From Candidatus Zhuqueibacterota bacterium (GTDB lineage Bacteria; Zhuqueibacterota; Zhuqueibacteria; Thermofontimicrobiales; Thiofontviventaceae), in the NCBI GenBank assembly GCA_016931935.1, contig JAFGDW010000221.1:1-64000 (forward strand): a DNA stretch of 64,000 nucleotides, written 5' to 3'. The position numbers were made by a program, and so were the translations under genes. Positions 1 to 64,000 of this stretch are shown here, piece after piece. A model generated the notes under the pieces. That model was not told the DNA's origin, made no database searches, and worked only from the letters and a program-made list of their open reading frames with translations. The stretch's first letter is position 1; every line of letters begins with the position of its first letter.

Positions 1-43
1 ACGTTACAGCAGACATAATTTCGTTGAATACCAAGAGATTGTT

Positions 44-110
44 GCCTTCGACACCGTTCGTGTTCCGATGCATCGGAACGGTACGCCTGTGCGAGACGGC
101 AGGCTCAGGC
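44..110 (+). repeat. 67-bp palindrome-centred intergenic repeat, family A, copy 1
   Basis: The element is centred on a perfect 18-bp palindrome GTTCCGATGCATCGGAAC at 62-79, followed by a segment reading GCCTGTGCGAGACGGCA. The reverse complement of almost the whole 67 bp recurs at 39637-39703, and a shorter version lies at 61926-61981. All copies lie between genes. No reading frame is associated. It is probably a non-autonomous palindromic repeat; its function is unknown. Confidence 0.75.
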
Positions 111-155
111 AACGGTTTAACTGATATATGTTCATAATCATTTTTGGATATTAGA

Positions 156-171
156 TGTTTCACGTGAAACA
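156..171. promoter_or_regulatory. parS: parS centromere site 1
   Basis: TGTTTCACGTGAAACA is a perfect 16-bp palindrome and matches the well-known ParB binding consensus at every base. It lies 10 bp upstream of the mnmG start, and a second perfect copy sits at the 3' end of mnmG. ParB (Spo0J) nucleates on such sites to load SMC and drive origin segregation. The neighbourhood of mnmG and rsmG, usually close to oriC, fits. Confidence 0.93.
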
Positions 172-180
172 ATGTAAATT

Positions 181-2103
181 ATGATTAATGTGGAAAAAAA
201 ATATAACGTCGTTGTCGTTGGTGCCGGGCATGCTGGTTGCGAAGCCGCGTTGGTCGCTGCGCGCATGGGAATGCAGACGCTATTAATAACAATGGATATT
301 AGTAATGTCGCCAAAATGTCATGTAATCCCGCAATCGGTGGATTAGCGAAGGGCCATTTGGTTCGTGAAATTGACGCGTTGGGTGGTGAAATGGCACTGG
401 CAATTGATGACACCGGTATTCAGTTTCGAATGCTCAATAAATCAAAAGGACCTGCTGTTTGGTCACCACGTGCACAAGCTGATCGAATACAATATTCGCT
501 ATGTATGTTGAAAGCCATCGAATCACAACCAAAGCTTGAATTAAAACAATCCATGGTAGTGGATCTGATTGTCGACGATAATCGGATAGTTGGTGTGAAA
601 TTATTTACAGGTAGTGAAGTAAAGTGTGATGCCGTCATTCTTACGAACGGAACATTTCTAAATGGATTGATACATATTGGCATGTTTCATTATGAAGGTG
701 GTCGCGCTGGTGAATTTCCTGCCAAAGGATTGACAGAGAATTTACAGAAATTGGGTTTTCGCTCTGGTCGGTTAAAGACCGGAACTCCGCCACGAATAGA
801 TGGAAGGACCATTGATTTTTCAAAGACGACAATTCAGCCTGGCGACGAAATTCCTCAACCGTTTTCGTATCAGACTCAAAAAATCGAGCGCAACCAGGTT
901 CCGTGTTATTTAACGACCACCACAGATGTGACCCATAAAATTATACACTCCGGATTTGATCGTTCTCCAATGTTTACCGGAAAAATAGTCGGAATCGGTC
1001 CACGATATTGTCCTTCTATCGAAACAAAAATTGATAGATTTCCCGATCGATCTGGTCATCAGATTTATCTTGAACCAGAGGGATTGAATACATCTGAGTA
1101 TTACGTAAATGGTTTCGCGACAAGCTTACCGGAAGATATTCAGATTCGGGCGTTGCGTACGATTCCGGGTTTGGAAAATGTAGAGATAATGCGATTAGGG
1201 TATGCGATCGAATATGATTTTTTTTATCCGGATCAGTTGAAGCCGACATTGGAAACAAAACGAATTCATAATCTATTTTTCGCAGGGCAAATAAATGGTA
1301 CATCTGGGTATGAAGAAGCAGCAGCACTTGGATTGATGGCTGGAATAAATGCGTCACTCAATCTTCAAAATAAAGAGCCGTTTGTACTTAAACGAGATCA
1401 GGCTTATATTGGTGTTTTAATTGATGACCTTGTGACGAAGGAAATTGAAGAACCGTACCGTATGTTTACATCACTTGCAGAATACCGATTATTACTTCGC
1501 CAGGATAATGCTGATTTACGACTTACGGATATTGGTTATCAATTTGGGCTAATAAGTGATGAACGCTATTTAAATTTTAAACAGAAAAAACAACTGATAA
1601 ATCAATATATTGATGAATTAAAGAAAATCCGGATTGATTTAGATATAATAAATCCTTTTTTGGAAACACAACAAAGTTCACTGTTGAATGAAAAAGAAAG
1701 TATTTATGTATTGTTGAGACGTCCCGAACTTGATGTTCAGTTGATGATCGATATTGTTGATATTCCCTTATTTAAAGAATTGAAAAATGGTAATCCATTT
1801 TATAAGGATGTAGCACGGCAGATTGAAATTGAAATTAAATATGAAGGCTATCTCGATCGTCAGCGCATGCAAATTGAGAAAAGCTCTAAATTTGATGATC
1901 AACGAATTCCGGATGAGTTTGATTATACGAAGATAGTTACGTTATCGACAGAGGCTAAAGAAAAATTGAATCGGATTCAGCCAAAATCAATTGGGCAGGC
2001 ATCACGTATTGCCGGTGTTTCTCCATCTGATATTGCAACGATTATGATAATGCTCAAACGACATCAAAATGTTTCACGTGAAACATCGGATGGTAATAAG
2101 TGA
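181..2103 (+). CDS. mnmG: tRNA uridine-5-carboxymethylaminomethyl(34) synthesis enzyme MnmG
   Basis: MnmG is the FAD-dependent partner of MnmE. Together they install the carboxymethylaminomethyl group at wobble uridine 34 of certain tRNAs in the cytoplasm. The 640-residue product opens with the dinucleotide-binding motif GAGHAGCEAAL at residues 14-24. It carries the family signatures SGYEEAAALGLMAGINA and TSLAEYRLLLRQDNADLRL and the C-terminal GYLDRQ region, and its length is normal for the family. The ATG at 181 is the only reasonable start, although no clear Shine-Dalgarno sequence precedes it. The stop overlaps the GTG start of rsmG by 4 bp (GTGA), so the two genes are translationally coupled. 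The last residues (NVSRETSDGNK) extend past the usual MnmG end and are encoded by the second parS site. It is the first gene of a run reaching to about 11,048. Confidence 0.97.
   Translation: MINVEKKYNVVVVGAGHAGCEAALVAARMGMQTLLITMDISNVAKMSCNPAIGGLAKGHLVREIDALGGEMALAIDDTGIQFRMLNKSKGPAVWSPRAQADRIQYSLCMLKAIESQPKLELKQSMVVDLIVDDNRIVGVKLFTGSEVKCDAVILTNGTFLNGLIHIGMFHYEGGRAGEFPAKGLTENLQKLGFRSGRLKTGTPPRIDGRTIDFSKTTIQPGDEIPQPFSYQTQKIERNQVPCYLTTTTDVTHKIIHSGFDRSPMFTGKIVGIGPRYCPSIETKIDRFPDRSGHQIYLEPEGLNTSEYYVNGFATSLPEDIQIRALRTIPGLENVEIMRLGYAIEYDFFYPDQLKPTLETKRIHNLFFAGQINGTSGYEEAAALGLMAGINASLNLQNKEPFVLKRDQAYIGVLIDDLVTKEIEEPYRMFTSLAEYRLLLRQDNADLRLTDIGYQFGLISDERYLNFKQKKQLINQYIDELKKIRIDLDIINPFLETQQSSLLNEKESIYVLLRRPELDVQLMIDIVDIPLFKELKNGNPFYKDVARQIEIEIKYEGYLDRQRMQIEKSSKFDDQRIPDEFDYTKIVTLSTEAKEKLNRIQPKSIGQASRIAGVSPSDIATIMIMLKRHQNVSRETSDGNK
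2070..2085. promoter_or_regulatory. parS: parS centromere site 2, inside the mnmG coding sequence
   Basis: TGTTTCACGTGAAACA again matches the parS consensus perfectly. Here it is read as codons of the mnmG C-terminus, giving residues around N-V-S-R-E-T. It begins 1,914 bp after the start of the first site. Two exact copies of a 16-mer so close together are very unlikely by chance. Confidence 0.93.
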
Positions 2104-2774
2104 ACTTTGATATAATTGAAAAGCAAATAGAAGTTCTTGCTACTCAAGAAAACAAATATTCAAGGCTGATAAATGCTAATGTGGTTCCTTTTTTTGAACA
2201 ATATTATCGCGAGCTTATTGACTGGAATCAAAAAATTAATCTAATTTCCAGGAAAGATCATGACCGAATTGTTTGTAAGCATTTTGTAGAATCGCTATCA
2301 ATTTTACATGTTGCTGGTATTAAAAAGTCAGCACGGATAATTGATGTCGGTACCGGCGCAGGATTTCCAGGTATTCCAATCAAGATTATTCGGCCCGATA
2401 TTGATATGACATTGTTGGATTCAAAACGAAATAAAATGATTTTTTTAGGGCAACTTATCTCAGTGCTTGGTCTTTCCAATATTTCACTTGTTAATGAAAG
2501 AGCGGAAAATATAATTGGTGAATCCGATTACAGATGTCGCTTCGATATTGTTATTGCAAGGGCCGTTACAAATTTATCCACTTTGTGGAAATGGGCCGGA
2601 ATACTGTTGAAAGAAAATGGATTTTTATTAGCGTTAAAAGGCAATAATATTATTGATGAAATTAGAACGGCACCGGATTTGCAAGAAAGTTGTTTGCAGG
2701 TGATTCCTGTTGTGAATCAATTTATTGACGAACAAAGAGAGTTAGTGGTTGTGAAGATTGATAAAAAAAGTTGA
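2100..2774 (+). CDS. rsmG: 16S rRNA (guanine(527)-N7)-methyltransferase RsmG
   Basis: RsmG methylates N7 of G527 of 16S rRNA using S-adenosylmethionine. The 224-residue protein shows the family signature LIDWNQKINLISRKD near residue 40 and the SAM-binding motif DVGTGAGFPG near residue 82. It starts at a GTG that overlaps the mnmG stop, the classic gidA-gidB arrangement. In many bacteria parA and parB follow directly; here murQ does, 15 bp downstream. Length is normal and nothing appears broken. Confidence 0.96.
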   Translation: MNFDIIEKQIEVLATQENKYSRLINANVVPFFEQYYRELIDWNQKINLISRKDHDRIVCKHFVESLSILHVAGIKKSARIIDVGTGAGFPGIPIKIIRPDIDMTLLDSKRNKMIFLGQLISVLGLSNISLVNERAENIIGESDYRCRFDIVIARAVTNLSTLWKWAGILLKENGFLLALKGNNIIDEIRTAPDLQESCLQVIPVVNQFIDEQRELVVVKIDKKS

Positions 2775-2789
2775 TGGGTAGGTGGTTGT

Positions 2790-3698
2790 GTGTCGAATGA
2801 TATATATAATAATATTCTTAATTTAGTAACAGAAAGTAATAATCCGGCTTCGCTGGATATTGATTTAAAATCAGTACTGGAAATTCTTCACATTATTAAT
2901 TCTGAAGATAAAACCGTTCCATATGCAGTTGAATGTGAAATTCCATATATTGCAAACGCCATTGATATAATTGTGAATGCTTTCCAAAATAATGGCCGTC
3001 TTTTTTATGTCGGTGCAGGAACGAGTGGACGGATTGGTGTTTTGGATGCATCAGAAATTCCTCCGACGTTTGGGACAGATATTAATCAAGTGAGGGGTAT
3101 TATTGCCGGCGGGCACGATGCAATTTATTGCGCACAGGAAGGTGCTGAAGATAAGGAAAAACAGGGCGCAATCGATATTATTGAAAATGGAATTACTGTC
3201 AAGGATGTTGTTTGTGGAATTAGCGCCAGTAAACGAACGCCATATGTTCTTGGTGCGATTAAAAAAGCAAAATTGTTAGGGGCAAAAACAATATATCTGA
3301 CATGTAGTCCGCGTTCAGAAATTGATATTGATGTGGATGTAATGATCTGTCCTGTCGTAGGGCCCGAGGTGGTTCGGGGTTCGACCCGTATGAAAGCTGG
3401 TACTGCTCAAAAACTTGTCTTGAACATGATTACAACCACCGTCATGATCCAGCTTGGCAAAGTGTACAATAATATGATGGTTGATTTGCAGATGACTTCA
3501 CAAAAGCTTGTTGAACGTTCTAAAAGTACAATTATTTTAGCGACAGGTGTGGATTATGAAACGGCAAGTCGATACCTGGATTTAGCGAATGGTCACGTGA
3601 AGACAGCGATTGTTATGATTCTGAAAAATGTAAATTTTGATGAAGCCAAAGTCCGGCTTCAACGAAGTAATGGTTTTGTGAGAAAAGCATTGGAATGA
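2790..3698 (+). CDS. murQ: N-acetylmuramic acid 6-phosphate etherase MurQ
   Basis: MurQ cleaves the D-lactyl ether of MurNAc-6-phosphate, giving GlcNAc-6-phosphate and lactate in peptidoglycan recycling. The 302-residue protein has a SIS fold with the signature YVGAGTSGRIGVLDASEIPP from about residue 73, EGAEDKEKQGA, and the GPEVVRGSTRMKAGTAQK segment. The start is a GTG at 2790 preceded by a GGTAGGTGG ribosome binding site. No MurNAc kinase or PTS gene is adjacent, so the source of the substrate is not shown here. mfd starts 6 bp downstream. The placement between rsmG and mfd, where parAB is often found, is unusual. Confidence 0.95.
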   Translation: MSNDIYNNILNLVTESNNPASLDIDLKSVLEILHIINSEDKTVPYAVECEIPYIANAIDIIVNAFQNNGRLFYVGAGTSGRIGVLDASEIPPTFGTDINQVRGIIAGGHDAIYCAQEGAEDKEKQGAIDIIENGITVKDVVCGISASKRTPYVLGAIKKAKLLGAKTIYLTCSPRSEIDIDVDVMICPVVGPEVVRGSTRMKAGTAQKLVLNMITTTVMIQLGKVYNNMMVDLQMTSQKLVERSKSTIILATGVDYETASRYLDLANGHVKTAIVMILKNVNFDEAKVRLQRSNGFVRKALE

Positions 3699-3704
3699 TA
3701 TAAA

Positions 3705-6700
3705 ATGAAGTTAGATCCGATTACATCGGAAATTGTTCAATCCGAAACGCTTCAAAATTTCCGCACCCGGTTAGTAAATGGTCAGCATATTTTTGTTAAA
3801 GGTCTGACTGGTTCGGTAAAGTCATTAGTATTATCCTGGCTTTATCAAACGGATTTTCGACGAATTTTATATATTGGACATGATGAGAATGAGATTGATA
3901 TAATAAAGGAAGATTTGAATGAACTTGTCGGATCATCTCATATTGCATATTTCTCTGTCCAAAAAGAGCAACCATATGATGCGATATACGTCGACCATGT
4001 TCGTAAAGGATTGTACCAGGATGCTGTTGAAAAAATTATTCATCAAAATGAATATATTTCCTTAATTTCATCAAAAACAATATTTAAGAAACTTGCACCG
4101 AAAGAATATTTTGAAAAACAGAAAGTTGTGGTTAAAGTTAGCGAAGTCTATGATTTTGATGTGTTTAAATATTGTTTAAATGAATTAGGTTTTTCCCGCG
4201 AATCAATGGTTGAAAACCCCGGAGATATGAGTATTCGTGGTGGAATTGTCGATGTGTTTCCATTCTCAAATGAGCATCCAATTCGCCTGGAATTTTGGGG
4301 CGATACTGTGGAATCAATCCGGGAATTTAATGTCGCTTCACAACGCTCACTTCGGGAAATAAATCAGCTTATTTTGTTTCCGCAATATCCCCATGAATTT
4401 CGAACCGATGATATATTAAACTTCGTACCGCTTCTAAAATACTTTCCAAAAGACACACTCGTTTTTATTGATGAACCCGAATTGGTTATGAATGAAATGG
4501 ATGCTGCATTTCATGATGCATCGGATATTTATCACAACAAGGCAAAATATCATGATTTTCCACCACCGGAAAAATTGTTTCAAACGTGGGAGGAATTAAA
4601 TTATGATTTAGTGAACTTTAAAAGGGTCAATCTCGGAGGACTATCGGAAAGCGAACACGACGTTATTGATATTGGCACACTGCCTCAACAAACGTTTAGA
4701 GGAAATTTTAAAATTTTTAAACAGTATTTTGATAGACTTCTAACATCAAATGAAAAGATTCAGCCCAGAGCATTTTTCTTGTGTGATGGTCCGGATCAAA
4801 TTTCGCGGCTTGATGAAATTATGAGCGACGCAAATATTCCGGTTTCAAAAATACAATTTATTGTTAATCCATTATCGACAGGCTTTTTAATGCCGGAATT
4901 GAATTTACATGTATTTACAGAAAATGAATTCTTCGGACGTATCAAAAAATGGCATAAGCATAAGCATTTTAAATCCGGATTGACATATCGTCAACTGCAA
5001 TCGCTCGTAACAGGAGATTTTGTTGTTCATGTCGATCATGGAATAGGTGTTTATCGTGGATTGGAGAAAATACAAGTTGGCGGCAATGAGCGCGAATGCC
5101 TGATGCTTGAATATCGGGAAGGTGATCTAGTATATGTTCCACTCGAAAAAATGAACCGTGTGCAGAAGTATTCAGCCAAAGAAGGCGTTGTTCCTCAAAT
5201 TTCAAAATTAGGCAGTCAGGATTGGGAACGGCTGAAAAATCGGACAAAAAAACGAATTAAAGATATTGCCGGAGAATTAATCGAATTATATGCAAAACGG
5301 AAAAAGGAACAAGGATATCCTTTTTCTAAAGACACATTGTGGCAACGGGAATTGGAGGCATCGTTTCCGTATGAAGACACTCCTGATCAAGCACGGGCAA
5401 CGGATGAAATAAAACAGGATATGGAATCTGCCAGTCCGATGGAACGGCTTGTATGCGGTGATGTGGGATATGGTAAAACGGAAGTTGCGTTACGAGCGGC
5501 ATTTAAGGCCATAAACAATAATAAACAGGTCGCGATTCTTGTTCCAACGACAGTCTTGGCAATCCAGCACTATAATACATTCCGTGAACGATTGACACAG
5601 TTCCCGGTGAAGGTGGAAATGTTATCGCGGTTTCGATCGACTGTGGAACAACGAAAAATAATTGAGTGGCTGAAAGAAGGCAAAGTCGATATTATCATCG
5701 GTACCCATAGATTACTTTCAAAAGATGTTGTTTTTTATGATTTAGGTTTGGTTGTGATTGACGAAGAACAACGGTTTGGAGTCAGTCAAAAAGAAAAACT
5801 CAAAAAGTTTAAAACCAATGTTGATATTCTCACAATGACGGCAACGCCAATACCTCGAACGTTAAATCTTTCACTGCTTGGGGTTCGCGATATGTCACTC
5901 ATCACGACGCCTCCACAGGGACGTCAACCAATTCACACGGAAGTAATTCCTTTTAATAATGAAATTATTCGATCGGCAATACTCAAGGAAGTAGAACGGG
6001 GAGGACAAATCTATTTTGTTCATAACAGGGTTCAGTCAATTTATTCAATTGCGAATCTTCTGAAACGACTTGTACCGGAAGTTACATTTGTGGTTGCACA
6101 CGGTCAGATGGAAGGTAATAAGCTTGAAAAAATAATGGGGGATTTTGCGCTTCGAAAATATGATTGTTTGATTGCGACGATGATTATTGAAAATGGATTA
6201 GATATTCCCAATGTAAATACCCTCATTATAAATCGTGCGGATCGGTTCGGTGTATCACAATTGTATCAATTACGTGGACGGGTTGGCCGATCGTCTCAGC
6301 ATGCGTATGCATATTTGATTGCTCCCCCGCTACGGCATCTGTCGCCAGAAGCAATAAAACGGCTACGAACGATTGAAGAATTTACCGAACTTGGTTCCGG
6401 ATTACAAATTGCAATGCGTGATTTGCAAATTCGAGGTGCAGGCAATATTCTTGGTGCGGAGCAAAGTGGATCGATCGGATCACTGGGTTTTGATTTGTAT
6501 TGCAAAATAATTGATGAGGCGGTCGCTGAATTAAAAGAATCGGCGAGTAATATGGGGGGTATGAATAAAGAAATACCCGACACTAAGGTTGAAATTAAGT
6601 TTGATGCCTACTTACCGGAGAAATTTGTCGAGCAAGCAGAAGAACGTGTCAATATTTATAAGCGAATAACAGATATTCGAACACTCGACAAACTATCAGA

Positions 6701-7034
6701 ACTTGCAGAAGAATTGCGCGATCGTTTTGGACCGTTACCAGAGACCGCACAAAACTTAATTTCACTCGTTCAGTTCAAACTCATGGGGAATAATTTGTCA
6801 CTAAAAAATATTTCAATTAATAACAAATACTTAAACGTTAGTTTCCATCCTGAAGTCGTTGATGAAAATCGGGAACTTCTCCAGCAGAGATTGGTTACTA
6901 TAGTTGACAATGCAAAATATCCTTTTACATTTGTGCAAGGAAAAAACGGAGATTTCGGAATTCGGATTACAATTCCGGGCAACGAAAAAGAACCCCTGTC
7001 TTTCTCGAAAAACTTCTTGCAAAGTATCATGTAA
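3705..7034 (+). CDS. mfd: transcription-repair coupling factor Mfd
   Basis: Mfd is a DNA translocase that removes RNA polymerase stalled at lesions and recruits UvrA. The 1,109-residue protein has the full layout. A UvrB-like N-terminal region carries a degenerate P-loop GLTGSVKS near residue 34. The RNA polymerase interaction domain begins GDFVVHVDHGIGVYRG near residue 435. The translocase module has Walker A GDVGYGKTE near 585, the DEEQ box near 685, TMTATPIPRT, and QLRGRVGRS near 855. The C-terminal UvrA-inhibitory domain follows. The length is close to other Mfd proteins. It sits in the mnmG operon, 55 bp before the first parvulin gene. Confidence 0.97.
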   Translation: MKLDPITSEIVQSETLQNFRTRLVNGQHIFVKGLTGSVKSLVLSWLYQTDFRRILYIGHDENEIDIIKEDLNELVGSSHIAYFSVQKEQPYDAIYVDHVRKGLYQDAVEKIIHQNEYISLISSKTIFKKLAPKEYFEKQKVVVKVSEVYDFDVFKYCLNELGFSRESMVENPGDMSIRGGIVDVFPFSNEHPIRLEFWGDTVESIREFNVASQRSLREINQLILFPQYPHEFRTDDILNFVPLLKYFPKDTLVFIDEPELVMNEMDAAFHDASDIYHNKAKYHDFPPPEKLFQTWEELNYDLVNFKRVNLGGLSESEHDVIDIGTLPQQTFRGNFKIFKQYFDRLLTSNEKIQPRAFFLCDGPDQISRLDEIMSDANIPVSKIQFIVNPLSTGFLMPELNLHVFTENEFFGRIKKWHKHKHFKSGLTYRQLQSLVTGDFVVHVDHGIGVYRGLEKIQVGGNERECLMLEYREGDLVYVPLEKMNRVQKYSAKEGVVPQISKLGSQDWERLKNRTKKRIKDIAGELIELYAKRKKEQGYPFSKDTLWQRELEASFPYEDTPDQARATDEIKQDMESASPMERLVCGDVGYGKTEVALRAAFKAINNNKQVAILVPTTVLAIQHYNTFRERLTQFPVKVEMLSRFRSTVEQRKIIEWLKEGKVDIIIGTHRLLSKDVVFYDLGLVVIDEEQRFGVSQKEKLKKFKTNVDILTMTATPIPRTLNLSLLGVRDMSLITTPPQGRQPIHTEVIPFNNEIIRSAILKEVERGGQIYFVHNRVQSIYSIANLLKRLVPEVTFVVAHGQMEGNKLEKIMGDFALRKYDCLIATMIIENGLDIPNVNTLIINRADRFGVSQLYQLRGRVGRSSQHAYAYLIAPPLRHLSPEAIKRLRTIEEFTELGSGLQIAMRDLQIRGAGNILGAEQSGSIGSLGFDLYCKIIDEAVAELKESASNMGGMNKEIPDTKVEIKFDAYLPEKFVEQAEERVNIYKRITDIRTLDKLSELAEELRDRFGPLPETAQNLISLVQFKLMGNNLSLKNISINNKYLNVSFHPEVVDENRELLQQRLVTIVDNAKYPFTFVQGKNGDFGIRITIPGNEKEPLSFSKNFLQSIM

Positions 7035-7089
7035 ATCCTTAAATTTTCCAATACTCACTATCACAGGTCGAAATATTCGGGAGGAATGA

Positions 7090-8841
7090 ATGAAACACAA
7101 TTACAAACCATCGGTACATTTTCTTATAAGTTTGTCTTTGGCAGGTGTGCTTTTTCTGTCATCTTGTGGAAAAGAAGGAAATAAACCTGTGGCGCGCGTG
7201 GGCGGAAGAACGATAACAGTTGATGAATTTAAAAATGCTTTTTCTCGTGGAAAAAGTGATGAAGTACTGGAAAAATCGACTTTGCAGGAAAAACTGGATT
7301 TTTTAGATAACATGATCCAAAAGGAATTAGAAATTGTAAGTGCATATCAAAAAGGAATGCAAAACGATGCAGATGTTGTGGATAAAGTGAAAATTCATGA
7401 AGAGAAACTAATTGTACAACAGCTAATTGAGCATGAGATAATTGACAAAAACATCTCGGAATCAGAGCTTCGAAATGATTATAAAAATATGGGCAGACAT
7501 CTACAGGTGATGGAAATAATCCTGGAATATCCACCTAATCCAAAAGAGCGGGAAAATTCTATTATACCCCAAAAATTAAAATTGCTTGAGCAAGAAATAC
7601 AAAAGGGAGTGCCATTTAATAAATTGGCTGAAAAATATTCTATGGAAACTCGTGCCGATCTCAAAGGAGTGGCAAAAACGTACAAATGGAGTGTATTTAA
7701 TTCACAGGATTCGGTTTATATAACGGCGTTTTCAATGAAGAAGGGTGAAATTTCCCGGCCGATCAAAACGGCAAAAGGGATAAAAGTAATCCAATTGGTA
7801 GATGATAAAGATGTGAGCCAACCCGCTTATGAAGACGAGAAAGATAAAATTAAACGTGATATCGTACAGTTGCGGGGACGTGAATTAGAGCAAAAATATT
7901 ATGAATGGTTGGATGGCCTGCAGAAAAAGTATGGAACTACAGAAGTAGAAGAAAATATTAAAACTTTTATTAATGTTGTCTCGGATAGTTCTGATGTTAC
8001 AAAAAATGCCAAGGAAGCCCGGGATTTGGAAAATTTGTTTACGAAAGAACAAATAGGGCTTGAATTGATCCGTTTTAATGATGGTGGCAGTATTACTGTA
8101 AAGCAATTATTCGAAGAAATTTCTCGATATCCTTCCCGGCGACGACCATTGTTAGGATCAGAGAAGGAGCTAAAAAATTTCTTAACGACCCAGATACGTA
8201 AGTATGTATTAATTGCGGAAGCTAAAGCGCAACACATGGAAAAGAATAAAATTGTGAAAGAGCAATTAAAAACGTATACGGAAAGTGTTATGCAAAGCAA
8301 AATTGTAAAGATGGAAGTGGATGATAAAATTGAAGTGAATGAAGAAAAAAAGAAAGAATATTTTGAACAGCATCGTGATGAGTTTATGTTACCGGAAAAA
8401 CGTGAAGTACAGGAAATTTTAATTTCAGATGAAAAAGTTGCACAGGATGTTGTAAGACGCGCAAAGGCGGGGGAAAATTTTGATAAGCTAGCTGAAAAAT
8501 ATAATGAGCGAAATTACACAAAAAAGAAAATGGGAAATCGTGGTTACATTCAACGATCGATGCCCAATATTGGTGATCCTGCGTTTGAATTAAAGGCAAA
8601 ACAAGTTGCTGGTCCGATTAAAAACGGAAAAAAATGGTCGGTAATTAAAGTGTTGGATATTCGGCCAGCCGTCCCCCGTTCATATGAAGAAGCTGAAGGA
8701 TTTATCGATTCAAAATTTCGGCGCGAAGTTAAAGACGAACGTACCAAAGAATGGATGGATGAACTTAAAAAAAATATTGATGTGACAATCTTTCAAAATC
8801 GATTGGACAATACCTATGCAGAACTACGGGAAGAAGACTAG
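7090..8841 (+). CDS. peptidylprolyl isomerase lipoprotein (parvulin/SurA type), first of three
   Basis: Predicted exported folding factor. The 583-residue protein starts with a signal peptide ending in the lipobox LSSC near residue 26, so it should be a lipoprotein facing the periplasm. A SurA_N-like helical region (VGGRTITVDEFKNAFSRG) follows. Two regions resemble parvulin domains: one around residues 135-250 (LAEKYSMET, then KGEISRPIKTAKGIKVIQL) and a clearer one around 430-535 (REVQEILISDEKVAQDVV, LAEKYNERN, GNRGYIQRS). The first looks degenerate and may act only as a chaperone. A GGAGG site at 7079-7083 precedes the ATG. Its last 26 bp overlap the next gene. The remainder is rich in charged helices. 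Confidence 0.85.
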   Translation: MKHNYKPSVHFLISLSLAGVLFLSSCGKEGNKPVARVGGRTITVDEFKNAFSRGKSDEVLEKSTLQEKLDFLDNMIQKELEIVSAYQKGMQNDADVVDKVKIHEEKLIVQQLIEHEIIDKNISESELRNDYKNMGRHLQVMEIILEYPPNPKERENSIIPQKLKLLEQEIQKGVPFNKLAEKYSMETRADLKGVAKTYKWSVFNSQDSVYITAFSMKKGEISRPIKTAKGIKVIQLVDDKDVSQPAYEDEKDKIKRDIVQLRGRELEQKYYEWLDGLQKKYGTTEVEENIKTFINVVSDSSDVTKNAKEARDLENLFTKEQIGLELIRFNDGGSITVKQLFEEISRYPSRRRPLLGSEKELKNFLTTQIRKYVLIAEAKAQHMEKNKIVKEQLKTYTESVMQSKIVKMEVDDKIEVNEEKKKEYFEQHRDEFMLPEKREVQEILISDEKVAQDVVRRAKAGENFDKLAEKYNERNYTKKKMGNRGYIQRSMPNIGDPAFELKAKQVAGPIKNGKKWSVIKVLDIRPAVPRSYEEAEGFIDSKFRREVKDERTKEWMDELKKNIDVTIFQNRLDNTYAELREED

Positions 8842-9775
8842 GCTTCGGGTAGATATTTGTAACACGTGTTTGAGATTTGTATCGCTACTATTGATAGTTG
8901 TATTTTGTTTCGGCTGTTCCAAAAAGGATGCGCATGTAACGCAAAACGTAGTTCTGCGTGTCGGCACCGATGTACTAACTTTAGATGAAATCCAAAAGCA
9001 AGTACCCCTCGAAAAATATTCAACTTTAACGCGTGAACAGGTCGCTAATTATGTACAAGTGTGGCTGGAAAAAGAATTGCTGGTGCAGGAGGCATATCGC
9101 ACAGGATTGGATAAGCATCCGGATCTGCCAGCAGTTCTTAAGCAAGCTGAACGTGACTTCCTGGTTAATTTATTAATCGATTCCGTGTATTCAAAGGATG
9201 TTTATGTACCTGAACAGGAAATGATCAATTACTACGAACGAAATAAAGAAAATTATGATCGATCTGAAAATGAAATCCATACATTATGTATTTTGGTAGA
9301 TGATGAAAAAGTTGCCTATGAAGCCAGAAGACGAATTTTACGCGGAGAAGATTTTGAACAAGTTGCGAAAGAAGTGTCTATAGACTATGCACGTCGCAAT
9401 CGAATTGATATGGGTTATTTTAAACCAAGTGAAGTTGTGCCGGAAATTGCACGTCACGTTTTTGATTACAAAGTTGGTTCCGTCACATCGGTAATCAAAT
9501 CCGACTTTGGATATCATATTTTCAAAATATTGGACCGTCGAAATTCTCATACAGTAAAAGATTATGAAGAAGTAAAGGACGAGATAAGAAACAATATCAT
9601 TGCTGATCGAAAAACAGAACGTTATCAAAATTATATTACCAGTCTCAAAAGTAATGTTGAAATTGTCAGCAATTATGGATTGTTGAATCAATTATTTAAT
9701 GATGACAAGCCGCCTCAACAAATCCAAAAAGTACCACCGGTGGCTGAATCAAATATGGAGCACTCGAATGATTAA
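8816..9775 (+). CDS. peptidylprolyl isomerase lipoprotein (parvulin type), second of three
   Basis: The 319-residue protein has a hydrophobic N-terminal segment ending in a lipobox-like CFGC followed by SKKD, so it is probably also a lipoprotein. After a SurA_N-like region (RVGTDVLTLDEIQKQVPLEKY) comes one PpiC/parvulin domain, about residues 160-250, with HTLCILVDDEKVAYEARRRI, DMGYFKPSEVVPEIARHVF and KSDFGYHIFKILDRR. The gene overlaps the preceding one by 26 bp and the following one by 8 bp. The ATG at 8816 gives a charged 20-residue leader before the hydrophobic core; a TTG about 50 bp later is an alternative start. It probably helps fold outer-membrane or secreted proteins. Confidence 0.85.
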   Translation: MQNYGKKTRLRVDICNTCLRFVSLLLIVVFCFGCSKKDAHVTQNVVLRVGTDVLTLDEIQKQVPLEKYSTLTREQVANYVQVWLEKELLVQEAYRTGLDKHPDLPAVLKQAERDFLVNLLIDSVYSKDVYVPEQEMINYYERNKENYDRSENEIHTLCILVDDEKVAYEARRRILRGEDFEQVAKEVSIDYARRNRIDMGYFKPSEVVPEIARHVFDYKVGSVTSVIKSDFGYHIFKILDRRNSHTVKDYEEVKDEIRNNIIADRKTERYQNYITSLKSNVEIVSNYGLLNQLFNDDKPPQQIQKVPPVAESNMEHSND

Positions 9776-11048
9776 AAAGTATTTATTCATTGGTATAATA
9801 TTAATATCTGTTGTTCCAGCGTATGGGCAACAAGTGTTGGATAAAGTACTTGCGATTGTGGATGATGACATTATCCTGCAATCGGAACTCATGCAATTAG
9901 CAGTAAATTATGCGTTGCAGTCAAACATCAATCCTCAAGCAAATCCAACTGAGTTGGAAAAATTGCAAAATCAGGTTTTGGATAACATGATCACTCAAAA
10001 AATATTGTTAGCCAAAGCAGAGGATGATACAGTGGAAGTGAGTGAGCGCGAGGTTGATAATGTTCTTGATGAACAAATAGATCGGATGATCGAACAATTG
10101 GGATCTGTTGAAAAAGTTGAAGAATATCTTGGTTCAACGATCAGTAAAATCAAGCGCGATTTTCGAACTGAAGTTGAAGATAATTTAAAAGTGGAGCAAC
10201 TTAAACGGCAAAAATTGCAGACGATACAAATATCCCGTCGTGAAGTTCAGGAATTTTATGAAAATAATCTTGACAGTTTACCGGATTTAAAGGAAACAGT
10301 AGATATAAGTCATATTCTTATTCAAGTAAAGCCAGGAGCTGAGGGCGAAGCTAAAGCCCGCAAGCAAATTGATGATTTATTGGTCAGGGTTAAAAACGGA
10401 GAAGATTTTGCTGAACTGGCTCGCAAATATTCTGAAGACCCGGGATCTAAAAATCGTGGTGGCGAATTAGGCTTTTTTCAGCGAGGTGAGTTTGTCCGCG
10501 AATTTGAAGAGGTCGCTTTCAACTTGCAACCCGGAGAAATCTCTGATGTTGTAAAATCCGAACATGGTTTCCATATTATTCTAATGATTGAGCGGCGTGG
10601 AGAAAAAATAAATGTCCGTCATATTTTGATACGATTAGTAGCGACTCCGGAAGATGCAGAAGCAACCGAGAAAAAAGTGCGGGAAATTCGACAAATGCTA
10701 AATGAACCAGGCGCGGATTTTGCAGAAATTGCTAAAAAGTACTCGGACGATGCCACGACTCGTGATCAAGGCGGCCATCTTGGACAATTTCAACTGGATG
10801 AAATGCAGGAACCCGAATTTAAACGCGTGATCGCGGGAATGGACCCCGGAGAAATTTCCGAGCCATTTCAGACACGATTTGGATGGCACATTCTTAAATT
10901 GAACAGTCGTGAAGACGCCCGGGAACTTACAATTGACAAAGATTGGGAGCAGGTTGAGCGCTGGGCATTGAACCATAAACAACAGGAAGTGTTTAAGAAT
11001 TGGGTCAGTGAATTGAAAAAGGATACATTTGTCGATATTAAAAAATGA
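9768..11048 (+). CDS. SurA-like periplasmic chaperone/peptidylprolyl isomerase, third of three
   Basis: SurA escorts unfolded outer-membrane proteins across the periplasm. The 426-residue product has a cleavable signal peptide (hydrophobic segment ending PAYGQ), a SurA_N chaperone domain starting QVLDKVLAIVDDDIILQSEL, and two well-formed parvulin domains. These are near residues 175-280 (VDISHILIQVKPG, KYSEDPGSKNRGGELGFF, EHGFHIILM) and 280-390 (INVRHILIRL, KYSDDATTRDQGGHLGQF, RFGWHILKL). The ATG at 9768 is chosen because it starts the signal peptide and overlaps the previous stop by 8 bp; an upstream ATG at 9699 would add an unrelated basic stretch. The gene ends the operon, and a terminator follows within about 20 bp. 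Confidence 0.92.
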   Translation: MIKKYLFIGIILISVVPAYGQQVLDKVLAIVDDDIILQSELMQLAVNYALQSNINPQANPTELEKLQNQVLDNMITQKILLAKAEDDTVEVSEREVDNVLDEQIDRMIEQLGSVEKVEEYLGSTISKIKRDFRTEVEDNLKVEQLKRQKLQTIQISRREVQEFYENNLDSLPDLKETVDISHILIQVKPGAEGEAKARKQIDDLLVRVKNGEDFAELARKYSEDPGSKNRGGELGFFQRGEFVREFEEVAFNLQPGEISDVVKSEHGFHIILMIERRGEKINVRHILIRLVATPEDAEATEKKVREIRQMLNEPGADFAEIAKKYSDDATTRDQGGHLGQFQLDEMQEPEFKRVIAGMDPGEISEPFQTRFGWHILKLNSREDARELTIDKDWEQVERWALNHKQQEVFKNWVSELKKDTFVDIKK

Positions 11049-11068
11049 TGAATAATAACATAAACTTT

Positions 11069-11100
11069 AAATAGCGACGTTATGTGTCGCTATTTTTTTT
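11069..11100 (+). terminator. rho-independent terminator after the surA-like gene
   Basis: The inverted repeat AAATAGCGAC / GTCGCTATTT has a 7-base loop (GTTATGT) and runs directly into eight or more T residues. It lies about 20 bp after the stop codon of the third parvulin gene. Confidence 0.9.
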
Positions 11101-11118
11101 CAATTATGAAGGTGATAT

Positions 11119-11808
11119 GTGTGGAAATACTGTCCTAAACTAAGGTTATACATCATTGGAAGTGTTTTTTTGATGTTGATATTCGCTATCCGGGTAGATC
11201 GATTAATGGGGCAAAGTGAATTTACAATTGCTCGCTTGAAATATCGGGGCGGTGGTGACTGGTATAACGATCCGACGGCCATACCCAATTTATTGAATTT
11301 TGTAAAGCAAAATACACTCATTCAAACGGCGCAGGATGAAAAAAAATTGACATTACTTTCCGAAGAACTATTTACCTACCCGATGCTTTTTATTACCGGT
11401 CATGGTAAAATGGTATTTTCTGATGAAGAAGTCAAGAATCTCCGGACGTATTTAATGAACGGTGGATTTCTATATGCAGATGATGATTATGGAATGGATG
11501 AGTTTTTTCGGGCTGCGATAAAAAAGGCCTTTCCTGATAAAGAACTTGTGGAAATTCCTTTTTCTCACCCGATTTATCATTGCCATTACGATTTTCCGAC
11601 AGGTCCCCCCAAAATACATGAGCATGATGGTGGACCCCCGAAAGCGTTTGGCTTATTTCATGAAAGTCGACTGATCCTTTATTATACATTTAACACCAAT
11701 ATTTCTGATGGTTGGCCGGATGCTGATGTCCATGGAAACCCGGAGGATGTTCGATTAAAGGCATTTAAAATGGGTACAAATATTGTTGTTTATGCATTGC
11801 TAAATTGA
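11119..11808 (+). CDS. DUF4159 domain protein, exported or membrane-anchored
   Basis: The 229-residue protein has an N-terminal hydrophobic segment (about residues 9-25) and then the features of DUF4159: TIARLKYRGGGDWYNDP, a middle TGHGKMVFSDEEVKNLRTYL, GGFLYADDDYGMDEFFRAAI, and HPIYHCHYDFPTGPPKIHEHDGGP. The fold is thought to resemble class I glutamine amidotransferase or ThuA-like proteins, without an obvious catalytic cysteine. In related genomes DUF4159 genes stand beside MoxR, DUF58, BatA and DUF4175 genes; here the DUF4175-like gene follows and BatA lies 26 kb away. The GTG at 11119 is preceded by a GAAGGTGA ribosome binding site. The biochemical function is unknown. Confidence 0.8.
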   Translation: MWKYCPKLRLYIIGSVFLMLIFAIRVDRLMGQSEFTIARLKYRGGGDWYNDPTAIPNLLNFVKQNTLIQTAQDEKKLTLLSEELFTYPMLFITGHGKMVFSDEEVKNLRTYLMNGGFLYADDDYGMDEFFRAAIKKAFPDKELVEIPFSHPIYHCHYDFPTGPPKIHEHDGGPPKAFGLFHESRLILYYTFNTNISDGWPDADVHGNPEDVRLKAFKMGTNIVVYALLN

Positions 11809-11881
11809 AAGAGTACGAGTATATTTATTACATCGCTTTTCGGTGAAAAGAACTTGTTGTAATGTCATATATAAAAGGTAT

Positions 11882-11968
11882 GCTTCGACACCATTTGTAA
11901 CGTGAATAGCGACGGCGCGACGCAGCGAAACAACAGGTTCAGCATATGTTTCCTGAGCTTGTCGAAGG
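11882..11968. repeat. intergenic palindromic repeat, family B (TTCGACA/TGAGCTTGTCGAA type)
   Basis: In the 325-bp gap between the DUF4159 and DUF4175-like genes, GCTTCGACA at 11882 is followed at 11952 by CCTGAGCTTGTCGAAGG. The same words recur in at least five other gaps of this window. No gene was recognised in the rest of the gap. Confidence 0.6.
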
Positions 11969-12133
11969 GAACAATTGAACAATTTATAAATTTGACACAA
12001 CACTAAAAAAGCACGTGAATACAACTTACTTAACGGGAACCCTTTTCCTTATACTATGTCCGGTCGATTAGGTTGGAAATATTGCAACGGGTTGTGAAAT
12101 GTAAAATGTGGTTACAACGTGGCGGAATGCATC

Positions 12134-15100
12134 ATGGAGCGGAATTCAACAAATATTGAATATAATTTTTTTTTAAAACGCCTGCAGCGAGTGCGGAATC
12201 ATGAAAAGATGATTTCACTTTTTGCCGGTTTATTACGGTTTGTGGCGTGGTCGGCGGGAATCCTTCTGTTGTTTCTCACCTTTGAATGGATATTTCAATT
12301 TGACCAATATAGTCGTATCGTTATCGATATCAGTGCGGTTGTTGCAATAATGGTGATTGCACTGTATCATGTTGGGCTTCCAGTCTTTCGGATTTTGTTC
12401 AGATATTATCATCCGTCGCTGGACAATGTTGCCATGCGTGTTGGTGAAATCTTTCCGGCAGTACGTGACCGCCTGGTAAATGCACTTCAGGTATATCGTA
12501 ATTATTCAGAAAATAAGGATCATTACGCTCCCGATCTGGTACGGCTGGCGTTGGATCGGGTACACGAGCAAACAAAAGACCTGGATTTCTTCGCAATTGT
12601 AAATCGAAAACCGATTAGTAGAGGTGCGTTGCAACTTATCGGGACAATGGTGATAGTTGTGCCGCTTCTGGCTGGTTTTCGTACATCGTATCGACTTGCT
12701 GTCGAACGGTTATTACACCCTTCAAAAGAATTTCAATCTGAATTACCGTTTAAATTGTCAATTTTGCCCGGTAATACACAAATTCTCAAGGATGAAAATG
12801 TTGATATAAAAATTAGTGGCGAGGGAAGCATTCCATCAACATTGCATTTGCATGTGAAAAATGTGGCCACAGGTTATGAAAACGTGGTTGATTTGACAAA
12901 CCGGCAAAATAAATTTTTTTACACGCTGGAACGTGTAAAAGATTCCACACAATATTATGTGACGGCTCCCAATTTCGTATCCTATACCCATTCCATTAAA
13001 GTTGTGGAACTTCCGATGGTTCGGCATTTGCAGGTTCGATTGAATTATCCTGCCTATTCACGTTTGGAACAGCAATTCCTCGATGACAATGTCGGCGATA
13101 TTACAGCGCTTAAAGGCACTCGTGCATATATTCATTTGGAAGCGAACAAACAAATTGAAAAGGCAGAGTTGATATTCGAGCGCTCAGCAGCGAAAGCATT
13201 GGATGTTCATGGTACGACAGCGGATGTTCGATTTACGATAAATAACGATGACATTTATTCGGTAAAGCTATCCGATCGGAATGCCTATGAAAATCAAAAT
13301 CCGATTGCATATCGAATTCAGGTTGTTGATGATAATTCACCTCTTATTCGCATTACTGAACCGGGGGAAGATGTGGATATTTCCGATGATATGCAACTCC
13401 CGATTCGAATTGAAGCGGAAGACGATTTTGGATTTAACGATTTAAAATTTTATTATCGTCTGTTGAAATCGAATTTTACAGCCGACACCACAACCAGAAA
13501 TTTTGAATTGACACTCGAGAATCGGCAGATTGAAAAATTGACGCATACGTTTATTTGGGACTTATCAGATTTAAATTTATACCCGGAGGATATTGTTGCT
13601 TACTACGCAATTATCAGAGATAACGATACTGTCTCTGGTCCGAAACCGGCACGTAGTTTAACGTATCATGTTCGCTTTCCTTCAATTTTAGAAATGTATG
13701 ATGAAGTGGAAAAAGAACAGGATATGACATACGAGTCGGTGGAAGGCATGTACGAGCAAAGTAAGGAATTAAAAGAGAAATTATCTGATTTGGTTCAGGA
13801 AATGAAGAAGGACCCCAATTTAAATTGGGAAGAGCAAAAGCAACTGGAAGATGCCGTAAAAACCCAACAGGAATTGCAGCAAACCCTGCAGAATGTTGAG
13901 CAGCAGTTGGATGAAATGATCCGACAGATGGAAAAGAATGATTTGATGAGTGTTGAAACTTTGAAAAAATACATGGAGCTGCAAAATTTAATTCAGGAGA
14001 TGATGACGGATGAATTAAAACAGGCCATGGAAGAGCTGCAAAAGGCTATGGAAAACGTAGACCCGGACCAGCTAAAACAGGCTGTAGAAAATCTGGACAT
14101 TAATCAGGAAGAATTCCTGAAAAATATTGAAAAAACACTTTCATTATTAAAACGTTTACAGGCAGAACAGAAACTGGACGAAGTTGCAAAAAAAGTAGAA
14201 TCGATGCTGGAGCAGCAAAATGATATTAATCAAAAGGCAGGCGAAGCAGATCAAACATCCAAAGATCAATTAGCAGGTGAGCAACAAAAACTTGAGCAGG
14301 ATGCAGCATCGCTTGAAAAAGATCTTTCTAAATTACAACAAACGATGAATGAGTTTTCCGATATGCCGACTGAGGATTTGCAAAACACCCAAGACATGAT
14401 GCAAGACCAGCAACTCATGGCTAATATGAATCAGGCAAAACAGCAGTTTCAGCAGGGAAATTTTCAAAAGGGCCAGCAATCCGGGCAGAAGTCGCAACAG
14501 ACACTTTCTCAAATGATGTCATCGCTTCAAATGGCCAAGCAAAAAATGTTACAACAGCAAAAGGATGAAATTTTAGCTGAAATGCGACGTATGAATCATG
14601 ATTTATTGCAGCTATCCAAAAAACAGGAAGATGTAATGGAGTCGACCAAATCTTTAGGTGAAAACAGTACTCATATCGAGGAAATGGCTGACAGTCAGCA
14701 GGATTTGGTGAATGGTTTACAGCGCGTGACGAATCAAGCCGGAAAAATGGAAAATAAATCATTTTTTATGACTCCGCAAATAACACGATCAATCGGCAGT
14801 TCATTAATGAACATGCAAAATTCAATCGGTAATATCGAAGCGCGAAACATGCCGCGGGCAGCTCGTGATCAGGGGCATGCAATGGCGGCGCTAAATGATG
14901 CTGTGAAACAGATTTTTGATGCAATGCAACAGTTGTCTTCTGCCCAATCCAGTTCCGGCTTGCAGAACATGATGCAGCAAATGTCGCAGATGGCGCAACA
15001 ACAGCAGGGGATAAATCAACAGACCATGCAGCTTGGTATGGGACAATTAATGACTATGGAGCAGCAAGCAGCGATGGCACGATTGGCCGCTCAGCAGGCA

Positions 15101-15508
15101 GCGCTTAAAAAATCGATGGAGCAACTGGCACAAGAATATGGTGGCCGGTCCGATGTTCTTGGAGACTTGAATCAGATTGCAAAGGATATGGATGATGTCG
15201 CCAGGGATCTTAAAGGCCAGAATTTAACGCGGCAAACATATAATCGTCAACGGCGGATATTATCCCGACTGTTGGATGCGCAAAAATCCATGCAACGGCG
15301 GGAATATAGCAAAAAACGACAAGCTGAAACAGGCAAATATTACATTGCAAAAAATCCGGGAATGTTACCGGCGAATCTTGGTGAACGCAATTTGCAATTT
15401 CGACAGGATATTTTGAAAGCGATGAAAGAAGGGTACACAAAAGATTATCAGGAATTAATAAAAAAGTACTTTGAGGCGTTAGTGAATGAAGGCGAGCAGG
15501 ATAATTAA
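12134..15508 (+). CDS. large DUF4175-like membrane protein with glutamine-rich coiled coil
   Basis: The 1,124-residue protein has two N-terminal membrane segments within about residues 30-90 and a third near 165-185, then a periplasmic beta-rich region to about 510. The rest (about 515-1,090) is a long, very Q-, E- and M-rich coiled coil with stretches such as QQTLQNVEQQLDEMIRQMEK. This is the layout of DUF4175-type proteins encoded with DUF4159 and BatA in related bacteria. The ATG at 12134 is preferred because GGCGGA at 12121-12126 sits at good spacing; a GTG at 12119 would add five residues. It overlaps the following TPR gene by 23 bp, so the two are probably co-translated. The function is unknown; an envelope-spanning scaffold is possible. 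Confidence 0.75.
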   Translation: MERNSTNIEYNFFLKRLQRVRNHEKMISLFAGLLRFVAWSAGILLLFLTFEWIFQFDQYSRIVIDISAVVAIMVIALYHVGLPVFRILFRYYHPSLDNVAMRVGEIFPAVRDRLVNALQVYRNYSENKDHYAPDLVRLALDRVHEQTKDLDFFAIVNRKPISRGALQLIGTMVIVVPLLAGFRTSYRLAVERLLHPSKEFQSELPFKLSILPGNTQILKDENVDIKISGEGSIPSTLHLHVKNVATGYENVVDLTNRQNKFFYTLERVKDSTQYYVTAPNFVSYTHSIKVVELPMVRHLQVRLNYPAYSRLEQQFLDDNVGDITALKGTRAYIHLEANKQIEKAELIFERSAAKALDVHGTTADVRFTINNDDIYSVKLSDRNAYENQNPIAYRIQVVDDNSPLIRITEPGEDVDISDDMQLPIRIEAEDDFGFNDLKFYYRLLKSNFTADTTTRNFELTLENRQIEKLTHTFIWDLSDLNLYPEDIVAYYAIIRDNDTVSGPKPARSLTYHVRFPSILEMYDEVEKEQDMTYESVEGMYEQSKELKEKLSDLVQEMKKDPNLNWEEQKQLEDAVKTQQELQQTLQNVEQQLDEMIRQMEKNDLMSVETLKKYMELQNLIQEMMTDELKQAMEELQKAMENVDPDQLKQAVENLDINQEEFLKNIEKTLSLLKRLQAEQKLDEVAKKVESMLEQQNDINQKAGEADQTSKDQLAGEQQKLEQDAASLEKDLSKLQQTMNEFSDMPTEDLQNTQDMMQDQQLMANMNQAKQQFQQGNFQKGQQSGQKSQQTLSQMMSSLQMAKQKMLQQQKDEILAEMRRMNHDLLQLSKKQEDVMESTKSLGENSTHIEEMADSQQDLVNGLQRVTNQAGKMENKSFFMTPQITRSIGSSLMNMQNSIGNIEARNMPRAARDQGHAMAALNDAVKQIFDAMQQLSSAQSSSGLQNMMQQMSQMAQQQQGINQQTMQLGMGQLMTMEQQAAMARLAAQQAALKKSMEQLAQEYGGRSDVLGDLNQIAKDMDDVARDLKGQNLTRQTYNRQRRILSRLLDAQKSMQRREYSKKRQAETGKYYIAKNPGMLPANLGERNLQFRQDILKAMKEGYTKDYQELIKKYFEALVNEGEQDN

Positions 15509-17330
15509 ATTAATGGGCATTGCGTTATTTTTCGCATTTCAGGTATCCGCCCAACAGCAGCGCATGGATAATAAACAGATGCGTCAGCTTGAACGTGTTG
15601 CGGCTAATTACGAGGCAAGCGGGAAATATAATGATGCGCTTCAATTATATCAGCGATTATGGGATCGCGCTCCGGATAACATTGGCTATTATCGCGGCGT
15701 GAAAGATAATCTGATCAGGCAAAAGCAATTTAATGAAGCAGTACTTACTGTAAAAAAAATGATTGGCATTCGCCCGGAACCATTTGTTGAAGCCGATTTG
15801 GGAGAAGTTTACTATATAGCCAACCAGGAAGATCAGGCATTTCGTGAATGGAACGCTATTCTTGAAAGACAGAAAAATAATCCGGCTGCTTTTCAGGCGG
15901 TGGCCAATGTAATGGTGGCAAATAGGCTGGTCGATGAGGCAATAGAAGTATATAAAAAGGGCCGTGAACTAATTTCGAGTCGGGATATTTTCGTGTTGGA
16001 ATTAGCAAATCTGTATCACTCGAAACTGGATTACCTAAATGCCACGGAAATGTATATTGAATATTTGCGGTACAAACCGGATCGATTTAGTTTTGTGGAA
16101 AGTCAGATAGGTCGGTTAGCAAAAAACATTGAAGAATGGCAACCAATCGCCAAAATTATTCAGAAGCAAATTGCGCGCGACAGTGAAAATACGCAATGGC
16201 GAAAACTACTTGCCAGTCTTTACATGCAATTTGCTGAATATGAACTGGCATTTCAACAATATGAGTACATCGATGGCCATGAAGATAAATCCAATGATCG
16301 TAAACGAAAACGCTGGGGTCAGGAACTATTTCGTTTTGGACAGAGCGCCCTACAGGATGGTGCATTTGAATATGCGGAAAAAGCCTTTCGGTTAGTGATT
16401 GAACGTTATCCTGATTCCGCGGTTGTTCCCGATGCAATGGTGGGAATGGCTGAAGCAACCGAGCGGCAAAGGAAATACGGAGAGGCATTTCGAATATACA
16501 CAGATGTTGTCAATACATATCCGCAACGGGATCAAACGCGACAAGCATATTTCCGAATCGGTGATATTCAACTGAATGTGTTGCATCAACCCGATGACGC
16601 ACGAAAAACATATTTAAAAATTCTTGATCAGTTCTCAGTTGGTAATGATAGCTATTTTGCACGATTCAAAATTGCCCAGTGTGACATCCGTCGCGGAGAT
16701 ATTGCGGAAGCCAAACGTTCATATCAACAGGTTATATTGTCGCGGGAGTCATCAGATGAAATAAAAGCCCAGGCAACGTTCTACCAATCCCTGGTTGATT
16801 TTTGGCAGGGTGACTTTCAATTGGCATTAAAAAAACTTAATACTATTTCAGCAGTGAATACCGTACAAGATCATGAACGTGGTTTGTTCGTTAACGATGC
16901 GTTGGAATTATTCATGTTTATAAATGAACACCAAAAAGATTCAACTGCCTTACGTTCGTTTGCCCGGGCTGAATTGTTTATAGAGCAGAACAAACTTGAT
17001 TCGGCGCTGACCAAGCTTTATTCCCTAAAGGCACAATCACCACCATCTTCACTAATAGATGTCGCTTTATTCCAAATTGGGCATGTAGAATTTTCCATCG
17101 GGAATTATCAGAAATCAATGAGTGCGTACAATGAAATAATTGATACGTTTCCACAAAGTATTTATTGTGACATGGCGCAGCAGGCAATTGGTAATGTTTA
17201 TGAGCAGGGATTCGGCGATATTCCGAAGGCAATCGATGCATACGAAAAAGTGTTGATCAATTATCCCAATAGTATGCTAATTGAAGATATCCGCCGAAAA
17301 ATTCGCGAGCTTGAACTGGTGGGATCGTAA
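15486..17330 (+). CDS. exported tetratricopeptide repeat protein
   Basis: The 614-residue protein has a signal peptide (KLMGIALFFAFQVSAQ) and then TPR-like helical pairs through almost its entire length, such as YEASGKYNDALQLYQRLWDRAPDN, FEYAEKAFRLVIERYPDSAVVPDAM and GDIPKAIDAYEKVLINYPNS. The later repeats resemble those of BamD and CpoB (YbgF), which end in the typical YP(N/D)S. It overlaps the upstream DUF4175-like gene by 23 bp, suggesting that the two work in one complex. No catalytic motif was seen. A periplasmic adaptor role is the simplest reading. The gap that follows holds a family B repeat. Confidence 0.85.
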   Translation: MKASRIIKLMGIALFFAFQVSAQQQRMDNKQMRQLERVAANYEASGKYNDALQLYQRLWDRAPDNIGYYRGVKDNLIRQKQFNEAVLTVKKMIGIRPEPFVEADLGEVYYIANQEDQAFREWNAILERQKNNPAAFQAVANVMVANRLVDEAIEVYKKGRELISSRDIFVLELANLYHSKLDYLNATEMYIEYLRYKPDRFSFVESQIGRLAKNIEEWQPIAKIIQKQIARDSENTQWRKLLASLYMQFAEYELAFQQYEYIDGHEDKSNDRKRKRWGQELFRFGQSALQDGAFEYAEKAFRLVIERYPDSAVVPDAMVGMAEATERQRKYGEAFRIYTDVVNTYPQRDQTRQAYFRIGDIQLNVLHQPDDARKTYLKILDQFSVGNDSYFARFKIAQCDIRRGDIAEAKRSYQQVILSRESSDEIKAQATFYQSLVDFWQGDFQLALKKLNTISAVNTVQDHERGLFVNDALELFMFINEHQKDSTALRSFARAELFIEQNKLDSALTKLYSLKAQSPPSSLIDVALFQIGHVEFSIGNYQKSMSAYNEIIDTFPQSIYCDMAQQAIGNVYEQGFGDIPKAIDAYEKVLINYPNSMLIEDIRRKIRELELVGS

Positions 17331-17405
17331 AACAGAAACTTATAAATGAGAAGTTACATTGTTCCGTGGTTGTATCAAAAATTTGAAAATGTAAGAATTC
17401 TTCAT

Positions 17406-17482
17406 GCTGAGCGAAGTCGAAGCATATTATTTTGTGTGTTTTAAAATCTTTCAACGGAGTATTATCCTGAGTTTGACGAAGG
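17406..17482. repeat. intergenic repeat, family B, degenerate copy
   Basis: GCTGAGCGAAGTCGAAGCA at 17406-17424 and TCCTGAGTTTGACGAAGG at 17465-17482 are variants of the family B arms. They lie in the 251-bp gap between the TPR gene and the next gene. No reading frame is present. Confidence 0.5.
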
Positions 17483-17581
17483 ACTAAAGATGAGGCAGGA
17501 CATGACTTTTGACATCGTTATCGGAATTTAGTACTGATGCTCTGCGTCCACTTGTTGCAAATCGGAAGTTGAGGTGTTTGA

Positions 17582-18844
17582 ATGAAAAAAATATTAATAA
17601 CGTTGATGTTGTTTGTGACATTTGTATCATCAGCATGGTCACAGAAAATCCTGATATACATGGACCTGCAACAACATTATCATCTTAAAGCGTACGGGAT
17701 TGCCTTTTGGACATTACAGCAGGGAATTAATGTCGAATGGCTGCTTAATTATCGTGGTGGTTCGTTTATGATGGAAGATCAACCAATGATTGAGCGGGAA
17801 TTACGTGTGAGAGGCGTAAGTTTCAGCACGATCAGCAACGCGGAAGCATCCCAGATTTACGCGACCATCGAAGCGAATAACATGGAAAATGTGTTGCTGG
17901 AGAAAGCACCGGAAATTGCTATTTATCAACCCCCAAAAGAAAGCAAATGGGATGATGCCGTTGCCCTGGCGTTGAGTTATGCCGAAGTTCCGTATACCAA
18001 GCTATGGGACAAGGAAGTACTCTCAGGCGAATTGAATAAATACGATTGGTTGCACCTGCATCATGAAGATTTTACCGGTCAATATGGGAAGTTTTACCGC
18101 AGTTTTCGTAATGCACCATGGTACATCGAGATGGTAAAAACCAGCGAAGATCTGGCGCATGAATTTGGTTATAAAAAGGTATCCAAAGAAAAACTCGCAG
18201 TCGCGAAAATGATCAAGGAATTTGTGTTGAATGGTGGATTTCTGTTTGCCATGTGTTCAGCAACCGACGCGTTAGATATTGCACTGGCGGCAGAAAACAC
18301 GGATATTGTGGGAAGTGTGCTGGATGGCGATCCAGTTGATCCTGATTATGCGTCCAAGCTGGATTATTCTAAATCACTGGCGTTTGAAAATTTTAAACTC
18401 ATCACCGATCCGATGGTGTATGAATTTTCAGATATCGATGTCCCCCCAAGCAATGCGCCAAGTTTGCGCAGTCCGGAAGCCGATTATTTCACTCTATTTG
18501 AATTTTCGGCTAAATACGATCCGGTACCGGCAATGCTTACTCAAAATCATGTCGCGATCGTCAAAGGATTTATGGGACAGACGACCGGCTTCAAAAAGTC
18601 AACAATTAAAAAACACATCACCATTCTTGCCGAAGCCGAAGGAACCGATCAGGTGAAATATTTGCACGGTAATCTCGGACGTGGCACGTTTACTTATTAC
18701 GCGGGACACGATCCTGAAGATTATCAGCATTTTGTCGGAGATCCACAAACACAGTTATCGCTTCACAAAAACTCTCCGGGATATAGGCTTATTTTGAATA
18801 ATATTTTGTTTCCGGCAGCAAAAAAGAAGTTGAGAAAAACCTAA
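17582..18844 (+). CDS. exported protein of a family often labelled 'asparagine synthetase B'
   Basis: The 420-residue protein begins with a cleavable signal peptide (LITLMLFVTFVSSAWSQ). It continues with KILIYMDLQQHYHLKAYGIAFW and VEWLLNYRGGSFM, typical of a family known from Bacteroidota. Databases often call that family asparagine synthetase B, but no N-terminal nucleophile glutamine amidotransferase or ATP-pyrophosphatase motif is visible and the protein is exported, so the label is almost certainly wrong. Motifs such as YDWLHLHHEDFTGQYGKFY, NGGFLFAMCSATDALDIALA and FTYYAGHDPEDY suggest a ThuA or class I amidotransferase-like fold, as in DUF4159. The enzymatic role is unknown. It stands alone between a repeat-bearing gap and yjbQ. 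Confidence 0.7.
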   Translation: MKKILITLMLFVTFVSSAWSQKILIYMDLQQHYHLKAYGIAFWTLQQGINVEWLLNYRGGSFMMEDQPMIERELRVRGVSFSTISNAEASQIYATIEANNMENVLLEKAPEIAIYQPPKESKWDDAVALALSYAEVPYTKLWDKEVLSGELNKYDWLHLHHEDFTGQYGKFYRSFRNAPWYIEMVKTSEDLAHEFGYKKVSKEKLAVAKMIKEFVLNGGFLFAMCSATDALDIALAAENTDIVGSVLDGDPVDPDYASKLDYSKSLAFENFKLITDPMVYEFSDIDVPPSNAPSLRSPEADYFTLFEFSAKYDPVPAMLTQNHVAIVKGFMGQTTGFKKSTIKKHITILAEAEGTDQVKYLHGNLGRGTFTYYAGHDPEDYQHFVGDPQTQLSLHKNSPGYRLILNNILFPAAKKKLRKT

Positions 18845-18988
18845 TTTTAAAAAAATGGAGAAAGGATAACCGGACAAGTGACTTCACCTTTCCACCCATT
18901 AAAAATCATCGACTGTATCGGATTCTTAAATAATTTGCATATTGTTTGACTAAAACCCACACAGAATTTCCGAAGGAGCTACACAAAC

Positions 18989-19396
18989 ATGACTAAGATG
19001 ATGAAGTTTAAGGTTGATACACGATCAACGGTTGAATTGGTAAAAATTACTTCCCAGGTGCAAAATGCTGTTTCAGATAGTGGTATGAAAGACGGTATTT
19101 GTGTTGTGTTTTGTCCGCATACTACGGCTGCTATTACAATTAACGAAGGTGCCGATCCCAGTGTGGTTGATGATATGCGTATGGAACTGAATAAAATCAT
19201 TCCGTTTGAAGATGGCTATCATCATTTGGAAGGTAATTCAGCAGCCCATATAAAGACAACGCTTGTCGGGCCGTCGGAAATGATTATCGTCGAAGACGGG
19301 CGTCTGCAACTTGGCACGTGGCAATCCATATTCTTCTGCGAATTTGATGGACCGCGGCATCGGAGCGTGTGGGTGAAATTAATGCCGGATGAATAG
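18989..19396 (+). CDS. YjbQ family protein (UPF0047, secondary thiamine-phosphate synthase family)
   Basis: The 135-residue protein matches the YjbQ/UPF0047 family along its whole length: VFCPHTTAAITINEGADPSV, the histidine-rich HHLEGNSAAHIKTTLVGPS, and LGTWQSIFFCEFDGPRHRSVWV. The conserved histidines and the acid of NEGADP form the known metal-binding pocket. Some members have weak thiamine phosphate synthase activity; the physiological role is not settled. The ATG at 18989 has an AAGGAG ribosome binding site at 18973-18978. It appears monocistronic. Confidence 0.92.
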   Translation: MTKMMKFKVDTRSTVELVKITSQVQNAVSDSGMKDGICVVFCPHTTAAITINEGADPSVVDDMRMELNKIIPFEDGYHHLEGNSAAHIKTTLVGPSEMIIVEDGRLQLGTWQSIFFCEFDGPRHRSVWVKLMPDE

Positions 19397-20037
19397 ATGG
19401 ATATTTTGTTACGTGCTACGCAAGTTGGAAGTGCATCGCCCGTTGATTGTATTGATAATAATAAAAGTGGTTAGAGCAGAGTAGTTGCACAAGCTTCCTC
19501 AATAATTAATTTCAAAAAAGGATAATTTGAAATTTACTGATTTAAAACCTACCCATTTAACCCGAACACTACATTTGACGTTCATGCGCGGTGTCGTATC
19601 AAAATTAAACACTGTCGCAATCTGAATAGCGTTTTTTCTGAAAATGAGATTTTGCTTGATGGGTATCGCACATAGAAACGCAATGTATACTTAAAACAGT
19701 CATATTTTTAACAACAATTTTGAGTGTTATCATTCCCACGCAAGCTGTTGGTTATTGGAATTTAGCTAACAGCCAAAGGACAAAAGCCGATAGTAAATTT
19801 TGAGAACAATGAATTGTGAAAGAAAATAACGAATGTCTCTCTATGGCCGCGTGCAATATAACAATTTAATAATATATGTCTCAAATTGATTAATATCGGC
19901 ATGATTTTTGATGAATTCAGCGGTTAGGGCTATATCTTTTCAAAATGAAACAGTAGTTATTTCAACCACCGCGTCTTTTGCTTCCATGATTCATTTTGAT
20001 TTAATTACAAAATGACTGCGTTTGAGTACTATCAAAA
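19397..20037. other. 641-bp gene-free gap before the giant gene
   Basis: No credible reading frame, RNA gene or terminator hairpin was recognised. Near the start, 19410-19421 reads ACGTGCTACGCA, a word that also occurs (inverted, one mismatch) in the palindromic element after hflX. The gap probably holds the promoter and leader of the giant gene, but no convincing -35/-10 or -24/-12 pair was seen, and there is no strong ribosome binding site before 20038. Confidence 0.4.
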
Positions 20038-23000
20038 ATGAAAAGCCTACATTATAATACAAGGAGCGTTGAATTGTTTATAACATCACGACAATTGTGG
20101 CCACTATTTATTGGTGGACTAATTTTAATACTGGCAGGGCAGGCTCGCGCCGGCGAATTAAGTTCGGTGACGGTAAATCCGTTGACGCCTGCGGCTGGTG
20201 TGCAGAGTGTATACCAGCTTGAATTTACCACATCGGATACCGGAAACGGGACTGCCTCTGGGCTCCCGATTGACGGCCAGGTATTGCTTACGTTTCCGGT
20301 GGGATTTAACGTGAGTTCGGTTCTTGTCGCCACGATGTCGGGCAATCGCGCAGTTAATCCGACAATCGTCTCGCCCACGGAACTGATCCTTACACGAGAT
20401 TCAACCGGTACCGCTGTTGATACTATTCAATCCGTCCTTGTTTTGCTTGCCAATATCACCAATAGTCAAACCGCTTCATCATTCACAATCAATGTCGAGA
20501 CACAAACAGCCGATAGCATCCAAATTGATACAGGTATCTCTGCCCCGTTTTTAATAAATGCCGGAGAATTGCATCATTTTCAATTCGATCCGATTTTGGA
20601 TCAGATTGCCAACACACAATTTACGATTAATATTCAGGCACAAGACCGATATAATAATCTTGTTAATACATTTGTTTCTTCCGCGAATTTGAGCGATAAG
20701 ACCGGCACAATTACGCCACAAACGACGACTAATTTTATTTCAGGATTGTGGTCAGGAAATGTTCGTGTTACCCAAACATATTCAAATAATACGATTACAG
20801 CCACATCCGGAAATGCTGCCGGGACATCGAATACGTTTAATATTGGTGCGGGAACGGTGCATCATTTCACATTTGAAACAATCAACAGTCCGCAAACAGC
20901 CGGAACTTCTTTTGGTGTGACAATAACTGCTCGCGATCAATTAGGAAATAAAGCGACCGGATTTACGGGTACGGTTATTCTTTCGGATAATACAAGCAGC
21001 ATTTCTCCAACGAAATCTGGTGCATTTGTAAATGGAGAATGGTCCGGAAATGTCACGATTACCAAAAAACAAAGTGATGTTTACATTAATGCTCGTAACA
21101 ACGGTTCTCAGGGAAATTCAAATCTGTTTAATGTGAATGCTGCTGCGTTGGATCATTTTCTTGTCTCAAATATTGGCGACCAGACGGCTGGAACACCGTT
21201 TTATCTGCATTTAACCGCACTCGATGATTACAATAATATTGTTGATACGTTTACCGGCACGGTCAATATTCTCGATCAGACCGGGACGATTCAGCCGACG
21301 ACAAGCAGCGCATTTTCCAGTGGACAATGGTCGGGCGACGTTACCATTTTGGCAACGCGTGTGAATAATATCATTACTGTCCAACGAACCGGTGGCAGTG
21401 AAATGGGAAGTTCTGCCGGATTTAATGTGAACGCCGGTGCGCTCGATCATTTTGTTATCGGCAATATCGGTACTCAGACTGCCGGAGTTAATTTTTCAGT
21501 TTCGATTACAGCCAAAGATGTCCACAATAACACAATTACTACATTTGGAGAAACTGCGAGCCTGTCTGATGTTACGGGCACGTTGAGTCCTGGTGTTACT
21601 GGATCGTTCACCAGTGGTGTTTGGAATGGTAGTGTTCAGATAGCAAAAGCACAGTCCGGGGTTACTATCACTGCGGCGAGTAGTGGTAAAAGTACCACTT
21701 CAAATTCATTTACAGTCAATGCCGGCGCACTCAATCGATTTACGATTTCCAATATCAGTAGTCCACAGGTCGCTCGTCAGTCATTTTCCATAACAATCAG
21801 GGCTGAAGATCAGTTTGGGAATAAACGTACTCAATTCACCGATTTTGTAAATTTAACAGATGAAACAGGTACGTTAACACCGGGGACTACCAGTAACTTT
21901 TCAGCCGGAGAGTGGAACGGTTCCGTTGTAATTACGCAAAGTCATGATGATGTAACCATCACAGCCAGCCGGAGTGGCATTACCGGCTCATCGAATGCGT
22001 TTAACGTGCAGCATTCGGCGCTAGATCATTTTGAAATTTCATCCATTAGTACGCAGGCTGCGGGGGAGCCGTTTATTGTAACTGTTATCGCTCAGGATTT
22101 TGATAATAATACAGTCGAAAGTTTTTCAGGTACAGTCAGCATGACTGATTTAACCGGAACACTTTCGCCATCCACCAGCGGGAATTTTGTGAACGGAATC
22201 TGGTCAGGCAATGTAACGATTTCCAATACCCGTACAAGCAATCGAATTGCGGTTGTGCGAACGGGCGGAAGTGAGGACGGTGAATCGAACTCCTTTGATG
22301 TTGTTGCCGGAGAAGTTGATCATTTCAGAATTAGTTCGATTACGACGCCTAAAACAGCGGGAACAGCATTTCAAATAACTATTACGGCGGAGGATGGCAA
22401 CAACAGCCGTGTCACTAATTTCACGGGAACAGTTGGCCTTACGGATTTAACCGGCACGATTAGTCCGAAGACAACCGGCAATTTTATTGCGGGTGTATGG
22501 ACCGGAAATGTAAATATCACCGAATCGATTACATCCAACAAAATTACGGCGTCAGGTAGCGGGCGTTCGGGTGAATCCAATACATTTGAAGTGTTGGCGG
22601 CCAGTGTACATCATTATAATATCGCAACGATTGCCAGTCCACAAACCGCGGGGCAAAATTTCAATATTTCAATCACCGCGAAAGATCAGTACGAAAATAC
22701 AGTGAAATCGTTTACTGGAACAGTTAATCTCTCGGATCCAACCGGCTCATTAACACCCGCGATTAGTGGGAATTTCTCGGCAGGTGTTCGAACGCAGAGT
22801 GTTCAAATTACCAGTGCAGCATCGAATGTAACTATTACGGCGACACAGGGAAGCGCTGCAGGAACGTCGAATGTTTTTAACATCAATCCCGGCACACTGA
22901 ATCATTTTTCGATCGCGAATGTTAGCACCCAGCAAGCGGGAGTGCCGTTCGCCATCACGGTGAAAGCTGAAGATCAATTCAATAATATTCAGACACAATT

Positions 23001-26000
23001 TTCCGGAACAGTGACAATAAGCGATGAAACCGGTACCATTACGCCGGCGATAAGCGGTTCGTTTTCCAATGGTGTATGGACAGATAATGTGAAAATTACC
23101 CAGGCGATCACCGGGAACCAAATTACAGTTCAGCGAAGTGGTGGTTCACAAATCGGGACATCAAATGAATTTAATGTGATTTCCAGCACTGTTGACAGAT
23201 TTGTGATCGCTACAATCCCGACATCACAGGTAGCCGGACAGTCGTTCCCCGTGACGATAACAGCGATTGATGCCCAGGGAAATACTGTAACGACGTTTAC
23301 CGGAACCGGTGTGTTGAGTGATGAAACGAATACCGTCAGTCCGACCGAAACCGGTAGTTTCACTGCCGGTGTATGGAGTGGCAATATAACGATCACTAAA
23401 AGTGCAACCGCAAATAATTTAACATTTACCAGCAGCGGAAAGGCTGGCAGTTCAAACGATTTTAACGTATTGCATGCAGCGCTCGATCATTTCAAGTTTG
23501 CCACAGTCAGCAGTCCACAAACGGCTGGATCGAGTTTTGGGGTAGACATCACAGCTCAGGATTTCTATAATAATACCGTTACTGCTTTCAGCTCTACCAT
23601 TAACCTGAGTGATGTAACCGGTACAATTAGTCCGACTGTCAGTGGCAATTTTTCGAGCGGACATTGGGCTGGAACTGTTACTATAACTGAAAGTGGAAAC
23701 GATAATTACATCACAGCAAATGGCGGCGGAGAAACCGGAAGTTCGAACAGCTTCAACGTGATAGCCGGAAGCCTCGCAGGCTTCTCAATTGGCCAGATCA
23801 GCACTCAGGCGGCAGGGCAGCCGTTTTCCATCAGTGTGACCGCGCGGGATGCATTCGGAAATACACGCACGCAATTTACCAGCACCGTGAATATTAGTGA
23901 TTTGACAGGCACGGTGTCGCCGGTTTTGAGCGGTGCTTTTATTCAGGGGCAATGGACGGGCAATGTCGTTGTGACATCAGCCCGTACGGCGAATCAAATT
24001 TCCGTGCAGCGAACAGGCGGCAGCGAAAATGGCACATCTGTACCATTCGATGTGATTTCAAGTACGGTGGACCATTTTACGATCAACGGCATTGCTGATC
24101 CACAAACTGCGGGGACATCTTTTAGTATTACAATTACCGCCAAAGATGCACAAAATAATACTGTTACCGGATTTACCGGCACGGGCTTGCTTACCGACGA
24201 AACCGGAACAATTACTCCGTTATCAACAGGTAGTTTCTCTGCTGGTATGTGGACCGGTAGCGTTACGATAAATAAAAGCATGTTGGATAACAACATCACA
24301 TTTACCAGTAGTGGCAAGGCTGGAACTTCGAATAATTTTGATGTAAATCATGCCGTGCTCGATCATTTTGAATTCACGACTGTTGGTAGTCCACAAGTAG
24401 CCGGAACAAGTTTTAACGTTCAAATTACTGCTAGAGATTTATATGGAAACCGGGTGACATCGTATAATACAACCGCTAATTTGCTGGATGATACCGGCAC
24501 GATCAGTCCAACTGTGACCGGAAATTTCAGTACCGGGCAATGGAACGGCCTGGTGGTTATTACCGCCAGCGGTACGGATGTACAAATCACTGCCAATGGC
24601 GGAAGCAAAAGCGGAACAACCAATAGTTTCAATGTTGTAGCCGCCAATCTGGCGAAATTCTCAATTGCTCCGATCAGCACCCAGGCGGCTGGTCAACCAT
24701 TTTCCATTAGCGTTACGGCGGAAGATACGTACGGAAACACACGTACCCAATATAACGGAAGTGTTAATATCAGTGATTTGACCGGAACGATTGCACCAAC
24801 GCAAAGTGGTAATTTTGCAAATGGTCAGTGGACCGGTAATGTGGTGATCACATCGGCGCGGAATAACAACCAGGTATCAGTGACACGTGTTGGCGGGACA
24901 GAAACCGGGCAGTCGGGCTTGTTTAATGTGATTTCCAGCAATGTTGATCATTTTGACATTAGTTCCGTGACATCGCCAAAAGAGGCGGGCGTTCCCTTTA
25001 GTATAACATTTACTGCAAAAGATGCACAAAATAACACCGTTACCAACTTTACGGGTACTGGCGAAATAAGCGATGAAACAGGTACGATTACTCCAACGGT
25101 TACAGGCGCGTTTTCCAATGGCGTTTGGACAGGCAATGTAACCATCACCCAAAAAATGACGGGTAACTGGATCACCATTACCAGTAGTGGTAAAGCGGGG
25201 ACATCTAATACTTTTACGGTTAGTCCGTCGTCGTTGAACCATTTTCGTTTCGCAGCGTTGGGGAGTCCGCAAACGGCAGGCACCGCGTTTCCGGTAACGA
25301 TTTATGCTGAGGATCAATACAATAATCAGATCAGTTCATTTACAAATACCGTGACATTGGGAGACAATACCGGTACACTTTCACCGACAACAACGGGCAA
25401 CTTTGTTTCCGGGCAATGGTCGGGAAATGTTACCATAACAAAAAGTGCGAGCGATGTCATTATTACTGCCAGTCGCAGTGGGCAGACAGGTTCCACAAAT
25501 TCATTCAACGTGATCGCCGGTGCGTTGCATCATTTCGACCTGGCATCCATAGAATCACAGGCGCCTGGTTCACCGTTCGCAATTACTATTACTGCCAAAG
25601 ATCAAAACAATAATGTTCGCACCCAGTTTAGTGGAACAGTGAATATATCTGATGAAACCGGTACAATATCACCGACAACCAGTGGTAATTTTATTCAGGG
25701 ACAATGGACCGGTAACGTCATTATTAATCAGGCCAGAACCGCCAATCAAATCACGGTTCAGCGTACAGGTGGCTCGGAAACTGGCCAGTCCAATGAATTT
25801 GATGTGATTTCTACCGCGGTCGATCATTTTGATATTAGCAATATTGGTACACCGCGAACAGCAGGTCAGGGCTTTAACGTGACGATTGTGGCGCGTGATG
25901 CACAAAATAATATTGTGCAAAGTTTTAACGGTACAGGCGCGTTATCCGATGAAACCGGAACGTTGACACCAAATGTCACGGGCAGTTTTTCAAATGGAAG

Positions 26001-29000
26001 CTGGACGGGAACCTTAACCGTCACCAAGAGCATTAGCAGCAATAAAATCAGTGTAACCAGCAGCGGCCGCGTTGGAACATCAAATATTTTCACAGTTCAA
26101 CATGGCGCATTAAATCATTTTAAGTTCCAAAATGTCAGCAGTCCGCAAATTGCCGGTACTAATTTTTCCATTACTATTACCGCAGAAGATGCTTATAATA
26201 ACACCGTCACCTCGTTTGTTAGCGATATTGACATGTCCGATAACACACTTACAATATCACCGAGCAAAAGTGGAACGTTCTCAGGTGGTGTATGGACAGG
26301 AAATGTTAACATCACCAAGACAGCTTCGGATGTGGTGATTACAGCATCACGAACCGGAATCACCGGTACGACGAATAGCTTTAATGTCGTGGCCAATACA
26401 TTGCATCATTTTTATGTGCAGCCGATCAGTGCGCAGGCAGCAGGCGAGTCATTTGCAGTTACCGTAGTGGCGCAGGATGTTCATAATAACACACGCACGC
26501 AATTTAGTGGTACGGTAAATATTTCCGATTTGACGGGCACAATTTCGCCAATAGTAAGCAACTCGTTTATAATGGGACAGTGGACGGGCAATGTGGTGAT
26601 TACCTCCGCGATGAACAATAACCGGATAACCGTCACTCGAACTGGTGGTTCAGAAACCGGGGCATCCGGATTGTTCAATGTGATATCGTCCAATGTTGAT
26701 CATTTTGCGATCAGTCAGATAGCATCACCACAAGAAGCCGGGCAATCGTTCGCGTTGACAATTACCGCCAAGGACGCCCAGAATAATACGGTCGTTGGCT
26801 TCAACGAAACCGCCGTTATGAGTGATGAAACCGGGACGTTGCTTCCGACACAAACCGGTAGTTTCACCAATGGTGTATGGACGGGCAATGTAACGGTGAC
26901 GAAAGGTTTCACGAACAACAGTATTACTGTTACAAGTAGCGGTAAAGCTGGAACCTCCAATGATTTCACTGTGGTCCATACCGATTTGCACCATTTCCGA
27001 TTTACAGCCGTGCAGAGTCCGCAAATAGCAGGTACCCCATTCGATATATTAATTTACGCTGAAGACCAATATGATAACCGCGTAACATTGTTTACGGATT
27101 ATGTGAACCTGAGTGATCCGACCGGCACATTGAGTCCGGTGGTGAGCGGCCCGTTCGTCAGTGGCAGTTGGAGCGGACCAGTGACCATAACAACGCGGGC
27201 CACTGATGTAGTGATTTCGGCCAGTCGGTTTGGAATGTCCGGCAGCACAAATTCATTCAATGTCAATGCAGCCGTATTGGAACATTTCGATATCAGTAGC
27301 ATCAGCACACAGGCGCCGGGTGTACCGTTCCCGATCACAATTACGGCTAAAGATCAGTACGGCAATCTACGCACACAGTTTACGGGTACGGTAGGCATTG
27401 TTGATCAGACCGGAACAATTACACCAATAATTAGTGGCGCATTCGTTCAGGGACAATGGACGGGCAATGTAATCGTGACCACAGCTCTTGAAGATAATCA
27501 AATTACAGTAACCCGATCCGGCGGCAGCGAAACCGGTACATCAGCCTCATTTGATGTGGTGTCCAGTGCGGTTGATCATTTTGTGTTTAGTGCAATTTCA
27601 TCTCCACAAGTGGCTGGCACACCGTTCACAGTGACGATTACGGCAAAAGATGCCCAAAATAATACTGTACAGAGCTACAACGGAACCGGCGTGTTGGGTG
27701 ATGATTCCGATGCATTGTCCCCGACTTCAACCGGTAATTTTAATAATGGCGTGTGGGTCGGTAATATCGCTATTACGAAATCAATCTCATCGAATCGAAT
27801 TACTATTACCAGTAGTGGACGGATTGGCACATCGAATGCATTTACCGTTTCGCCGGCTGAATTGCACCACTTTACAATTGCGCAAGTAAGTAGTCCACAG
27901 GTGGCGGGTACAAGTTTTTCAATTAATTTAACAGCACGTGACCAGTATGAAAATCAGGTAACCGCATTTACCGGACAGGCAAATTTAAGCAATGATACCG
28001 GCACGTTGACACCGGTTCAGACTACGGCGTTTACTTCTGGCTCATGGACAGGAACTGTATCGATAACCAGGACCGCCACAGATGACAATATTTATGCAAG
28101 TTACTCTGGAAAACAAGGTACGTCCAATTCATTTAATGTGGTTGCGGCTGCGCTTCATCATTTTACCATGGGGACAATCGGAACGCAGGCCGCTGGCGAG
28201 GCATTCCCGTTATCGTTGACCGCGATGGATAATTATAATAACATTCGGACACAATTTACCGGTACGGTGGATATTTCGGATATTTCGGGCACAATTACGC
28301 CGGTGCGAAGCGGTAATTTTGCTCAGGGTGTCTGGACCGGAAACGTCGTGGTCACGCACACCCAGCAAAATAACCGGATCACCATCACCCGAACAGGCGG
28401 CTCTGAAACCGGGCAGTCAGAATTGTTTAATGTGATCTCCAGCAGTGTGGATCATTTCGATATAAGCACGATTTCGAGTCCCAAAGAAGCCGGGACGCCA
28501 TTCGCCCTGACAATCGTTGCCCGCGATGCCCAGAACAATGTGGTCACTGATTTTAACGGTATCGGTGTGTTGAAAGATGAAACCGGCACGATTTCACCGG
28601 CGCAAACAAGTAATTTTAGCAATGGTAGCTGGACGGGTAACGTGACAATTACGAAGAGCCTGGTTAACAATACGATTACATTCACCAGCAGTGGCAAAGC
28701 CGGATTGTCCAATGAATTTAATGTCGTTCATACGGATTTGAATCATTTTAAAGTGTCTTCGATAACCAGTCCGCAAATTGCCGGTGCGTCATTTCTGCTG
28801 ACAATTACTGCAGAAGATCAATTTAATAATACAGTCACATCATATAATACATTTGTCACCTTAAGTGAGCAAACCGGAACGATATCACCGAGCACGACCA
28901 CGAATTTTACGAATGGTGTCTGGTCGAGCCTGGTATCGATTACCAAAGCGCAGAGTGATATTTATATTACCGCAACGGGTTCCGGAAAGAGCAGCCAATC

Positions 29001-32000
29001 CAATTTGTTTAATGTTGTAGCTGGCTCATTACAAAGTTTTGAAATTGCTTACCTGAGTACTCAGGCTGCTGGCGAACCGTTTGCCCTGAATGTGACCGCA
29101 CTCGATAATTATGGAAATGTGGCAACATCGTTTAGTGGAACAGTAGATATTTCGGACAAAACCGGAACGATTGATCCCGCCATCAGCAGTAATTTCGCTG
29201 CCGGAAAGTGGACCGGCAATGTGAGTATTTCCCAGGTTCGTACGGATAACGAAATTACAGTTAAACAAACAGGCGGAACGCGTACCGGTGTTTCCAATAA
29301 ATTTAATGTCATTTCTAGCAATGTCGATCATTTTGTGATTAATCCGGTATCGTCGCCACAGACCTCCGGACAGAGTTTTTCCATCATAATTACTGCTAAA
29401 GATAAAGATAATAATACTGCTACCAGCTTTACCGGCACGGCGACATTGTCCGATTTGAGCGGCGCCATTGCACCAACAACTACCAGTAATTTTGTGGCGG
29501 GTGTATGGAACGGCAGTGTAGCGATTAGCAAAAGCTGGACGGATAACATCATCACCGTGACCAGCAGCGGCAAGGCCGGGAATTCAAACACATTTAATGT
29601 AGCGCCCGGCAGTCTGGATCATTTCCGGATTTCGTCGATTGCCAGTCCGCAAGTGGCGGGCAATACGTTTGCGATTACCGTGTATGCGGAAGATCAGTAT
29701 GATAATACCGTTACTGGGTATAGCGGTTCTGTGCAAGTATCCGATAATACAAATACGATTTCACCGACATCAAGCGGAAATTTCTCGAACGGTCGTTGGA
29801 CGGCTAACGTGTTCATCACAAAAAGCCAAAGTGATGTTCGGATTAATGTCTCGGGAAGCGGTAAAGCAGGACAGTCAAATAGTTTCAATATTACTGCCGC
29901 CGATTTGGATCATTTCACGGTAGCATCGTTGACAACCCAGGCGGCAGGTGAACCATTTCCGATTACCGTGACGGCGCTGGACCGGTACAACAATATCGCG
30001 ACGGCGTTTGCAAGTACGGTAGACATTAGCGATTTGACAAATACAATCACACCGACCCGGAGCGATGCATTTGCCGCAGGCGTGTGGAAGGGTAATGTTT
30101 CGATTAAAGTGGTTCGCGAGGATGACCGGATTACCGTCCGCCATACCGGCGGCACCAAAACCGGTGAATCCAATTTATTCGATGTAATTTCAAGCAATGT
30201 CGATCATTTTGATATCGCCCAGATTCCTACTGTTCAAATCGCCGGCCAAATATTCCCGATTACGGTCACCGCGAAGGATGCCGAAAGCAACACGGTAACA
30301 AGCTTCACCGGCACGGTGACTTTGACGGATTTGACCAGCACGATTTATCCAACATCAACACCGGCGTTTGTGAATGGAACCTGGACCGGAACCGTGCGCA
30401 TTACCAAAGCCCGTGATGTCAACCGGATAACTGCAACGGCGTTAGGCAAGGCAGGTGTTTCCAACGAATTCAAGGTGCAACATGCTGCGCTCGATCATTA
30501 TGCCATTGAAGCGATTGCCAGTCCGCAAACCGCGGGCAAGGGCTTCCTGATGAAAATCACCGCTCAGGATGCGATGTTGAATACGGTGGAAAACTTCACA
30601 ACAAACGTTACCTTGTCAGACAATACCGGAACGCTATCGCCAAATACGACGGGCAATTTTATCAGTGGTGTCTGGAGCGATTCTGTCCGTGTCACTAAAA
30701 GCCAGACAGACGTTCAGATTACCGCCACACGCTCGGGTATTACCGGTGTTTCCAATCGGTTTTATGTGAAGCCCAACAAGGTGCATCATTTAACAATTCG
30801 CGATGCTGCCAGTGGCACCGGTCAGGATATTTTGGACCGAACCCTGTCGCTAGACGAGTCGATGAAATTATACGCCGCCGGCTATGACAAGTATAATAAT
30901 TATGTTCGCGAAGTGCCGTCCAACTGGCACGTAGTCGGTACGCTTGATCAGCCGACGCCAATACTCGGTGAATGGACAATCTTCGATCCGCAGACGCCGG
31001 GAACAAGCGGGCAAATTGTCGCTGACAGTACGTCGCTGATTTCCGCTGCAACCGGCACAATTACCGTGGGCGCGATATCTTTCGTTCGGGTGTTAACCAG
31101 TCCGGGCGGAAACGGTCTTGAACTTAGCGATACTACTCTGACTGCAGATGATGAAATCACCTTGTATTGTGCTGGTTTCGATGAACGTGGCAACTACATT
31201 GGCGATGTGGTTGGATACTGGAAAACGATCGGTACGCTGCAACCGGCAATCGCTGATAGCAGCACGTGGATTCGTTTCAATCCGACCAAAGCGCCGCGCA
31301 ATGGAAAAATAGCAGTGACGCATTCGATTGCCAAGGGGGATACCTCGGGTGTTATTACTGTGAAGCCAGGGCGGCCTGTTAGCGACATCACGCTTGTGGC
31401 AACACCGGCAGCTTTAACCGCAGATACGACCAGTCTGGCATCGATCACATCGGGTGTTATTTTTGATGCGGATGCCAATCCGGTCGCTAAAAATACGCTA
31501 TTTACTGTGCATACTGATCTTGGTACCATCACGACGCCTGATGCCAGCGCATTATACCCCGGCATTCAGATAGCCGCGAATGATTCCGGAAAAATTTCAT
31601 TCGTACTGAAAGCTCCGTCAAACGGCGGCATTGCGCATATTAATGTAAGCTGTCCGGATGGAAGCGCGACGGGATTTGTCAATATTCCGATTGCCAGTTT
31701 GAAAATTTTAACAGTGTCGAGCGTACTGCCAACTGTCTCGCTTGGTCAGAAGGCTGTTCCCGTCAATATTACGGTTAAAAACCTGGGAACCATTTCCATC
31801 CAAAACCTGGATGCCGAACTGGTATTTACCGGGCCGCCACCTACGTCACAAAATTGGAAAGACGATTTCCCGAAAATTATCCGAACCGATACCTACACCA
31901 CCATTCCGGCGGGCGCTACCCGTACATTGTCGTTTGCTGTGGATGTTAGTATTTCGGCTCACGTGGATACCGTGAGTATCGATGCAATTGTTTCCGGTTC

Positions 32001-35000
32001 AATGAATGGCGTCACTGTCACCGACGATTCTGCTGATGTTGTCGATACATGGATTGTTCAACAACCCGCACAATTAGTCATTCAAAAAATTTCATCACCG
32101 CAGGATTCGGTATCACAGGGTCAGGAAAATGTGCTGGTATCGATGATCGTGAGAAATATGGGACAGGCAGCCGCGTTGGTAGATTCCGATACCTTGCACA
32201 TGCATTTGTTACCGCAATTAACCGATGTGACTTCGGAATACGATATTATCTCTCTGCCATCGAATCCGGTGACGGTGTTGGGTGATACAACGGTTGAGCT
32301 ACGGTTTTATGTCAGCATAATGCCACAGGCAACGAAGGGAAATATTAAAGTGGATGGCCGGGTATTTGGCCGCGATAAAAATTCCGAAAAAGCAATTTCG
32401 GACAGTAGCGCGGAAGATTCGACACAGCTATGGGTCGTTAAAGAAGCGCCATTGGTCGGAGTTCAGTCAGTGGTGCCATCGCAGCAGGAAGTATCGCAGG
32501 GACAGCAAGTGCCGTGGCATTTAATGATTAAAGCGTTTAACGAAGGCGGTACCGCTGTTAGATTGGATAGCGTACGTTCCCGATTCTTGTCAGCCGGTAC
32601 CGATGTGACTACAGAATATACACTGCAGTACGAAAACAAATTTATAGCAAGTAATACGAACCTGCTGGCCGGAAAGACTGTCGATTCGTTTCGCGTAAAT
32701 GTAGCAAAAACCGGTGTCACCCAAGGCCCGATAACAATCATGTCTACGATTTATTTCACAGACATGGGCAGTAGCAAGCCGATTATTCGGCAGGTTAATG
32801 CGGGTATTACCGTGAAGAAACCAGCACAAATTCAAATAGTAAGATTACTTCCGTCTCAACCGGAAGTGACGGCGAATATGGCGCAGGACTGGTATGTAAC
32901 GGCGGTGCTGCAAAATAATGGTGGATCGGATATAAGAATATCAACTCATAAAGACAGCACCAAACTCACATTCAGTTTTGGCGAAAATTACATCATCAAA
33001 CAGCCGGATTCATTGGCCAACGGCGGCTTCATTCTTAGTCCGCTCGAAACGGATTCGCTGCGATTTTTAATCGACGGTACCGGAATGAATTTGTATGGGG
33101 ATGTTAGTGGTATTGCCTACATGGATGCAATTGTTTCCGGGACTGAATTGTTAACCGGCACACCTGTTCAGGCAGAACGCAAATACCTCGATAGCGTGAA
33201 GGTGGAAGAAGTTGCGCGGGCAGAGATTGTGGATGTGAAAGTAAACGCGCAGTCATTTAACGGGCGCAGGGTGAATACCAATCAGCAGTTCAAAATTGAT
33301 GTTACCGTTAAAAATAATGGAGAGGATGCACTGAAGACGACATGGATTGGATTGAAATCAAATGGGCCGTCACTGACAAAACCATTGGTGCAGCCATTGA
33401 ATCTGTTAATAAAATCGAAACAATCCGCTGTAAAAACGCTTATTCTGAATGCGGCTGCGACGCCGCAAGCTGGCGAAATTTTCACAGCGTATCTGGATAG
33501 CGCAGTTGCTGAAAATACAAATGAACCCGGTGGAGTTGAATTCCTGCCATCAGTGGATTCAACAGAAACGATGATTATTCAGACGCCGGCGAATATAGAA
33601 GTTATGAATATTATCACGCCGACAACAATTCGCGCCGGGCAAGTCGGAACATGGCCGATAAAGGCCGTCCTCAAAAATTCCGGTCAGGCTGGCGCCGATT
33701 TAATGCTGAGCACGACCCGGCTTTTTGTAGAAATTAATGGAAATGAGGCCGTGGACTATCGGATACTAAAACCTGCGGCATTGGTTGGCGGAGGCGTTCG
33801 GCTGAGCGAAGCTGAAGTTGATACACTCATCTTTAGCGTCACAGCAACCGGAAATCAATCCGGAAATGTCCTGATAAAAACCGAAATTGCGAGTATTGAT
33901 ATTAATAATCAAACGCAAACCACTGTTCCGTTCCAGAAAGAGATAACCATTCTTCCATCTGCGGCGGTTCGGTTGTTATCCACCAGAATCAAATCATTAA
34001 ATTACGATCCAGTGGATAAGGAAATTGGTCTGGTGAACCAGGGTCAGGCGTTTGCCGTTGTCGCAGTAGTTGAAAATAATAGCCGGGTACAAATTGATTC
34101 GGTGAAAGCGCACATTGCGACCCAGGGCGGATCAGCAATTGCGCAACAGGATCAAGTGATTGCGGCCATCGGTTATGGCAAGAGTGATAGCTTGATTTTC
34201 AATATCACGGCAAATTCACTGAATGATGTTGCAGAACGCGTTGAATTTTTTACGGTAAATTTGGTATCCGCAAAAGAGCATAGTAGTGGCGCACAGGCTT
34301 CGTTGGATAATACCGGCGATGTGGAAGCCGCCGTTAAAATTCAGCGAGCGGCACAGTTGGCTGTTCACGCTGAAACCGGCACTGGCGACACCATTTTTAC
34401 AATCAATCAGACATTTGATTTGAACGTGTCGATTGCAAACGCCGGGAAAGCTGGCGTGTATGATAAAGCCACCGTTCGAATTATGGCGCCTGATAATTAC
34501 CAAATTATTACCGCCACTGACACAATATCCGGTTTTGCTGAGCAGACAATTGAAAAAAACACTGTCGCGACATGGCAAATTATTACACCAGCGAGTGAGT
34601 CATCATTGGATTCGATTTTTGCATTGATAACCAGTCCGTTCCGCGATATGAATACTCAGCAGGCTGCGGCTATCGTGCGCCAGCAAGATACGTTGCTTGT
34701 CAACACATCGGCAACGGATTTAATCTGGAACACTGCTATCACGAGTCCGGAAGGGGCGAAAGATAGCGTACTTTCAACCCAACAAGATTTTACGATAAGC
34801 TCAACGATTCAATATTCAGATAATCTTGACAGTGTTAATGTTAAGTTGGAAATTCCCGGTGGGTACTCATTCCGTTCGGGATACAGCAGCCAGGTGAACA
34901 AAGTAGAAAATCTAAAACCGGTAAACTGGAATATAATAGCGCCTACACGCGCTAATCTGAATCCGGTATATGTGCCGATCACAGTGCGAGCGCTTGAAAA

Positions 35001-36981
35001 AGGAAGTCCGCCCATCGAATTAATTTATAAAGATTCACTCAAAATTCAAACCGTTTCTCGGGCAGAACTTAAACTGGATATCGCTATACCTGATATTCAG
35101 GATTTTAATATTGATGAAGAAAATGTACTTTCTCAAAATCAACCATTTACCGTACGGGCAACGGTTTCCAATCGAGGGCATGCTGGATTGATCGGATCGG
35201 GCAAACTGCGGTTGGATGTCGGTAACACGGGTTGTATACTGGATGCGGATACACTTGCTGTTCAGGCGTTTATGGTAAATGAACCGGTTGAATGGTCATT
35301 GATTGCACCGGAGCAAGTAACAGATGTTCAGAATATGATCATAACAATTGATCAACGGCTGCAAGATGAAAACACGAACAAAGACGCGGCGGTCGTCACC
35401 GGTGAAGATACAAAAGTTATCGCCATTTCCACCCAGGAAGGTGGCGATCTCACGAATACGATTGCGATCACCGAACCGAATGGCGCGACCGACAGAATCT
35501 TGTCTACATTTCAACAGTTTAAAGTACAGGCAACAGTATCCTCATCACGAATAAATAATCGGTTGGCCACCATATTCGTGCCACCGGGATTCGCATTGGC
35601 GCCGGGTGTTCAAAATCCACAAGCGGTCGCTAGTGGCTTAAGCCAGAAAGTAGAGTGGCTCGTGATCGCACCCACCGATTCTGCTTCAAACATGGAATTA
35701 AAAATGGTCACGGTGGGGTATGATGCCAGTAGCGGTGAACAGATTGTTGCTGACACGGCGCGGGTAAATGTGGATGTTGTTCAGCGGGCAAATGGCCGAT
35801 TGAAAGCGGCAATCATTACTCCGGAACAGGCAGTCAATAGCGGTGTGGTTTCTACCAGTCAGGTATTTGTTGTGGATGCCTATTTAATAAATCATGGCGA
35901 GGCCAATTTTACTGACACGTATGGCCTGCAAATGTCGTTGCCAACGGGATACACAACGGAAAACCTGATTAAGACTGCGCCTGTTGGTTCCCATATTCAG
36001 TGGGAAATTACAGCGCCGGCCAATGCACGTACGGCGGCCAATATAAATATTAGTCTGCCATTATCGAGTCGCCCGAAGGATGAAAATACCAATGCAGCCG
36101 CTTTCTTCGTACCGGATTCATCGGTGCAAAGCATTACGATTACGACAATTGAGAAGAGCGTGCTTGTAAGTGTTCTCCCCAACCGGACACCGAACAAAGT
36201 ATCCAACGGTGACAAAGCAGTCTCGATGTTAGGATTGGTATTTGACAACCATGAAAAGCAATCCAACCCCGTTATTTTGCACGGAATGCAGGTGAAAATA
36301 ACTGATCGTAGTGGTAAAGCGATTTCCGATCCGCGAAAAGCGATCAGTCGAATTGCCATCGTCGACTACAATCACCCAACATTTATTTTGGGCCAGGTGA
36401 CGTCAATTCCCGAGCAACCGGAGATTAATATTGTATTTTCGACGCCGGACACAATTGGCGCCGCGATGACGGATTCACTCGATATTGTTGTTGATATTGC
36501 ACAACAGGCCACATTAAAAGATGTGATGGTCACCATCGAATCCAGCGATAAGATCGATCTGGTTGAAATGCACACCACCAAACGTCCCGTAATTAAAACG
36601 CCGGAAGGCAATACCGGGACGGCATTAAACTTAAAATCAGATTATGTCGTATTGATGGCTGCGAATTTGGAGAAAGCGTTCGGAAATTATCCGAATCCGT
36701 TTGGCACTTCTGATCGCCCGACAACAACAATTACATACTATCTGAAACAGGATGCCGATGTCCAGATTTCGATTTTCACTCTGTTGGGTGAACTGGTGTG
36801 GTCACGTTCGTACAAATCAACAGAACCGCAAGGCCAGCAGGGATCGCACGATGTCGACAATGCCATCACGTGGGATGCCCGCAACGATCGGGGCGCTGTG
36901 GTTCTTAACGGTATTTATGTTGCTTATATTAAAACCAGCTATGGTGAAACCGCAGTTACTAAAATTGCTGTTGTGAAGTGA
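20038..36981 (+). CDS. giant exported repeat protein (5,647 residues) with 35 Ig-like repeats and a C-terminal sorting-type domain
   Basis: A signal-peptide-like hydrophobic segment (residues about 22-40, ending AGQARA) precedes a unique N-terminal domain to residue 177. Residues 178-3,581 are 35 tandem repeats of about 97 residues. Each begins with hydrophobic-[DHN]-H-F, contains AG..F.I.I.A.D...N, a TGT.[ST]P centre and G.W.GNV.I, and ends SN.FNV. Two related domains follow (near 3,582-3,778, with WHVVGTL and WKTIGTL), then an invasin/Big-1-like domain and about a dozen CARDB-like or similar beta-sandwich units (3,887 to about 5,540). The end is a domain with NYPNPFG at 5,550 and a type IX secretion or FlgD-like fold. 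It is probably a cell-surface or secreted fibre or adhesin of about 0.6 MDa. The start ATG lacks a clear ribosome binding site. A terminator follows. No secretion or processing gene is adjacent. Confidence 0.9.
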   Translation: MKSLHYNTRSVELFITSRQLWPLFIGGLILILAGQARAGELSSVTVNPLTPAAGVQSVYQLEFTTSDTGNGTASGLPIDGQVLLTFPVGFNVSSVLVATMSGNRAVNPTIVSPTELILTRDSTGTAVDTIQSVLVLLANITNSQTASSFTINVETQTADSIQIDTGISAPFLINAGELHHFQFDPILDQIANTQFTINIQAQDRYNNLVNTFVSSANLSDKTGTITPQTTTNFISGLWSGNVRVTQTYSNNTITATSGNAAGTSNTFNIGAGTVHHFTFETINSPQTAGTSFGVTITARDQLGNKATGFTGTVILSDNTSSISPTKSGAFVNGEWSGNVTITKKQSDVYINARNNGSQGNSNLFNVNAAALDHFLVSNIGDQTAGTPFYLHLTALDDYNNIVDTFTGTVNILDQTGTIQPTTSSAFSSGQWSGDVTILATRVNNIITVQRTGGSEMGSSAGFNVNAGALDHFVIGNIGTQTAGVNFSVSITAKDVHNNTITTFGETASLSDVTGTLSPGVTGSFTSGVWNGSVQIAKAQSGVTITAASSGKSTTSNSFTVNAGALNRFTISNISSPQVARQSFSITIRAEDQFGNKRTQFTDFVNLTDETGTLTPGTTSNFSAGEWNGSVVITQSHDDVTITASRSGITGSSNAFNVQHSALDHFEISSISTQAAGEPFIVTVIAQDFDNNTVESFSGTVSMTDLTGTLSPSTSGNFVNGIWSGNVTISNTRTSNRIAVVRTGGSEDGESNSFDVVAGEVDHFRISSITTPKTAGTAFQITITAEDGNNSRVTNFTGTVGLTDLTGTISPKTTGNFIAGVWTGNVNITESITSNKITASGSGRSGESNTFEVLAASVHHYNIATIASPQTAGQNFNISITAKDQYENTVKSFTGTVNLSDPTGSLTPAISGNFSAGVRTQSVQITSAASNVTITATQGSAAGTSNVFNINPGTLNHFSIANVSTQQAGVPFAITVKAEDQFNNIQTQFSGTVTISDETGTITPAISGSFSNGVWTDNVKITQAITGNQITVQRSGGSQIGTSNEFNVISSTVDRFVIATIPTSQVAGQSFPVTITAIDAQGNTVTTFTGTGVLSDETNTVSPTETGSFTAGVWSGNITITKSATANNLTFTSSGKAGSSNDFNVLHAALDHFKFATVSSPQTAGSSFGVDITAQDFYNNTVTAFSSTINLSDVTGTISPTVSGNFSSGHWAGTVTITESGNDNYITANGGGETGSSNSFNVIAGSLAGFSIGQISTQAAGQPFSISVTARDAFGNTRTQFTSTVNISDLTGTVSPVLSGAFIQGQWTGNVVVTSARTANQISVQRTGGSENGTSVPFDVISSTVDHFTINGIADPQTAGTSFSITITAKDAQNNTVTGFTGTGLLTDETGTITPLSTGSFSAGMWTGSVTINKSMLDNNITFTSSGKAGTSNNFDVNHAVLDHFEFTTVGSPQVAGTSFNVQITARDLYGNRVTSYNTTANLLDDTGTISPTVTGNFSTGQWNGLVVITASGTDVQITANGGSKSGTTNSFNVVAANLAKFSIAPISTQAAGQPFSISVTAEDTYGNTRTQYNGSVNISDLTGTIAPTQSGNFANGQWTGNVVITSARNNNQVSVTRVGGTETGQSGLFNVISSNVDHFDISSVTSPKEAGVPFSITFTAKDAQNNTVTNFTGTGEISDETGTITPTVTGAFSNGVWTGNVTITQKMTGNWITITSSGKAGTSNTFTVSPSSLNHFRFAALGSPQTAGTAFPVTIYAEDQYNNQISSFTNTVTLGDNTGTLSPTTTGNFVSGQWSGNVTITKSASDVIITASRSGQTGSTNSFNVIAGALHHFDLASIESQAPGSPFAITITAKDQNNNVRTQFSGTVNISDETGTISPTTSGNFIQGQWTGNVIINQARTANQITVQRTGGSETGQSNEFDVISTAVDHFDISNIGTPRTAGQGFNVTIVARDAQNNIVQSFNGTGALSDETGTLTPNVTGSFSNGSWTGTLTVTKSISSNKISVTSSGRVGTSNIFTVQHGALNHFKFQNVSSPQIAGTNFSITITAEDAYNNTVTSFVSDIDMSDNTLTISPSKSGTFSGGVWTGNVNITKTASDVVITASRTGITGTTNSFNVVANTLHHFYVQPISAQAAGESFAVTVVAQDVHNNTRTQFSGTVNISDLTGTISPIVSNSFIMGQWTGNVVITSAMNNNRITVTRTGGSETGASGLFNVISSNVDHFAISQIASPQEAGQSFALTITAKDAQNNTVVGFNETAVMSDETGTLLPTQTGSFTNGVWTGNVTVTKGFTNNSITVTSSGKAGTSNDFTVVHTDLHHFRFTAVQSPQIAGTPFDILIYAEDQYDNRVTLFTDYVNLSDPTGTLSPVVSGPFVSGSWSGPVTITTRATDVVISASRFGMSGSTNSFNVNAAVLEHFDISSISTQAPGVPFPITITAKDQYGNLRTQFTGTVGIVDQTGTITPIISGAFVQGQWTGNVIVTTALEDNQITVTRSGGSETGTSASFDVVSSAVDHFVFSAISSPQVAGTPFTVTITAKDAQNNTVQSYNGTGVLGDDSDALSPTSTGNFNNGVWVGNIAITKSISSNRITITSSGRIGTSNAFTVSPAELHHFTIAQVSSPQVAGTSFSINLTARDQYENQVTAFTGQANLSNDTGTLTPVQTTAFTSGSWTGTVSITRTATDDNIYASYSGKQGTSNSFNVVAAALHHFTMGTIGTQAAGEAFPLSLTAMDNYNNIRTQFTGTVDISDISGTITPVRSGNFAQGVWTGNVVVTHTQQNNRITITRTGGSETGQSELFNVISSSVDHFDISTISSPKEAGTPFALTIVARDAQNNVVTDFNGIGVLKDETGTISPAQTSNFSNGSWTGNVTITKSLVNNTITFTSSGKAGLSNEFNVVHTDLNHFKVSSITSPQIAGASFLLTITAEDQFNNTVTSYNTFVTLSEQTGTISPSTTTNFTNGVWSSLVSITKAQSDIYITATGSGKSSQSNLFNVVAGSLQSFEIAYLSTQAAGEPFALNVTALDNYGNVATSFSGTVDISDKTGTIDPAISSNFAAGKWTGNVSISQVRTDNEITVKQTGGTRTGVSNKFNVISSNVDHFVINPVSSPQTSGQSFSIIITAKDKDNNTATSFTGTATLSDLSGAIAPTTTSNFVAGVWNGSVAISKSWTDNIITVTSSGKAGNSNTFNVAPGSLDHFRISSIASPQVAGNTFAITVYAEDQYDNTVTGYSGSVQVSDNTNTISPTSSGNFSNGRWTANVFITKSQSDVRINVSGSGKAGQSNSFNITAADLDHFTVASLTTQAAGEPFPITVTALDRYNNIATAFASTVDISDLTNTITPTRSDAFAAGVWKGNVSIKVVREDDRITVRHTGGTKTGESNLFDVISSNVDHFDIAQIPTVQIAGQIFPITVTAKDAESNTVTSFTGTVTLTDLTSTIYPTSTPAFVNGTWTGTVRITKARDVNRITATALGKAGVSNEFKVQHAALDHYAIEAIASPQTAGKGFLMKITAQDAMLNTVENFTTNVTLSDNTGTLSPNTTGNFISGVWSDSVRVTKSQTDVQITATRSGITGVSNRFYVKPNKVHHLTIRDAASGTGQDILDRTLSLDESMKLYAAGYDKYNNYVREVPSNWHVVGTLDQPTPILGEWTIFDPQTPGTSGQIVADSTSLISAATGTITVGAISFVRVLTSPGGNGLELSDTTLTADDEITLYCAGFDERGNYIGDVVGYWKTIGTLQPAIADSSTWIRFNPTKAPRNGKIAVTHSIAKGDTSGVITVKPGRPVSDITLVATPAALTADTTSLASITSGVIFDADANPVAKNTLFTVHTDLGTITTPDASALYPGIQIAANDSGKISFVLKAPSNGGIAHINVSCPDGSATGFVNIPIASLKILTVSSVLPTVSLGQKAVPVNITVKNLGTISIQNLDAELVFTGPPPTSQNWKDDFPKIIRTDTYTTIPAGATRTLSFAVDVSISAHVDTVSIDAIVSGSMNGVTVTDDSADVVDTWIVQQPAQLVIQKISSPQDSVSQGQENVLVSMIVRNMGQAAALVDSDTLHMHLLPQLTDVTSEYDIISLPSNPVTVLGDTTVELRFYVSIMPQATKGNIKVDGRVFGRDKNSEKAISDSSAEDSTQLWVVKEAPLVGVQSVVPSQQEVSQGQQVPWHLMIKAFNEGGTAVRLDSVRSRFLSAGTDVTTEYTLQYENKFIASNTNLLAGKTVDSFRVNVAKTGVTQGPITIMSTIYFTDMGSSKPIIRQVNAGITVKKPAQIQIVRLLPSQPEVTANMAQDWYVTAVLQNNGGSDIRISTHKDSTKLTFSFGENYIIKQPDSLANGGFILSPLETDSLRFLIDGTGMNLYGDVSGIAYMDAIVSGTELLTGTPVQAERKYLDSVKVEEVARAEIVDVKVNAQSFNGRRVNTNQQFKIDVTVKNNGEDALKTTWIGLKSNGPSLTKPLVQPLNLLIKSKQSAVKTLILNAAATPQAGEIFTAYLDSAVAENTNEPGGVEFLPSVDSTETMIIQTPANIEVMNIITPTTIRAGQVGTWPIKAVLKNSGQAGADLMLSTTRLFVEINGNEAVDYRILKPAALVGGGVRLSEAEVDTLIFSVTATGNQSGNVLIKTEIASIDINNQTQTTVPFQKEITILPSAAVRLLSTRIKSLNYDPVDKEIGLVNQGQAFAVVAVVENNSRVQIDSVKAHIATQGGSAIAQQDQVIAAIGYGKSDSLIFNITANSLNDVAERVEFFTVNLVSAKEHSSGAQASLDNTGDVEAAVKIQRAAQLAVHAETGTGDTIFTINQTFDLNVSIANAGKAGVYDKATVRIMAPDNYQIITATDTISGFAEQTIEKNTVATWQIITPASESSLDSIFALITSPFRDMNTQQAAAIVRQQDTLLVNTSATDLIWNTAITSPEGAKDSVLSTQQDFTISSTIQYSDNLDSVNVKLEIPGGYSFRSGYSSQVNKVENLKPVNWNIIAPTRANLNPVYVPITVRALEKGSPPIELIYKDSLKIQTVSRAELKLDIAIPDIQDFNIDEENVLSQNQPFTVRATVSNRGHAGLIGSGKLRLDVGNTGCILDADTLAVQAFMVNEPVEWSLIAPEQVTDVQNMIITIDQRLQDENTNKDAAVVTGEDTKVIAISTQEGGDLTNTIAITEPNGATDRILSTFQQFKVQATVSSSRINNRLATIFVPPGFALAPGVQNPQAVASGLSQKVEWLVIAPTDSASNMELKMVTVGYDASSGEQIVADTARVNVDVVQRANGRLKAAIITPEQAVNSGVVSTSQVFVVDAYLINHGEANFTDTYGLQMSLPTGYTTENLIKTAPVGSHIQWEITAPANARTAANINISLPLSSRPKDENTNAAAFFVPDSSVQSITITTIEKSVLVSVLPNRTPNKVSNGDKAVSMLGLVFDNHEKQSNPVILHGMQVKITDRSGKAISDPRKAISRIAIVDYNHPTFILGQVTSIPEQPEINIVFSTPDTIGAAMTDSLDIVVDIAQQATLKDVMVTIESSDKIDLVEMHTTKRPVIKTPEGNTGTALNLKSDYVVLMAANLEKAFGNYPNPFGTSDRPTTTITYYLKQDADVQISIFTLLGELVWSRSYKSTEPQGQQGSHDVDNAITWDARNDRGAVVLNGIYVAYIKTSYGETAVTKIAVVK
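20569..30780 (+). repeat. 35 in-frame tandem repeats arranged as three-domain higher-order units of 876 nt
   Basis: Units start at a hydrophobic codon before [D/H/N]-HF. The first two are 96 and 97 codons, then comes a 291-codon triplet (21148-22020). From 22021 to 30780 ten triplets of exactly 292 codons (98+97+97) follow, starting at 22021, 22897, 23773, 24649, 25525, 26401, 27277, 28153, 29029 and 29905. Within a triplet the first unit carries TGGSETG-like and ST.AAG.PF words, the second KDAQNNTV and SSGKAG.SN, the third ED.YNN and SDV.ITASRSG. The tryptophan of G.W is present in 34 of 35 units. The DNA has diverged between copies far more than the spacing. Confidence 0.93.
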
Positions 36982-37008
36982 CATTTTTAAACTTGAAAGT
37001 AATCAGGA

Positions 37009-37034
37009 AGCCCGGTTTAGGCCGGGCTTTTTTA
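37009..37034 (+). terminator. rho-independent terminator after the giant gene
   Basis: AAGCCCGG and CCGGGCTT pair around a short TTTAGG loop and run into a T-rich tract (TTTTTTATT). The hairpin lies about 27 bp after the giant gene's stop codon. Confidence 0.9.
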
Positions 37035-37455
37035 TTGGTTTGATTTAAATAAAACCGTGTAATAAATGTGCTTGCAAATTCATAAGATTTTGGTTATTTT
37101 ATGGTAACGACTCGGAACCAACGGCGGGTTTGAAGGTGTAATGGTAGTAAAAGTAGTCGGACAGTTGTTGTTGTAGCGAATACGGTTATAAATTGAGCAT
37201 TTATATTACTCAGTCTATATTATAATTTGCAGTTGCTCGTGGCCATTGGCAAAAAAACAATAGCTTTGGAAGAATTTAATTGTTCTCAACGTTCAATAAA
37301 ATGTTTTAAATATAACCGTTTTAATAATACAATAGTGTGATGGCGCTGAGAGCAAATTCAAGAAGCTCATTTTTTATTCGTGCTAATTTTTTCACTTCAA
37401 TTAACAAATTACTCAATTTTTATCTTCTTCCGGAGATCAGGACATCAGGTAGCGC
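37035..37455. other. 421-bp gap between the giant gene terminator and the BatA-like gene
   Basis: The gap is AT-rich. No reading frame, RNA or repeat family was recognised. It should contain the promoter of the BatA-like gene; TTGCAA and T-rich hexamers near 37073-37100 are possible but unconvincing elements. Confidence 0.35.
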
Positions 37456-39546
37456 ATGTTTACATTTCTAAATACTTCCATCCTTACCGGATTGCTTGCA
37501 ATCAGCATCCCACTGCTAATTCATTTATTAACCAAAAAAAAAGTTAAAAGGATTGATTTTAGCAGTCTCTATTTTCTGAAGGAATTAAAAACCCAGAAAA
37601 TCCGGCGCATTAAAATCCGCCAAATATTATTGATGATTATCCGTACATTGATCATTTTGTTTTTAATTTTGGCGTTTGCACGCCCGACATTAAAAGGAAC
37701 GTTATCACCAGTTGTGGGAAATAAGGCAAAAACATCAGCCGTGATGATAATCGACAATAGCATGAGCATGGGGCGCATGGTTCGGGGACGTTCGATGTTT
37801 GAAATAGTGCGGGAGAAGGTACGGCAATTAGAAAATGTTTTCGCTGACGGAGATGAACTTTATGCGATTACTGTGAGTCCCGGTACACCACCGGTATATC
37901 CCGACGCCCGATACCAACCCGCTGCTATGGAAAAAGCGGTTACCTCGCTCGATGTGTCTGAAGAGTCCACGGATATTATCGCAGCGTTGCTGCGGGCAAA
38001 GGAATTACTCGATCAATCACACAATATCAATAAAGAAGTCTATCTGTTTTCCGATGTGCAGCGCTCCGGATTTCTGGGACTGGAAACAGTCGTGAATCCG
38101 ATTTTTGAGGGCACGGATATTCGAATATTTGTACAACCGATAACGTCGATTGGCTCGAGCAATCTGACAATATCCGATGTCAAACTAAAAAATCAGATCA
38201 TCGAAAAAGGTAAACTGGTAGAAGTCGAAGTGACCATCAGTAACACGGGTGTTGTGGAAGAGACAAACAAGCTGGTGCAGCTTTTTATTGATGAAAAACG
38301 CTCAGCGCAGGCGACAGTCCAGTTGAAACCAGGAGAAAGACAGCGACTTTCATTTAAAATAATTCCCGATAAATCCAGACTAATTTCCGGGTCCGTTTTA
38401 CTTGATGACGATGATTTATCGCTGGACAATCGGCGTTATTTTGTGTTTTATGTGCCTGATAAAATAAAAGTACTCCTTGTCGGCACGGAGCAAAAAGACA
38501 TACAATTTTTGAAAATTGCTATCGGAGTTTCTCCGAATATTCAGAGTCAGGAAAAACTGGCTTCACAGCTAATTTCGGGCTGCTTTGACGGTAGCGATGT
38601 GGTGATTCTTTCCAATGTTGCCCGAATGAGCGAAGGCATTCGTCATGAACTGATTCAGTTCGTTGATCAGGGCAACGGACTAATTATCGCTCCCGGCGCA
38701 AATATGGATTTGGAATATTATAATACATGGTTAAATGAACCACTATCACTGCCGGAATTTATCAATCAAATTGGTGAGCCTGATAACCAGCAATCGTTTA
38801 TGTCGTTCGGCAAGATCGATTTTTCGCATCCGATTTTTCAGGGAATGTTTGATGAGAAGCCGGAATCAGTCGATTCTCCTCTTTTATTTGCAGCGTTGGC
38901 GATGAAAAATAACAGCAAAGCACAGGTCATTGTGGAACTCTCGAATCACATTCCCTTTTTAATTGAGTCGCGGGCGGAACGAGGACACGTACAGTTTTTT
39001 AACACAACGATGAATGGCGACTGGTCTGATTTTCCTATTAAGGGCGTGTTTGTCCCAATGATAAACCGCTCGGTGTTATACCTTTCCGGTTCGACCGAAC
39101 GCATGGATCGTGATCGGCTTATTCAAAATACGCTGGCTGTTTCCATGGCGAATAGTACGGATGTGACGGATTTGGTCATCCAAAAACCGGATGAAAGCAA
39201 ACATAAAGTCAAACCGGAAATAAATGATAGTCAATATCAAGTTTCCTTTGGTGAGACGGACGAAACCGGTTTTTACCAATTGTATTCCGGTGATGATAGA
39301 ATCGACATGTGGGCGGTAAATTTTGAACCTACTGAATCTGAATATCAACCGATTGAAACGGATAAATTGGTGCAACTGATTGGGGAAGATCGTGCTGTGG
39401 TTCTAAATGACAAGCAACTTATCGCCGAGCAGGTGACGACATCGCGATACGGCCGCGAACTATGGAAGGCTGCGGTGTTGTTGGTATTCGTTCTGTTGAT
39501 CGGAGAGATGATTATTGGGCGTGAGGGAGAAAAGGCTTCAAAGTAA
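37456..39546 (+). CDS. BatA-like membrane protein with von Willebrand factor A domain
   Basis: The 696-residue protein opens with the BatA N-terminal double-membrane-segment domain: hydrophobic residues 4-24, a basic loop with KKKVKRIDFSSLYFLKELK, and a second segment near residues 56-76 ending FARPTLKG. A von Willebrand A-type domain follows with a metal-site-like D-N-S-M-S (residues near 100), then a CARDB-like beta domain and a region with VLLVGTEQKDIQFLKIAIG and LIIAPGANMDLEYY that resembles amidotransferase-like folds. A last membrane helix lies near residues 672-692. Such proteins are encoded with MoxR, DUF58, DUF4159 and DUF4175 genes in related phyla; here it stands alone, 26 kb from the DUF4159 and DUF4175-like pair. 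It is probably part of a MoxR-dependent envelope complex. Confidence 0.85.
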   Translation: MFTFLNTSILTGLLAISIPLLIHLLTKKKVKRIDFSSLYFLKELKTQKIRRIKIRQILLMIIRTLIILFLILAFARPTLKGTLSPVVGNKAKTSAVMIIDNSMSMGRMVRGRSMFEIVREKVRQLENVFADGDELYAITVSPGTPPVYPDARYQPAAMEKAVTSLDVSEESTDIIAALLRAKELLDQSHNINKEVYLFSDVQRSGFLGLETVVNPIFEGTDIRIFVQPITSIGSSNLTISDVKLKNQIIEKGKLVEVEVTISNTGVVEETNKLVQLFIDEKRSAQATVQLKPGERQRLSFKIIPDKSRLISGSVLLDDDDLSLDNRRYFVFYVPDKIKVLLVGTEQKDIQFLKIAIGVSPNIQSQEKLASQLISGCFDGSDVVILSNVARMSEGIRHELIQFVDQGNGLIIAPGANMDLEYYNTWLNEPLSLPEFINQIGEPDNQQSFMSFGKIDFSHPIFQGMFDEKPESVDSPLLFAALAMKNNSKAQVIVELSNHIPFLIESRAERGHVQFFNTTMNGDWSDFPIKGVFVPMINRSVLYLSGSTERMDRDRLIQNTLAVSMANSTDVTDLVIQKPDESKHKVKPEINDSQYQVSFGETDETGFYQLYSGDDRIDMWAVNFEPTESEYQPIETDKLVQLIGEDRAVVLNDKQLIAEQVTTSRYGRELWKAAVLLVFVLLIGEMIIGREGEKASK

Positions 39547-39636
39547 TTTGTTATCAGCTTTAATTCAATTGTAACCATTGCTCATGTAGTCCGACTATCC
39601 TGTTTCGTCTGCAAAATTAGTACAGGTTATGACGTT

Positions 39637-39703
39637 GTCTGAGCTTGCCGTCTTGCACCGGCGTATCGTTCCGATGCATCGGAACACGAACGGTGTTGAA
39701 GGC
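39637..39703 (-). repeat. 67-bp palindrome-centred repeat, family A, copy 2 (inverted)
   Basis: This is the reverse complement of 44-110 with only a few differences, including the 18-bp palindrome GTTCCGATGCATCGGAAC at 39668-39685. It lies in the 438-bp gap between the BatA-like gene and hflX. Confidence 0.8.
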
Positions 39704-39730
39704 AACAAAACAGCCAACTTTGGTGAATGT

Positions 39731-39757
39731 GTCGGCTTCGACAGGCTCAGCCGACGG
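39731..39757. repeat. short palindromic repeat, family B-like
   Basis: GTCGGCTTCGACAGGCTCAGCCGAC: the outer GTCGGC/GCCGAC arms pair, and the interior carries the family B word CTTCGACAGGCTCAG. It sits about 30 bp after the family A copy in the same gap. Nothing else was recognised in this gap apart from the beginning of hflX. Confidence 0.55.
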
Positions 39758-39984
39758 CTTGATTCTATGATATAGTGCATTCTCCGTTTCCTGACTTTAC
39801 GATTTAATCGGATTCAGGAAGAATGTCGAAATCACCGTGAGTATAAATGAATGCGATTCCGGTATGCTCCGGCACATCCATCTTTTGCGTGATTCGCCAT
39901 TATCAATTCACAATTTTCCATTCTCAATTTTAAATTTCTTGAGAAATACAGAGTTTTTAAAAATATATTTATTGTGGAGGTCCC

Positions 39985-41271
39985 CTGAAGGGAGAATATC
40001 AATTTATAAATAAAATTATCCGTGAAAAAGCAGTACTTGTCGGCGTTGTCCATCAACATCAGGATCGTGAAACGGTGCAGGAGCATATTGATGAATTAAG
40101 ATTCCTTTCCGATACTGCGGGACTTGATGTTGCCGCCACAGAAATTCAAGATCGCAAAACCATCGATCCAACGTTTTATATCGGCAAGGGCAAAGTAAAC
40201 ATGTTGGCAGAGGTGGTGAATGAAACGAACGCTGACGTGATTGTTTTTGATGATGAATTATCGCCAGCACAAATGCGTAATATTGAAAAAATATGCAAAG
40301 TGCGGGTGCTGGATCGGAATAATATCATTCTTGATATATTCGCGCGGCGCGCTCAAACAAAAGAAGCCAAAACCCAGGTGGAACTGGCGCAGCTTCAGTA
40401 CCTGTTACCGCGATTAACACGAATGTGGACTCACTTGTCCCGGCAAACGGGCAATGCCGGTGTCGGCTTGCGTGGGCCGGGAGAAAAGCAGCTCGAAGTC
40501 GACCGTCGATTGGTTGGAAAGCAAATTGCCAAATTGAAGCTGGAGCTGGAAAAAATTGAACGTCAGCGTGATGTACGTCGTAAGCACCGGGATGATTTCT
40601 ACAAAGTTGCGCTGCTCGGGTATACAAATGTCGGTAAATCCACATTACTCAATACACTAACCCAGGCTGATGTTTTTGTAGAGGACCGTCTGTTTGCAAC
40701 CCTTGATTCCACAGTGAGAAAACTGCCCACGAATGGCGGGTACAAAATTCTGGTGAGCGATACGGTCGGTTTCATCCGAAAATTACCTCATCATTTGGTT
40801 GCCTCGTTTCGCAGTACATTGGAAGAAACCAGAGAAGCGGATTTACTGTTGCATGTGATCGATATCAGTTCTCCTTCATTTATAGAACAAATGGAAACAG
40901 TCCGGCAAGTAATGAAAGATCTGAAAATTGATGATAAGCCGGTGCTTAATGTTTTTAATAAAATTGACCGTTGCAGCGATGACGTCAATGTTGCCATGAT
41001 CCGGGAAGATTATAAACCGTGTGTTGTTATTTCGGCGCAGCGAAACATCTTTATTAATGAACTCAAACAGAAAATAGTCGAATTCGCCAGCCGAAAGATT
41101 GTGCAGATGGATGTATCGTTACCAATTGAGCGTCAAAAAGATATTGCCCGGTTGTACAGCCTGACCCGTGTTTTGCATAAGTCGTTCGAAAATGAACATG
41201 TGCATTTGCGAATACAAATTCCACCGGAGCGACTCTCGCTTGTTCGGGAAATTGTGGGACAGGAGATATAA
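39985..41271 (+). CDS. hflX: ribosome-associated GTPase HflX, apparent CTG start
   Basis: HflX is a GTPase that binds 50S subunits and rescues or splits stalled ribosomes. The protein has the HflX N-terminal domain (IGKGKVNMLAE, DDELSPAQMRN, LDIFARRAQTKEAKTQVELAQL), the glycine-rich GNAGVGLRGPGEKQLEVDRR, and a G domain with GYTNVGKST, DTVGFIRKLP and NKID. The in-frame GTG at 40075 is too late: the 15-20 codons before it read KAVLVGVVHQHQDRETV, clearly the conserved first strand of the family. Between the upstream stop at 39958 and 40075 there is no in-frame ATG, GTG or TTG. A CTG at 39985, 4 bp after GGAGG (39976-39980), is the best candidate; an AUU at 40015 is another. The catalytic regions are intact, so the gene is probably functional. 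Confidence 0.9.
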   Translation: MKGEYQFINKIIREKAVLVGVVHQHQDRETVQEHIDELRFLSDTAGLDVAATEIQDRKTIDPTFYIGKGKVNMLAEVVNETNADVIVFDDELSPAQMRNIEKICKVRVLDRNNIILDIFARRAQTKEAKTQVELAQLQYLLPRLTRMWTHLSRQTGNAGVGLRGPGEKQLEVDRRLVGKQIAKLKLELEKIERQRDVRRKHRDDFYKVALLGYTNVGKSTLLNTLTQADVFVEDRLFATLDSTVRKLPTNGGYKILVSDTVGFIRKLPHHLVASFRSTLEETREADLLLHVIDISSPSFIEQMETVRQVMKDLKIDDKPVLNVFNKIDRCSDDVNVAMIREDYKPCVVISAQRNIFINELKQKIVEFASRKIVQMDVSLPIERQKDIARLYSLTRVLHKSFENEHVHLRIQIPPERLSLVREIVGQEI

Positions 41272-41358
41272 TTCGAAACAATTGCTGCCAACGGCCAATA
41301 ACAAACAGCAAAATGGAGCTTTGTTTTTAAATGACAACGGTAAGCGTTTACAGGGAAG

Positions 41359-41441
41359 ACGTGCTGCGCACTTCTATCATCTGGAGTTCGTACAACTAAA
41401 AAATATCAGCCGTCTTAAATCAATGAAAGTGCGTAGCACGT
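41359..41441. repeat. 83-bp element bounded by 15-bp inverted repeats, possibly also the hflX terminator
   Basis: ACGTGCTGCGCACTT (41359-41373) and AAGTGCGTAGCACGT (41427-41441) are inverted with a single mismatch, around a 53-bp spacer. A T-run follows the right arm. The ACGTGCTACGCA word also occurs at 19410-19421. It looks like a MITE or REP-type unit; transcription termination after hflX is an additional possibility. Confidence 0.55.
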
Positions 41442-41555
41442 TACTTTTTTAAATACCTGTGAACCCTACGCATAATGGTGTTCAAAACCGTTTCAGAAAT
41501 AAATCTCTCTTCTCCCGTATAAAATAATTATTTTCTAAAAAAATGAAATCGCCCT

Positions 41556-42923
41556 ATGCCCCTTTCAATCATGATAGTTGATGATGAGCCACGTATTCGC
41601 AGCAGCCTCACCGGCTTGTTTGAAGACGAAGGTTTCCAGGTTACTTCCTATGGTGATGGTGAAACCGCGCTCGGACAACTAATGCATCATCCCGTCGATT
41701 TAATACTGCTGGATGTACATTTGCCGGGCATGGATGGGCTGGCAGTGCTCCAGGAAATCAAACGCAACTATCGCGATATTGAAGTGATCATGATTTCCGG
41801 GGAAGCCGATATTCCAATGGCTGTGCGGGCAACGCAACTTGGCGCGTATAATTTTCAGGAAAAACCGTTAAATCCGGAGAAAGTCTTGCTGGATGTGCAG
41901 CATGTGGAGCGTAGTCGGGCAATGCACAAAGAGATGCACACGCTCAAGCAGCTTGTGGATATCGATTATCAAATGATTGGGAATTCACCGGCAATGCAGC
42001 GGTTGCGCCGGGATATTGAGCGAGCCGCGCCAACAGATAGCCGAATTCTAATTACCGGGAAAAACGGAACGGGTAAAGAGCTGGCGGCGCGTGAAATCCA
42101 TCAACTGAGCAAACGTGCTAATAAACCGTTCATCAAACTGAATTGTGCGGCAATTCCCCGGGAGTTGATTGAAAGTGAGTTGTTCGGCCATGAACGCGGA
42201 GCGTTTACCGGTGCTGTGAAACGAAAAATCGGAATGTTTGAAGAAGCCAACGGCGGTACTCTGTTCCTTGATGAAATTGGCGATATGGCGCTGGAAACAC
42301 AGGCCAAGCTTCTGCGAGTATTGCAGGAAAATGAATTCCAGCGCGTGGGCGGAACAGGTGTCATTTCATTTGATATTCGTATTATTTCCGCGACAAATAA
42401 ACGACTTTCGGACGAGATTGCCCAGGGAGCATTTCGGGAAGATTTGTATTTTCGTATAAACGTTATCCCCATTGATGTACCGTCACTTAACGAGCGGCTA
42501 ACCGATATTCCAATGCTTGTAAACCATTTTCTGAAAGCCTACAGCCTGCGAAATGATAAAAAATTAAAATTGCTGGCGCCCGGCGCGTTGGAGCCGTTAC
42601 TTGCTTATCCCTGGCCGGGGAATATTCGCGAGCTAAAAAACGTAATCGAGCGGCTGGTAATTATGACGGATAGTGATGAAATTACGGCTGAGGCTGTGTT
42701 ACATATTTTACCCGGACAATACCACGCGACGCGTGAGGTTACAAACAAAAATTTTGGCGCAGAATATACAGGTTCTCTGCGGGAGCGCCTTGAGCAATTT
42801 GAAATGAATTTACTGGTAGCCGAATTTGAGCGAGTCAATGGAAATGTATCACGAATGGCGGCAGACTTACAAACCGATCGTCCGAATCTACACAGAAAAT
42901 TGAAAAAATACAATATCAAGTAA
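41556..42923 (+). CDS. sigma-54-dependent response regulator, NtrC family (orphan)
   Basis: The 455-residue protein has a receiver domain (residues 4-117) with the acidic pocket D9-D10, phospho-acceptor D53 in LLDVHLPG and K103 in EKPLNP. A sigma-54 AAA+ domain follows with Walker A GKNGTGKE, the sigma-54 contact loop GAFTGA, GGTLFLDEIGDM (Walker B) and the arginine region near LRELKNVIERL. The C-terminal Fis-type helix-turn-helix has RMAADLQTDRPNLHRKLKKY. All parts needed to activate sigma-54 promoters are present. No sensor kinase is next to it. A strong -24/-12 promoter occurs at 60910 in this window. The exported propeller gene lies 16 bp downstream and may be co-transcribed. No clear ribosome binding site precedes the ATG. 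Confidence 0.94.
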   Translation: MPLSIMIVDDEPRIRSSLTGLFEDEGFQVTSYGDGETALGQLMHHPVDLILLDVHLPGMDGLAVLQEIKRNYRDIEVIMISGEADIPMAVRATQLGAYNFQEKPLNPEKVLLDVQHVERSRAMHKEMHTLKQLVDIDYQMIGNSPAMQRLRRDIERAAPTDSRILITGKNGTGKELAAREIHQLSKRANKPFIKLNCAAIPRELIESELFGHERGAFTGAVKRKIGMFEEANGGTLFLDEIGDMALETQAKLLRVLQENEFQRVGGTGVISFDIRIISATNKRLSDEIAQGAFREDLYFRINVIPIDVPSLNERLTDIPMLVNHFLKAYSLRNDKKLKLLAPGALEPLLAYPWPGNIRELKNVIERLVIMTDSDEITAEAVLHILPGQYHATREVTNKNFGAEYTGSLRERLEQFEMNLLVAEFERVNGNVSRMAADLQTDRPNLHRKLKKYNIK

Positions 42924-42939
42924 ACGGAGAATTTCTCTA

Positions 42940-44613
42940 ATGAATAAGACCATTCGCTATTTACTCTGCGTCCTTTTCCTTTCTTCATGCACCCTGATAA
43001 CAATGTTTGGAGATTCGTTCGCACAAAAATCCCGCACCAATCAAAAATATAAAATTGATGACTGGACCGGATATACCACAACGCGACTGGTGCGACATGT
43101 GGATGTTGGGACCGAATATGTATATGGCGCTACCAGTGGTGGAATTATCCGTTACGATTATTACGCGCGCAAGTGGAAATCGCCATGGACGATTGCCGAC
43201 GGCCTACCGACAAATGATTGTTATATCGTAGCGTTCGATGAATCTACCTATTATGTATGGTGCGCGACAAGCGAAGGCATTAGTTGTTATTCCCCGACAT
43301 TCGAATGGTGGGAAAATTATTCGTGCAACAGCCAGATTGATGAACCGGCGATTGCCATCGGATTTGACGATCAGTATGTCTGGATTCGATATGCAAATGG
43401 TTCGATCTGGAAAGGTAATAATCAGGGAAACGCATTTTTGGGAGAAGTTGACAACGCTGATGTTAATAATGAAAATATCACATGGAAAGGTCTGCGTGAA
43501 AATCATAAAGGCCAGTTGCCTCATCTGTTTTTAGGGGGAGACTATTTGTATGCTGATGGTTATATTGAAGACATACATTTTAATCGCTATCAAATATCCG
43601 GCTGGTATTTTGATAAATGGGGGAAATATTGGGTGTCAACATTGGGATTAGGACTTGGTCGAGCAGAAACCGGCATCGATCAACTGGAGTTAATGACCGC
43701 AGGCCCATGGATCAACGAAGTGGATGCATTGGCATTGGACACTAAAAATAAAGTGATGTGGATGGGAGGCCGTGGTGAATTTTTGGGGCAATCAGGACTG
43801 TCAGCGTGGGATCGGGAAACGGATAGTTGGCAATATTATGAGGCAAAATATATTAGTGAATTACGAACAGATGCCGTGAAGGCAATTGCTGTCGATGGCA
43901 ATTGGGTATGGTTCAGTACCGAAGATGGACTGGCCCGTTTCGATTCACGTGATCATAGCTGGAAACTATTTACGACGTTCAATGGTTTGCTGGATTCGTA
44001 TGTTTACGATGTGGCGATTGATAACAGCAGTATTTGGGTCGGCACTGATAATGGATTAACGCGCTTGAACAAGGCAACAATCGATTCCCGTGACAGCAGT
44101 GCGGAGCATGTGATGCGTTCAGCATTGCTTGATATTCCGATTTATGATGTCGAGTTGATGGAAAATCTGGTTTGGCTGGGGACGCAATATGGCGTCTATA
44201 TTTATGACAAAAATAAAAAGGTTGGCGGATTTCAGGCGACTGTCGGCGGTCCAACAAGTGAGCCGGTATACTCGGTAGCGATTCAAAAAAATATGGCGTG
44301 GTTTGGTATGGAACGTGGGGTCGATGTGTTTGATGTGGATACCAAAGAATGGTTGGGCACACCATTTCGTTTGATTGAAAACGTTGATCGAGTGAATTTT
44401 TTAGCTGCGGATGATATGGCCGTGTGGGTAGCCACCGAAAATGGTGTGTACAAATTTGATCGTGAGCGGGAGTACTGGGTTCATTTTACGACAGCAGATG
44501 GATTGCTGGATAATCGTGTTACCTCGGTTGTCATCGAAGGCGATTATGTGTGGTTTGGCGGGCCAGCCGGAATTACGAAATTTTACTGGAACTCACCGTA
44601 TCGGATTGATTAA
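42940..44613 (+). CDS. exported beta-propeller protein with regulator-propeller-like repeats
   Basis: The 557-residue protein begins with a signal sequence (YLLCVLFLSSCTLI), possibly a lipobox with LSSC, although a conventional cleavage after FAQ is also possible. The body is built from repeats such as VWFSTEDGLARFDSRDHSWKLF, IWVGTDNGLTRLNKATIDSR, VWVATENGVYKFDRE and VWFGGPAGITKFYW. These are the regulator-propeller (Reg_prop) type blades also found in hybrid two-component sensors. There is no kinase or transmembrane helix beyond the N-terminus, so it is not itself a sensor kinase. It follows the NtrC-type regulator by 16 bp with an ACGGAG ribosome binding site and may provide a sensory or surface function linked to it (inference). 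Confidence 0.8.
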   Translation: MNKTIRYLLCVLFLSSCTLITMFGDSFAQKSRTNQKYKIDDWTGYTTTRLVRHVDVGTEYVYGATSGGIIRYDYYARKWKSPWTIADGLPTNDCYIVAFDESTYYVWCATSEGISCYSPTFEWWENYSCNSQIDEPAIAIGFDDQYVWIRYANGSIWKGNNQGNAFLGEVDNADVNNENITWKGLRENHKGQLPHLFLGGDYLYADGYIEDIHFNRYQISGWYFDKWGKYWVSTLGLGLGRAETGIDQLELMTAGPWINEVDALALDTKNKVMWMGGRGEFLGQSGLSAWDRETDSWQYYEAKYISELRTDAVKAIAVDGNWVWFSTEDGLARFDSRDHSWKLFTTFNGLLDSYVYDVAIDNSSIWVGTDNGLTRLNKATIDSRDSSAEHVMRSALLDIPIYDVELMENLVWLGTQYGVYIYDKNKKVGGFQATVGGPTSEPVYSVAIQKNMAWFGMERGVDVFDVDTKEWLGTPFRLIENVDRVNFLAADDMAVWVATENGVYKFDREREYWVHFTTADGLLDNRVTSVVIEGDYVWFGGPAGITKFYWNSPYRID

Positions 44614-44669
44614 CCAATATTGAGCGGAAACATGCAGGGATATCTATAGTCTAAATTCTCCCTTCTCCG

Positions 44670-45650
44670 TTACCCATTCTCCGATTTCTTTTCATTCAAA
44701 AATTCAACTGCCCGGGCTTCGGACCAATAAATATTTTGTTTCTTGAATTCAATAAAACCAACATGCCCACCTGAAGCAGGCATTTCCAGCCAGACATAAT
44801 TGCTTTTTTCAGCTTCAGAAACAGGGTAACACCCACCTGACAAAAACGGATCATTTTTGGCGTTCACGATCAATGTCGGAATACGAATATCCGGAATGAT
44901 GCGTTGACTGCTGCATTTGATCCAGTAATCTTCCGCACTTTTAAATCCATGAATCGGCGCTGTGTAGCGGTCATCGTAATCCTTAAAATTTTTAATCTGA
45001 TGAAAATCCTTGTCGTCGATTTGATCGGGCATAATAGCCATTTTCTCACGAATTTTGTGATGAAACGATCGCAGGAACCGCTTCATATAAAGTCTACATT
45101 TTGGTTTTGCCAATTCGCCGGAACTGGCTGTTAAATCACATGGAACGGAAAAGACAACGGCCCTGGCAATTAAACTGGAAAGAGATGCGCTGTTCCAGCC
45201 GAGATAGTTGAGTGTTAAATTTCCACCCAAACTGAAACCAATTAAAGCAATTTGATTGTACTGCTCTGTGGATTGCGCACGTTGAATGACACGATCCAGA
45301 TCATCGGTTACGCCATTATGGTAGAACCGTAATTGACGATTTATTTCTCCCGAACACGAGCGATAATTCCATGCCAGCGCATCCCAGCCGTGTTGATTCA
45401 ATTGCTTCACCATCCCAACTACATATTGCATCCGGGAGTTGCCCTCCAGTCCATGCGATAAAATCGCTAATTTTGAACTGCCAATTTGGGACCAGTCCAA
45501 ATCCAGAAAATCGTCATCATCCGTAAGAATACGTTCGCGTTGATAGTTAACCGGCTCGCATTTTCTGAAAAGTGTTGGATAGACTGTCTGCACATGAGCA
45601 TTCTGCATAAAGAATGGCGAACGATATGTTGATTTTTCGATTACTGGCAT
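44670..45650 (-). CDS. alpha/beta hydrolase, YheT family
   Basis: The 326-residue protein matches the YheT/UPF0017 hydrolase family. It has FMQNAHVQTVYPTLFRK near the start, the oxyanion region LSHGLEGNSRMQYVVGM, WNYRSCSGEINR, the nucleophile elbow GFSLGGN near residue 150, an acid in NAKNDPFLSGG and a histidine in SGGHVGF. No signal peptide is present, so it should be cytoplasmic. Members include esterases acting on short acyl chains; the substrate here cannot be told from sequence. It converges with the propeller gene across a 56-bp gap. Confidence 0.88.
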   Translation of the reverse strand: MPVIEKSTYRSPFFMQNAHVQTVYPTLFRKCEPVNYQRERILTDDDDFLDLDWSQIGSSKLAILSHGLEGNSRMQYVVGMVKQLNQHGWDALAWNYRSCSGEINRQLRFYHNGVTDDLDRVIQRAQSTEQYNQIALIGFSLGGNLTLNYLGWNSASLSSLIARAVVFSVPCDLTASSGELAKPKCRLYMKRFLRSFHHKIREKMAIMPDQIDDKDFHQIKNFKDYDDRYTAPIHGFKSAEDYWIKCSSQRIIPDIRIPTLIVNAKNDPFLSGGCYPVSEAEKSNYVWLEMPASGGHVGFIEFKKQNIYWSEARAVEFLNEKKSENG

Positions 45651-45767
45651 AATGAATGTCGTTTCTGGCTTTTGTTATTTGGGTTGACCGGATTTTGCTC
45701 CATGGTCTGTACGATAATGCAATTGGGAGTACTATTTGTTATGAAATCTAACTTCACCACTCAACGA

Positions 45768-46367
45768 CTAAAATCTAAACAACACCTGTAACGTAGGGGA
45801 AATATCGGTCGTGATTAGTGAAGAAAACATGTAACCGCTACGATTCGTGTCTTTTTGATATTCAATACTCATTTTCATAACATGAACGCTTAGACGTACG
45901 ACCAGGTTCTTTTCAACTGCGAGATCAATATTTAAGGGGAAAGAAATACCCATATCATATTTGGTATAATTGTTCAGTTTATAATGAACAGAGCCACTTG
46001 CCGATTCAATCGTTCGTTCAGGAATGAAATAGTAGTGGACAGGGAATTCCGGGCCGGCGGATAATTTAAACGAAAATAGTTTGTATAATTGATAGTAAAA
46101 TCCGACATTCAATCCAATGCCTTTCTGGGTAGTTTTGGTATCATAGTCAATTCCATCGGTTTTTTCAATCGAATGATATAATATCAGTTGAGTTGCCAGT
46201 TCAAGATCATCGTTCAGGTTTGTGTGAAATGATGGCTTCAATGCCAGCTCATAATCGATTTGATTACGGCCAGTGGACAGGTGGCCATCAAGCTGAAGGC
46301 CGATAAAAGATTTCGCGTACGTGTTAGAGAAGAATAGAAGTAATCCGAAAATTAAAAGTCGTTTCAT
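45768..46367 (-). CDS. small exported protein, probable outer-membrane beta-barrel
   Basis: The 199-residue protein has a cleavable signal peptide (RLLIFGLLLFFSNTYAKS). Alternating hydrophobic and polar strands follow, with aromatic residues at strand ends, and the chain ends in a terminal phenylalanine (VLFRF), the usual mark of outer-membrane barrels recognised by the Bam complex. Examples are GLNVGFYYQLYKLFSFKLSAG and NLVVRLSVHVMKMSIEYQ. The size fits an eight-stranded barrel. No specific family was recognised. It lies between two hydrolases on the same strand. Confidence 0.65.
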   Translation of the reverse strand: MKRLLIFGLLLFFSNTYAKSFIGLQLDGHLSTGRNQIDYELALKPSFHTNLNDDLELATQLILYHSIEKTDGIDYDTKTTQKGIGLNVGFYYQLYKLFSFKLSAGPEFPVHYYFIPERTIESASGSVHYKLNNYTKYDMGISFPLNIDLAVEKNLVVRLSVHVMKMSIEYQKDTNRSGYMFSSLITTDISPTLQVLFRF

Positions 46368-46522
46368 GGTATATCCTCATTTGTGTAGAAATTCTGTTTA
46401 AGTGGCTGTCAATTTATAGGCCACAAAGACACGAAAACACAAAGAAAAAAATTAGTTACTCTTAAGAAACTTGAAATATGCTTTTAAATTCTATCAATAG
46501 TCAGATGAAGATAATAGATGTC

Positions 46523-46560
46523 ATTCCGGTTTTCGCCGTTCTTGGGCGGAATACCGGAAT
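46523..46560. repeat. intergenic hairpin resembling common REP-type sequences
   Basis: ATTCCGGTTTTCGCC (46523-46537) pairs imperfectly with GGCGGAATACCGGAAT (46545-46560). The context GTCATTCC...GGAATCTCC resembles widespread bacterial intergenic repeats. It is in the 382-bp gap 46368-46749, which also holds a CACAAAGACACGAAAACACAAAG-like stretch at 46438 but no gene. Confidence 0.5.
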
Positions 46561-46749
46561 CTCCTTCCACATATTTCGTAAATAAAAAAAATCGTTAGAT
46601 GGTAATAATAAAGAAAAAGAATAACCCGGATGTCTGAATTGTTACAAATATAATTTATATGTCCTTATTTATTAGGTATTAAACAAAAACAATCAGAGAA
46701 ATATCGTAGTTTACTATCTTGTCGGAATATAAATAGACAGTGCAAAAAA

Positions 46750-47691
46750 TTATTCTGCTGAATTTTTCTGTGATCGATTCAACCAGCTTAGCCAATCCAA
46801 TAAGCACTCACTCCATCTCCCGAGATGGGCGTCGGCGCGCGCCAGGCCAAAGCCGTGACCACCCACCGGAAAGATGTGCATTTCCGCAGAAACGTGGTTT
46901 TCCAACAGAGCATTATAAAATGCCAGACTATTTTTTACAGGAACCGACGTGTCATCTCCGGCGTGAACGAGAAATGTTGGGGGCGTTTGTTCGGTGACTT
47001 GAAGTTCGTTTGAAAAAGACGCCACCAGTGCAGAATCTGCATTTTCCCCAAGCAGTGCGTCGCGCGAGCCTCGATGCATAAACGACTGTGTAAACGTAAT
47101 AACCGGATAGATTAATATCATGAAGTCTGGCCGGGAACTTAAGGTTTCGACAGAATCGGAAGCTGATTTGTCGCCATAATCAAAATGCGTTCCCAGCGTG
47201 GATGCCAGATGCCCACCGGCAGAAAATCCCATCACACCGATTTTTGACAGATCGATGTGCCATTTTTCAGCATGAACGCGGGTCAAACGGATGGCACGTT
47301 TGGCATCCACCAACGGTGATTTGTATCCGATTATGTTGGATTTTGAAGTCGGGAGTCGATATTTCAACACAACGGCGGCGATACCATGGGCGTTTAATAG
47401 TTTGGCAATATCGGAACCCTCCAGGTCATAGGCCAGTCGAGCATAACCGCCACCGGGACAGATGACGACCGCTTGTCCGGTTGAACTTCGTCTTGACGGT
47501 ATATAAACCGCTATGTCCGGCACTTGTATATTACTGATACGGACGATGTCGGTAGAATCGCGTTGCTCAATCTCATCGCCTGATTGAGAGTTTGGTATGT
47601 TTTTCGGCCAGAGCGGAAGTAAATAGTCCTGACTGAAACCAAGTGCGGGAAGAATTAAAAAAATCAAACTTAACATTATCGATTTTTTCAT
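46750..47691 (-). CDS. exported esterase/alpha-beta hydrolase, acetylxylan-esterase-like (BD-FAE type)
   Basis: The 313-residue protein has a signal peptide (MKKSIMLSLIFLILPALGFSQ) and an esterase-lipase domain: ICPGGGYARLAYDLEGSDIA with the oxyanion glycines, nucleophile GFSAGGHLAS near residue 150, aspartate in HAGDDTSVPVKNS and histidine in VGGHGFGLA. This arrangement is typical of carbohydrate esterases often annotated as acetyl-xylan or feruloyl esterases (BD-FAE). The natural substrate is not shown. The ATG at 47691 is preferred because an AAAAGGA ribosome binding site lies at proper spacing; an ATG two codons earlier would overlap that site. Confidence 0.86.
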   Translation of the reverse strand: MKKSIMLSLIFLILPALGFSQDYLLPLWPKNIPNSQSGDEIEQRDSTDIVRISNIQVPDIAVYIPSRRSSTGQAVVICPGGGYARLAYDLEGSDIAKLLNAHGIAAVVLKYRLPTSKSNIIGYKSPLVDAKRAIRLTRVHAEKWHIDLSKIGVMGFSAGGHLASTLGTHFDYGDKSASDSVETLSSRPDFMILIYPVITFTQSFMHRGSRDALLGENADSALVASFSNELQVTEQTPPTFLVHAGDDTSVPVKNSLAFYNALLENHVSAEMHIFPVGGHGFGLARADAHLGRWSECLLDWLSWLNRSQKNSAE

Positions 47692-47987
47692 AATCATCCT
47701 TTTTTGTCTTTTATTGATTCGTTATTAGGCAAGAATACTGAGTAATGAGGAAAATAGTAAGTTTATTTTTAACCATCATATAATTTGTTCAGAAATAGCG
47801 GGATGGAATCTATTATAAAACGTTTCATTTAAATTGATTTCAACTCGCAAAGTTACTTCCGGATGCAGGCTTCAGCAAAAAAAGCCTTATACAGTTAATA
47901 TTAAAAAATATAATGCGAAGGTTTGGCGACGAATACAAAGTTAGAATTGACAACTACTATTGGTATCCTTTCAATATTAGTTGGTTA

Positions 47988-48050
47988 TGTTGACTTCGAC
48001 AAGCTCAGTCAACGGTATGTTCCGTACCTTGAGCTTGTCGAAGGGTACAC
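47988..48050. repeat. family B repeat with perfect 14-bp inverted arms
   Basis: CTTCGACAAGCTCA (47994-48007) and TGAGCTTGTCGAAG (48030-48043) are perfect inverted copies around a 22-bp spacer. It lies in the 380-bp gap between the esterase and plsY genes; nothing else was recognised there. Because of its position it may form a hairpin in plsY-derived transcripts. Confidence 0.75.
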
Positions 48051-48077
48051 TCACCATCATTTATTGAACGGATACTA

Positions 48078-48713
48078 CTATTGTTTCACTTTACTGCCGA
48101 TTTTGTTTTCTTCCCCCTTTAATAATCGCTTGATATTGCTGCGATGCGTGAATACAATCAATAGTGCAATTAAAGCACCGAAATAAAGCATCACATCGCT
48201 TACAGGACGTTGCAAACCGAATCGTAATACTGCCAGGGTAATCGGTAATGAAATGGCAGAAATCATTGAGCTGACGGAGACAATTCGGGATAAAAATAAT
48301 GTCAGACCAAATACAATCAAACAGACAAGTGCAGCCAGCGGATAAATTCCGATAATCATGCCAGCACCAGTGCCAACACCCTTCCCTCCGCGAAAACCGG
48401 CAAACACTGTCCAGATGTGCCCGATGATGGCGCTAAGTCCGGCAAATATCTGGATCAGATCTCCGGACATTGCCGGCTGATCCACGCGTATTTTGGCAAT
48501 AAGAACCGTGGCAACGATCCCTTTGGCAATATCAATTAACATGACCGACAGACCAAGTTTCCAACCAAGAATTCGCCAGGCATTGGTTCCGCCGGCATTG
48601 CCGCTACCATGTTCGCGAATATCAATTCCGCGAAACAGCTTTGAAAAGATAATGCTGGTTGGAATGGAGCCAACAAGATAGCTCAGGACAAAAATTAGTA
48701 TTAGCGAAACCAT
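48078..48713 (-). CDS. plsY: glycerol-3-phosphate acyltransferase PlsY
   Basis: PlsY transfers an acyl group from acyl-phosphate to glycerol-3-phosphate, the first step of phospholipid synthesis, in the inner membrane. The 211-residue protein shows the membrane-bound PlsY signatures: GSIPTSIIFSKLFRGIDIREHGSGNAGGTNAWRILG near the start, GHIWTVFAGFRGGKGVGTG in the middle and THRSNIKRLLKGEENKIG at the end, with five to seven membrane segments. The ATG at 48713 has a GGAGAAGG ribosome binding site; the frame is open further upstream but without family similarity. plsC lies 74 bp upstream on the same strand, so both acylation steps are encoded together. Confidence 0.95.
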   Translation of the reverse strand: MVSLILIFVLSYLVGSIPTSIIFSKLFRGIDIREHGSGNAGGTNAWRILGWKLGLSVMLIDIAKGIVATVLIAKIRVDQPAMSGDLIQIFAGLSAIIGHIWTVFAGFRGGKGVGTGAGMIIGIYPLAALVCLIVFGLTLFLSRIVSVSSMISAISLPITLAVLRFGLQRPVSDVMLYFGALIALLIVFTHRSNIKRLLKGEENKIGSKVKQ

Positions 48714-48787
48714 TTTTCCTTCTCCTTTTTGATTGCAATGCGAGCGGTCGTGTAAACGATATTGATAGGCCAACGATATGGCGTTTA

Positions 48788-49492
48788 TTACACAACCATG
48801 AGTTGTTCAATTTTTTCCCGAATCAGATCGCGCAACTCATTCACTTTCATATGCTGATAGTTATCATATGGAATCGGCTCCCCAATTCGAAAGTGAACTG
48901 TACCCGGACGAAGCAACAAACTCTGTACTTGTTTAATTTCAAAAGCGCCAACCATCGCCAACGGAACAATTGTTGCACAGGCGTTTTTTGCCAGGTGGAA
49001 CGGACCTTTCATGAATGTCCGTAATTTCCCATCTCGGGTGCGATGACCTTCCGGAAGAATGATGATAGAAGTTCCGTCTTCGAGCGCTGCCTGGGCCTGT
49101 TTCAAACTTTCAATTGCGGATTTTGTGTTGTGGTGACTAATCGGGATATTCCCGAATTTTCGAATCACCGTCCCCCAAATCGGCCAGCGAAAATGGCTAT
49201 CGAGTTCCACACCCCGTGTCAGGTTGGGCAGATAACCATTTAAAACGAATGAATCGAACATATTTACGTGATTGCACATGAATAAATATGTTCGCTTCGG
49301 ATCAAGATGCCCATTCATAATCCGATCTACGCGAATTCCAAATATACCAAGTATCAGCCGACAGAAGAATTTAATTAATGGATCGAACCGATATGAGCCG
49401 CCTAAAATCGAAAGAACGATTGTAATCCCGGCGAGCAGAAGAAATATCGGAATTCCGATCAGGTAAATCAGAATCGAACGCACGTGTGTCAT
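48788..49492 (-). CDS. plsC: 1-acyl-sn-glycerol-3-phosphate acyltransferase PlsC-like
   Basis: PlsC converts lysophosphatidate to phosphatidate. The 234-residue protein has two N-terminal membrane segments, the catalytic NH(x4)D motif as NHVNMFD, the phosphate-binding LPEGHRTRDGKLRTFMKG (the third block, usually EGTRS) and PLAMVGAFEIKQ. It stands just upstream of plsY, so the operon provides both acyltransferases of de novo phosphatidate synthesis. The exact acyl donor and specificity are not visible. Confidence 0.9.
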   Translation of the reverse strand: MTHVRSILIYLIGIPIFLLLAGITIVLSILGGSYRFDPLIKFFCRLILGIFGIRVDRIMNGHLDPKRTYLFMCNHVNMFDSFVLNGYLPNLTRGVELDSHFRWPIWGTVIRKFGNIPISHHNTKSAIESLKQAQAALEDGTSIIILPEGHRTRDGKLRTFMKGPFHLAKNACATIVPLAMVGAFEIKQVQSLLLRPGTVHFRIGEPIPYDNYQHMKVNELRDLIREKIEQLMVV

Positions 49493-49668
49493 GTAATTTG
49501 TGTAATTCTGGTTTGGTATGCTTTTTTATTATGACAAAAATATAATAAAAAAACCGGCCATTTGCAATTAAAAAAAAGACCGATTAGATGGGGATGCGTA
49601 ATGCGTAAGTCAGAAAGATTATTTGACAGATTGAAATCGGACTATGTAGGTAGGATGGCAGCGCTGAA

Positions 49669-51006
49669 TCACCTGGCAATGAAAATTTGTCCGTGAAACG
49701 GCTCGAGCGATAAGCTTGAAGGTTTAATATCGAGTTCCGTGTCTTTCATTGATGTAACATTATAGGATATCCATTGATTTGATTCATGGGGAATGGTTAA
49801 TTCAACGTTGGCGGGTGTATCAGATAAATTAAGAACAATGCATGCAAAATGGTTTTCAGATTGTCGATAAAATGCGGCAATTTGTCTGGAATTGTTGTGC
49901 GGCAAGGCGTCAATTGCTCCATTAGTGAAAACAGGATACTGTTTCCGTAAATGAATGAGAGATTTATAAAAACTTTTAACGCTGTTTGCGCCACGAATTT
50001 TCCAGTTAATGGGACTTTGATCAAACAGGCTAATATATTTCGTTTCACCGACTTCCTGGCCATTATTAATTAAAGGCATGCCCGGTGATGTAAACACAAG
50101 CGCAGCAAACGGACGAAAGGAATGGACACCAAATTTATAAACGGCGCGGGCGTGATCATGGTTTTCAAGAAAACGAAAACGCAATGCATTGGCCGGATAA
50201 TCCTTTTGAGAATTGCAAATGTGTTCAATTGCCGATTGGGCATCAGCCTCTTGCGTGTATATTTTTGACATAATGTGATACAGCGACCAATCGTAGGTAA
50301 CATTAAACGATTGCAGATGTAATTCCGGATCTTCCCATTCGGCAATCATAAAAAACTCGGGATTAATTGTGGTAAGCTGATTGTGGATGTCGCTCCAAAA
50401 CGATTCCGGCACCAACCCGGCGACATCACAGCGAAAGCCATCGACACCCATTTCCTTAATCCAATAAATCATCACATCTTTCATGTACTGAACCATTTTT
50501 GGATTTTCATAGTTGAAATCAATCACATCTGACCAGCCGGGAATTTGTCGTGTGAATTCACCGGATTCATCCTTTTGGAACCAGTCCGGATGATCCTGCA
50601 ATTCGGAATGATCCTGTGCGCCGTGATTACTTACTAAATCTATAATTATACGCATGCCGCGTTGATGCGCTTCCGCTACAAGTGTTTTAAAATGTTCTTT
50701 TCTACCCAAATCAGGGTGAATACGCATGTGATCACGCACTGCGTAAGGACTGCCCAACGGGCCTTTGCGTTTTTTCGTGCCAATAGTATGAATGGGCATC
50801 AACCATAAAATATTGACACCTAAATCCGCTAATTCCGGCAGTCGTTTTGTAATGGCTGTAAATGTTGCTTCATTGCTGAATGCCCGTGGGTTGATTTCAT
50901 AGACAACAGATGATGACAACCATGACGGAGATGCTATTCCCGGTGTATCACTATATGATCTTGTGCGTTTGATAATACCGAAATTGTCGAGTGTTGAAAT
51001 CGGCAT
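49669..51006 (-). CDS. alpha-amylase family glycoside hydrolase (GH13), cytoplasmic
   Basis: The 445-residue protein has the GH13 barrel with the four conserved regions: region I DLVSNH, region II GFRCDVAG with the nucleophilic aspartate, region III EWED with the general acid glutamate, and region IV FLENHDHAR. The start resembles maltogenic or trehalose-type enzymes (VVYEINPRAFSNEATF). The C-terminal beta domain (IVLNLSDTPANVELTIPHE) is short. No signal peptide is visible, so it should act inside the cell on glycogen-derived or imported glucans. The substrate is not determined. It is monocistronic on the minus strand. Confidence 0.9.
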   Translation of the reverse strand: MPISTLDNFGIIKRTRSYSDTPGIASPSWLSSSVVYEINPRAFSNEATFTAITKRLPELADLGVNILWLMPIHTIGTKKRKGPLGSPYAVRDHMRIHPDLGRKEHFKTLVAEAHQRGMRIIIDLVSNHGAQDHSELQDHPDWFQKDESGEFTRQIPGWSDVIDFNYENPKMVQYMKDVMIYWIKEMGVDGFRCDVAGLVPESFWSDIHNQLTTINPEFFMIAEWEDPELHLQSFNVTYDWSLYHIMSKIYTQEADAQSAIEHICNSQKDYPANALRFRFLENHDHARAVYKFGVHSFRPFAALVFTSPGMPLINNGQEVGETKYISLFDQSPINWKIRGANSVKSFYKSLIHLRKQYPVFTNGAIDALPHNNSRQIAAFYRQSENHFACIVLNLSDTPANVELTIPHESNQWISYNVTSMKDTELDIKPSSLSLEPFHGQIFIAR

Positions 51007-51093
51007 GCGTACTCCTGTTGTTCATTCAGAATTAAAGAGTGAAAAGCAGATTAAGACCCGGTGTAACGGATTGTAAAACAACAAAATGGAAAA

Positions 51094-53082
51094 CTAACGC
51101 AGCAGGAGAAGTTTTTGGGTCTCGTGGAAAGTACCGACGTTTAGGCTAAAAATGTAGACGCCTGAAGTAACCGGTAAGCCGTTGTTATTAGTTCCATTCC
51201 AGTGAAAGAGATATGTGTTGGCCGTCTGGAATTCATTAACGATTGTTTTTACAAGTTGGCCAGAAATATTATACATAGACAATGTAACGCTATTGGGTTG
51301 ATAAAGTTCGTATTTTATGGTTGTTTTGCTGTTAAATGGATTCGGATAGTTGGCATATAGCACGAATTTTTCCGGATGTGTTGTATCGTTATCCGGAGGT
51401 GTCACTGTTGTATCATCCGATTGAAAGGAAAAATGCGACGATGGTGCGTCGTACGGGTGCGTTTTGCGTGCCCCGCTTTCATCTGTGGCAGTAATATAAA
51501 ATGATAATACGAAATTGCCTTTTGGTGTGGGGATAATCGTTTGGTATTGATGGTCTATATCGGTTTTTTGCATTTGGACAGAATTATATTTATTTTCATC
51601 GAATGAATAATAAAATCGTACAGAATCTTCAGGAATATTTAATTTAGAAAAGATATTCGTTTTAATAGTATAGCGATTGTTGCCCTTTTCGATTTCGGGA
51701 AGGTTACTGAAAAAGAGACCATGATAGTACAAGGCCTCGACAGCATTTACAATTCCCCAGCCATAGTCGTTATTCGGATCGTCTGCACGGCTTGCTGTTT
51801 TGCGCAGGGCATCGCGCACTTGCATTGGTGTTAATTCCGGATGAGCTGATAAAATAAGCCCGGCAACACCTGCTACCAGAGGCGCGGAAAACGATGTGCC
51901 CTGAACAAATGAATAATCTGCATCACCGGAGGCACGGGCAGCATACACTCCGGAACCCATGGCAACGACATCCGGTTTGATACGACCATCAAAGGTTGGC
52001 CCTCTTGAACTAAACGAATTTAATTGCCCGCTGCTATTAACGCCGCCGACACTTATAACACTATCGCCGTCCGCCGGGGCAATCATATATTTCCAACTGT
52101 TTGAACGTTCATTCCCCATGGAATTTACTACAACAACGCCCTTGCGAGCGGCAATATCGGCAGCTTTAGTCGTAATCGCTGTATTGCCATCCATATCACT
52201 GTATTGGTACCAGTCGTTATAGCCAAGCGAACTGCTAACAACATCCACGCCTTGTGCTTCCATCCATTCAAGACCGGCCACCCAGTAGTCTTCTTCAGCG
52301 ATGGTCTCGCTACGGTCGTCTTCGGTTTTGGCAAGCAGGAATTGCGCATCATAAGCGGGGCCAATTAGCTTACCGTATTTATAGCCGCCAAGAACAGATA
52401 ACACGTTTGTGCCGTGATTACGTTGACTACTGATATCGTTGTTACTTTCCTGGTTATCGGTATTACTATCTTTGTTGATAAAATCATATTCGGCAATGAC
52501 CTTTAACCTGGCAAAGGCTTCATGTTGCTTATAGCGAAAGCCTGTATCCAGAACGCCTATTAAAACGTCCAGTCCGGTAATGCCCATTTGATGAGCGTCA
52601 GTAACACGGATCTGATAATTTTGATTAAGTGATGAACCGTATTCATCTTCCAGTGTTTGACTTGCAGATAATTTGGTGGCGGAAGGCGCGACTGTTTTAA
52701 CCGGATACGGGTGGAATTGTTGAACCGGGCGAACGTCGATTATCCACGATTGTGATTTCAACAGTGTAATTTGTGCGGTTGTCAGATGGGCGCTAACAGA
52801 ATTCAGCCAGCGGGATTGCTGAATCGGCTCGATTCCCATTCTGTCTAGCCGTTCAAGGTAGGCCGGGCTAATTGGCACGTCGTAATGATCGGTTATGGTG
52901 GTGGCGGCTAGTGTTTTGGCTCGGCGAATTAATGCTCGTTTGGAGAGTGCCGGTGTTTCCTGGCTATTATATTGTGGTTTGTCTTTAAAAAAAATCCAAT
53001 ATTTTCCATAACTACACAACGCATTATTCGACAGGCTGAATAATAGAATAATAATGACAAAAAAGTACGCACAATATTTCAT
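51094..53082 (-). CDS. secreted subtilisin-like serine protease (S8) with C-terminal sorting-type domain
   Basis: The 662-residue precursor has a signal peptide (FFVIIILLFSLSNNALC). An inhibitor-like propeptide region follows to about residue 130, then an S8 catalytic domain with aspartate in GVLDTGF near 180, histidine in NHGTNVLSV near 228, the oxyanion asparagine in VNSMGNE and serine in GTSFSAPLVAG near 404. After a linker comes a domain with NYPNPFNSKTTIKYEL, MYNISGQLVKTI and SGVYIFSLNVG, a type IX secretion/FlgD-like C-terminal fold also found at the end of the giant protein. Secretion to the surface or medium is likely, perhaps with processing of other exported proteins. The catalytic triad is intact. 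Confidence 0.93.
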   Translation of the reverse strand: MKYCAYFFVIIILLFSLSNNALCSYGKYWIFFKDKPQYNSQETPALSKRALIRRAKTLAATTITDHYDVPISPAYLERLDRMGIEPIQQSRWLNSVSAHLTTAQITLLKSQSWIIDVRPVQQFHPYPVKTVAPSATKLSASQTLEDEYGSSLNQNYQIRVTDAHQMGITGLDVLIGVLDTGFRYKQHEAFARLKVIAEYDFINKDSNTDNQESNNDISSQRNHGTNVLSVLGGYKYGKLIGPAYDAQFLLAKTEDDRSETIAEEDYWVAGLEWMEAQGVDVVSSSLGYNDWYQYSDMDGNTAITTKAADIAARKGVVVVNSMGNERSNSWKYMIAPADGDSVISVGGVNSSGQLNSFSSRGPTFDGRIKPDVVAMGSGVYAARASGDADYSFVQGTSFSAPLVAGVAGLILSAHPELTPMQVRDALRKTASRADDPNNDYGWGIVNAVEALYYHGLFFSNLPEIEKGNNRYTIKTNIFSKLNIPEDSVRFYYSFDENKYNSVQMQKTDIDHQYQTIIPTPKGNFVLSFYITATDESGARKTHPYDAPSSHFSFQSDDTTVTPPDNDTTHPEKFVLYANYPNPFNSKTTIKYELYQPNSVTLSMYNISGQLVKTIVNEFQTANTYLFHWNGTNNNGLPVTSGVYIFSLNVGTFHETQKLLLLR

Positions 53083-53240
53083 AGCACAACCACCACTTAT
53101 AAAATGACGGATCAGTCAAATTCGACCGATCCGTGCTTGTATTTGAATGCTATTTTCTGCAAAGACGGTTTGTGAAAGCTAAAAAATGTGAACGGCTAGC
53201 TGAAAATAATGATCAATTCAAAGTAAATTAATTAACGCGG

Positions 53241-53316
53241 TTCGACGGAATATGTCCTGAGCTTATCAATGGATTCACCGTGAAGATTGAACTTCAGCCT
53301 GAGCGTAGTCGAAGGC
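53241..53316. repeat. intergenic repeat, family B, compound copy
   Basis: TTCGACGG, TCCTGAGCTTATCAA and CCTGAGCGTAGTCGAAGG lie in order in the 280-bp gap between the protease and cyclophilin genes. The 13-mer GAAGATTGAACTT at 53282-53294 recurs at 58203-58215 near another copy. Confidence 0.6.
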
Positions 53317-53362
53317 GATTCGTTGAACTGGTCATTCATATTAAACGTAATATCTGATTTTG

Positions 53363-54007
53363 TTATTTTTTAACCACACGAACTTCTTCCATAACAACAT
53401 CAACTTTGGGACGATCATGTGAATCACGCTCTACACCGACAATTTTATCAACAATATCCATGCCTTTTGTAACACGGGCAAACACAGTGTATTGTCCATC
53501 GAGATGATATTTTGGTGAAACACAAATAAAAAATTGGGTTCCGGCACTGTTTATGTCGCGGCCACGAGCAGTTGATATAATACCGCGATCATGATGAATA
53601 TCATTGAATTCGGCGTTTAACTTGTAGCCGGCATCGCCAGTACCATCGTTCGCCGGATTATCATCACGGGTTAAAATATCGCCTCCCTGAATTACAAAGC
53701 CTGGTACTACACGATGAAATGTAGTGCCATCATAAAATCCGGCATTGGCCAGTTTTTTAAAATTGGCGCAGTGGTTCGGGGCTTTTTCCGCGAAGAATTC
53801 CAGTTCAATTGTACCCATTGTCGTTTTAATGACGGCTTTTTCATCATCTGTTACCGGTTCGTTGGGAAGCGCCTGGACTTTCTGTTTTAAGGCTTCAATT
53901 TCCTGAGCAGACAGTTTTGCAAAAACTTTCGGTTCGGATTTCTTTTCCCCACAGTTTGACAACAAAAGCGCAGCAAGCATCATCATCATTCCTGCTTTCT
54001 TGATCAT
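53363..54007 (-). CDS. cyclophilin-type peptidylprolyl isomerase lipoprotein
   Basis: The 214-residue protein has a lipoprotein signal (MMLAALLLSNC, lipobox LSNC) and a charged linker. The cyclophilin domain follows: TTMGTIELEFFAEKAPNHCANF, FHRVVPGFVIQGGD with the active-site arginine, GTGDAGYKLNAEF, STARGRDINSAGTQFFI and HLDGQYTVFARV. It catalyses proline isomerisation during folding in the periplasm. It is transcribed away from priA, with a 212-bp gap. Together with the three parvulins it makes four exported PPIases in this window. Confidence 0.94.
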   Translation of the reverse strand: MIKKAGMMMMLAALLLSNCGEKKSEPKVFAKLSAQEIEALKQKVQALPNEPVTDDEKAVIKTTMGTIELEFFAEKAPNHCANFKKLANAGFYDGTTFHRVVPGFVIQGGDILTRDDNPANDGTGDAGYKLNAEFNDIHHDRGIISTARGRDINSAGTQFFICVSPKYHLDGQYTVFARVTKGMDIVDKIVGVERDSHDRPKVDVVMEEVRVVKK

Positions 54008-54219
54008 TGTAAATACTCCATATGCTTTTTTTTAAATGAGTTAACAAAATTAACCTATAGTAGCAAATATTCCATAAAAAGTCAAGGAAAATCATTTTGA
54101 ATATTGGTGTTTCGGGCGGAAAAGGCTGTGTACCAGAAGAAAGCTATCGTGCGAATGAAGGATGAAAAGAGATATGTCTTTTCAGTTGCAATTGAAACAG
54201 AAAATTGTTACTTTCATCC

Positions 54220-56700
54220 ATGTCTCATGAAAAAACATATGTTGATATTGCATTACCGGTTCCCGTGTATCAGATGTTCACTTATATGTTACCCGAGACA
54301 CTGCGTGATTCTGCAGAAATTGGTATGCGGGTGCTGGTTCCATTTGGTAAACGCCATCTGACCGGTTTTATTGTTGCATTTCCGGCAATGGCACAGGTGA
54401 GCAACATTCGGCAGGTGATGGACCTGGTCGATGATTCACCGATGATCAACGCTGAACAATTACGCCTGGCCGAGTGGATTTCATTATATTACATCTGTCC
54501 ATTGGGCGATGTGCTTCGGGCAATGGTTCCCGGTGGAACCCAAATTGCGTCTCAGGTATGGCTAATTCCAACCAATAAACTAAAATTGATTACCCACCAG
54601 ATTCACACTATTCGATCCCCTCAACAGCAAGCGGTATTCGAATTTGTCTTGAATGATCATACACCAACGTTGCAACGTCTGCTAAAGCATGTGAAAATAT
54701 CCAATCCATATTTTACGTTAAATCAATTGGAACGTGAAAGCTGGATTAGCAGGCAAATGGAAATGACTCGTCCAACAGCCCGGCCAAAGTTGGAACTGTG
54801 GGTCCGTATGGTAATTGAAAAATCAGCACTCGGCGAAATTATTCAAAAGTTGGAAAAACGCAGTCCGGCGCAAGCACGGTGTTTGCAGCAATTACAGGAA
54901 AATGGAGAGATGTTAAAATACGATCTTTGCCAGGCTGCCAATACGTCAACGGCGGTTATAAATGCACTCGCGCGAAAAGAACTGATTGAAGTGTTTAAAA
55001 AGGAAGTGATGCGTGAATATCAACTCGAGTATAATGTGAAGACTCGAACGGATATTTCGCTAAATGATGAACAGCGTGTGGCTGTTGATGCGGTAAGTAA
55101 TAGTTTTGCGCGCAGGCTGTTTGATGTGTTTTTACTGCTTGGAGTAACCGGCAGTGGCAAAACGCAGGTTTACATCGAAACATTGAAGCAGGTTATTCAG
55201 AATGGTAAAACGGCAATTATTTTGGTTCCGGAAATTTCATTAACTCCACAAACAGTCAGCCGGTTTACCGCGAATTTCCCGGGAATGGTTGCCGTGCTTC
55301 ATAGCAGAATGTCCGTGGGAGAACGATTCGACTCCTGGCGTCGGATTCGTGCTGGAGATTATCAGATTGTGATTGGGCCGCGCTCGGCGATTTTTGCTCC
55401 GTTGACAAATATTGGATTGATTGTTGTGGACGAGGAACATGAGTCAAGCTATAAGCAATACGATTCCACGCCATTGTATCATGCTCGTGATGTCGCGATC
55501 GTTCGTGCCAAGCTGAACGAGGCTGTAGTTATTCTTGGCTCGGCGACTCCATCTGTTGAATCATATTATAATGCACGAATCGGTAAATATAAATTACTCA
55601 CCTTGAACCAGCGAATCGAAAATATTCCGTTACCTGCCGTCAAAGTGTATGATATGCGGGAAATACCAAGTCATACATTGAAAGGTGAATTGCGCATATT
55701 ATCACCGTTGCTGGAAAAAGCAATTCGTCAAAAGCTGGATCTTAATGAACAGGTGATCCTATTGCAGAATCGCCGTGGTTATTCATCGTTTATCATGTGT
55801 CAGGATTGCGGGCATATTGAACGATGCGAGCAATGCGATATTACGCTGACGTTTCATGTATCGGTTCATCGTTTACGCTGCCATTATTGCAATTTTATCA
55901 AACGTGCGCCAGAAACCTGCCCTGCATGTAACAGCCGGGAACTGGTGTTTCACGGTATTGGTACGCAACGGGTGGAAGAAGCTTTGCAACAAACATTTCC
56001 AACTGCCAGAATTTTACGGATGGATATGGATACGACCACCCAAAAGCAATCGCACGAGCGAATGTTGCAGGAGTTTGCCAATCGTAAATACGATATTTTG
56101 CTGGGCACACAAATGGTGGCCAAGGGGTTGGATTTTGAAGGTGTTACGCTGGTCGGAGTAGTGTCGGCAGATACGGCGATGTACTTGCCGGACTTTCGGG
56201 CATCCGAGCGAACGTTTCAATTACTTACTCAGGTAGCCGGGCGTGCAGGTCGCAAAGGTGGCGCCGGAGATGTAATTATCCAAACCCAGGCGCCGGATAA
56301 TTTTGGATTGATTTGTGCAAGGACCCATGATTCTGTGAAGTTTTTTGCATCCGAAATTCAGCATCGTAAGGAACTAAGTTACCCCCCATTCTCTCGCCTG
56401 GTGCAAGTGCTCGTCAAGGGCACCGATGAGCAGGAGGTGATCCAATCGATAAACAGTATTCATGACTATCTAAATCATGAGAAATATCCCTGGATAATTC
56501 TGGGTCCCGTACCTGCGCCGATCGCCAAAATTCAGAAATACTCACGCTGGCACCTGATTTTGAAAGTGGATAAAAAAAATGATCCGAATGGAATGTATAC
56601 GCATCGAATTTTAACAACAATGATGAAAACACAGCCATTTGTCCGCAATAGTGACCGCATTCGCATCTCTATTAATGTGGATCCGACGTCGTTATTATGA
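54220..56700 (+). CDS. priA: primosomal replication protein N' (PriA helicase)
   Basis: PriA restarts collapsed replication forks. The 826-residue protein has an N-terminal DNA-binding domain (VDIALPVPVYQMFTYMLPE, VLVPFGKRHLTGFIVAF), a helicase core with Walker A GVTGSGKTQVYIE near residue 308, DEEHESSYKQ, and a zinc-binding insert with eight cysteines near residues 527-569 (CQDCGHIERCEQC then CHYCNFIKRAPETCPAC), QVAGRAGRKG, and the C-terminal PFSRLVQVLVKG. The ATG at 54220 is preferred over a TTG five codons earlier because it begins the conserved region. There is no obvious ribosome binding site. All motifs are intact. Confidence 0.96.
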   Translation: MSHEKTYVDIALPVPVYQMFTYMLPETLRDSAEIGMRVLVPFGKRHLTGFIVAFPAMAQVSNIRQVMDLVDDSPMINAEQLRLAEWISLYYICPLGDVLRAMVPGGTQIASQVWLIPTNKLKLITHQIHTIRSPQQQAVFEFVLNDHTPTLQRLLKHVKISNPYFTLNQLERESWISRQMEMTRPTARPKLELWVRMVIEKSALGEIIQKLEKRSPAQARCLQQLQENGEMLKYDLCQAANTSTAVINALARKELIEVFKKEVMREYQLEYNVKTRTDISLNDEQRVAVDAVSNSFARRLFDVFLLLGVTGSGKTQVYIETLKQVIQNGKTAIILVPEISLTPQTVSRFTANFPGMVAVLHSRMSVGERFDSWRRIRAGDYQIVIGPRSAIFAPLTNIGLIVVDEEHESSYKQYDSTPLYHARDVAIVRAKLNEAVVILGSATPSVESYYNARIGKYKLLTLNQRIENIPLPAVKVYDMREIPSHTLKGELRILSPLLEKAIRQKLDLNEQVILLQNRRGYSSFIMCQDCGHIERCEQCDITLTFHVSVHRLRCHYCNFIKRAPETCPACNSRELVFHGIGTQRVEEALQQTFPTARILRMDMDTTTQKQSHERMLQEFANRKYDILLGTQMVAKGLDFEGVTLVGVVSADTAMYLPDFRASERTFQLLTQVAGRAGRKGGAGDVIIQTQAPDNFGLICARTHDSVKFFASEIQHRKELSYPPFSRLVQVLVKGTDEQEVIQSINSIHDYLNHEKYPWIILGPVPAPIAKIQKYSRWHLILKVDKKNDPNGMYTHRILTTMMKTQPFVRNSDRIRISINVDPTSLL

Positions 56701-56776
56701 AAAATTGCCTACAATTCACTCTTACCGAAACGTAAATTCACCAAAAGTTACTTTCCTGAAAAATCTAAAATTTCTC

Positions 56777-56805
56777 TTGCATAAGTAGTATACAAGTCAT
56801 ATATT
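56777..56805 (+). promoter_or_regulatory. possible housekeeping promoter for the metallophosphoesterase gene
   Basis: TTGCAT (56777-56782) and TATATT (56800-56805) are separated by 17 bp in an AT-rich gap, about 47 bp before the TTG start. The -10 box matches 5 of 6 consensus bases, the -35 only 3 of 6. Confidence 0.3.
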
Positions 56806-56852
56806 AAGTCAATAATTACTTAATTATCAGCACCTTTTTCAGGAGAGAATTT

Positions 56853-57581
56853 TTGCGTTATGCACTAATTTCTGATATCCATGCCAACCTGGAAGCGCTG
56901 ATTTCTGTACTTTCGCATATCGAAACACAACACATTGATTCGATTGTTTGTTTGGGCGATATTGTCGGATATGGCCCGTCTCCGAATGAATGCATCGACT
57001 TGATTGCACAGTCGTGCGATATCATTCTTACAGGAAACCATGATTTTTCCTGCATTGACAGTGATGAAAAATATCGTTTTAATCAATATGCACGTATTGC
57101 CATTGAATGGACGAATTCTGAATTGACGGAAGCATCTCGTGCTGTTTTAAACGACGTGAAACTTGAAGACCGTATTGATCAATATTTACTCGTTCATTCA
57201 AGTCCGGATGATCCGATCATGTGGAATTATATCATCACCCTGGAGCATGCAATCGAAAATTTTGGCACGTTTGATGATGTGGCATGTTTTTTGGGACATA
57301 CTCATGTACCGGTTGTGTTTAATAAAAAGGAAGCAGGTTCGTACGGTTTGATTCGGAACAATCCGGTTACACTGTTTCAAACTGAACAATATTTGATCAA
57401 TGTTGGAAGTGTTGGTCAGCCCAGGGATGGAAATGTCGATGCATCGTACGGAATTTTAGACACATCAAATCGTGAATATGAAAATATTCGCATCCCGTAT
57501 GATGTCGCAAAAACACAAACAAAAATGGAAGAGATAGGTTTACCCACCTTTTTAATAAATCGTATGGCTCACGGTAGATAG
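56853..57581 (+). CDS. calcineurin-like metallophosphoesterase
   Basis: The 242-residue protein has the metallophosphoesterase blocks: SDIHANLEAL (D-x-H), GDIVGYGPSPNE (GD-x-x-G), TGNHDFSC (GNH-D), an H in LVHSSPDDP, and GHTHVPVVF (G-H-x-H). It is closest in layout to the YfcE/MJ0936-like predicted phosphodiesterases. The start is a TTG at 56853 with an AGGAGAG ribosome binding site at 56841-56847; no ATG fits as well. A gap of 28 bp separates it from the roadblock gene downstream, so it may belong to the MglA/roadblock transcription unit. The substrate is unknown. Confidence 0.88.
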   Translation: MRYALISDIHANLEALISVLSHIETQHIDSIVCLGDIVGYGPSPNECIDLIAQSCDIILTGNHDFSCIDSDEKYRFNQYARIAIEWTNSELTEASRAVLNDVKLEDRIDQYLLVHSSPDDPIMWNYIITLEHAIENFGTFDDVACFLGHTHVPVVFNKKEAGSYGLIRNNPVTLFQTEQYLINVGSVGQPRDGNVDASYGILDTSNREYENIRIPYDVAKTQTKMEEIGLPTFLINRMAHGR

Positions 57582-57609
57582 ACAACTATGTTTTTGAGGA
57601 GTGAAGGTA

Positions 57610-58119
57610 ATGAATGTTGAAAAAGGAGGAAATGGCCAGCCTGTGGTTCTTTCAGGCGAAATGTATAAGGCTATATCCGAAGTATTATCCGATTTGGCAG
57701 CGAAGACCAGGGCAAAAACCATTATATTTGCTGATTCGAATGGTCACCCGATCACACAACGCGGTCAGACGTCGGAAATTAATATCCCAAATATGGCAGC
57801 GTTGGGAGCAGGCGATTTTGCCGCAACATCAGAAATGGCAAAAATTGTTGGTGAACCGGGTCGGTTTAAATATTTGTATCATGAAGGTGAAAAATCAAAT
57901 GTATATCTTTCCAGTGTCACCGATAATTTTTTGTTGTTGATTGTATTCGATACCAACATTGCATTGGGCATGATTCGGATTTTTACCAAACGAACAATTG
58001 AAAAGCTAACGGAATTACTGAACGAAGCTAAAGGAGAAGAACAAAAGGCTTCGGAATTTCTTGATGTTGAATTCAGTACCTACTTGAATAAGGAACTGGA
58101 TAAGGCTTTCAATTTCTAG
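57610..58119 (+). CDS. roadblock/LC7 domain protein, MglB-like
   Basis: The 169-residue protein contains one roadblock/LC7 domain (TIIFADSNGHPITQRG, AALGAGDFAATSEMAKIVGE, NVYLSSVTDNFLLLIVFD, ALGMIRIFTKRTIEKL), the fold of MglB, the GTPase-activating partner of MglA. Its longer N- and C-terminal extensions distinguish it from the second, shorter roadblock protein 0.8 kb downstream. The ATG at 57610 has a GAGGAG ribosome binding site at 57596-57601; a GTG at 57601 would overlap that site. An MglA-like gene follows after a 210-bp gap bearing a repeat remnant. Confidence 0.85.
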   Translation: MNVEKGGNGQPVVLSGEMYKAISEVLSDLAAKTRAKTIIFADSNGHPITQRGQTSEINIPNMAALGAGDFAATSEMAKIVGEPGRFKYLYHEGEKSNVYLSSVTDNFLLLIVFDTNIALGMIRIFTKRTIEKLTELLNEAKGEEQKASEFLDVEFSTYLNKELDKAFNF

Positions 58120-58189
58120 TAATACGACGTCCGCCCCCGCATCATTATTAATCGTATTTCTGACGGAAGCGGGATAGCCCGGTTAAGCA

Positions 58190-58224
58190 CCTTCGACAAT
58201 ACGAAGATTGAACTTACACCTGAA
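58190..58224. repeat. intergenic repeat remnant, family B
   Basis: CCTTCGACAATACGAAGATTGAACTT shares the word CTTCGACA and the 13-mer GAAGATTGAACTT with the copy at 53241-53316. It lies in the gap between the first roadblock gene and the MglA-like gene. Confidence 0.5.
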
Positions 58225-58329
58225 TAAAAATAGATTTAAGCACAATTATCAGGTAGGGTTATTGCTGTTCGCGTTTCAGAATAATTGCATATCAGACACA
58301 AAATTGAAAATCTATGAATAATTCAGGCT

Positions 58330-58920
58330 ATGTTTATTAATTGGGCGCTTCAGGAAATCAATCTGAAAATTGTTTATTACGGCCCCGGACTGAGCGGAAA
58401 AACAACCAACTTAATTTATATTCATCACAAACTGGATCCGTCAATTCGAGGTGATCTGGTTTCCCTGTCGACAAAAGAAGATCGCACGTTGTTCTTTGAT
58501 TTTTTGCAACTCGAAATGGGGAAAATTGGTGGGAAGACACCGAAATTCAATCTGTATACCGTTCCGGGGCAGGTATATTACGCAACAAGCAGGAAATTAA
58601 TTCTCAACGGAGTAGATGGACTTGTCTTTGTTGCCGACTCCCAAAAGGAAAGAATGGAAGAAAATCTCGACACGCTGCTGGATCTTGAGAAAAATCTGAT
58701 TGAAATAGGTGAAACATTACAGAGTTTTCCCTGGGTAATACAATATAATAAACGTGATTTACCAAACGCCGAAAAAATTAGTACGCTTCAACGAAATTTG
58801 AATTATTTTAATGCGCCTTATTTTGAGAGCCAGGCCCATAATGGAACAGGTGTTTTTCAAACGCTGAAATCTATTATCAACCGGGTAGTTGCTCACATAC
58901 AGGCGAATGGAAATCTTTGA
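58330..58920 (+). CDS. mglA: MglA-like Ras-family GTPase
   Basis: MglA is a small GTPase that sets the leading pole in Myxococcus and drives gliding or twitching polarity. The 196-residue protein is close to MglA over its full length: P-loop GPGLSGKTTN at residues 18-27, LSTKEDRTLFFDFLQLEMG, the characteristic TVPGQVYY switch, RKLILNGVDGLVFVADSQ and the NKRD guanine-specificity motif (YNKRDLPNA). It lies between two roadblock proteins, which in known systems are GAPs or scaffolds of MglA. The next roadblock gene starts 20 bp downstream. Whether the organism glides, twitches or uses this for cell polarity is not shown. Confidence 0.93.
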   Translation: MFINWALQEINLKIVYYGPGLSGKTTNLIYIHHKLDPSIRGDLVSLSTKEDRTLFFDFLQLEMGKIGGKTPKFNLYTVPGQVYYATSRKLILNGVDGLVFVADSQKERMEENLDTLLDLEKNLIEIGETLQSFPWVIQYNKRDLPNAEKISTLQRNLNYFNAPYFESQAHNGTGVFQTLKSIINRVVAHIQANGNL

Positions 58921-58940
58921 TACAGGAATTATAACAGAAA

Positions 58941-59318
58941 ATGGAAAAATCACCTCAAGTAGCAATCGAAAAATTCATGAACCAGATCGTTGGCATGGGT
59001 AATTATGAAATGGCCTTCCTGTTTTCCGAAGAAGGACTGCCAATGGCTGAAGTTTGTGGGCAGGAAACGATTCCAGAAGATCGATTGGTAGAAATGTCGC
59101 TGTTGTTTCAGGAAGTGATGAAAATGGCAGATGTTATCGGTGGCATTTCACAAGTCAGGGAAATTGTTATTGAAGGTTCTAACCGCCGAAAAATAATATT
59201 CCGCTTTTTTCAGGCATTCCATCAGAATTTAATATTATCGTTGGTTATTCCTCCGCGCAAGACATATAAAGGATTGACCAACAAGCTGATGAAACTGGTC
59301 GAAAAAGTATCCGAATAA
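58941..59318 (+). CDS. second roadblock/LC7 domain protein
   Basis: The 125-residue protein is about the size of a single roadblock/LC7 domain (MNQIVGMGNYEMAFLFSEEGLPMAEV, SLLFQEVMKMADVIGGISQVREIVIEGSN, RKIIFRFFQAFHQNLILSLVIP). It begins 20 bp after the MglA-like gene, so the two are certainly co-transcribed. It is clearly diverged from the first roadblock protein, so they probably do different jobs, for example GAP and scaffold (inference). Confidence 0.83.
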   Translation: MEKSPQVAIEKFMNQIVGMGNYEMAFLFSEEGLPMAEVCGQETIPEDRLVEMSLLFQEVMKMADVIGGISQVREIVIEGSNRRKIIFRFFQAFHQNLILSLVIPPRKTYKGLTNKLMKLVEKVSE

Positions 59319-59342
59319 TATGGATTACTTGTTTGTGTTAAT

Positions 59343-59379
59343 AAGCCGCCTTTCTATTTTGTGAGAGTGCGGTTTTTTT
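59343..59379 (+). terminator. probable rho-independent terminator after the second roadblock gene
   Basis: AAGCCGC (59343-59349) pairs with GCGGTTT (59369-59375), with one G-T wobble, around a 19-base loop, followed by TTTTTTT. The loop is long, so efficiency is uncertain. Confidence 0.6.
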
Positions 59380-59397
59380 ATTTTTTTGGGAGGAAAA

Positions 59398-60705
59398 ATG
59401 GATGCATCTAAGCCACGTCGGCTTACAACGTTTTCATGGATATTGTATGATTTTGCCAATACAATTTATTCCATGAACGTTGTTACCATGTACTTTTCGA
59501 CATGGATTGTGGTAGACCTCGGGCGTGGTGATCGTGTGGTTGGGACCGCTAATTCGCTATCTATGATTTTTGTGGCGCTAACGCTGCCAATTTTGGGCGA
59601 AATATCCGATCGCTTCCAACGACGGATGCCGTTTTTATTCATTTATACGCTGGCCTGTGTGTTGGCAACCATCGGAATTGGAGTCATCGGCCAGACCGGG
59701 CTTGACATTGGGATAAAAATTCTATGGGCGGTTTTGTTATATATTGTGGCGAATTATGCATATCAGGGCGGCCTGGTTTTTTATAATTCATTACTACCCT
59801 ACGTCTGTACCCCACGCAGTATTGGGCGCGTATCCGGATATGGAGTTGCATTAGGATATTTCGGTTCAATATTTGGATTAATTATCGCGTTGCCATTTGT
59901 TGAAGGAAGTCTGTACGGATTAAAAATTCCATTTATTGAAGCCGGAGGGAGTGTTGCAGCATTTGTCCCATCCGGGTTGTTGTTTATGGTCTTCGCGATT
60001 CCGATCTTTATCTTCGTAAAAGATCCAGCATCAACGAGCAGTCAATTCAATCACACTATAAACATTAAAGAATCGTTTTCCAAGGTATGGGATAGTTTAT
60101 CCAATACAAGGAAGTATCCTGGCGTCACACGTTTTCTGGTAGCAAAATACTTTTATGAAGATGCAATTCAAACAATAATTATTTTTATGGCAGTCTATGC
60201 CCAAAAAGTTATGGGATTCAGTAAGGGGGAAACAACGACGTTCTTTATAATTGTTATTCCGTTTGCAATTATCGGCTCCGCGTTATGCGGAATTGTGACA
60301 GACCATTTCGGGCCGAAAAAGACATTAATGATTGTTTTGTTTGGCTGGATAATAGCATTATCTCTTTTAATAATGACTATGAATATTACCGTATTCTGGA
60401 TATTGAGCGCCAGTGTTGGTATTTTTATGGGGTCAACATGGACAGCCGCTCGCCCGTTGTTAATTTCACTGGTGCCTCAGAAGATGTTGGGAGAATTTTT
60501 CGGGCTTTATTCGTTTTCCGGAAAATTGGCAGCGATTGCTGGTCCGTTGATTTGGTCCGTTGTTGTCGATGTCTTCAATGATCGAGGCGACGTTTTCAAG
60601 TATAAAGCGGCCATTTTTTCATTACTTATTCTTATGTTGATTGGGATATGGATTTTAAGGAAAGTGCCAAATATTTGGAGTAAAGAAAATATTCTTGTTG
60701 AATAA
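59398..60705 (+). CDS. major facilitator transporter, UMF1 family
   Basis: The 435-residue membrane protein has about twelve hydrophobic segments and the UMF1/Atg22-like signature FSWILYDFANTIYSMNVVTMYFSTW at the start, GEISDRFQRRMPFLF in the first cytoplasmic loop, the NSLLPYV segment and GSTWTAARPLLISLVPQ near residue 355. The ATG at 59398 follows a GGGAGGA ribosome binding site at 59388-59394; a TTG at 59386 would precede that site. Members of this family may export amino acids or other metabolites; the substrate is not known. It stands alone, after the terminator of the MglA module. Confidence 0.88.
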   Translation: MDASKPRRLTTFSWILYDFANTIYSMNVVTMYFSTWIVVDLGRGDRVVGTANSLSMIFVALTLPILGEISDRFQRRMPFLFIYTLACVLATIGIGVIGQTGLDIGIKILWAVLLYIVANYAYQGGLVFYNSLLPYVCTPRSIGRVSGYGVALGYFGSIFGLIIALPFVEGSLYGLKIPFIEAGGSVAAFVPSGLLFMVFAIPIFIFVKDPASTSSQFNHTINIKESFSKVWDSLSNTRKYPGVTRFLVAKYFYEDAIQTIIIFMAVYAQKVMGFSKGETTTFFIIVIPFAIIGSALCGIVTDHFGPKKTLMIVLFGWIIALSLLIMTMNITVFWILSASVGIFMGSTWTAARPLLISLVPQKMLGEFFGLYSFSGKLAAIAGPLIWSVVVDVFNDRGDVFKYKAAIFSLLILMLIGIWILRKVPNIWSKENILVE

Positions 60706-60909
60706 AATAATACAACAAACCGTGTCATGTTGCATCAGTGTTGTTCCATGTATGAGACATGTTTTTATGAAAAATTTTTAGCTTGTTCTTTTACAATTTA
60801 TTAAGAAATGCTATAACTGTCATTAATTTTAAAAACTAATGACATAATAGAATTGTTACAAATTGCCATTCATTTCGATGAAAATCCACTCTATCCATGA
60901 AAAATAAAA

Positions 60910-60925
60910 TGGTATAGTGTTTGCA
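60910..60925 (+). promoter_or_regulatory. sigma-54 (-24/-12) promoter
   Basis: TGGTATAGTGTTTGCA matches the sigma-54 consensus TGGCAYRNNNNTTGCW except for one base (T for C at the fourth position). The GG and GC dinucleotides are exactly 10 bp apart. Transcription would start near 60937, leaving a leader of about 35 nt before the ATG at 60973. An NtrC-type activator is encoded at 41556. No other good -24/-12 element was seen in the gaps of this window. Confidence 0.75.
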
Positions 60926-60972
60926 TTTTGGATGATAAATTATCAAAATGTAACTATTTAATAGAGGATTTC

Positions 60973-61527
60973 ATGAAAAAACGATTGGTCATCATTTTGG
61001 GGGTGGGAATATTATTAATGAATAGCGTTAATAATGCGCAGGCGAAAGTGAACAATGACTTGGCAAATCGCTTTGCAGAAATATTGCAATTCAGGAAAGA
61101 TATTTCCTACCAAAACAAAGTGGCATCCACTACAAAAATTACGTCATTATTTATCCGTTCATCCGAAGATCGGGAAATTGATTTGACTGTATTGGTTACA
61201 CACGACGATCACATTACGGAATTGATTCAACGGATGCTAAATGAACACGTCACACCATTGATTTTTTCGGTTTCTACAATGCCATTCGTGGAAACAACAT
61301 TTGATCCGACGGCGTTTGTATTTGAGCAGGGAAACAAACGCTGGTCGCCGGGCGATAAAAATCCGGAAAATTTTGTCTTTCCGCTAGGTGAAGATGAACT
61401 GTTTGGCGGACAAATGTGTGAGCAGGATGTCCATCAGGGCGTGATCATGTTGCCAATGGGTTTTGATCTGAATAAACCGGTAAAAGTTTCCTATAAAAAT
61501 TTTAAGAAGATGTGCCGATTTAAATAG
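60973..61527 (+). CDS. small exported protein of unknown function, sigma-54 controlled
   Basis: The 184-residue protein has a cleavable signal peptide (KKRLVIILGVGILLMNSVNNAQA) followed by a mixed alpha/beta domain. No family was recognised. Visible parts are an amphipathic N-terminal helix, TSLFIRSSEDREIDLTVLVTHDD, a central region with FVETTFDPTAFVFEQGNKRWSPG and two cysteines (one in GGQMCEQD, one in KKMCRF near the end) that could pair. The ATG at 60973 has an AGAGG ribosome binding site; a GTG or ATG further upstream would lie within or before the sigma-54 promoter. A terminator follows closely, so it is a single-gene unit. Confidence 0.75.
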   Translation: MKKRLVIILGVGILLMNSVNNAQAKVNNDLANRFAEILQFRKDISYQNKVASTTKITSLFIRSSEDREIDLTVLVTHDDHITELIQRMLNEHVTPLIFSVSTMPFVETTFDPTAFVFEQGNKRWSPGDKNPENFVFPLGEDELFGGQMCEQDVHQGVIMLPMGFDLNKPVKVSYKNFKKMCRFK

Positions 61528-61563
61528 TATTAATGATTTGCATGTTATAATTGTGATTGAATG

Positions 61564-61590
61564 AGCGATAGTCCTGGCTATCGCTTTTTT
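61564..61590 (+). terminator. rho-independent terminator of the small exported protein gene
   Basis: AGCGATAG and CTATCGCT form a perfect 8-bp stem with loop TCCTGG and run into TTTTTT. It lies 37 bp after the stop codon. Confidence 0.9.
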
Positions 61591-61694
61591 CGTTCAATCA
61601 ACTCTGAAAACTTCGAATGCCATAAAGCCTGGCTTATTGAGTGTATAGCAAATTGTAGGAATTCAGCTTTTTTTGTTGCATGGTGATGAGCTAT

Positions 61695-61757
61695 TCACTC
61701 CTCGACTCCGCTCGGAGTGAAGTCATTGCCAGCGTCAAACTGAGCGGAGTCGAAGTA
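61695..61757. repeat. intergenic repeat, family B variant (CGACTCCGCTC)
   Basis: CGACTCCGCTC (61703-61713) and GAGCGGAGTCG (61742-61752) are perfect inverted 11-mers, in a 608-bp gap that contains no recognised gene. The words are relatives of the family B arms. Confidence 0.65.
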
Positions 61758-61925
61758 TGAAGCGTTGTTCTTATGATTTGCTACATGCTCTGGCTTATTC
61801 TCCACAAAGTATTAAAGTAAAGAAGCTACACAATGAATAATTTTTTAGAGTGATATTTCAATATGATATAGTCTCTAAATACTTGAATCGCATAATCTAC
61901 TAATATTTTTCTTGTAACTATTCAG

Positions 61926-61981
61926 TAGGCCGATGCATCGGAATGACACGCCTGTGCGAGACGGCAAGCTCAGTCGATGCT
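61926..61981 (+). repeat. palindrome-centred repeat, family A, copy 3 (partial)
   Basis: CCGATGCATCGG (61930-61941) followed by CGCCTGTGCGAGACGGCAAGCTCAG repeats the second half of the copy at 44-110. It lies in the same gap as the preceding family B variant. Confidence 0.75.
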
Positions 61982-62198
61982 TAATTCCATAACCTACCTG
62001 AATAGTTACTTTTATTTCGTGTTGCCTGGTGCTTTTTGTGTCTGTGTGGCAAAATCGATACGAAAAACAGAAATATAACAAAGTCGAAAAGGTTGATTTT
62101 GTTTTTAAAAAAATTATTATGAAAATGCTTTTGAATAACGAAAAGGATTTTGTATATTATCGGTTTAATAAATTCAGAAGTAGAAGAAACGAGTTAGT

Positions 62199-64000
62199 AT
62201 GTTATCACGGTATTCGACAGATTTCTCATTTCGTAACATCATCTTAATTCTGTTCTACATAAGCGGAATATCCGCGGCTATTTATCCGATTCTTGGTATC
62301 CGTTTTTTTGTTCTGGTATTTGGTAACACATTTCCTGCAATCTTAACTGTTTTTGTCACCTATTTCTTGGGTGTTATTCTGGGAGCGCTTTTCGGAGGAA
62401 TGTATATTGATGCCAAGTGGTACGAACTTAAAAATTTTACTCGGGCTGAATATTTAACCGGCATCTATTCAATAATTTTTATTCTCTCGATCGATAAATT
62501 ATCCGAAATTTATTTCCCACTGTTTCATTTGAACGTAGATAAAACGACTGCAACACTCATCACAAATTTTATTATATCCATTGCGATTACTTTACCGCTT
62601 TCATTTCTGAGTGGCGCCAAGTTTTCTATTCTAGGCCGCTATTTGGTCAGGCAAGACGCTATCGTCGTGCGTGAACTCGCGATGATGCACAGCGGCCATC
62701 TGTTTGGCTTATCCCTTGGCAGTATTTTGGCGGTTTTATGTGTGCAGGTACTCGGCGTTCGTCTTTCATTTTTCATTGTGCCGGTTTTTAATTTCATCAA
62801 CGCAGCCACCGTAAAAGTGCTACTCATAAAATTTGCACACCCACAGCGACTTGTATCCGAATTTTACGATCAACAATTAAAATATTTTTCAAAACTTAAT
62901 GAAAATATTTCTCCGTTTTTAAAATACTTTGTGCTTGCACTAAATGGCCTGATGAGTTTTGTTGCCGTTAGTTATTTGGTCATTTTATTCCGACCAATTT
63001 TAAATATAACAAGTGGCAATTTATTTGTCCAGGGCCTGCTGTTGGCGTTTGTGTTTTTAAGTATGGCGATCGGAAGTTTTTTGGTTGGCAAAATTACGCG
63101 TGAGGATCGGAATCTTGTTTTTAAGTCGTTTCTGCTTTTAATCGGTTTGTCGGTTTTTATTTTACTATCTGTAATTTATCAACCGAAAATTATTATCTTC
63201 AGCAAAAAACTCTGGTTGCAGCAATACAAATATCTGAGTTATTTTTCATTCATTGATATTATCATATTCGTATTCCTTTCTTATAATTTTATCGGGATGC
63301 TATTACCACTCCTGTATAAAATATACCTCACAAAATTTGAACGGATTGGTAATAATTTTGGACGCTTTTATGCATCCTATTTCATCGGGGTACTACTCGC
63401 CATTCCAACAACGATTTATTTTTTAATTCCTCATATCGGCACAATGCGAAGCGCTGTCGTCTTGGCCACAATTTCATTAGGGACGACTGTTATACTATTT
63501 TCACGCAAGCCGGAAATTCTGGTGATTTATCGGGTGGCGTATGCTGTTCTGGCGATTTCGATATTAGTTGGATTCTTTATGTTCACGCCCGACTATTTTA
63601 CTGTATCCGTTGAAAAGAATGAAAAATTAATACAATCGATAAATACTGATTGCTCGTATTCGGTGCATCGGGATGTCAAAACAAATGACCTCATGTTGAA
63701 AGTGAATGGCGTCATTCAAGGGGGAACGAATTTACCATATCGCTATTCGGATGGCCTGCTTGTCCATCTGCCCATGATATTTGCGGAGAATCCCGATGAT
63801 GTGTTGGTGCTTGGCTTGGGGACTGGTCAGGTTCCGTGGCTGGTTACACGGTATCCGATTGGCAGGGTAGAATGTTGTGAACCGAGCGATGAAATTGTTC
63901 AGTTATCACATTATTTTGTTTCGATTAATAACAATATTTTGAACAATCAACAGTTCAAACTAACAAATTTTGATCCGGTTGCATATTTACAAGTAACAAA
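62199..64000 (+). CDS. membrane protein fused to a spermidine-synthase-like domain (3' end outside the window)
   Basis: From the ATG at 62199 an open frame runs to the window end without a stop: 600 codons, cut by the edge. The first roughly 465 residues are a polytopic membrane region with about twelve hydrophobic segments (for example FVTYFLGVILGALFGGMY and NFGRFYASYFIGVLLA). A cytosolic part follows with VNGVIQGGTNLPYRYSDGLLVHLPM, then the SAM-type motif VLVLGLGTGQVPWLV near residue 535 and VECCEPSDEIVQLSHYF, typical of spermidine/spermine synthases. Such membrane-fused SpeE-like proteins are known in several phyla, but their substrate is uncertain. No strong ribosome binding site precedes the ATG. 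Confidence 0.82.
   Translation, partial: MLSRYSTDFSFRNIILILFYISGISAAIYPILGIRFFVLVFGNTFPAILTVFVTYFLGVILGALFGGMYIDAKWYELKNFTRAEYLTGIYSIIFILSIDKLSEIYFPLFHLNVDKTTATLITNFIISIAITLPLSFLSGAKFSILGRYLVRQDAIVVRELAMMHSGHLFGLSLGSILAVLCVQVLGVRLSFFIVPVFNFINAATVKVLLIKFAHPQRLVSEFYDQQLKYFSKLNENISPFLKYFVLALNGLMSFVAVSYLVILFRPILNITSGNLFVQGLLLAFVFLSMAIGSFLVGKITREDRNLVFKSFLLLIGLSVFILLSVIYQPKIIIFSKKLWLQQYKYLSYFSFIDIIIFVFLSYNFIGMLLPLLYKIYLTKFERIGNNFGRFYASYFIGVLLAIPTTIYFLIPHIGTMRSAVVLATISLGTTVILFSRKPEILVIYRVAYAVLAISILVGFFMFTPDYFTVSVEKNEKLIQSINTDCSYSVHRDVKTNDLMLKVNGVIQGGTNLPYRYSDGLLVHLPMIFAENPDDVLVLGLGTGQVPWLVTRYPIGRVECCEPSDEIVQLSHYFVSINNNILNNQQFKLTNFDPVAYLQVT

Follow-up and report, generated by a model that had tools for sequence, protein, structure and literature searches.

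The hflX gene of a Zhuqueibacterota bacterium probably starts at a rare codon, most likely CTG

The hflX gene in the stretch of DNA analysed here (the window: 64,000 nucleotides, positions 1 to 64,000 of contig JAFGDW010000221.1) is probably intact and translated from a codon other than ATG, GTG or TTG that lies upstream of position 40024. The CTG at 39985 is the most likely start and the ATA at 40006 comes second. The product is an HflX-family GTPase, a predicted ribosome-splitting enzyme. The features of the region are as follows.

37456-39546, forward strand: gene for a BatA/VWA-like protein, of the kind normally found upstream of hflX in relatives (PF07584, PF13519; tblastn in relatives)
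39621-39800, no strand assigned: one copy of a dispersed repeat, lying in the space that separates the BatA-like gene from hflX (the genome has at least 40 scored places, counting this one)
39958-39960, forward strand: TAA, in-frame upstream stop, read from the sequence
39976-39980, forward strand: GGAGG, Shine-Dalgarno (SD) candidate 4 nt before the CTG
39985-39987, forward strand: CTG, likeliest start codon (SD score 16 with GGAGGT, spacing 4; duplex -10.0 kcal/mol)
39985-41271, forward strand: hflX read from the CTG, 428 amino acids plus stop, no internal stops (TIGR03156; Pfam GTP-bdg_N, GTP-bdg_M, MMR_HSR1)
39988-39994, forward strand: AAGGGAG, possible SD 11 nt before the ATA (locus L036 has AAGGGA 4 nt before its ATG)
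40006-40008, forward strand: ATA, second start candidate (SD score 11; duplex -8.4 kcal/mol), at the position of the TTG of L008-L012
40075-40077, forward strand: GTG, first usual in-frame start, which would remove the conserved first strand (duplex -4.1 kcal/mol; AGGA about 8 nt upstream)

The hflX frame was read directly and rescanned with a script. After the TAA at 39958-39960 it runs AAA TAT ATT TAT TGT GGA GGT CCC CTG (39985) AAG GGA GAA TAT CAA TTT ATA (40006) AAT AAA ATT ATC CGT GAA AAA GCA, and no ATG, GTG or TTG occurs until the GTG at 40075. The protein scored 456.8 bits against the HflX profile TIGR03156 (curated cut-off 216.75), covering profile positions 1-349 of 351. Profile position 1 falls on residue 15 of the CTG-started protein, the match of the genome search starts at 40027, and the alignment to E. 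coli HflX (PDB 5ady) begins at residue 14. The conserved protein therefore starts upstream of 40075, with an onset at 40024-40027, that is 48-51 nt before the GTG. When codons 14-30 were compared with those of the nearest relative, L036, 4 were identical, 6 synonymous and 7 non-synonymous, and the N-terminal residues fit the pattern of the relatives' HflX; hence this stretch is coding. The original prediction had stated that the frame lacks a usual start back to the stop at 39958, that the conserved N-terminus is encoded upstream of the GTG and that GGAGG precedes the CTG by 4 bp, and all of this was borne out. Its alternative, a start-codon mutation that shortened the protein, is disfavoured, since the sequence for the N-terminal strand remains coding and conserved.

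Five rare codons are candidates in the frame: ATT 39967, CTG 39985, ATA 40006, ATT 40015 and ATC 40018. By SD score and duplex energy the CTG is the best and the ATA the next, with the GTG at 40075 behind both in duplex energy (-10.0, -8.4 and -4.1 kcal/mol), in line with the predicted start at "CTG or another rare codon". The usual anti-SD was assumed in these calculations, as a search of this draft genome did not recover the 16S 3' end. Among 291 scored starts of the genome, a spacing of 4 nt was found in 44 and of 11 nt in 8; the scoring penalises no spacing from 4 to 10, so these counts are a mild guide only. Of 5000 dinucleotide shuffles of 39961-40026, 1.2% contained an in-frame CTG, ATT, ATA or ATC whose SD score reached 16 or more at a spacing of 4-9.

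The strongest competitor is a start at the ATA, served by AAGGGAG, at the place occupied by TTG in five genomes of the order. In these five, L008-L012, the TTG stands six codons before a conserved Glu, exactly the distance of ATA 40006 (L037, the sixth member of their family, has an ATG eleven codons before it), and the positions of AAGGGAG and of the AAGGGA in L036 nearly coincide. AUA starts are known from S. aureus infC and ccpN (PMC13009471), and era of L164 probably has one as well. However, the SD of the ATA is weaker than that of the CTG and its spacing of 11 is rare in this genome. Moreover, both relatives from the window's own family begin further upstream, with an ATG nine codons (L036) and sixteen codons (L007) before the Glu, and L007 resembles the window upstream of the ATA (VLLNRVIRE versus QFINKIIRE). 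We consider the ATA a possible but unlikely start and keep the CTG as the preferred one.

To place the window among its relatives, hflX starts were located by homology, with the conserved Glu as the anchor, in 76 of the phylum's 77 genomes with a hit to TIGR03156; G050 was excluded because its match lacks the N-terminus. Together with 12 loci of other phyla this gave 88 loci, and with L021 and L253 lying at contig edges 86 were assessable. No second genome of the species was found: none was close among 12 related loci, and no second member of the genus turned up in the search of 60 relatives. Ranked by SD, the best usual start was ATG in 30 loci, TTG in 37, GTG in 12 and none in 7. ATG was absent within 25 codons in 48/86 hflX loci versus 23/138 control loci (obg 6/48, der 8/60, era 9/30; Fisher p = 1.5e-9, a guide since the rows are related). 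This supersedes a preliminary count over fewer rows, limited to 30 codons, in which ATG was absent in 27/54 assessable relatives. None of the three usual starts was found in 7/86 hflX loci versus 3/138 controls (obg 0/48, der 1/60, era 2/30; p = 0.047, marginal, with related rows). The control loci were the best-scoring 30 per family plus added loci, for era the best-scoring 30 only; the fragments L273 and L274 were excluded, and L293 lies at an edge.

The seven hflX genes without a usual start are those of the window, L241, L242, L245, L066, L068 and L069, each with a Shine-Dalgarno sequence before CTG or AUU/AUC. In L241, L242 and L245, from other classes of the phylum, an ATC ten codons before the anchor is followed by TAT or TAC and preceded by AAGGAG, AAGGA or AGGAG; L242 and L245 are two species of one genus and have the ATC start in common. 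In the Dehalococcoidia L066, L068 and L069, GGAGG is followed by two codons and then ATT. Further likely rare starts occur where a usual codon exists elsewhere in the frame: ATT in L250, L236 and L067 and in the Fibrobacterota L064 and L065, ATC in L072 (SD score 20), and in L248 a CTG that stands directly after the upstream stop and is preceded by AAGGAG. Tyr or His often follows the start, be it ATG, TTG, ATC or ATT, and this supports reading the codons as one homologous start. At corresponding places, the Dehalococcoidia L070 and L071 read GGGGGT ATG AAT ACG and GGGGGT ATT ATT ACT, respectively.

On an HflX tree of 85 rows (L245 was too short) the rare label required 11 changes versus 15.7 in shuffles, with 0/500 as low. 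Groups with the label lie in the Dehalococcoidia, in the Fibrobacterota and in the phylum's other classes; the label includes the weak members L007, L018 and L032, and the shuffles show clustering only. In the strict set we distinguish three lineages, namely the window, L241 with L242, and the Dehalococcoidia. A rare codon whose SD was better by 3 was found in 26/86 hflX loci versus 7/138 controls (p = 4e-7), a criterion set post hoc and given no weight. Weak members of that set have a TTG or ATG in the next codon (L034, L040, L045, L048, L052) or two codons on (L050), or a usable ATG (L007, L018, L032, L054). In the comparison with relatives that had been proposed, TTG, ATC and ATT starts recur, the CTG is conserved as the start in no other hflX of the order, and both family relatives, L036 and L007, have ATG. 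The view of the window hflX as one odd gene did not hold, since weak hflX starts are common in the phylum and starts of the AUU/AUC/CUG type, 7/86 in the strict count, recur in other classes and phyla.

infC, the textbook AUU-start gene, served as the positive control. Its best-scoring 30 loci (L294-L323; 75 of 81 genomes had a match) were run through the same script as hflX. No usual start was found in 23/30, and a rare codon with a better SD won in 27/30; the best rare codon was ATT in 24 and ATC in 6, nearly always behind a strong SD. The method therefore recovers a true rare-start gene, and the phylum shows the infC pattern. In the draft genome that contains the window, no infC was found. 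That rare starts are exclusive to hflX was rejected, as era (2/30) and der (1/60) also include loci without usual starts. In era of L155 (G041) AAGGAG is followed after 7 nt by ATC, and the congener L158 has ATG GAT at a similar place; in era of L164 (G043) GGAG is followed after 6 nt by ATA, the sole usual codon being a TTG 30 codons upstream. In der of L271 (G073) GGAGG, 4 nt and CTG form the layout of the window hflX.

Relaxed start codons throughout the genome of this organism were likewise rejected at the depth tested, with 299 long ORFs in 455,813 bases (the window and 20 further stretches). The chosen starts were ATG in 257, TTG in 23, GTG in 13 and none in 6. Rare codons were not enriched behind SDs, with observed versus expected numbers in the 299 ORFs of 2/4.9 for CTG, 4/11.7 for ATT, 5/5.8 for ATC and 7/5.3 for ATA. 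Among six rare-codon candidates listed, three (L184, L186, L199) have an ATG adjacent to the rare codon. Apart from these counts, a signal-peptide-like ORF (KKLWFAICIFLSLAS...) at L197 5904-6311 opens directly after a stop without a start codon and ends early; perhaps it is a broken gene or reflects a base error.

A base error in the draft genome could also hide an ordinary ATG in hflX, for example at 39985, and the rare start would then be an artefact. The analysis covered a single assembly of the species, the CTG is one base away from ATG, and other frames of the genome look interrupted (L197 5904-6311, L195 8137-8700). Yet the hflX frame has no other defect, and rare hflX starts recur in independent genomes (ATC in L242/L245, ATT in three Dehalococcoidia). 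We therefore regard such an error as improbable and retain the rare start, preferably the CTG.

Upstream of hflX, most of the fetched loci have a relative of the BatA/VWA-like gene (tblastn), whose stop often lies near or past the hflX start. The two genes are 19 nt apart in L036 and overlap by ATGA in L007. In the window they are separated by a gap of 438 nt with the dispersed repeat, and this repeat-bearing gap is absent from both relatives. Further copies of the intergenic repeat lie at 39-114 and 61930-61973 of the window, and several genome copies lie at contig ends. The window also contains, at 20038-36981, an ORF of 5647 amino acids composed of many modules that resemble one another and follow the pattern HFxIxxIxxPQxAGxxFxIxITAxDxxxN; no Pfam family matched the first 1333 amino acids at E 1e-5. 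A structured leader or known RNA element was rejected, with no Rfam match exceeding its gathering score (best E 0.98). Folding around the start was not more stable than in shuffled sequences (z from 0.46 to 0.57), and promoter signals were within chance (3 found versus 1.5 +/- 1.3 in shuffles).

The insertion of the repeat might have damaged hflX, leaving a truncated HflX from the GTG at 40075, with its AGGA about 8 nt upstream, or a decaying gene. This is very unlikely: the frame stays open over 428 codons and scores strongly against the family profile, coding is preserved in the first conserved segment, and the SD pairing at the GTG amounts to only -4.1 kcal/mol.

If hflX starts at the CTG, the initiator fMet-tRNA would read the CUG with the aid of the SD. 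CUG is reported to make up about 0.024% of bacterial start codons and to give about 0.86% of the AUG output (PMC11497404). As CUG initiation is far below AUG efficiency, little HflX would be made. IF3 represses initiation at codons other than ATG, GTG and TTG, with infC as the well-characterised case, and only a very small number of natural genes with rare starts have been studied so far (PMC5472188). Since IF3 rejects such codons, HflX output would probably rise when free IF3 runs short. Low synthesis of HflX is likely and its repression by IF3 possible; the predicted "low or regulated" synthesis is plausible.

Several relatives offer an additional route. In L241, L242, L245, L248, L066, L068, L069 and L072 the upstream stop is followed by the hflX start at a distance of 0 to 26 nt. 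Because the weak start is at or just after this stop, ribosomes that end the upstream gene would probably feed it by translational coupling. These loci resemble the overlapping termination-reinitiation gene pairs of PMC10666635, where coupling is said to require very short intergenic distances. In contrast, the window hflX is 438 nt away and its coupling to the BatA-like gene has probably been lost; the repeat-bearing gap would be what removed it in this genome.

Known rare-start genes share some of these properties. Like hflX, infC (IF3; AUU, AUC or AUA start) encodes a translation factor and combines an SD with a start codon disfavoured by IF3. Autoregulation of infC is documented (PMC5472188), whereas control of hflX is putative, and the hflX start varies among relatives (ATG, TTG, GTG, ATT, ATC, CTG). 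Streptomyces sigR, with an IF3-repressed GTC start, is likewise an individual regulatory gene that has low output and a rare start codon, but its codon and function differ and it was tested experimentally (PMC5472188). S. aureus ccpN (AUA) and cvfC1 (AUU) have in common with hflX a rare start, an extended SD motif and that standard annotation overlooked them; they are other genes, demonstrated by ribosome profiling and reporters (PMC13009471).

In the open literature searched, no paper was found that joins hflX to an AUU/ATT start, and none for other rare-start terms among the matches listed; subscription journals were outside the scope. Rare hflX starts would be hidden by gene finders because only ATG, GTG and TTG are called. 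If hflX repeatedly uses rare codons, the N-termini of HflX are probably misannotated in many genomes, and a link between IF3 and ribosome splitting becomes testable. The weak or very rare starts of the window and its relatives probably keep the enzyme scarce, and harm from excess HflX, if true, would account for the pattern. Tentatively, and with a good deal of doubt, hflX may follow infC as the second widespread gene for a translation factor in which selection across several phyla keeps the start (UUG, AUU, AUC, CUG) weak or IF3-discriminated. If so, IF3 would set the level of a ribosome-splitting GTPase and tie ribosome splitting to the supply of free IF3.
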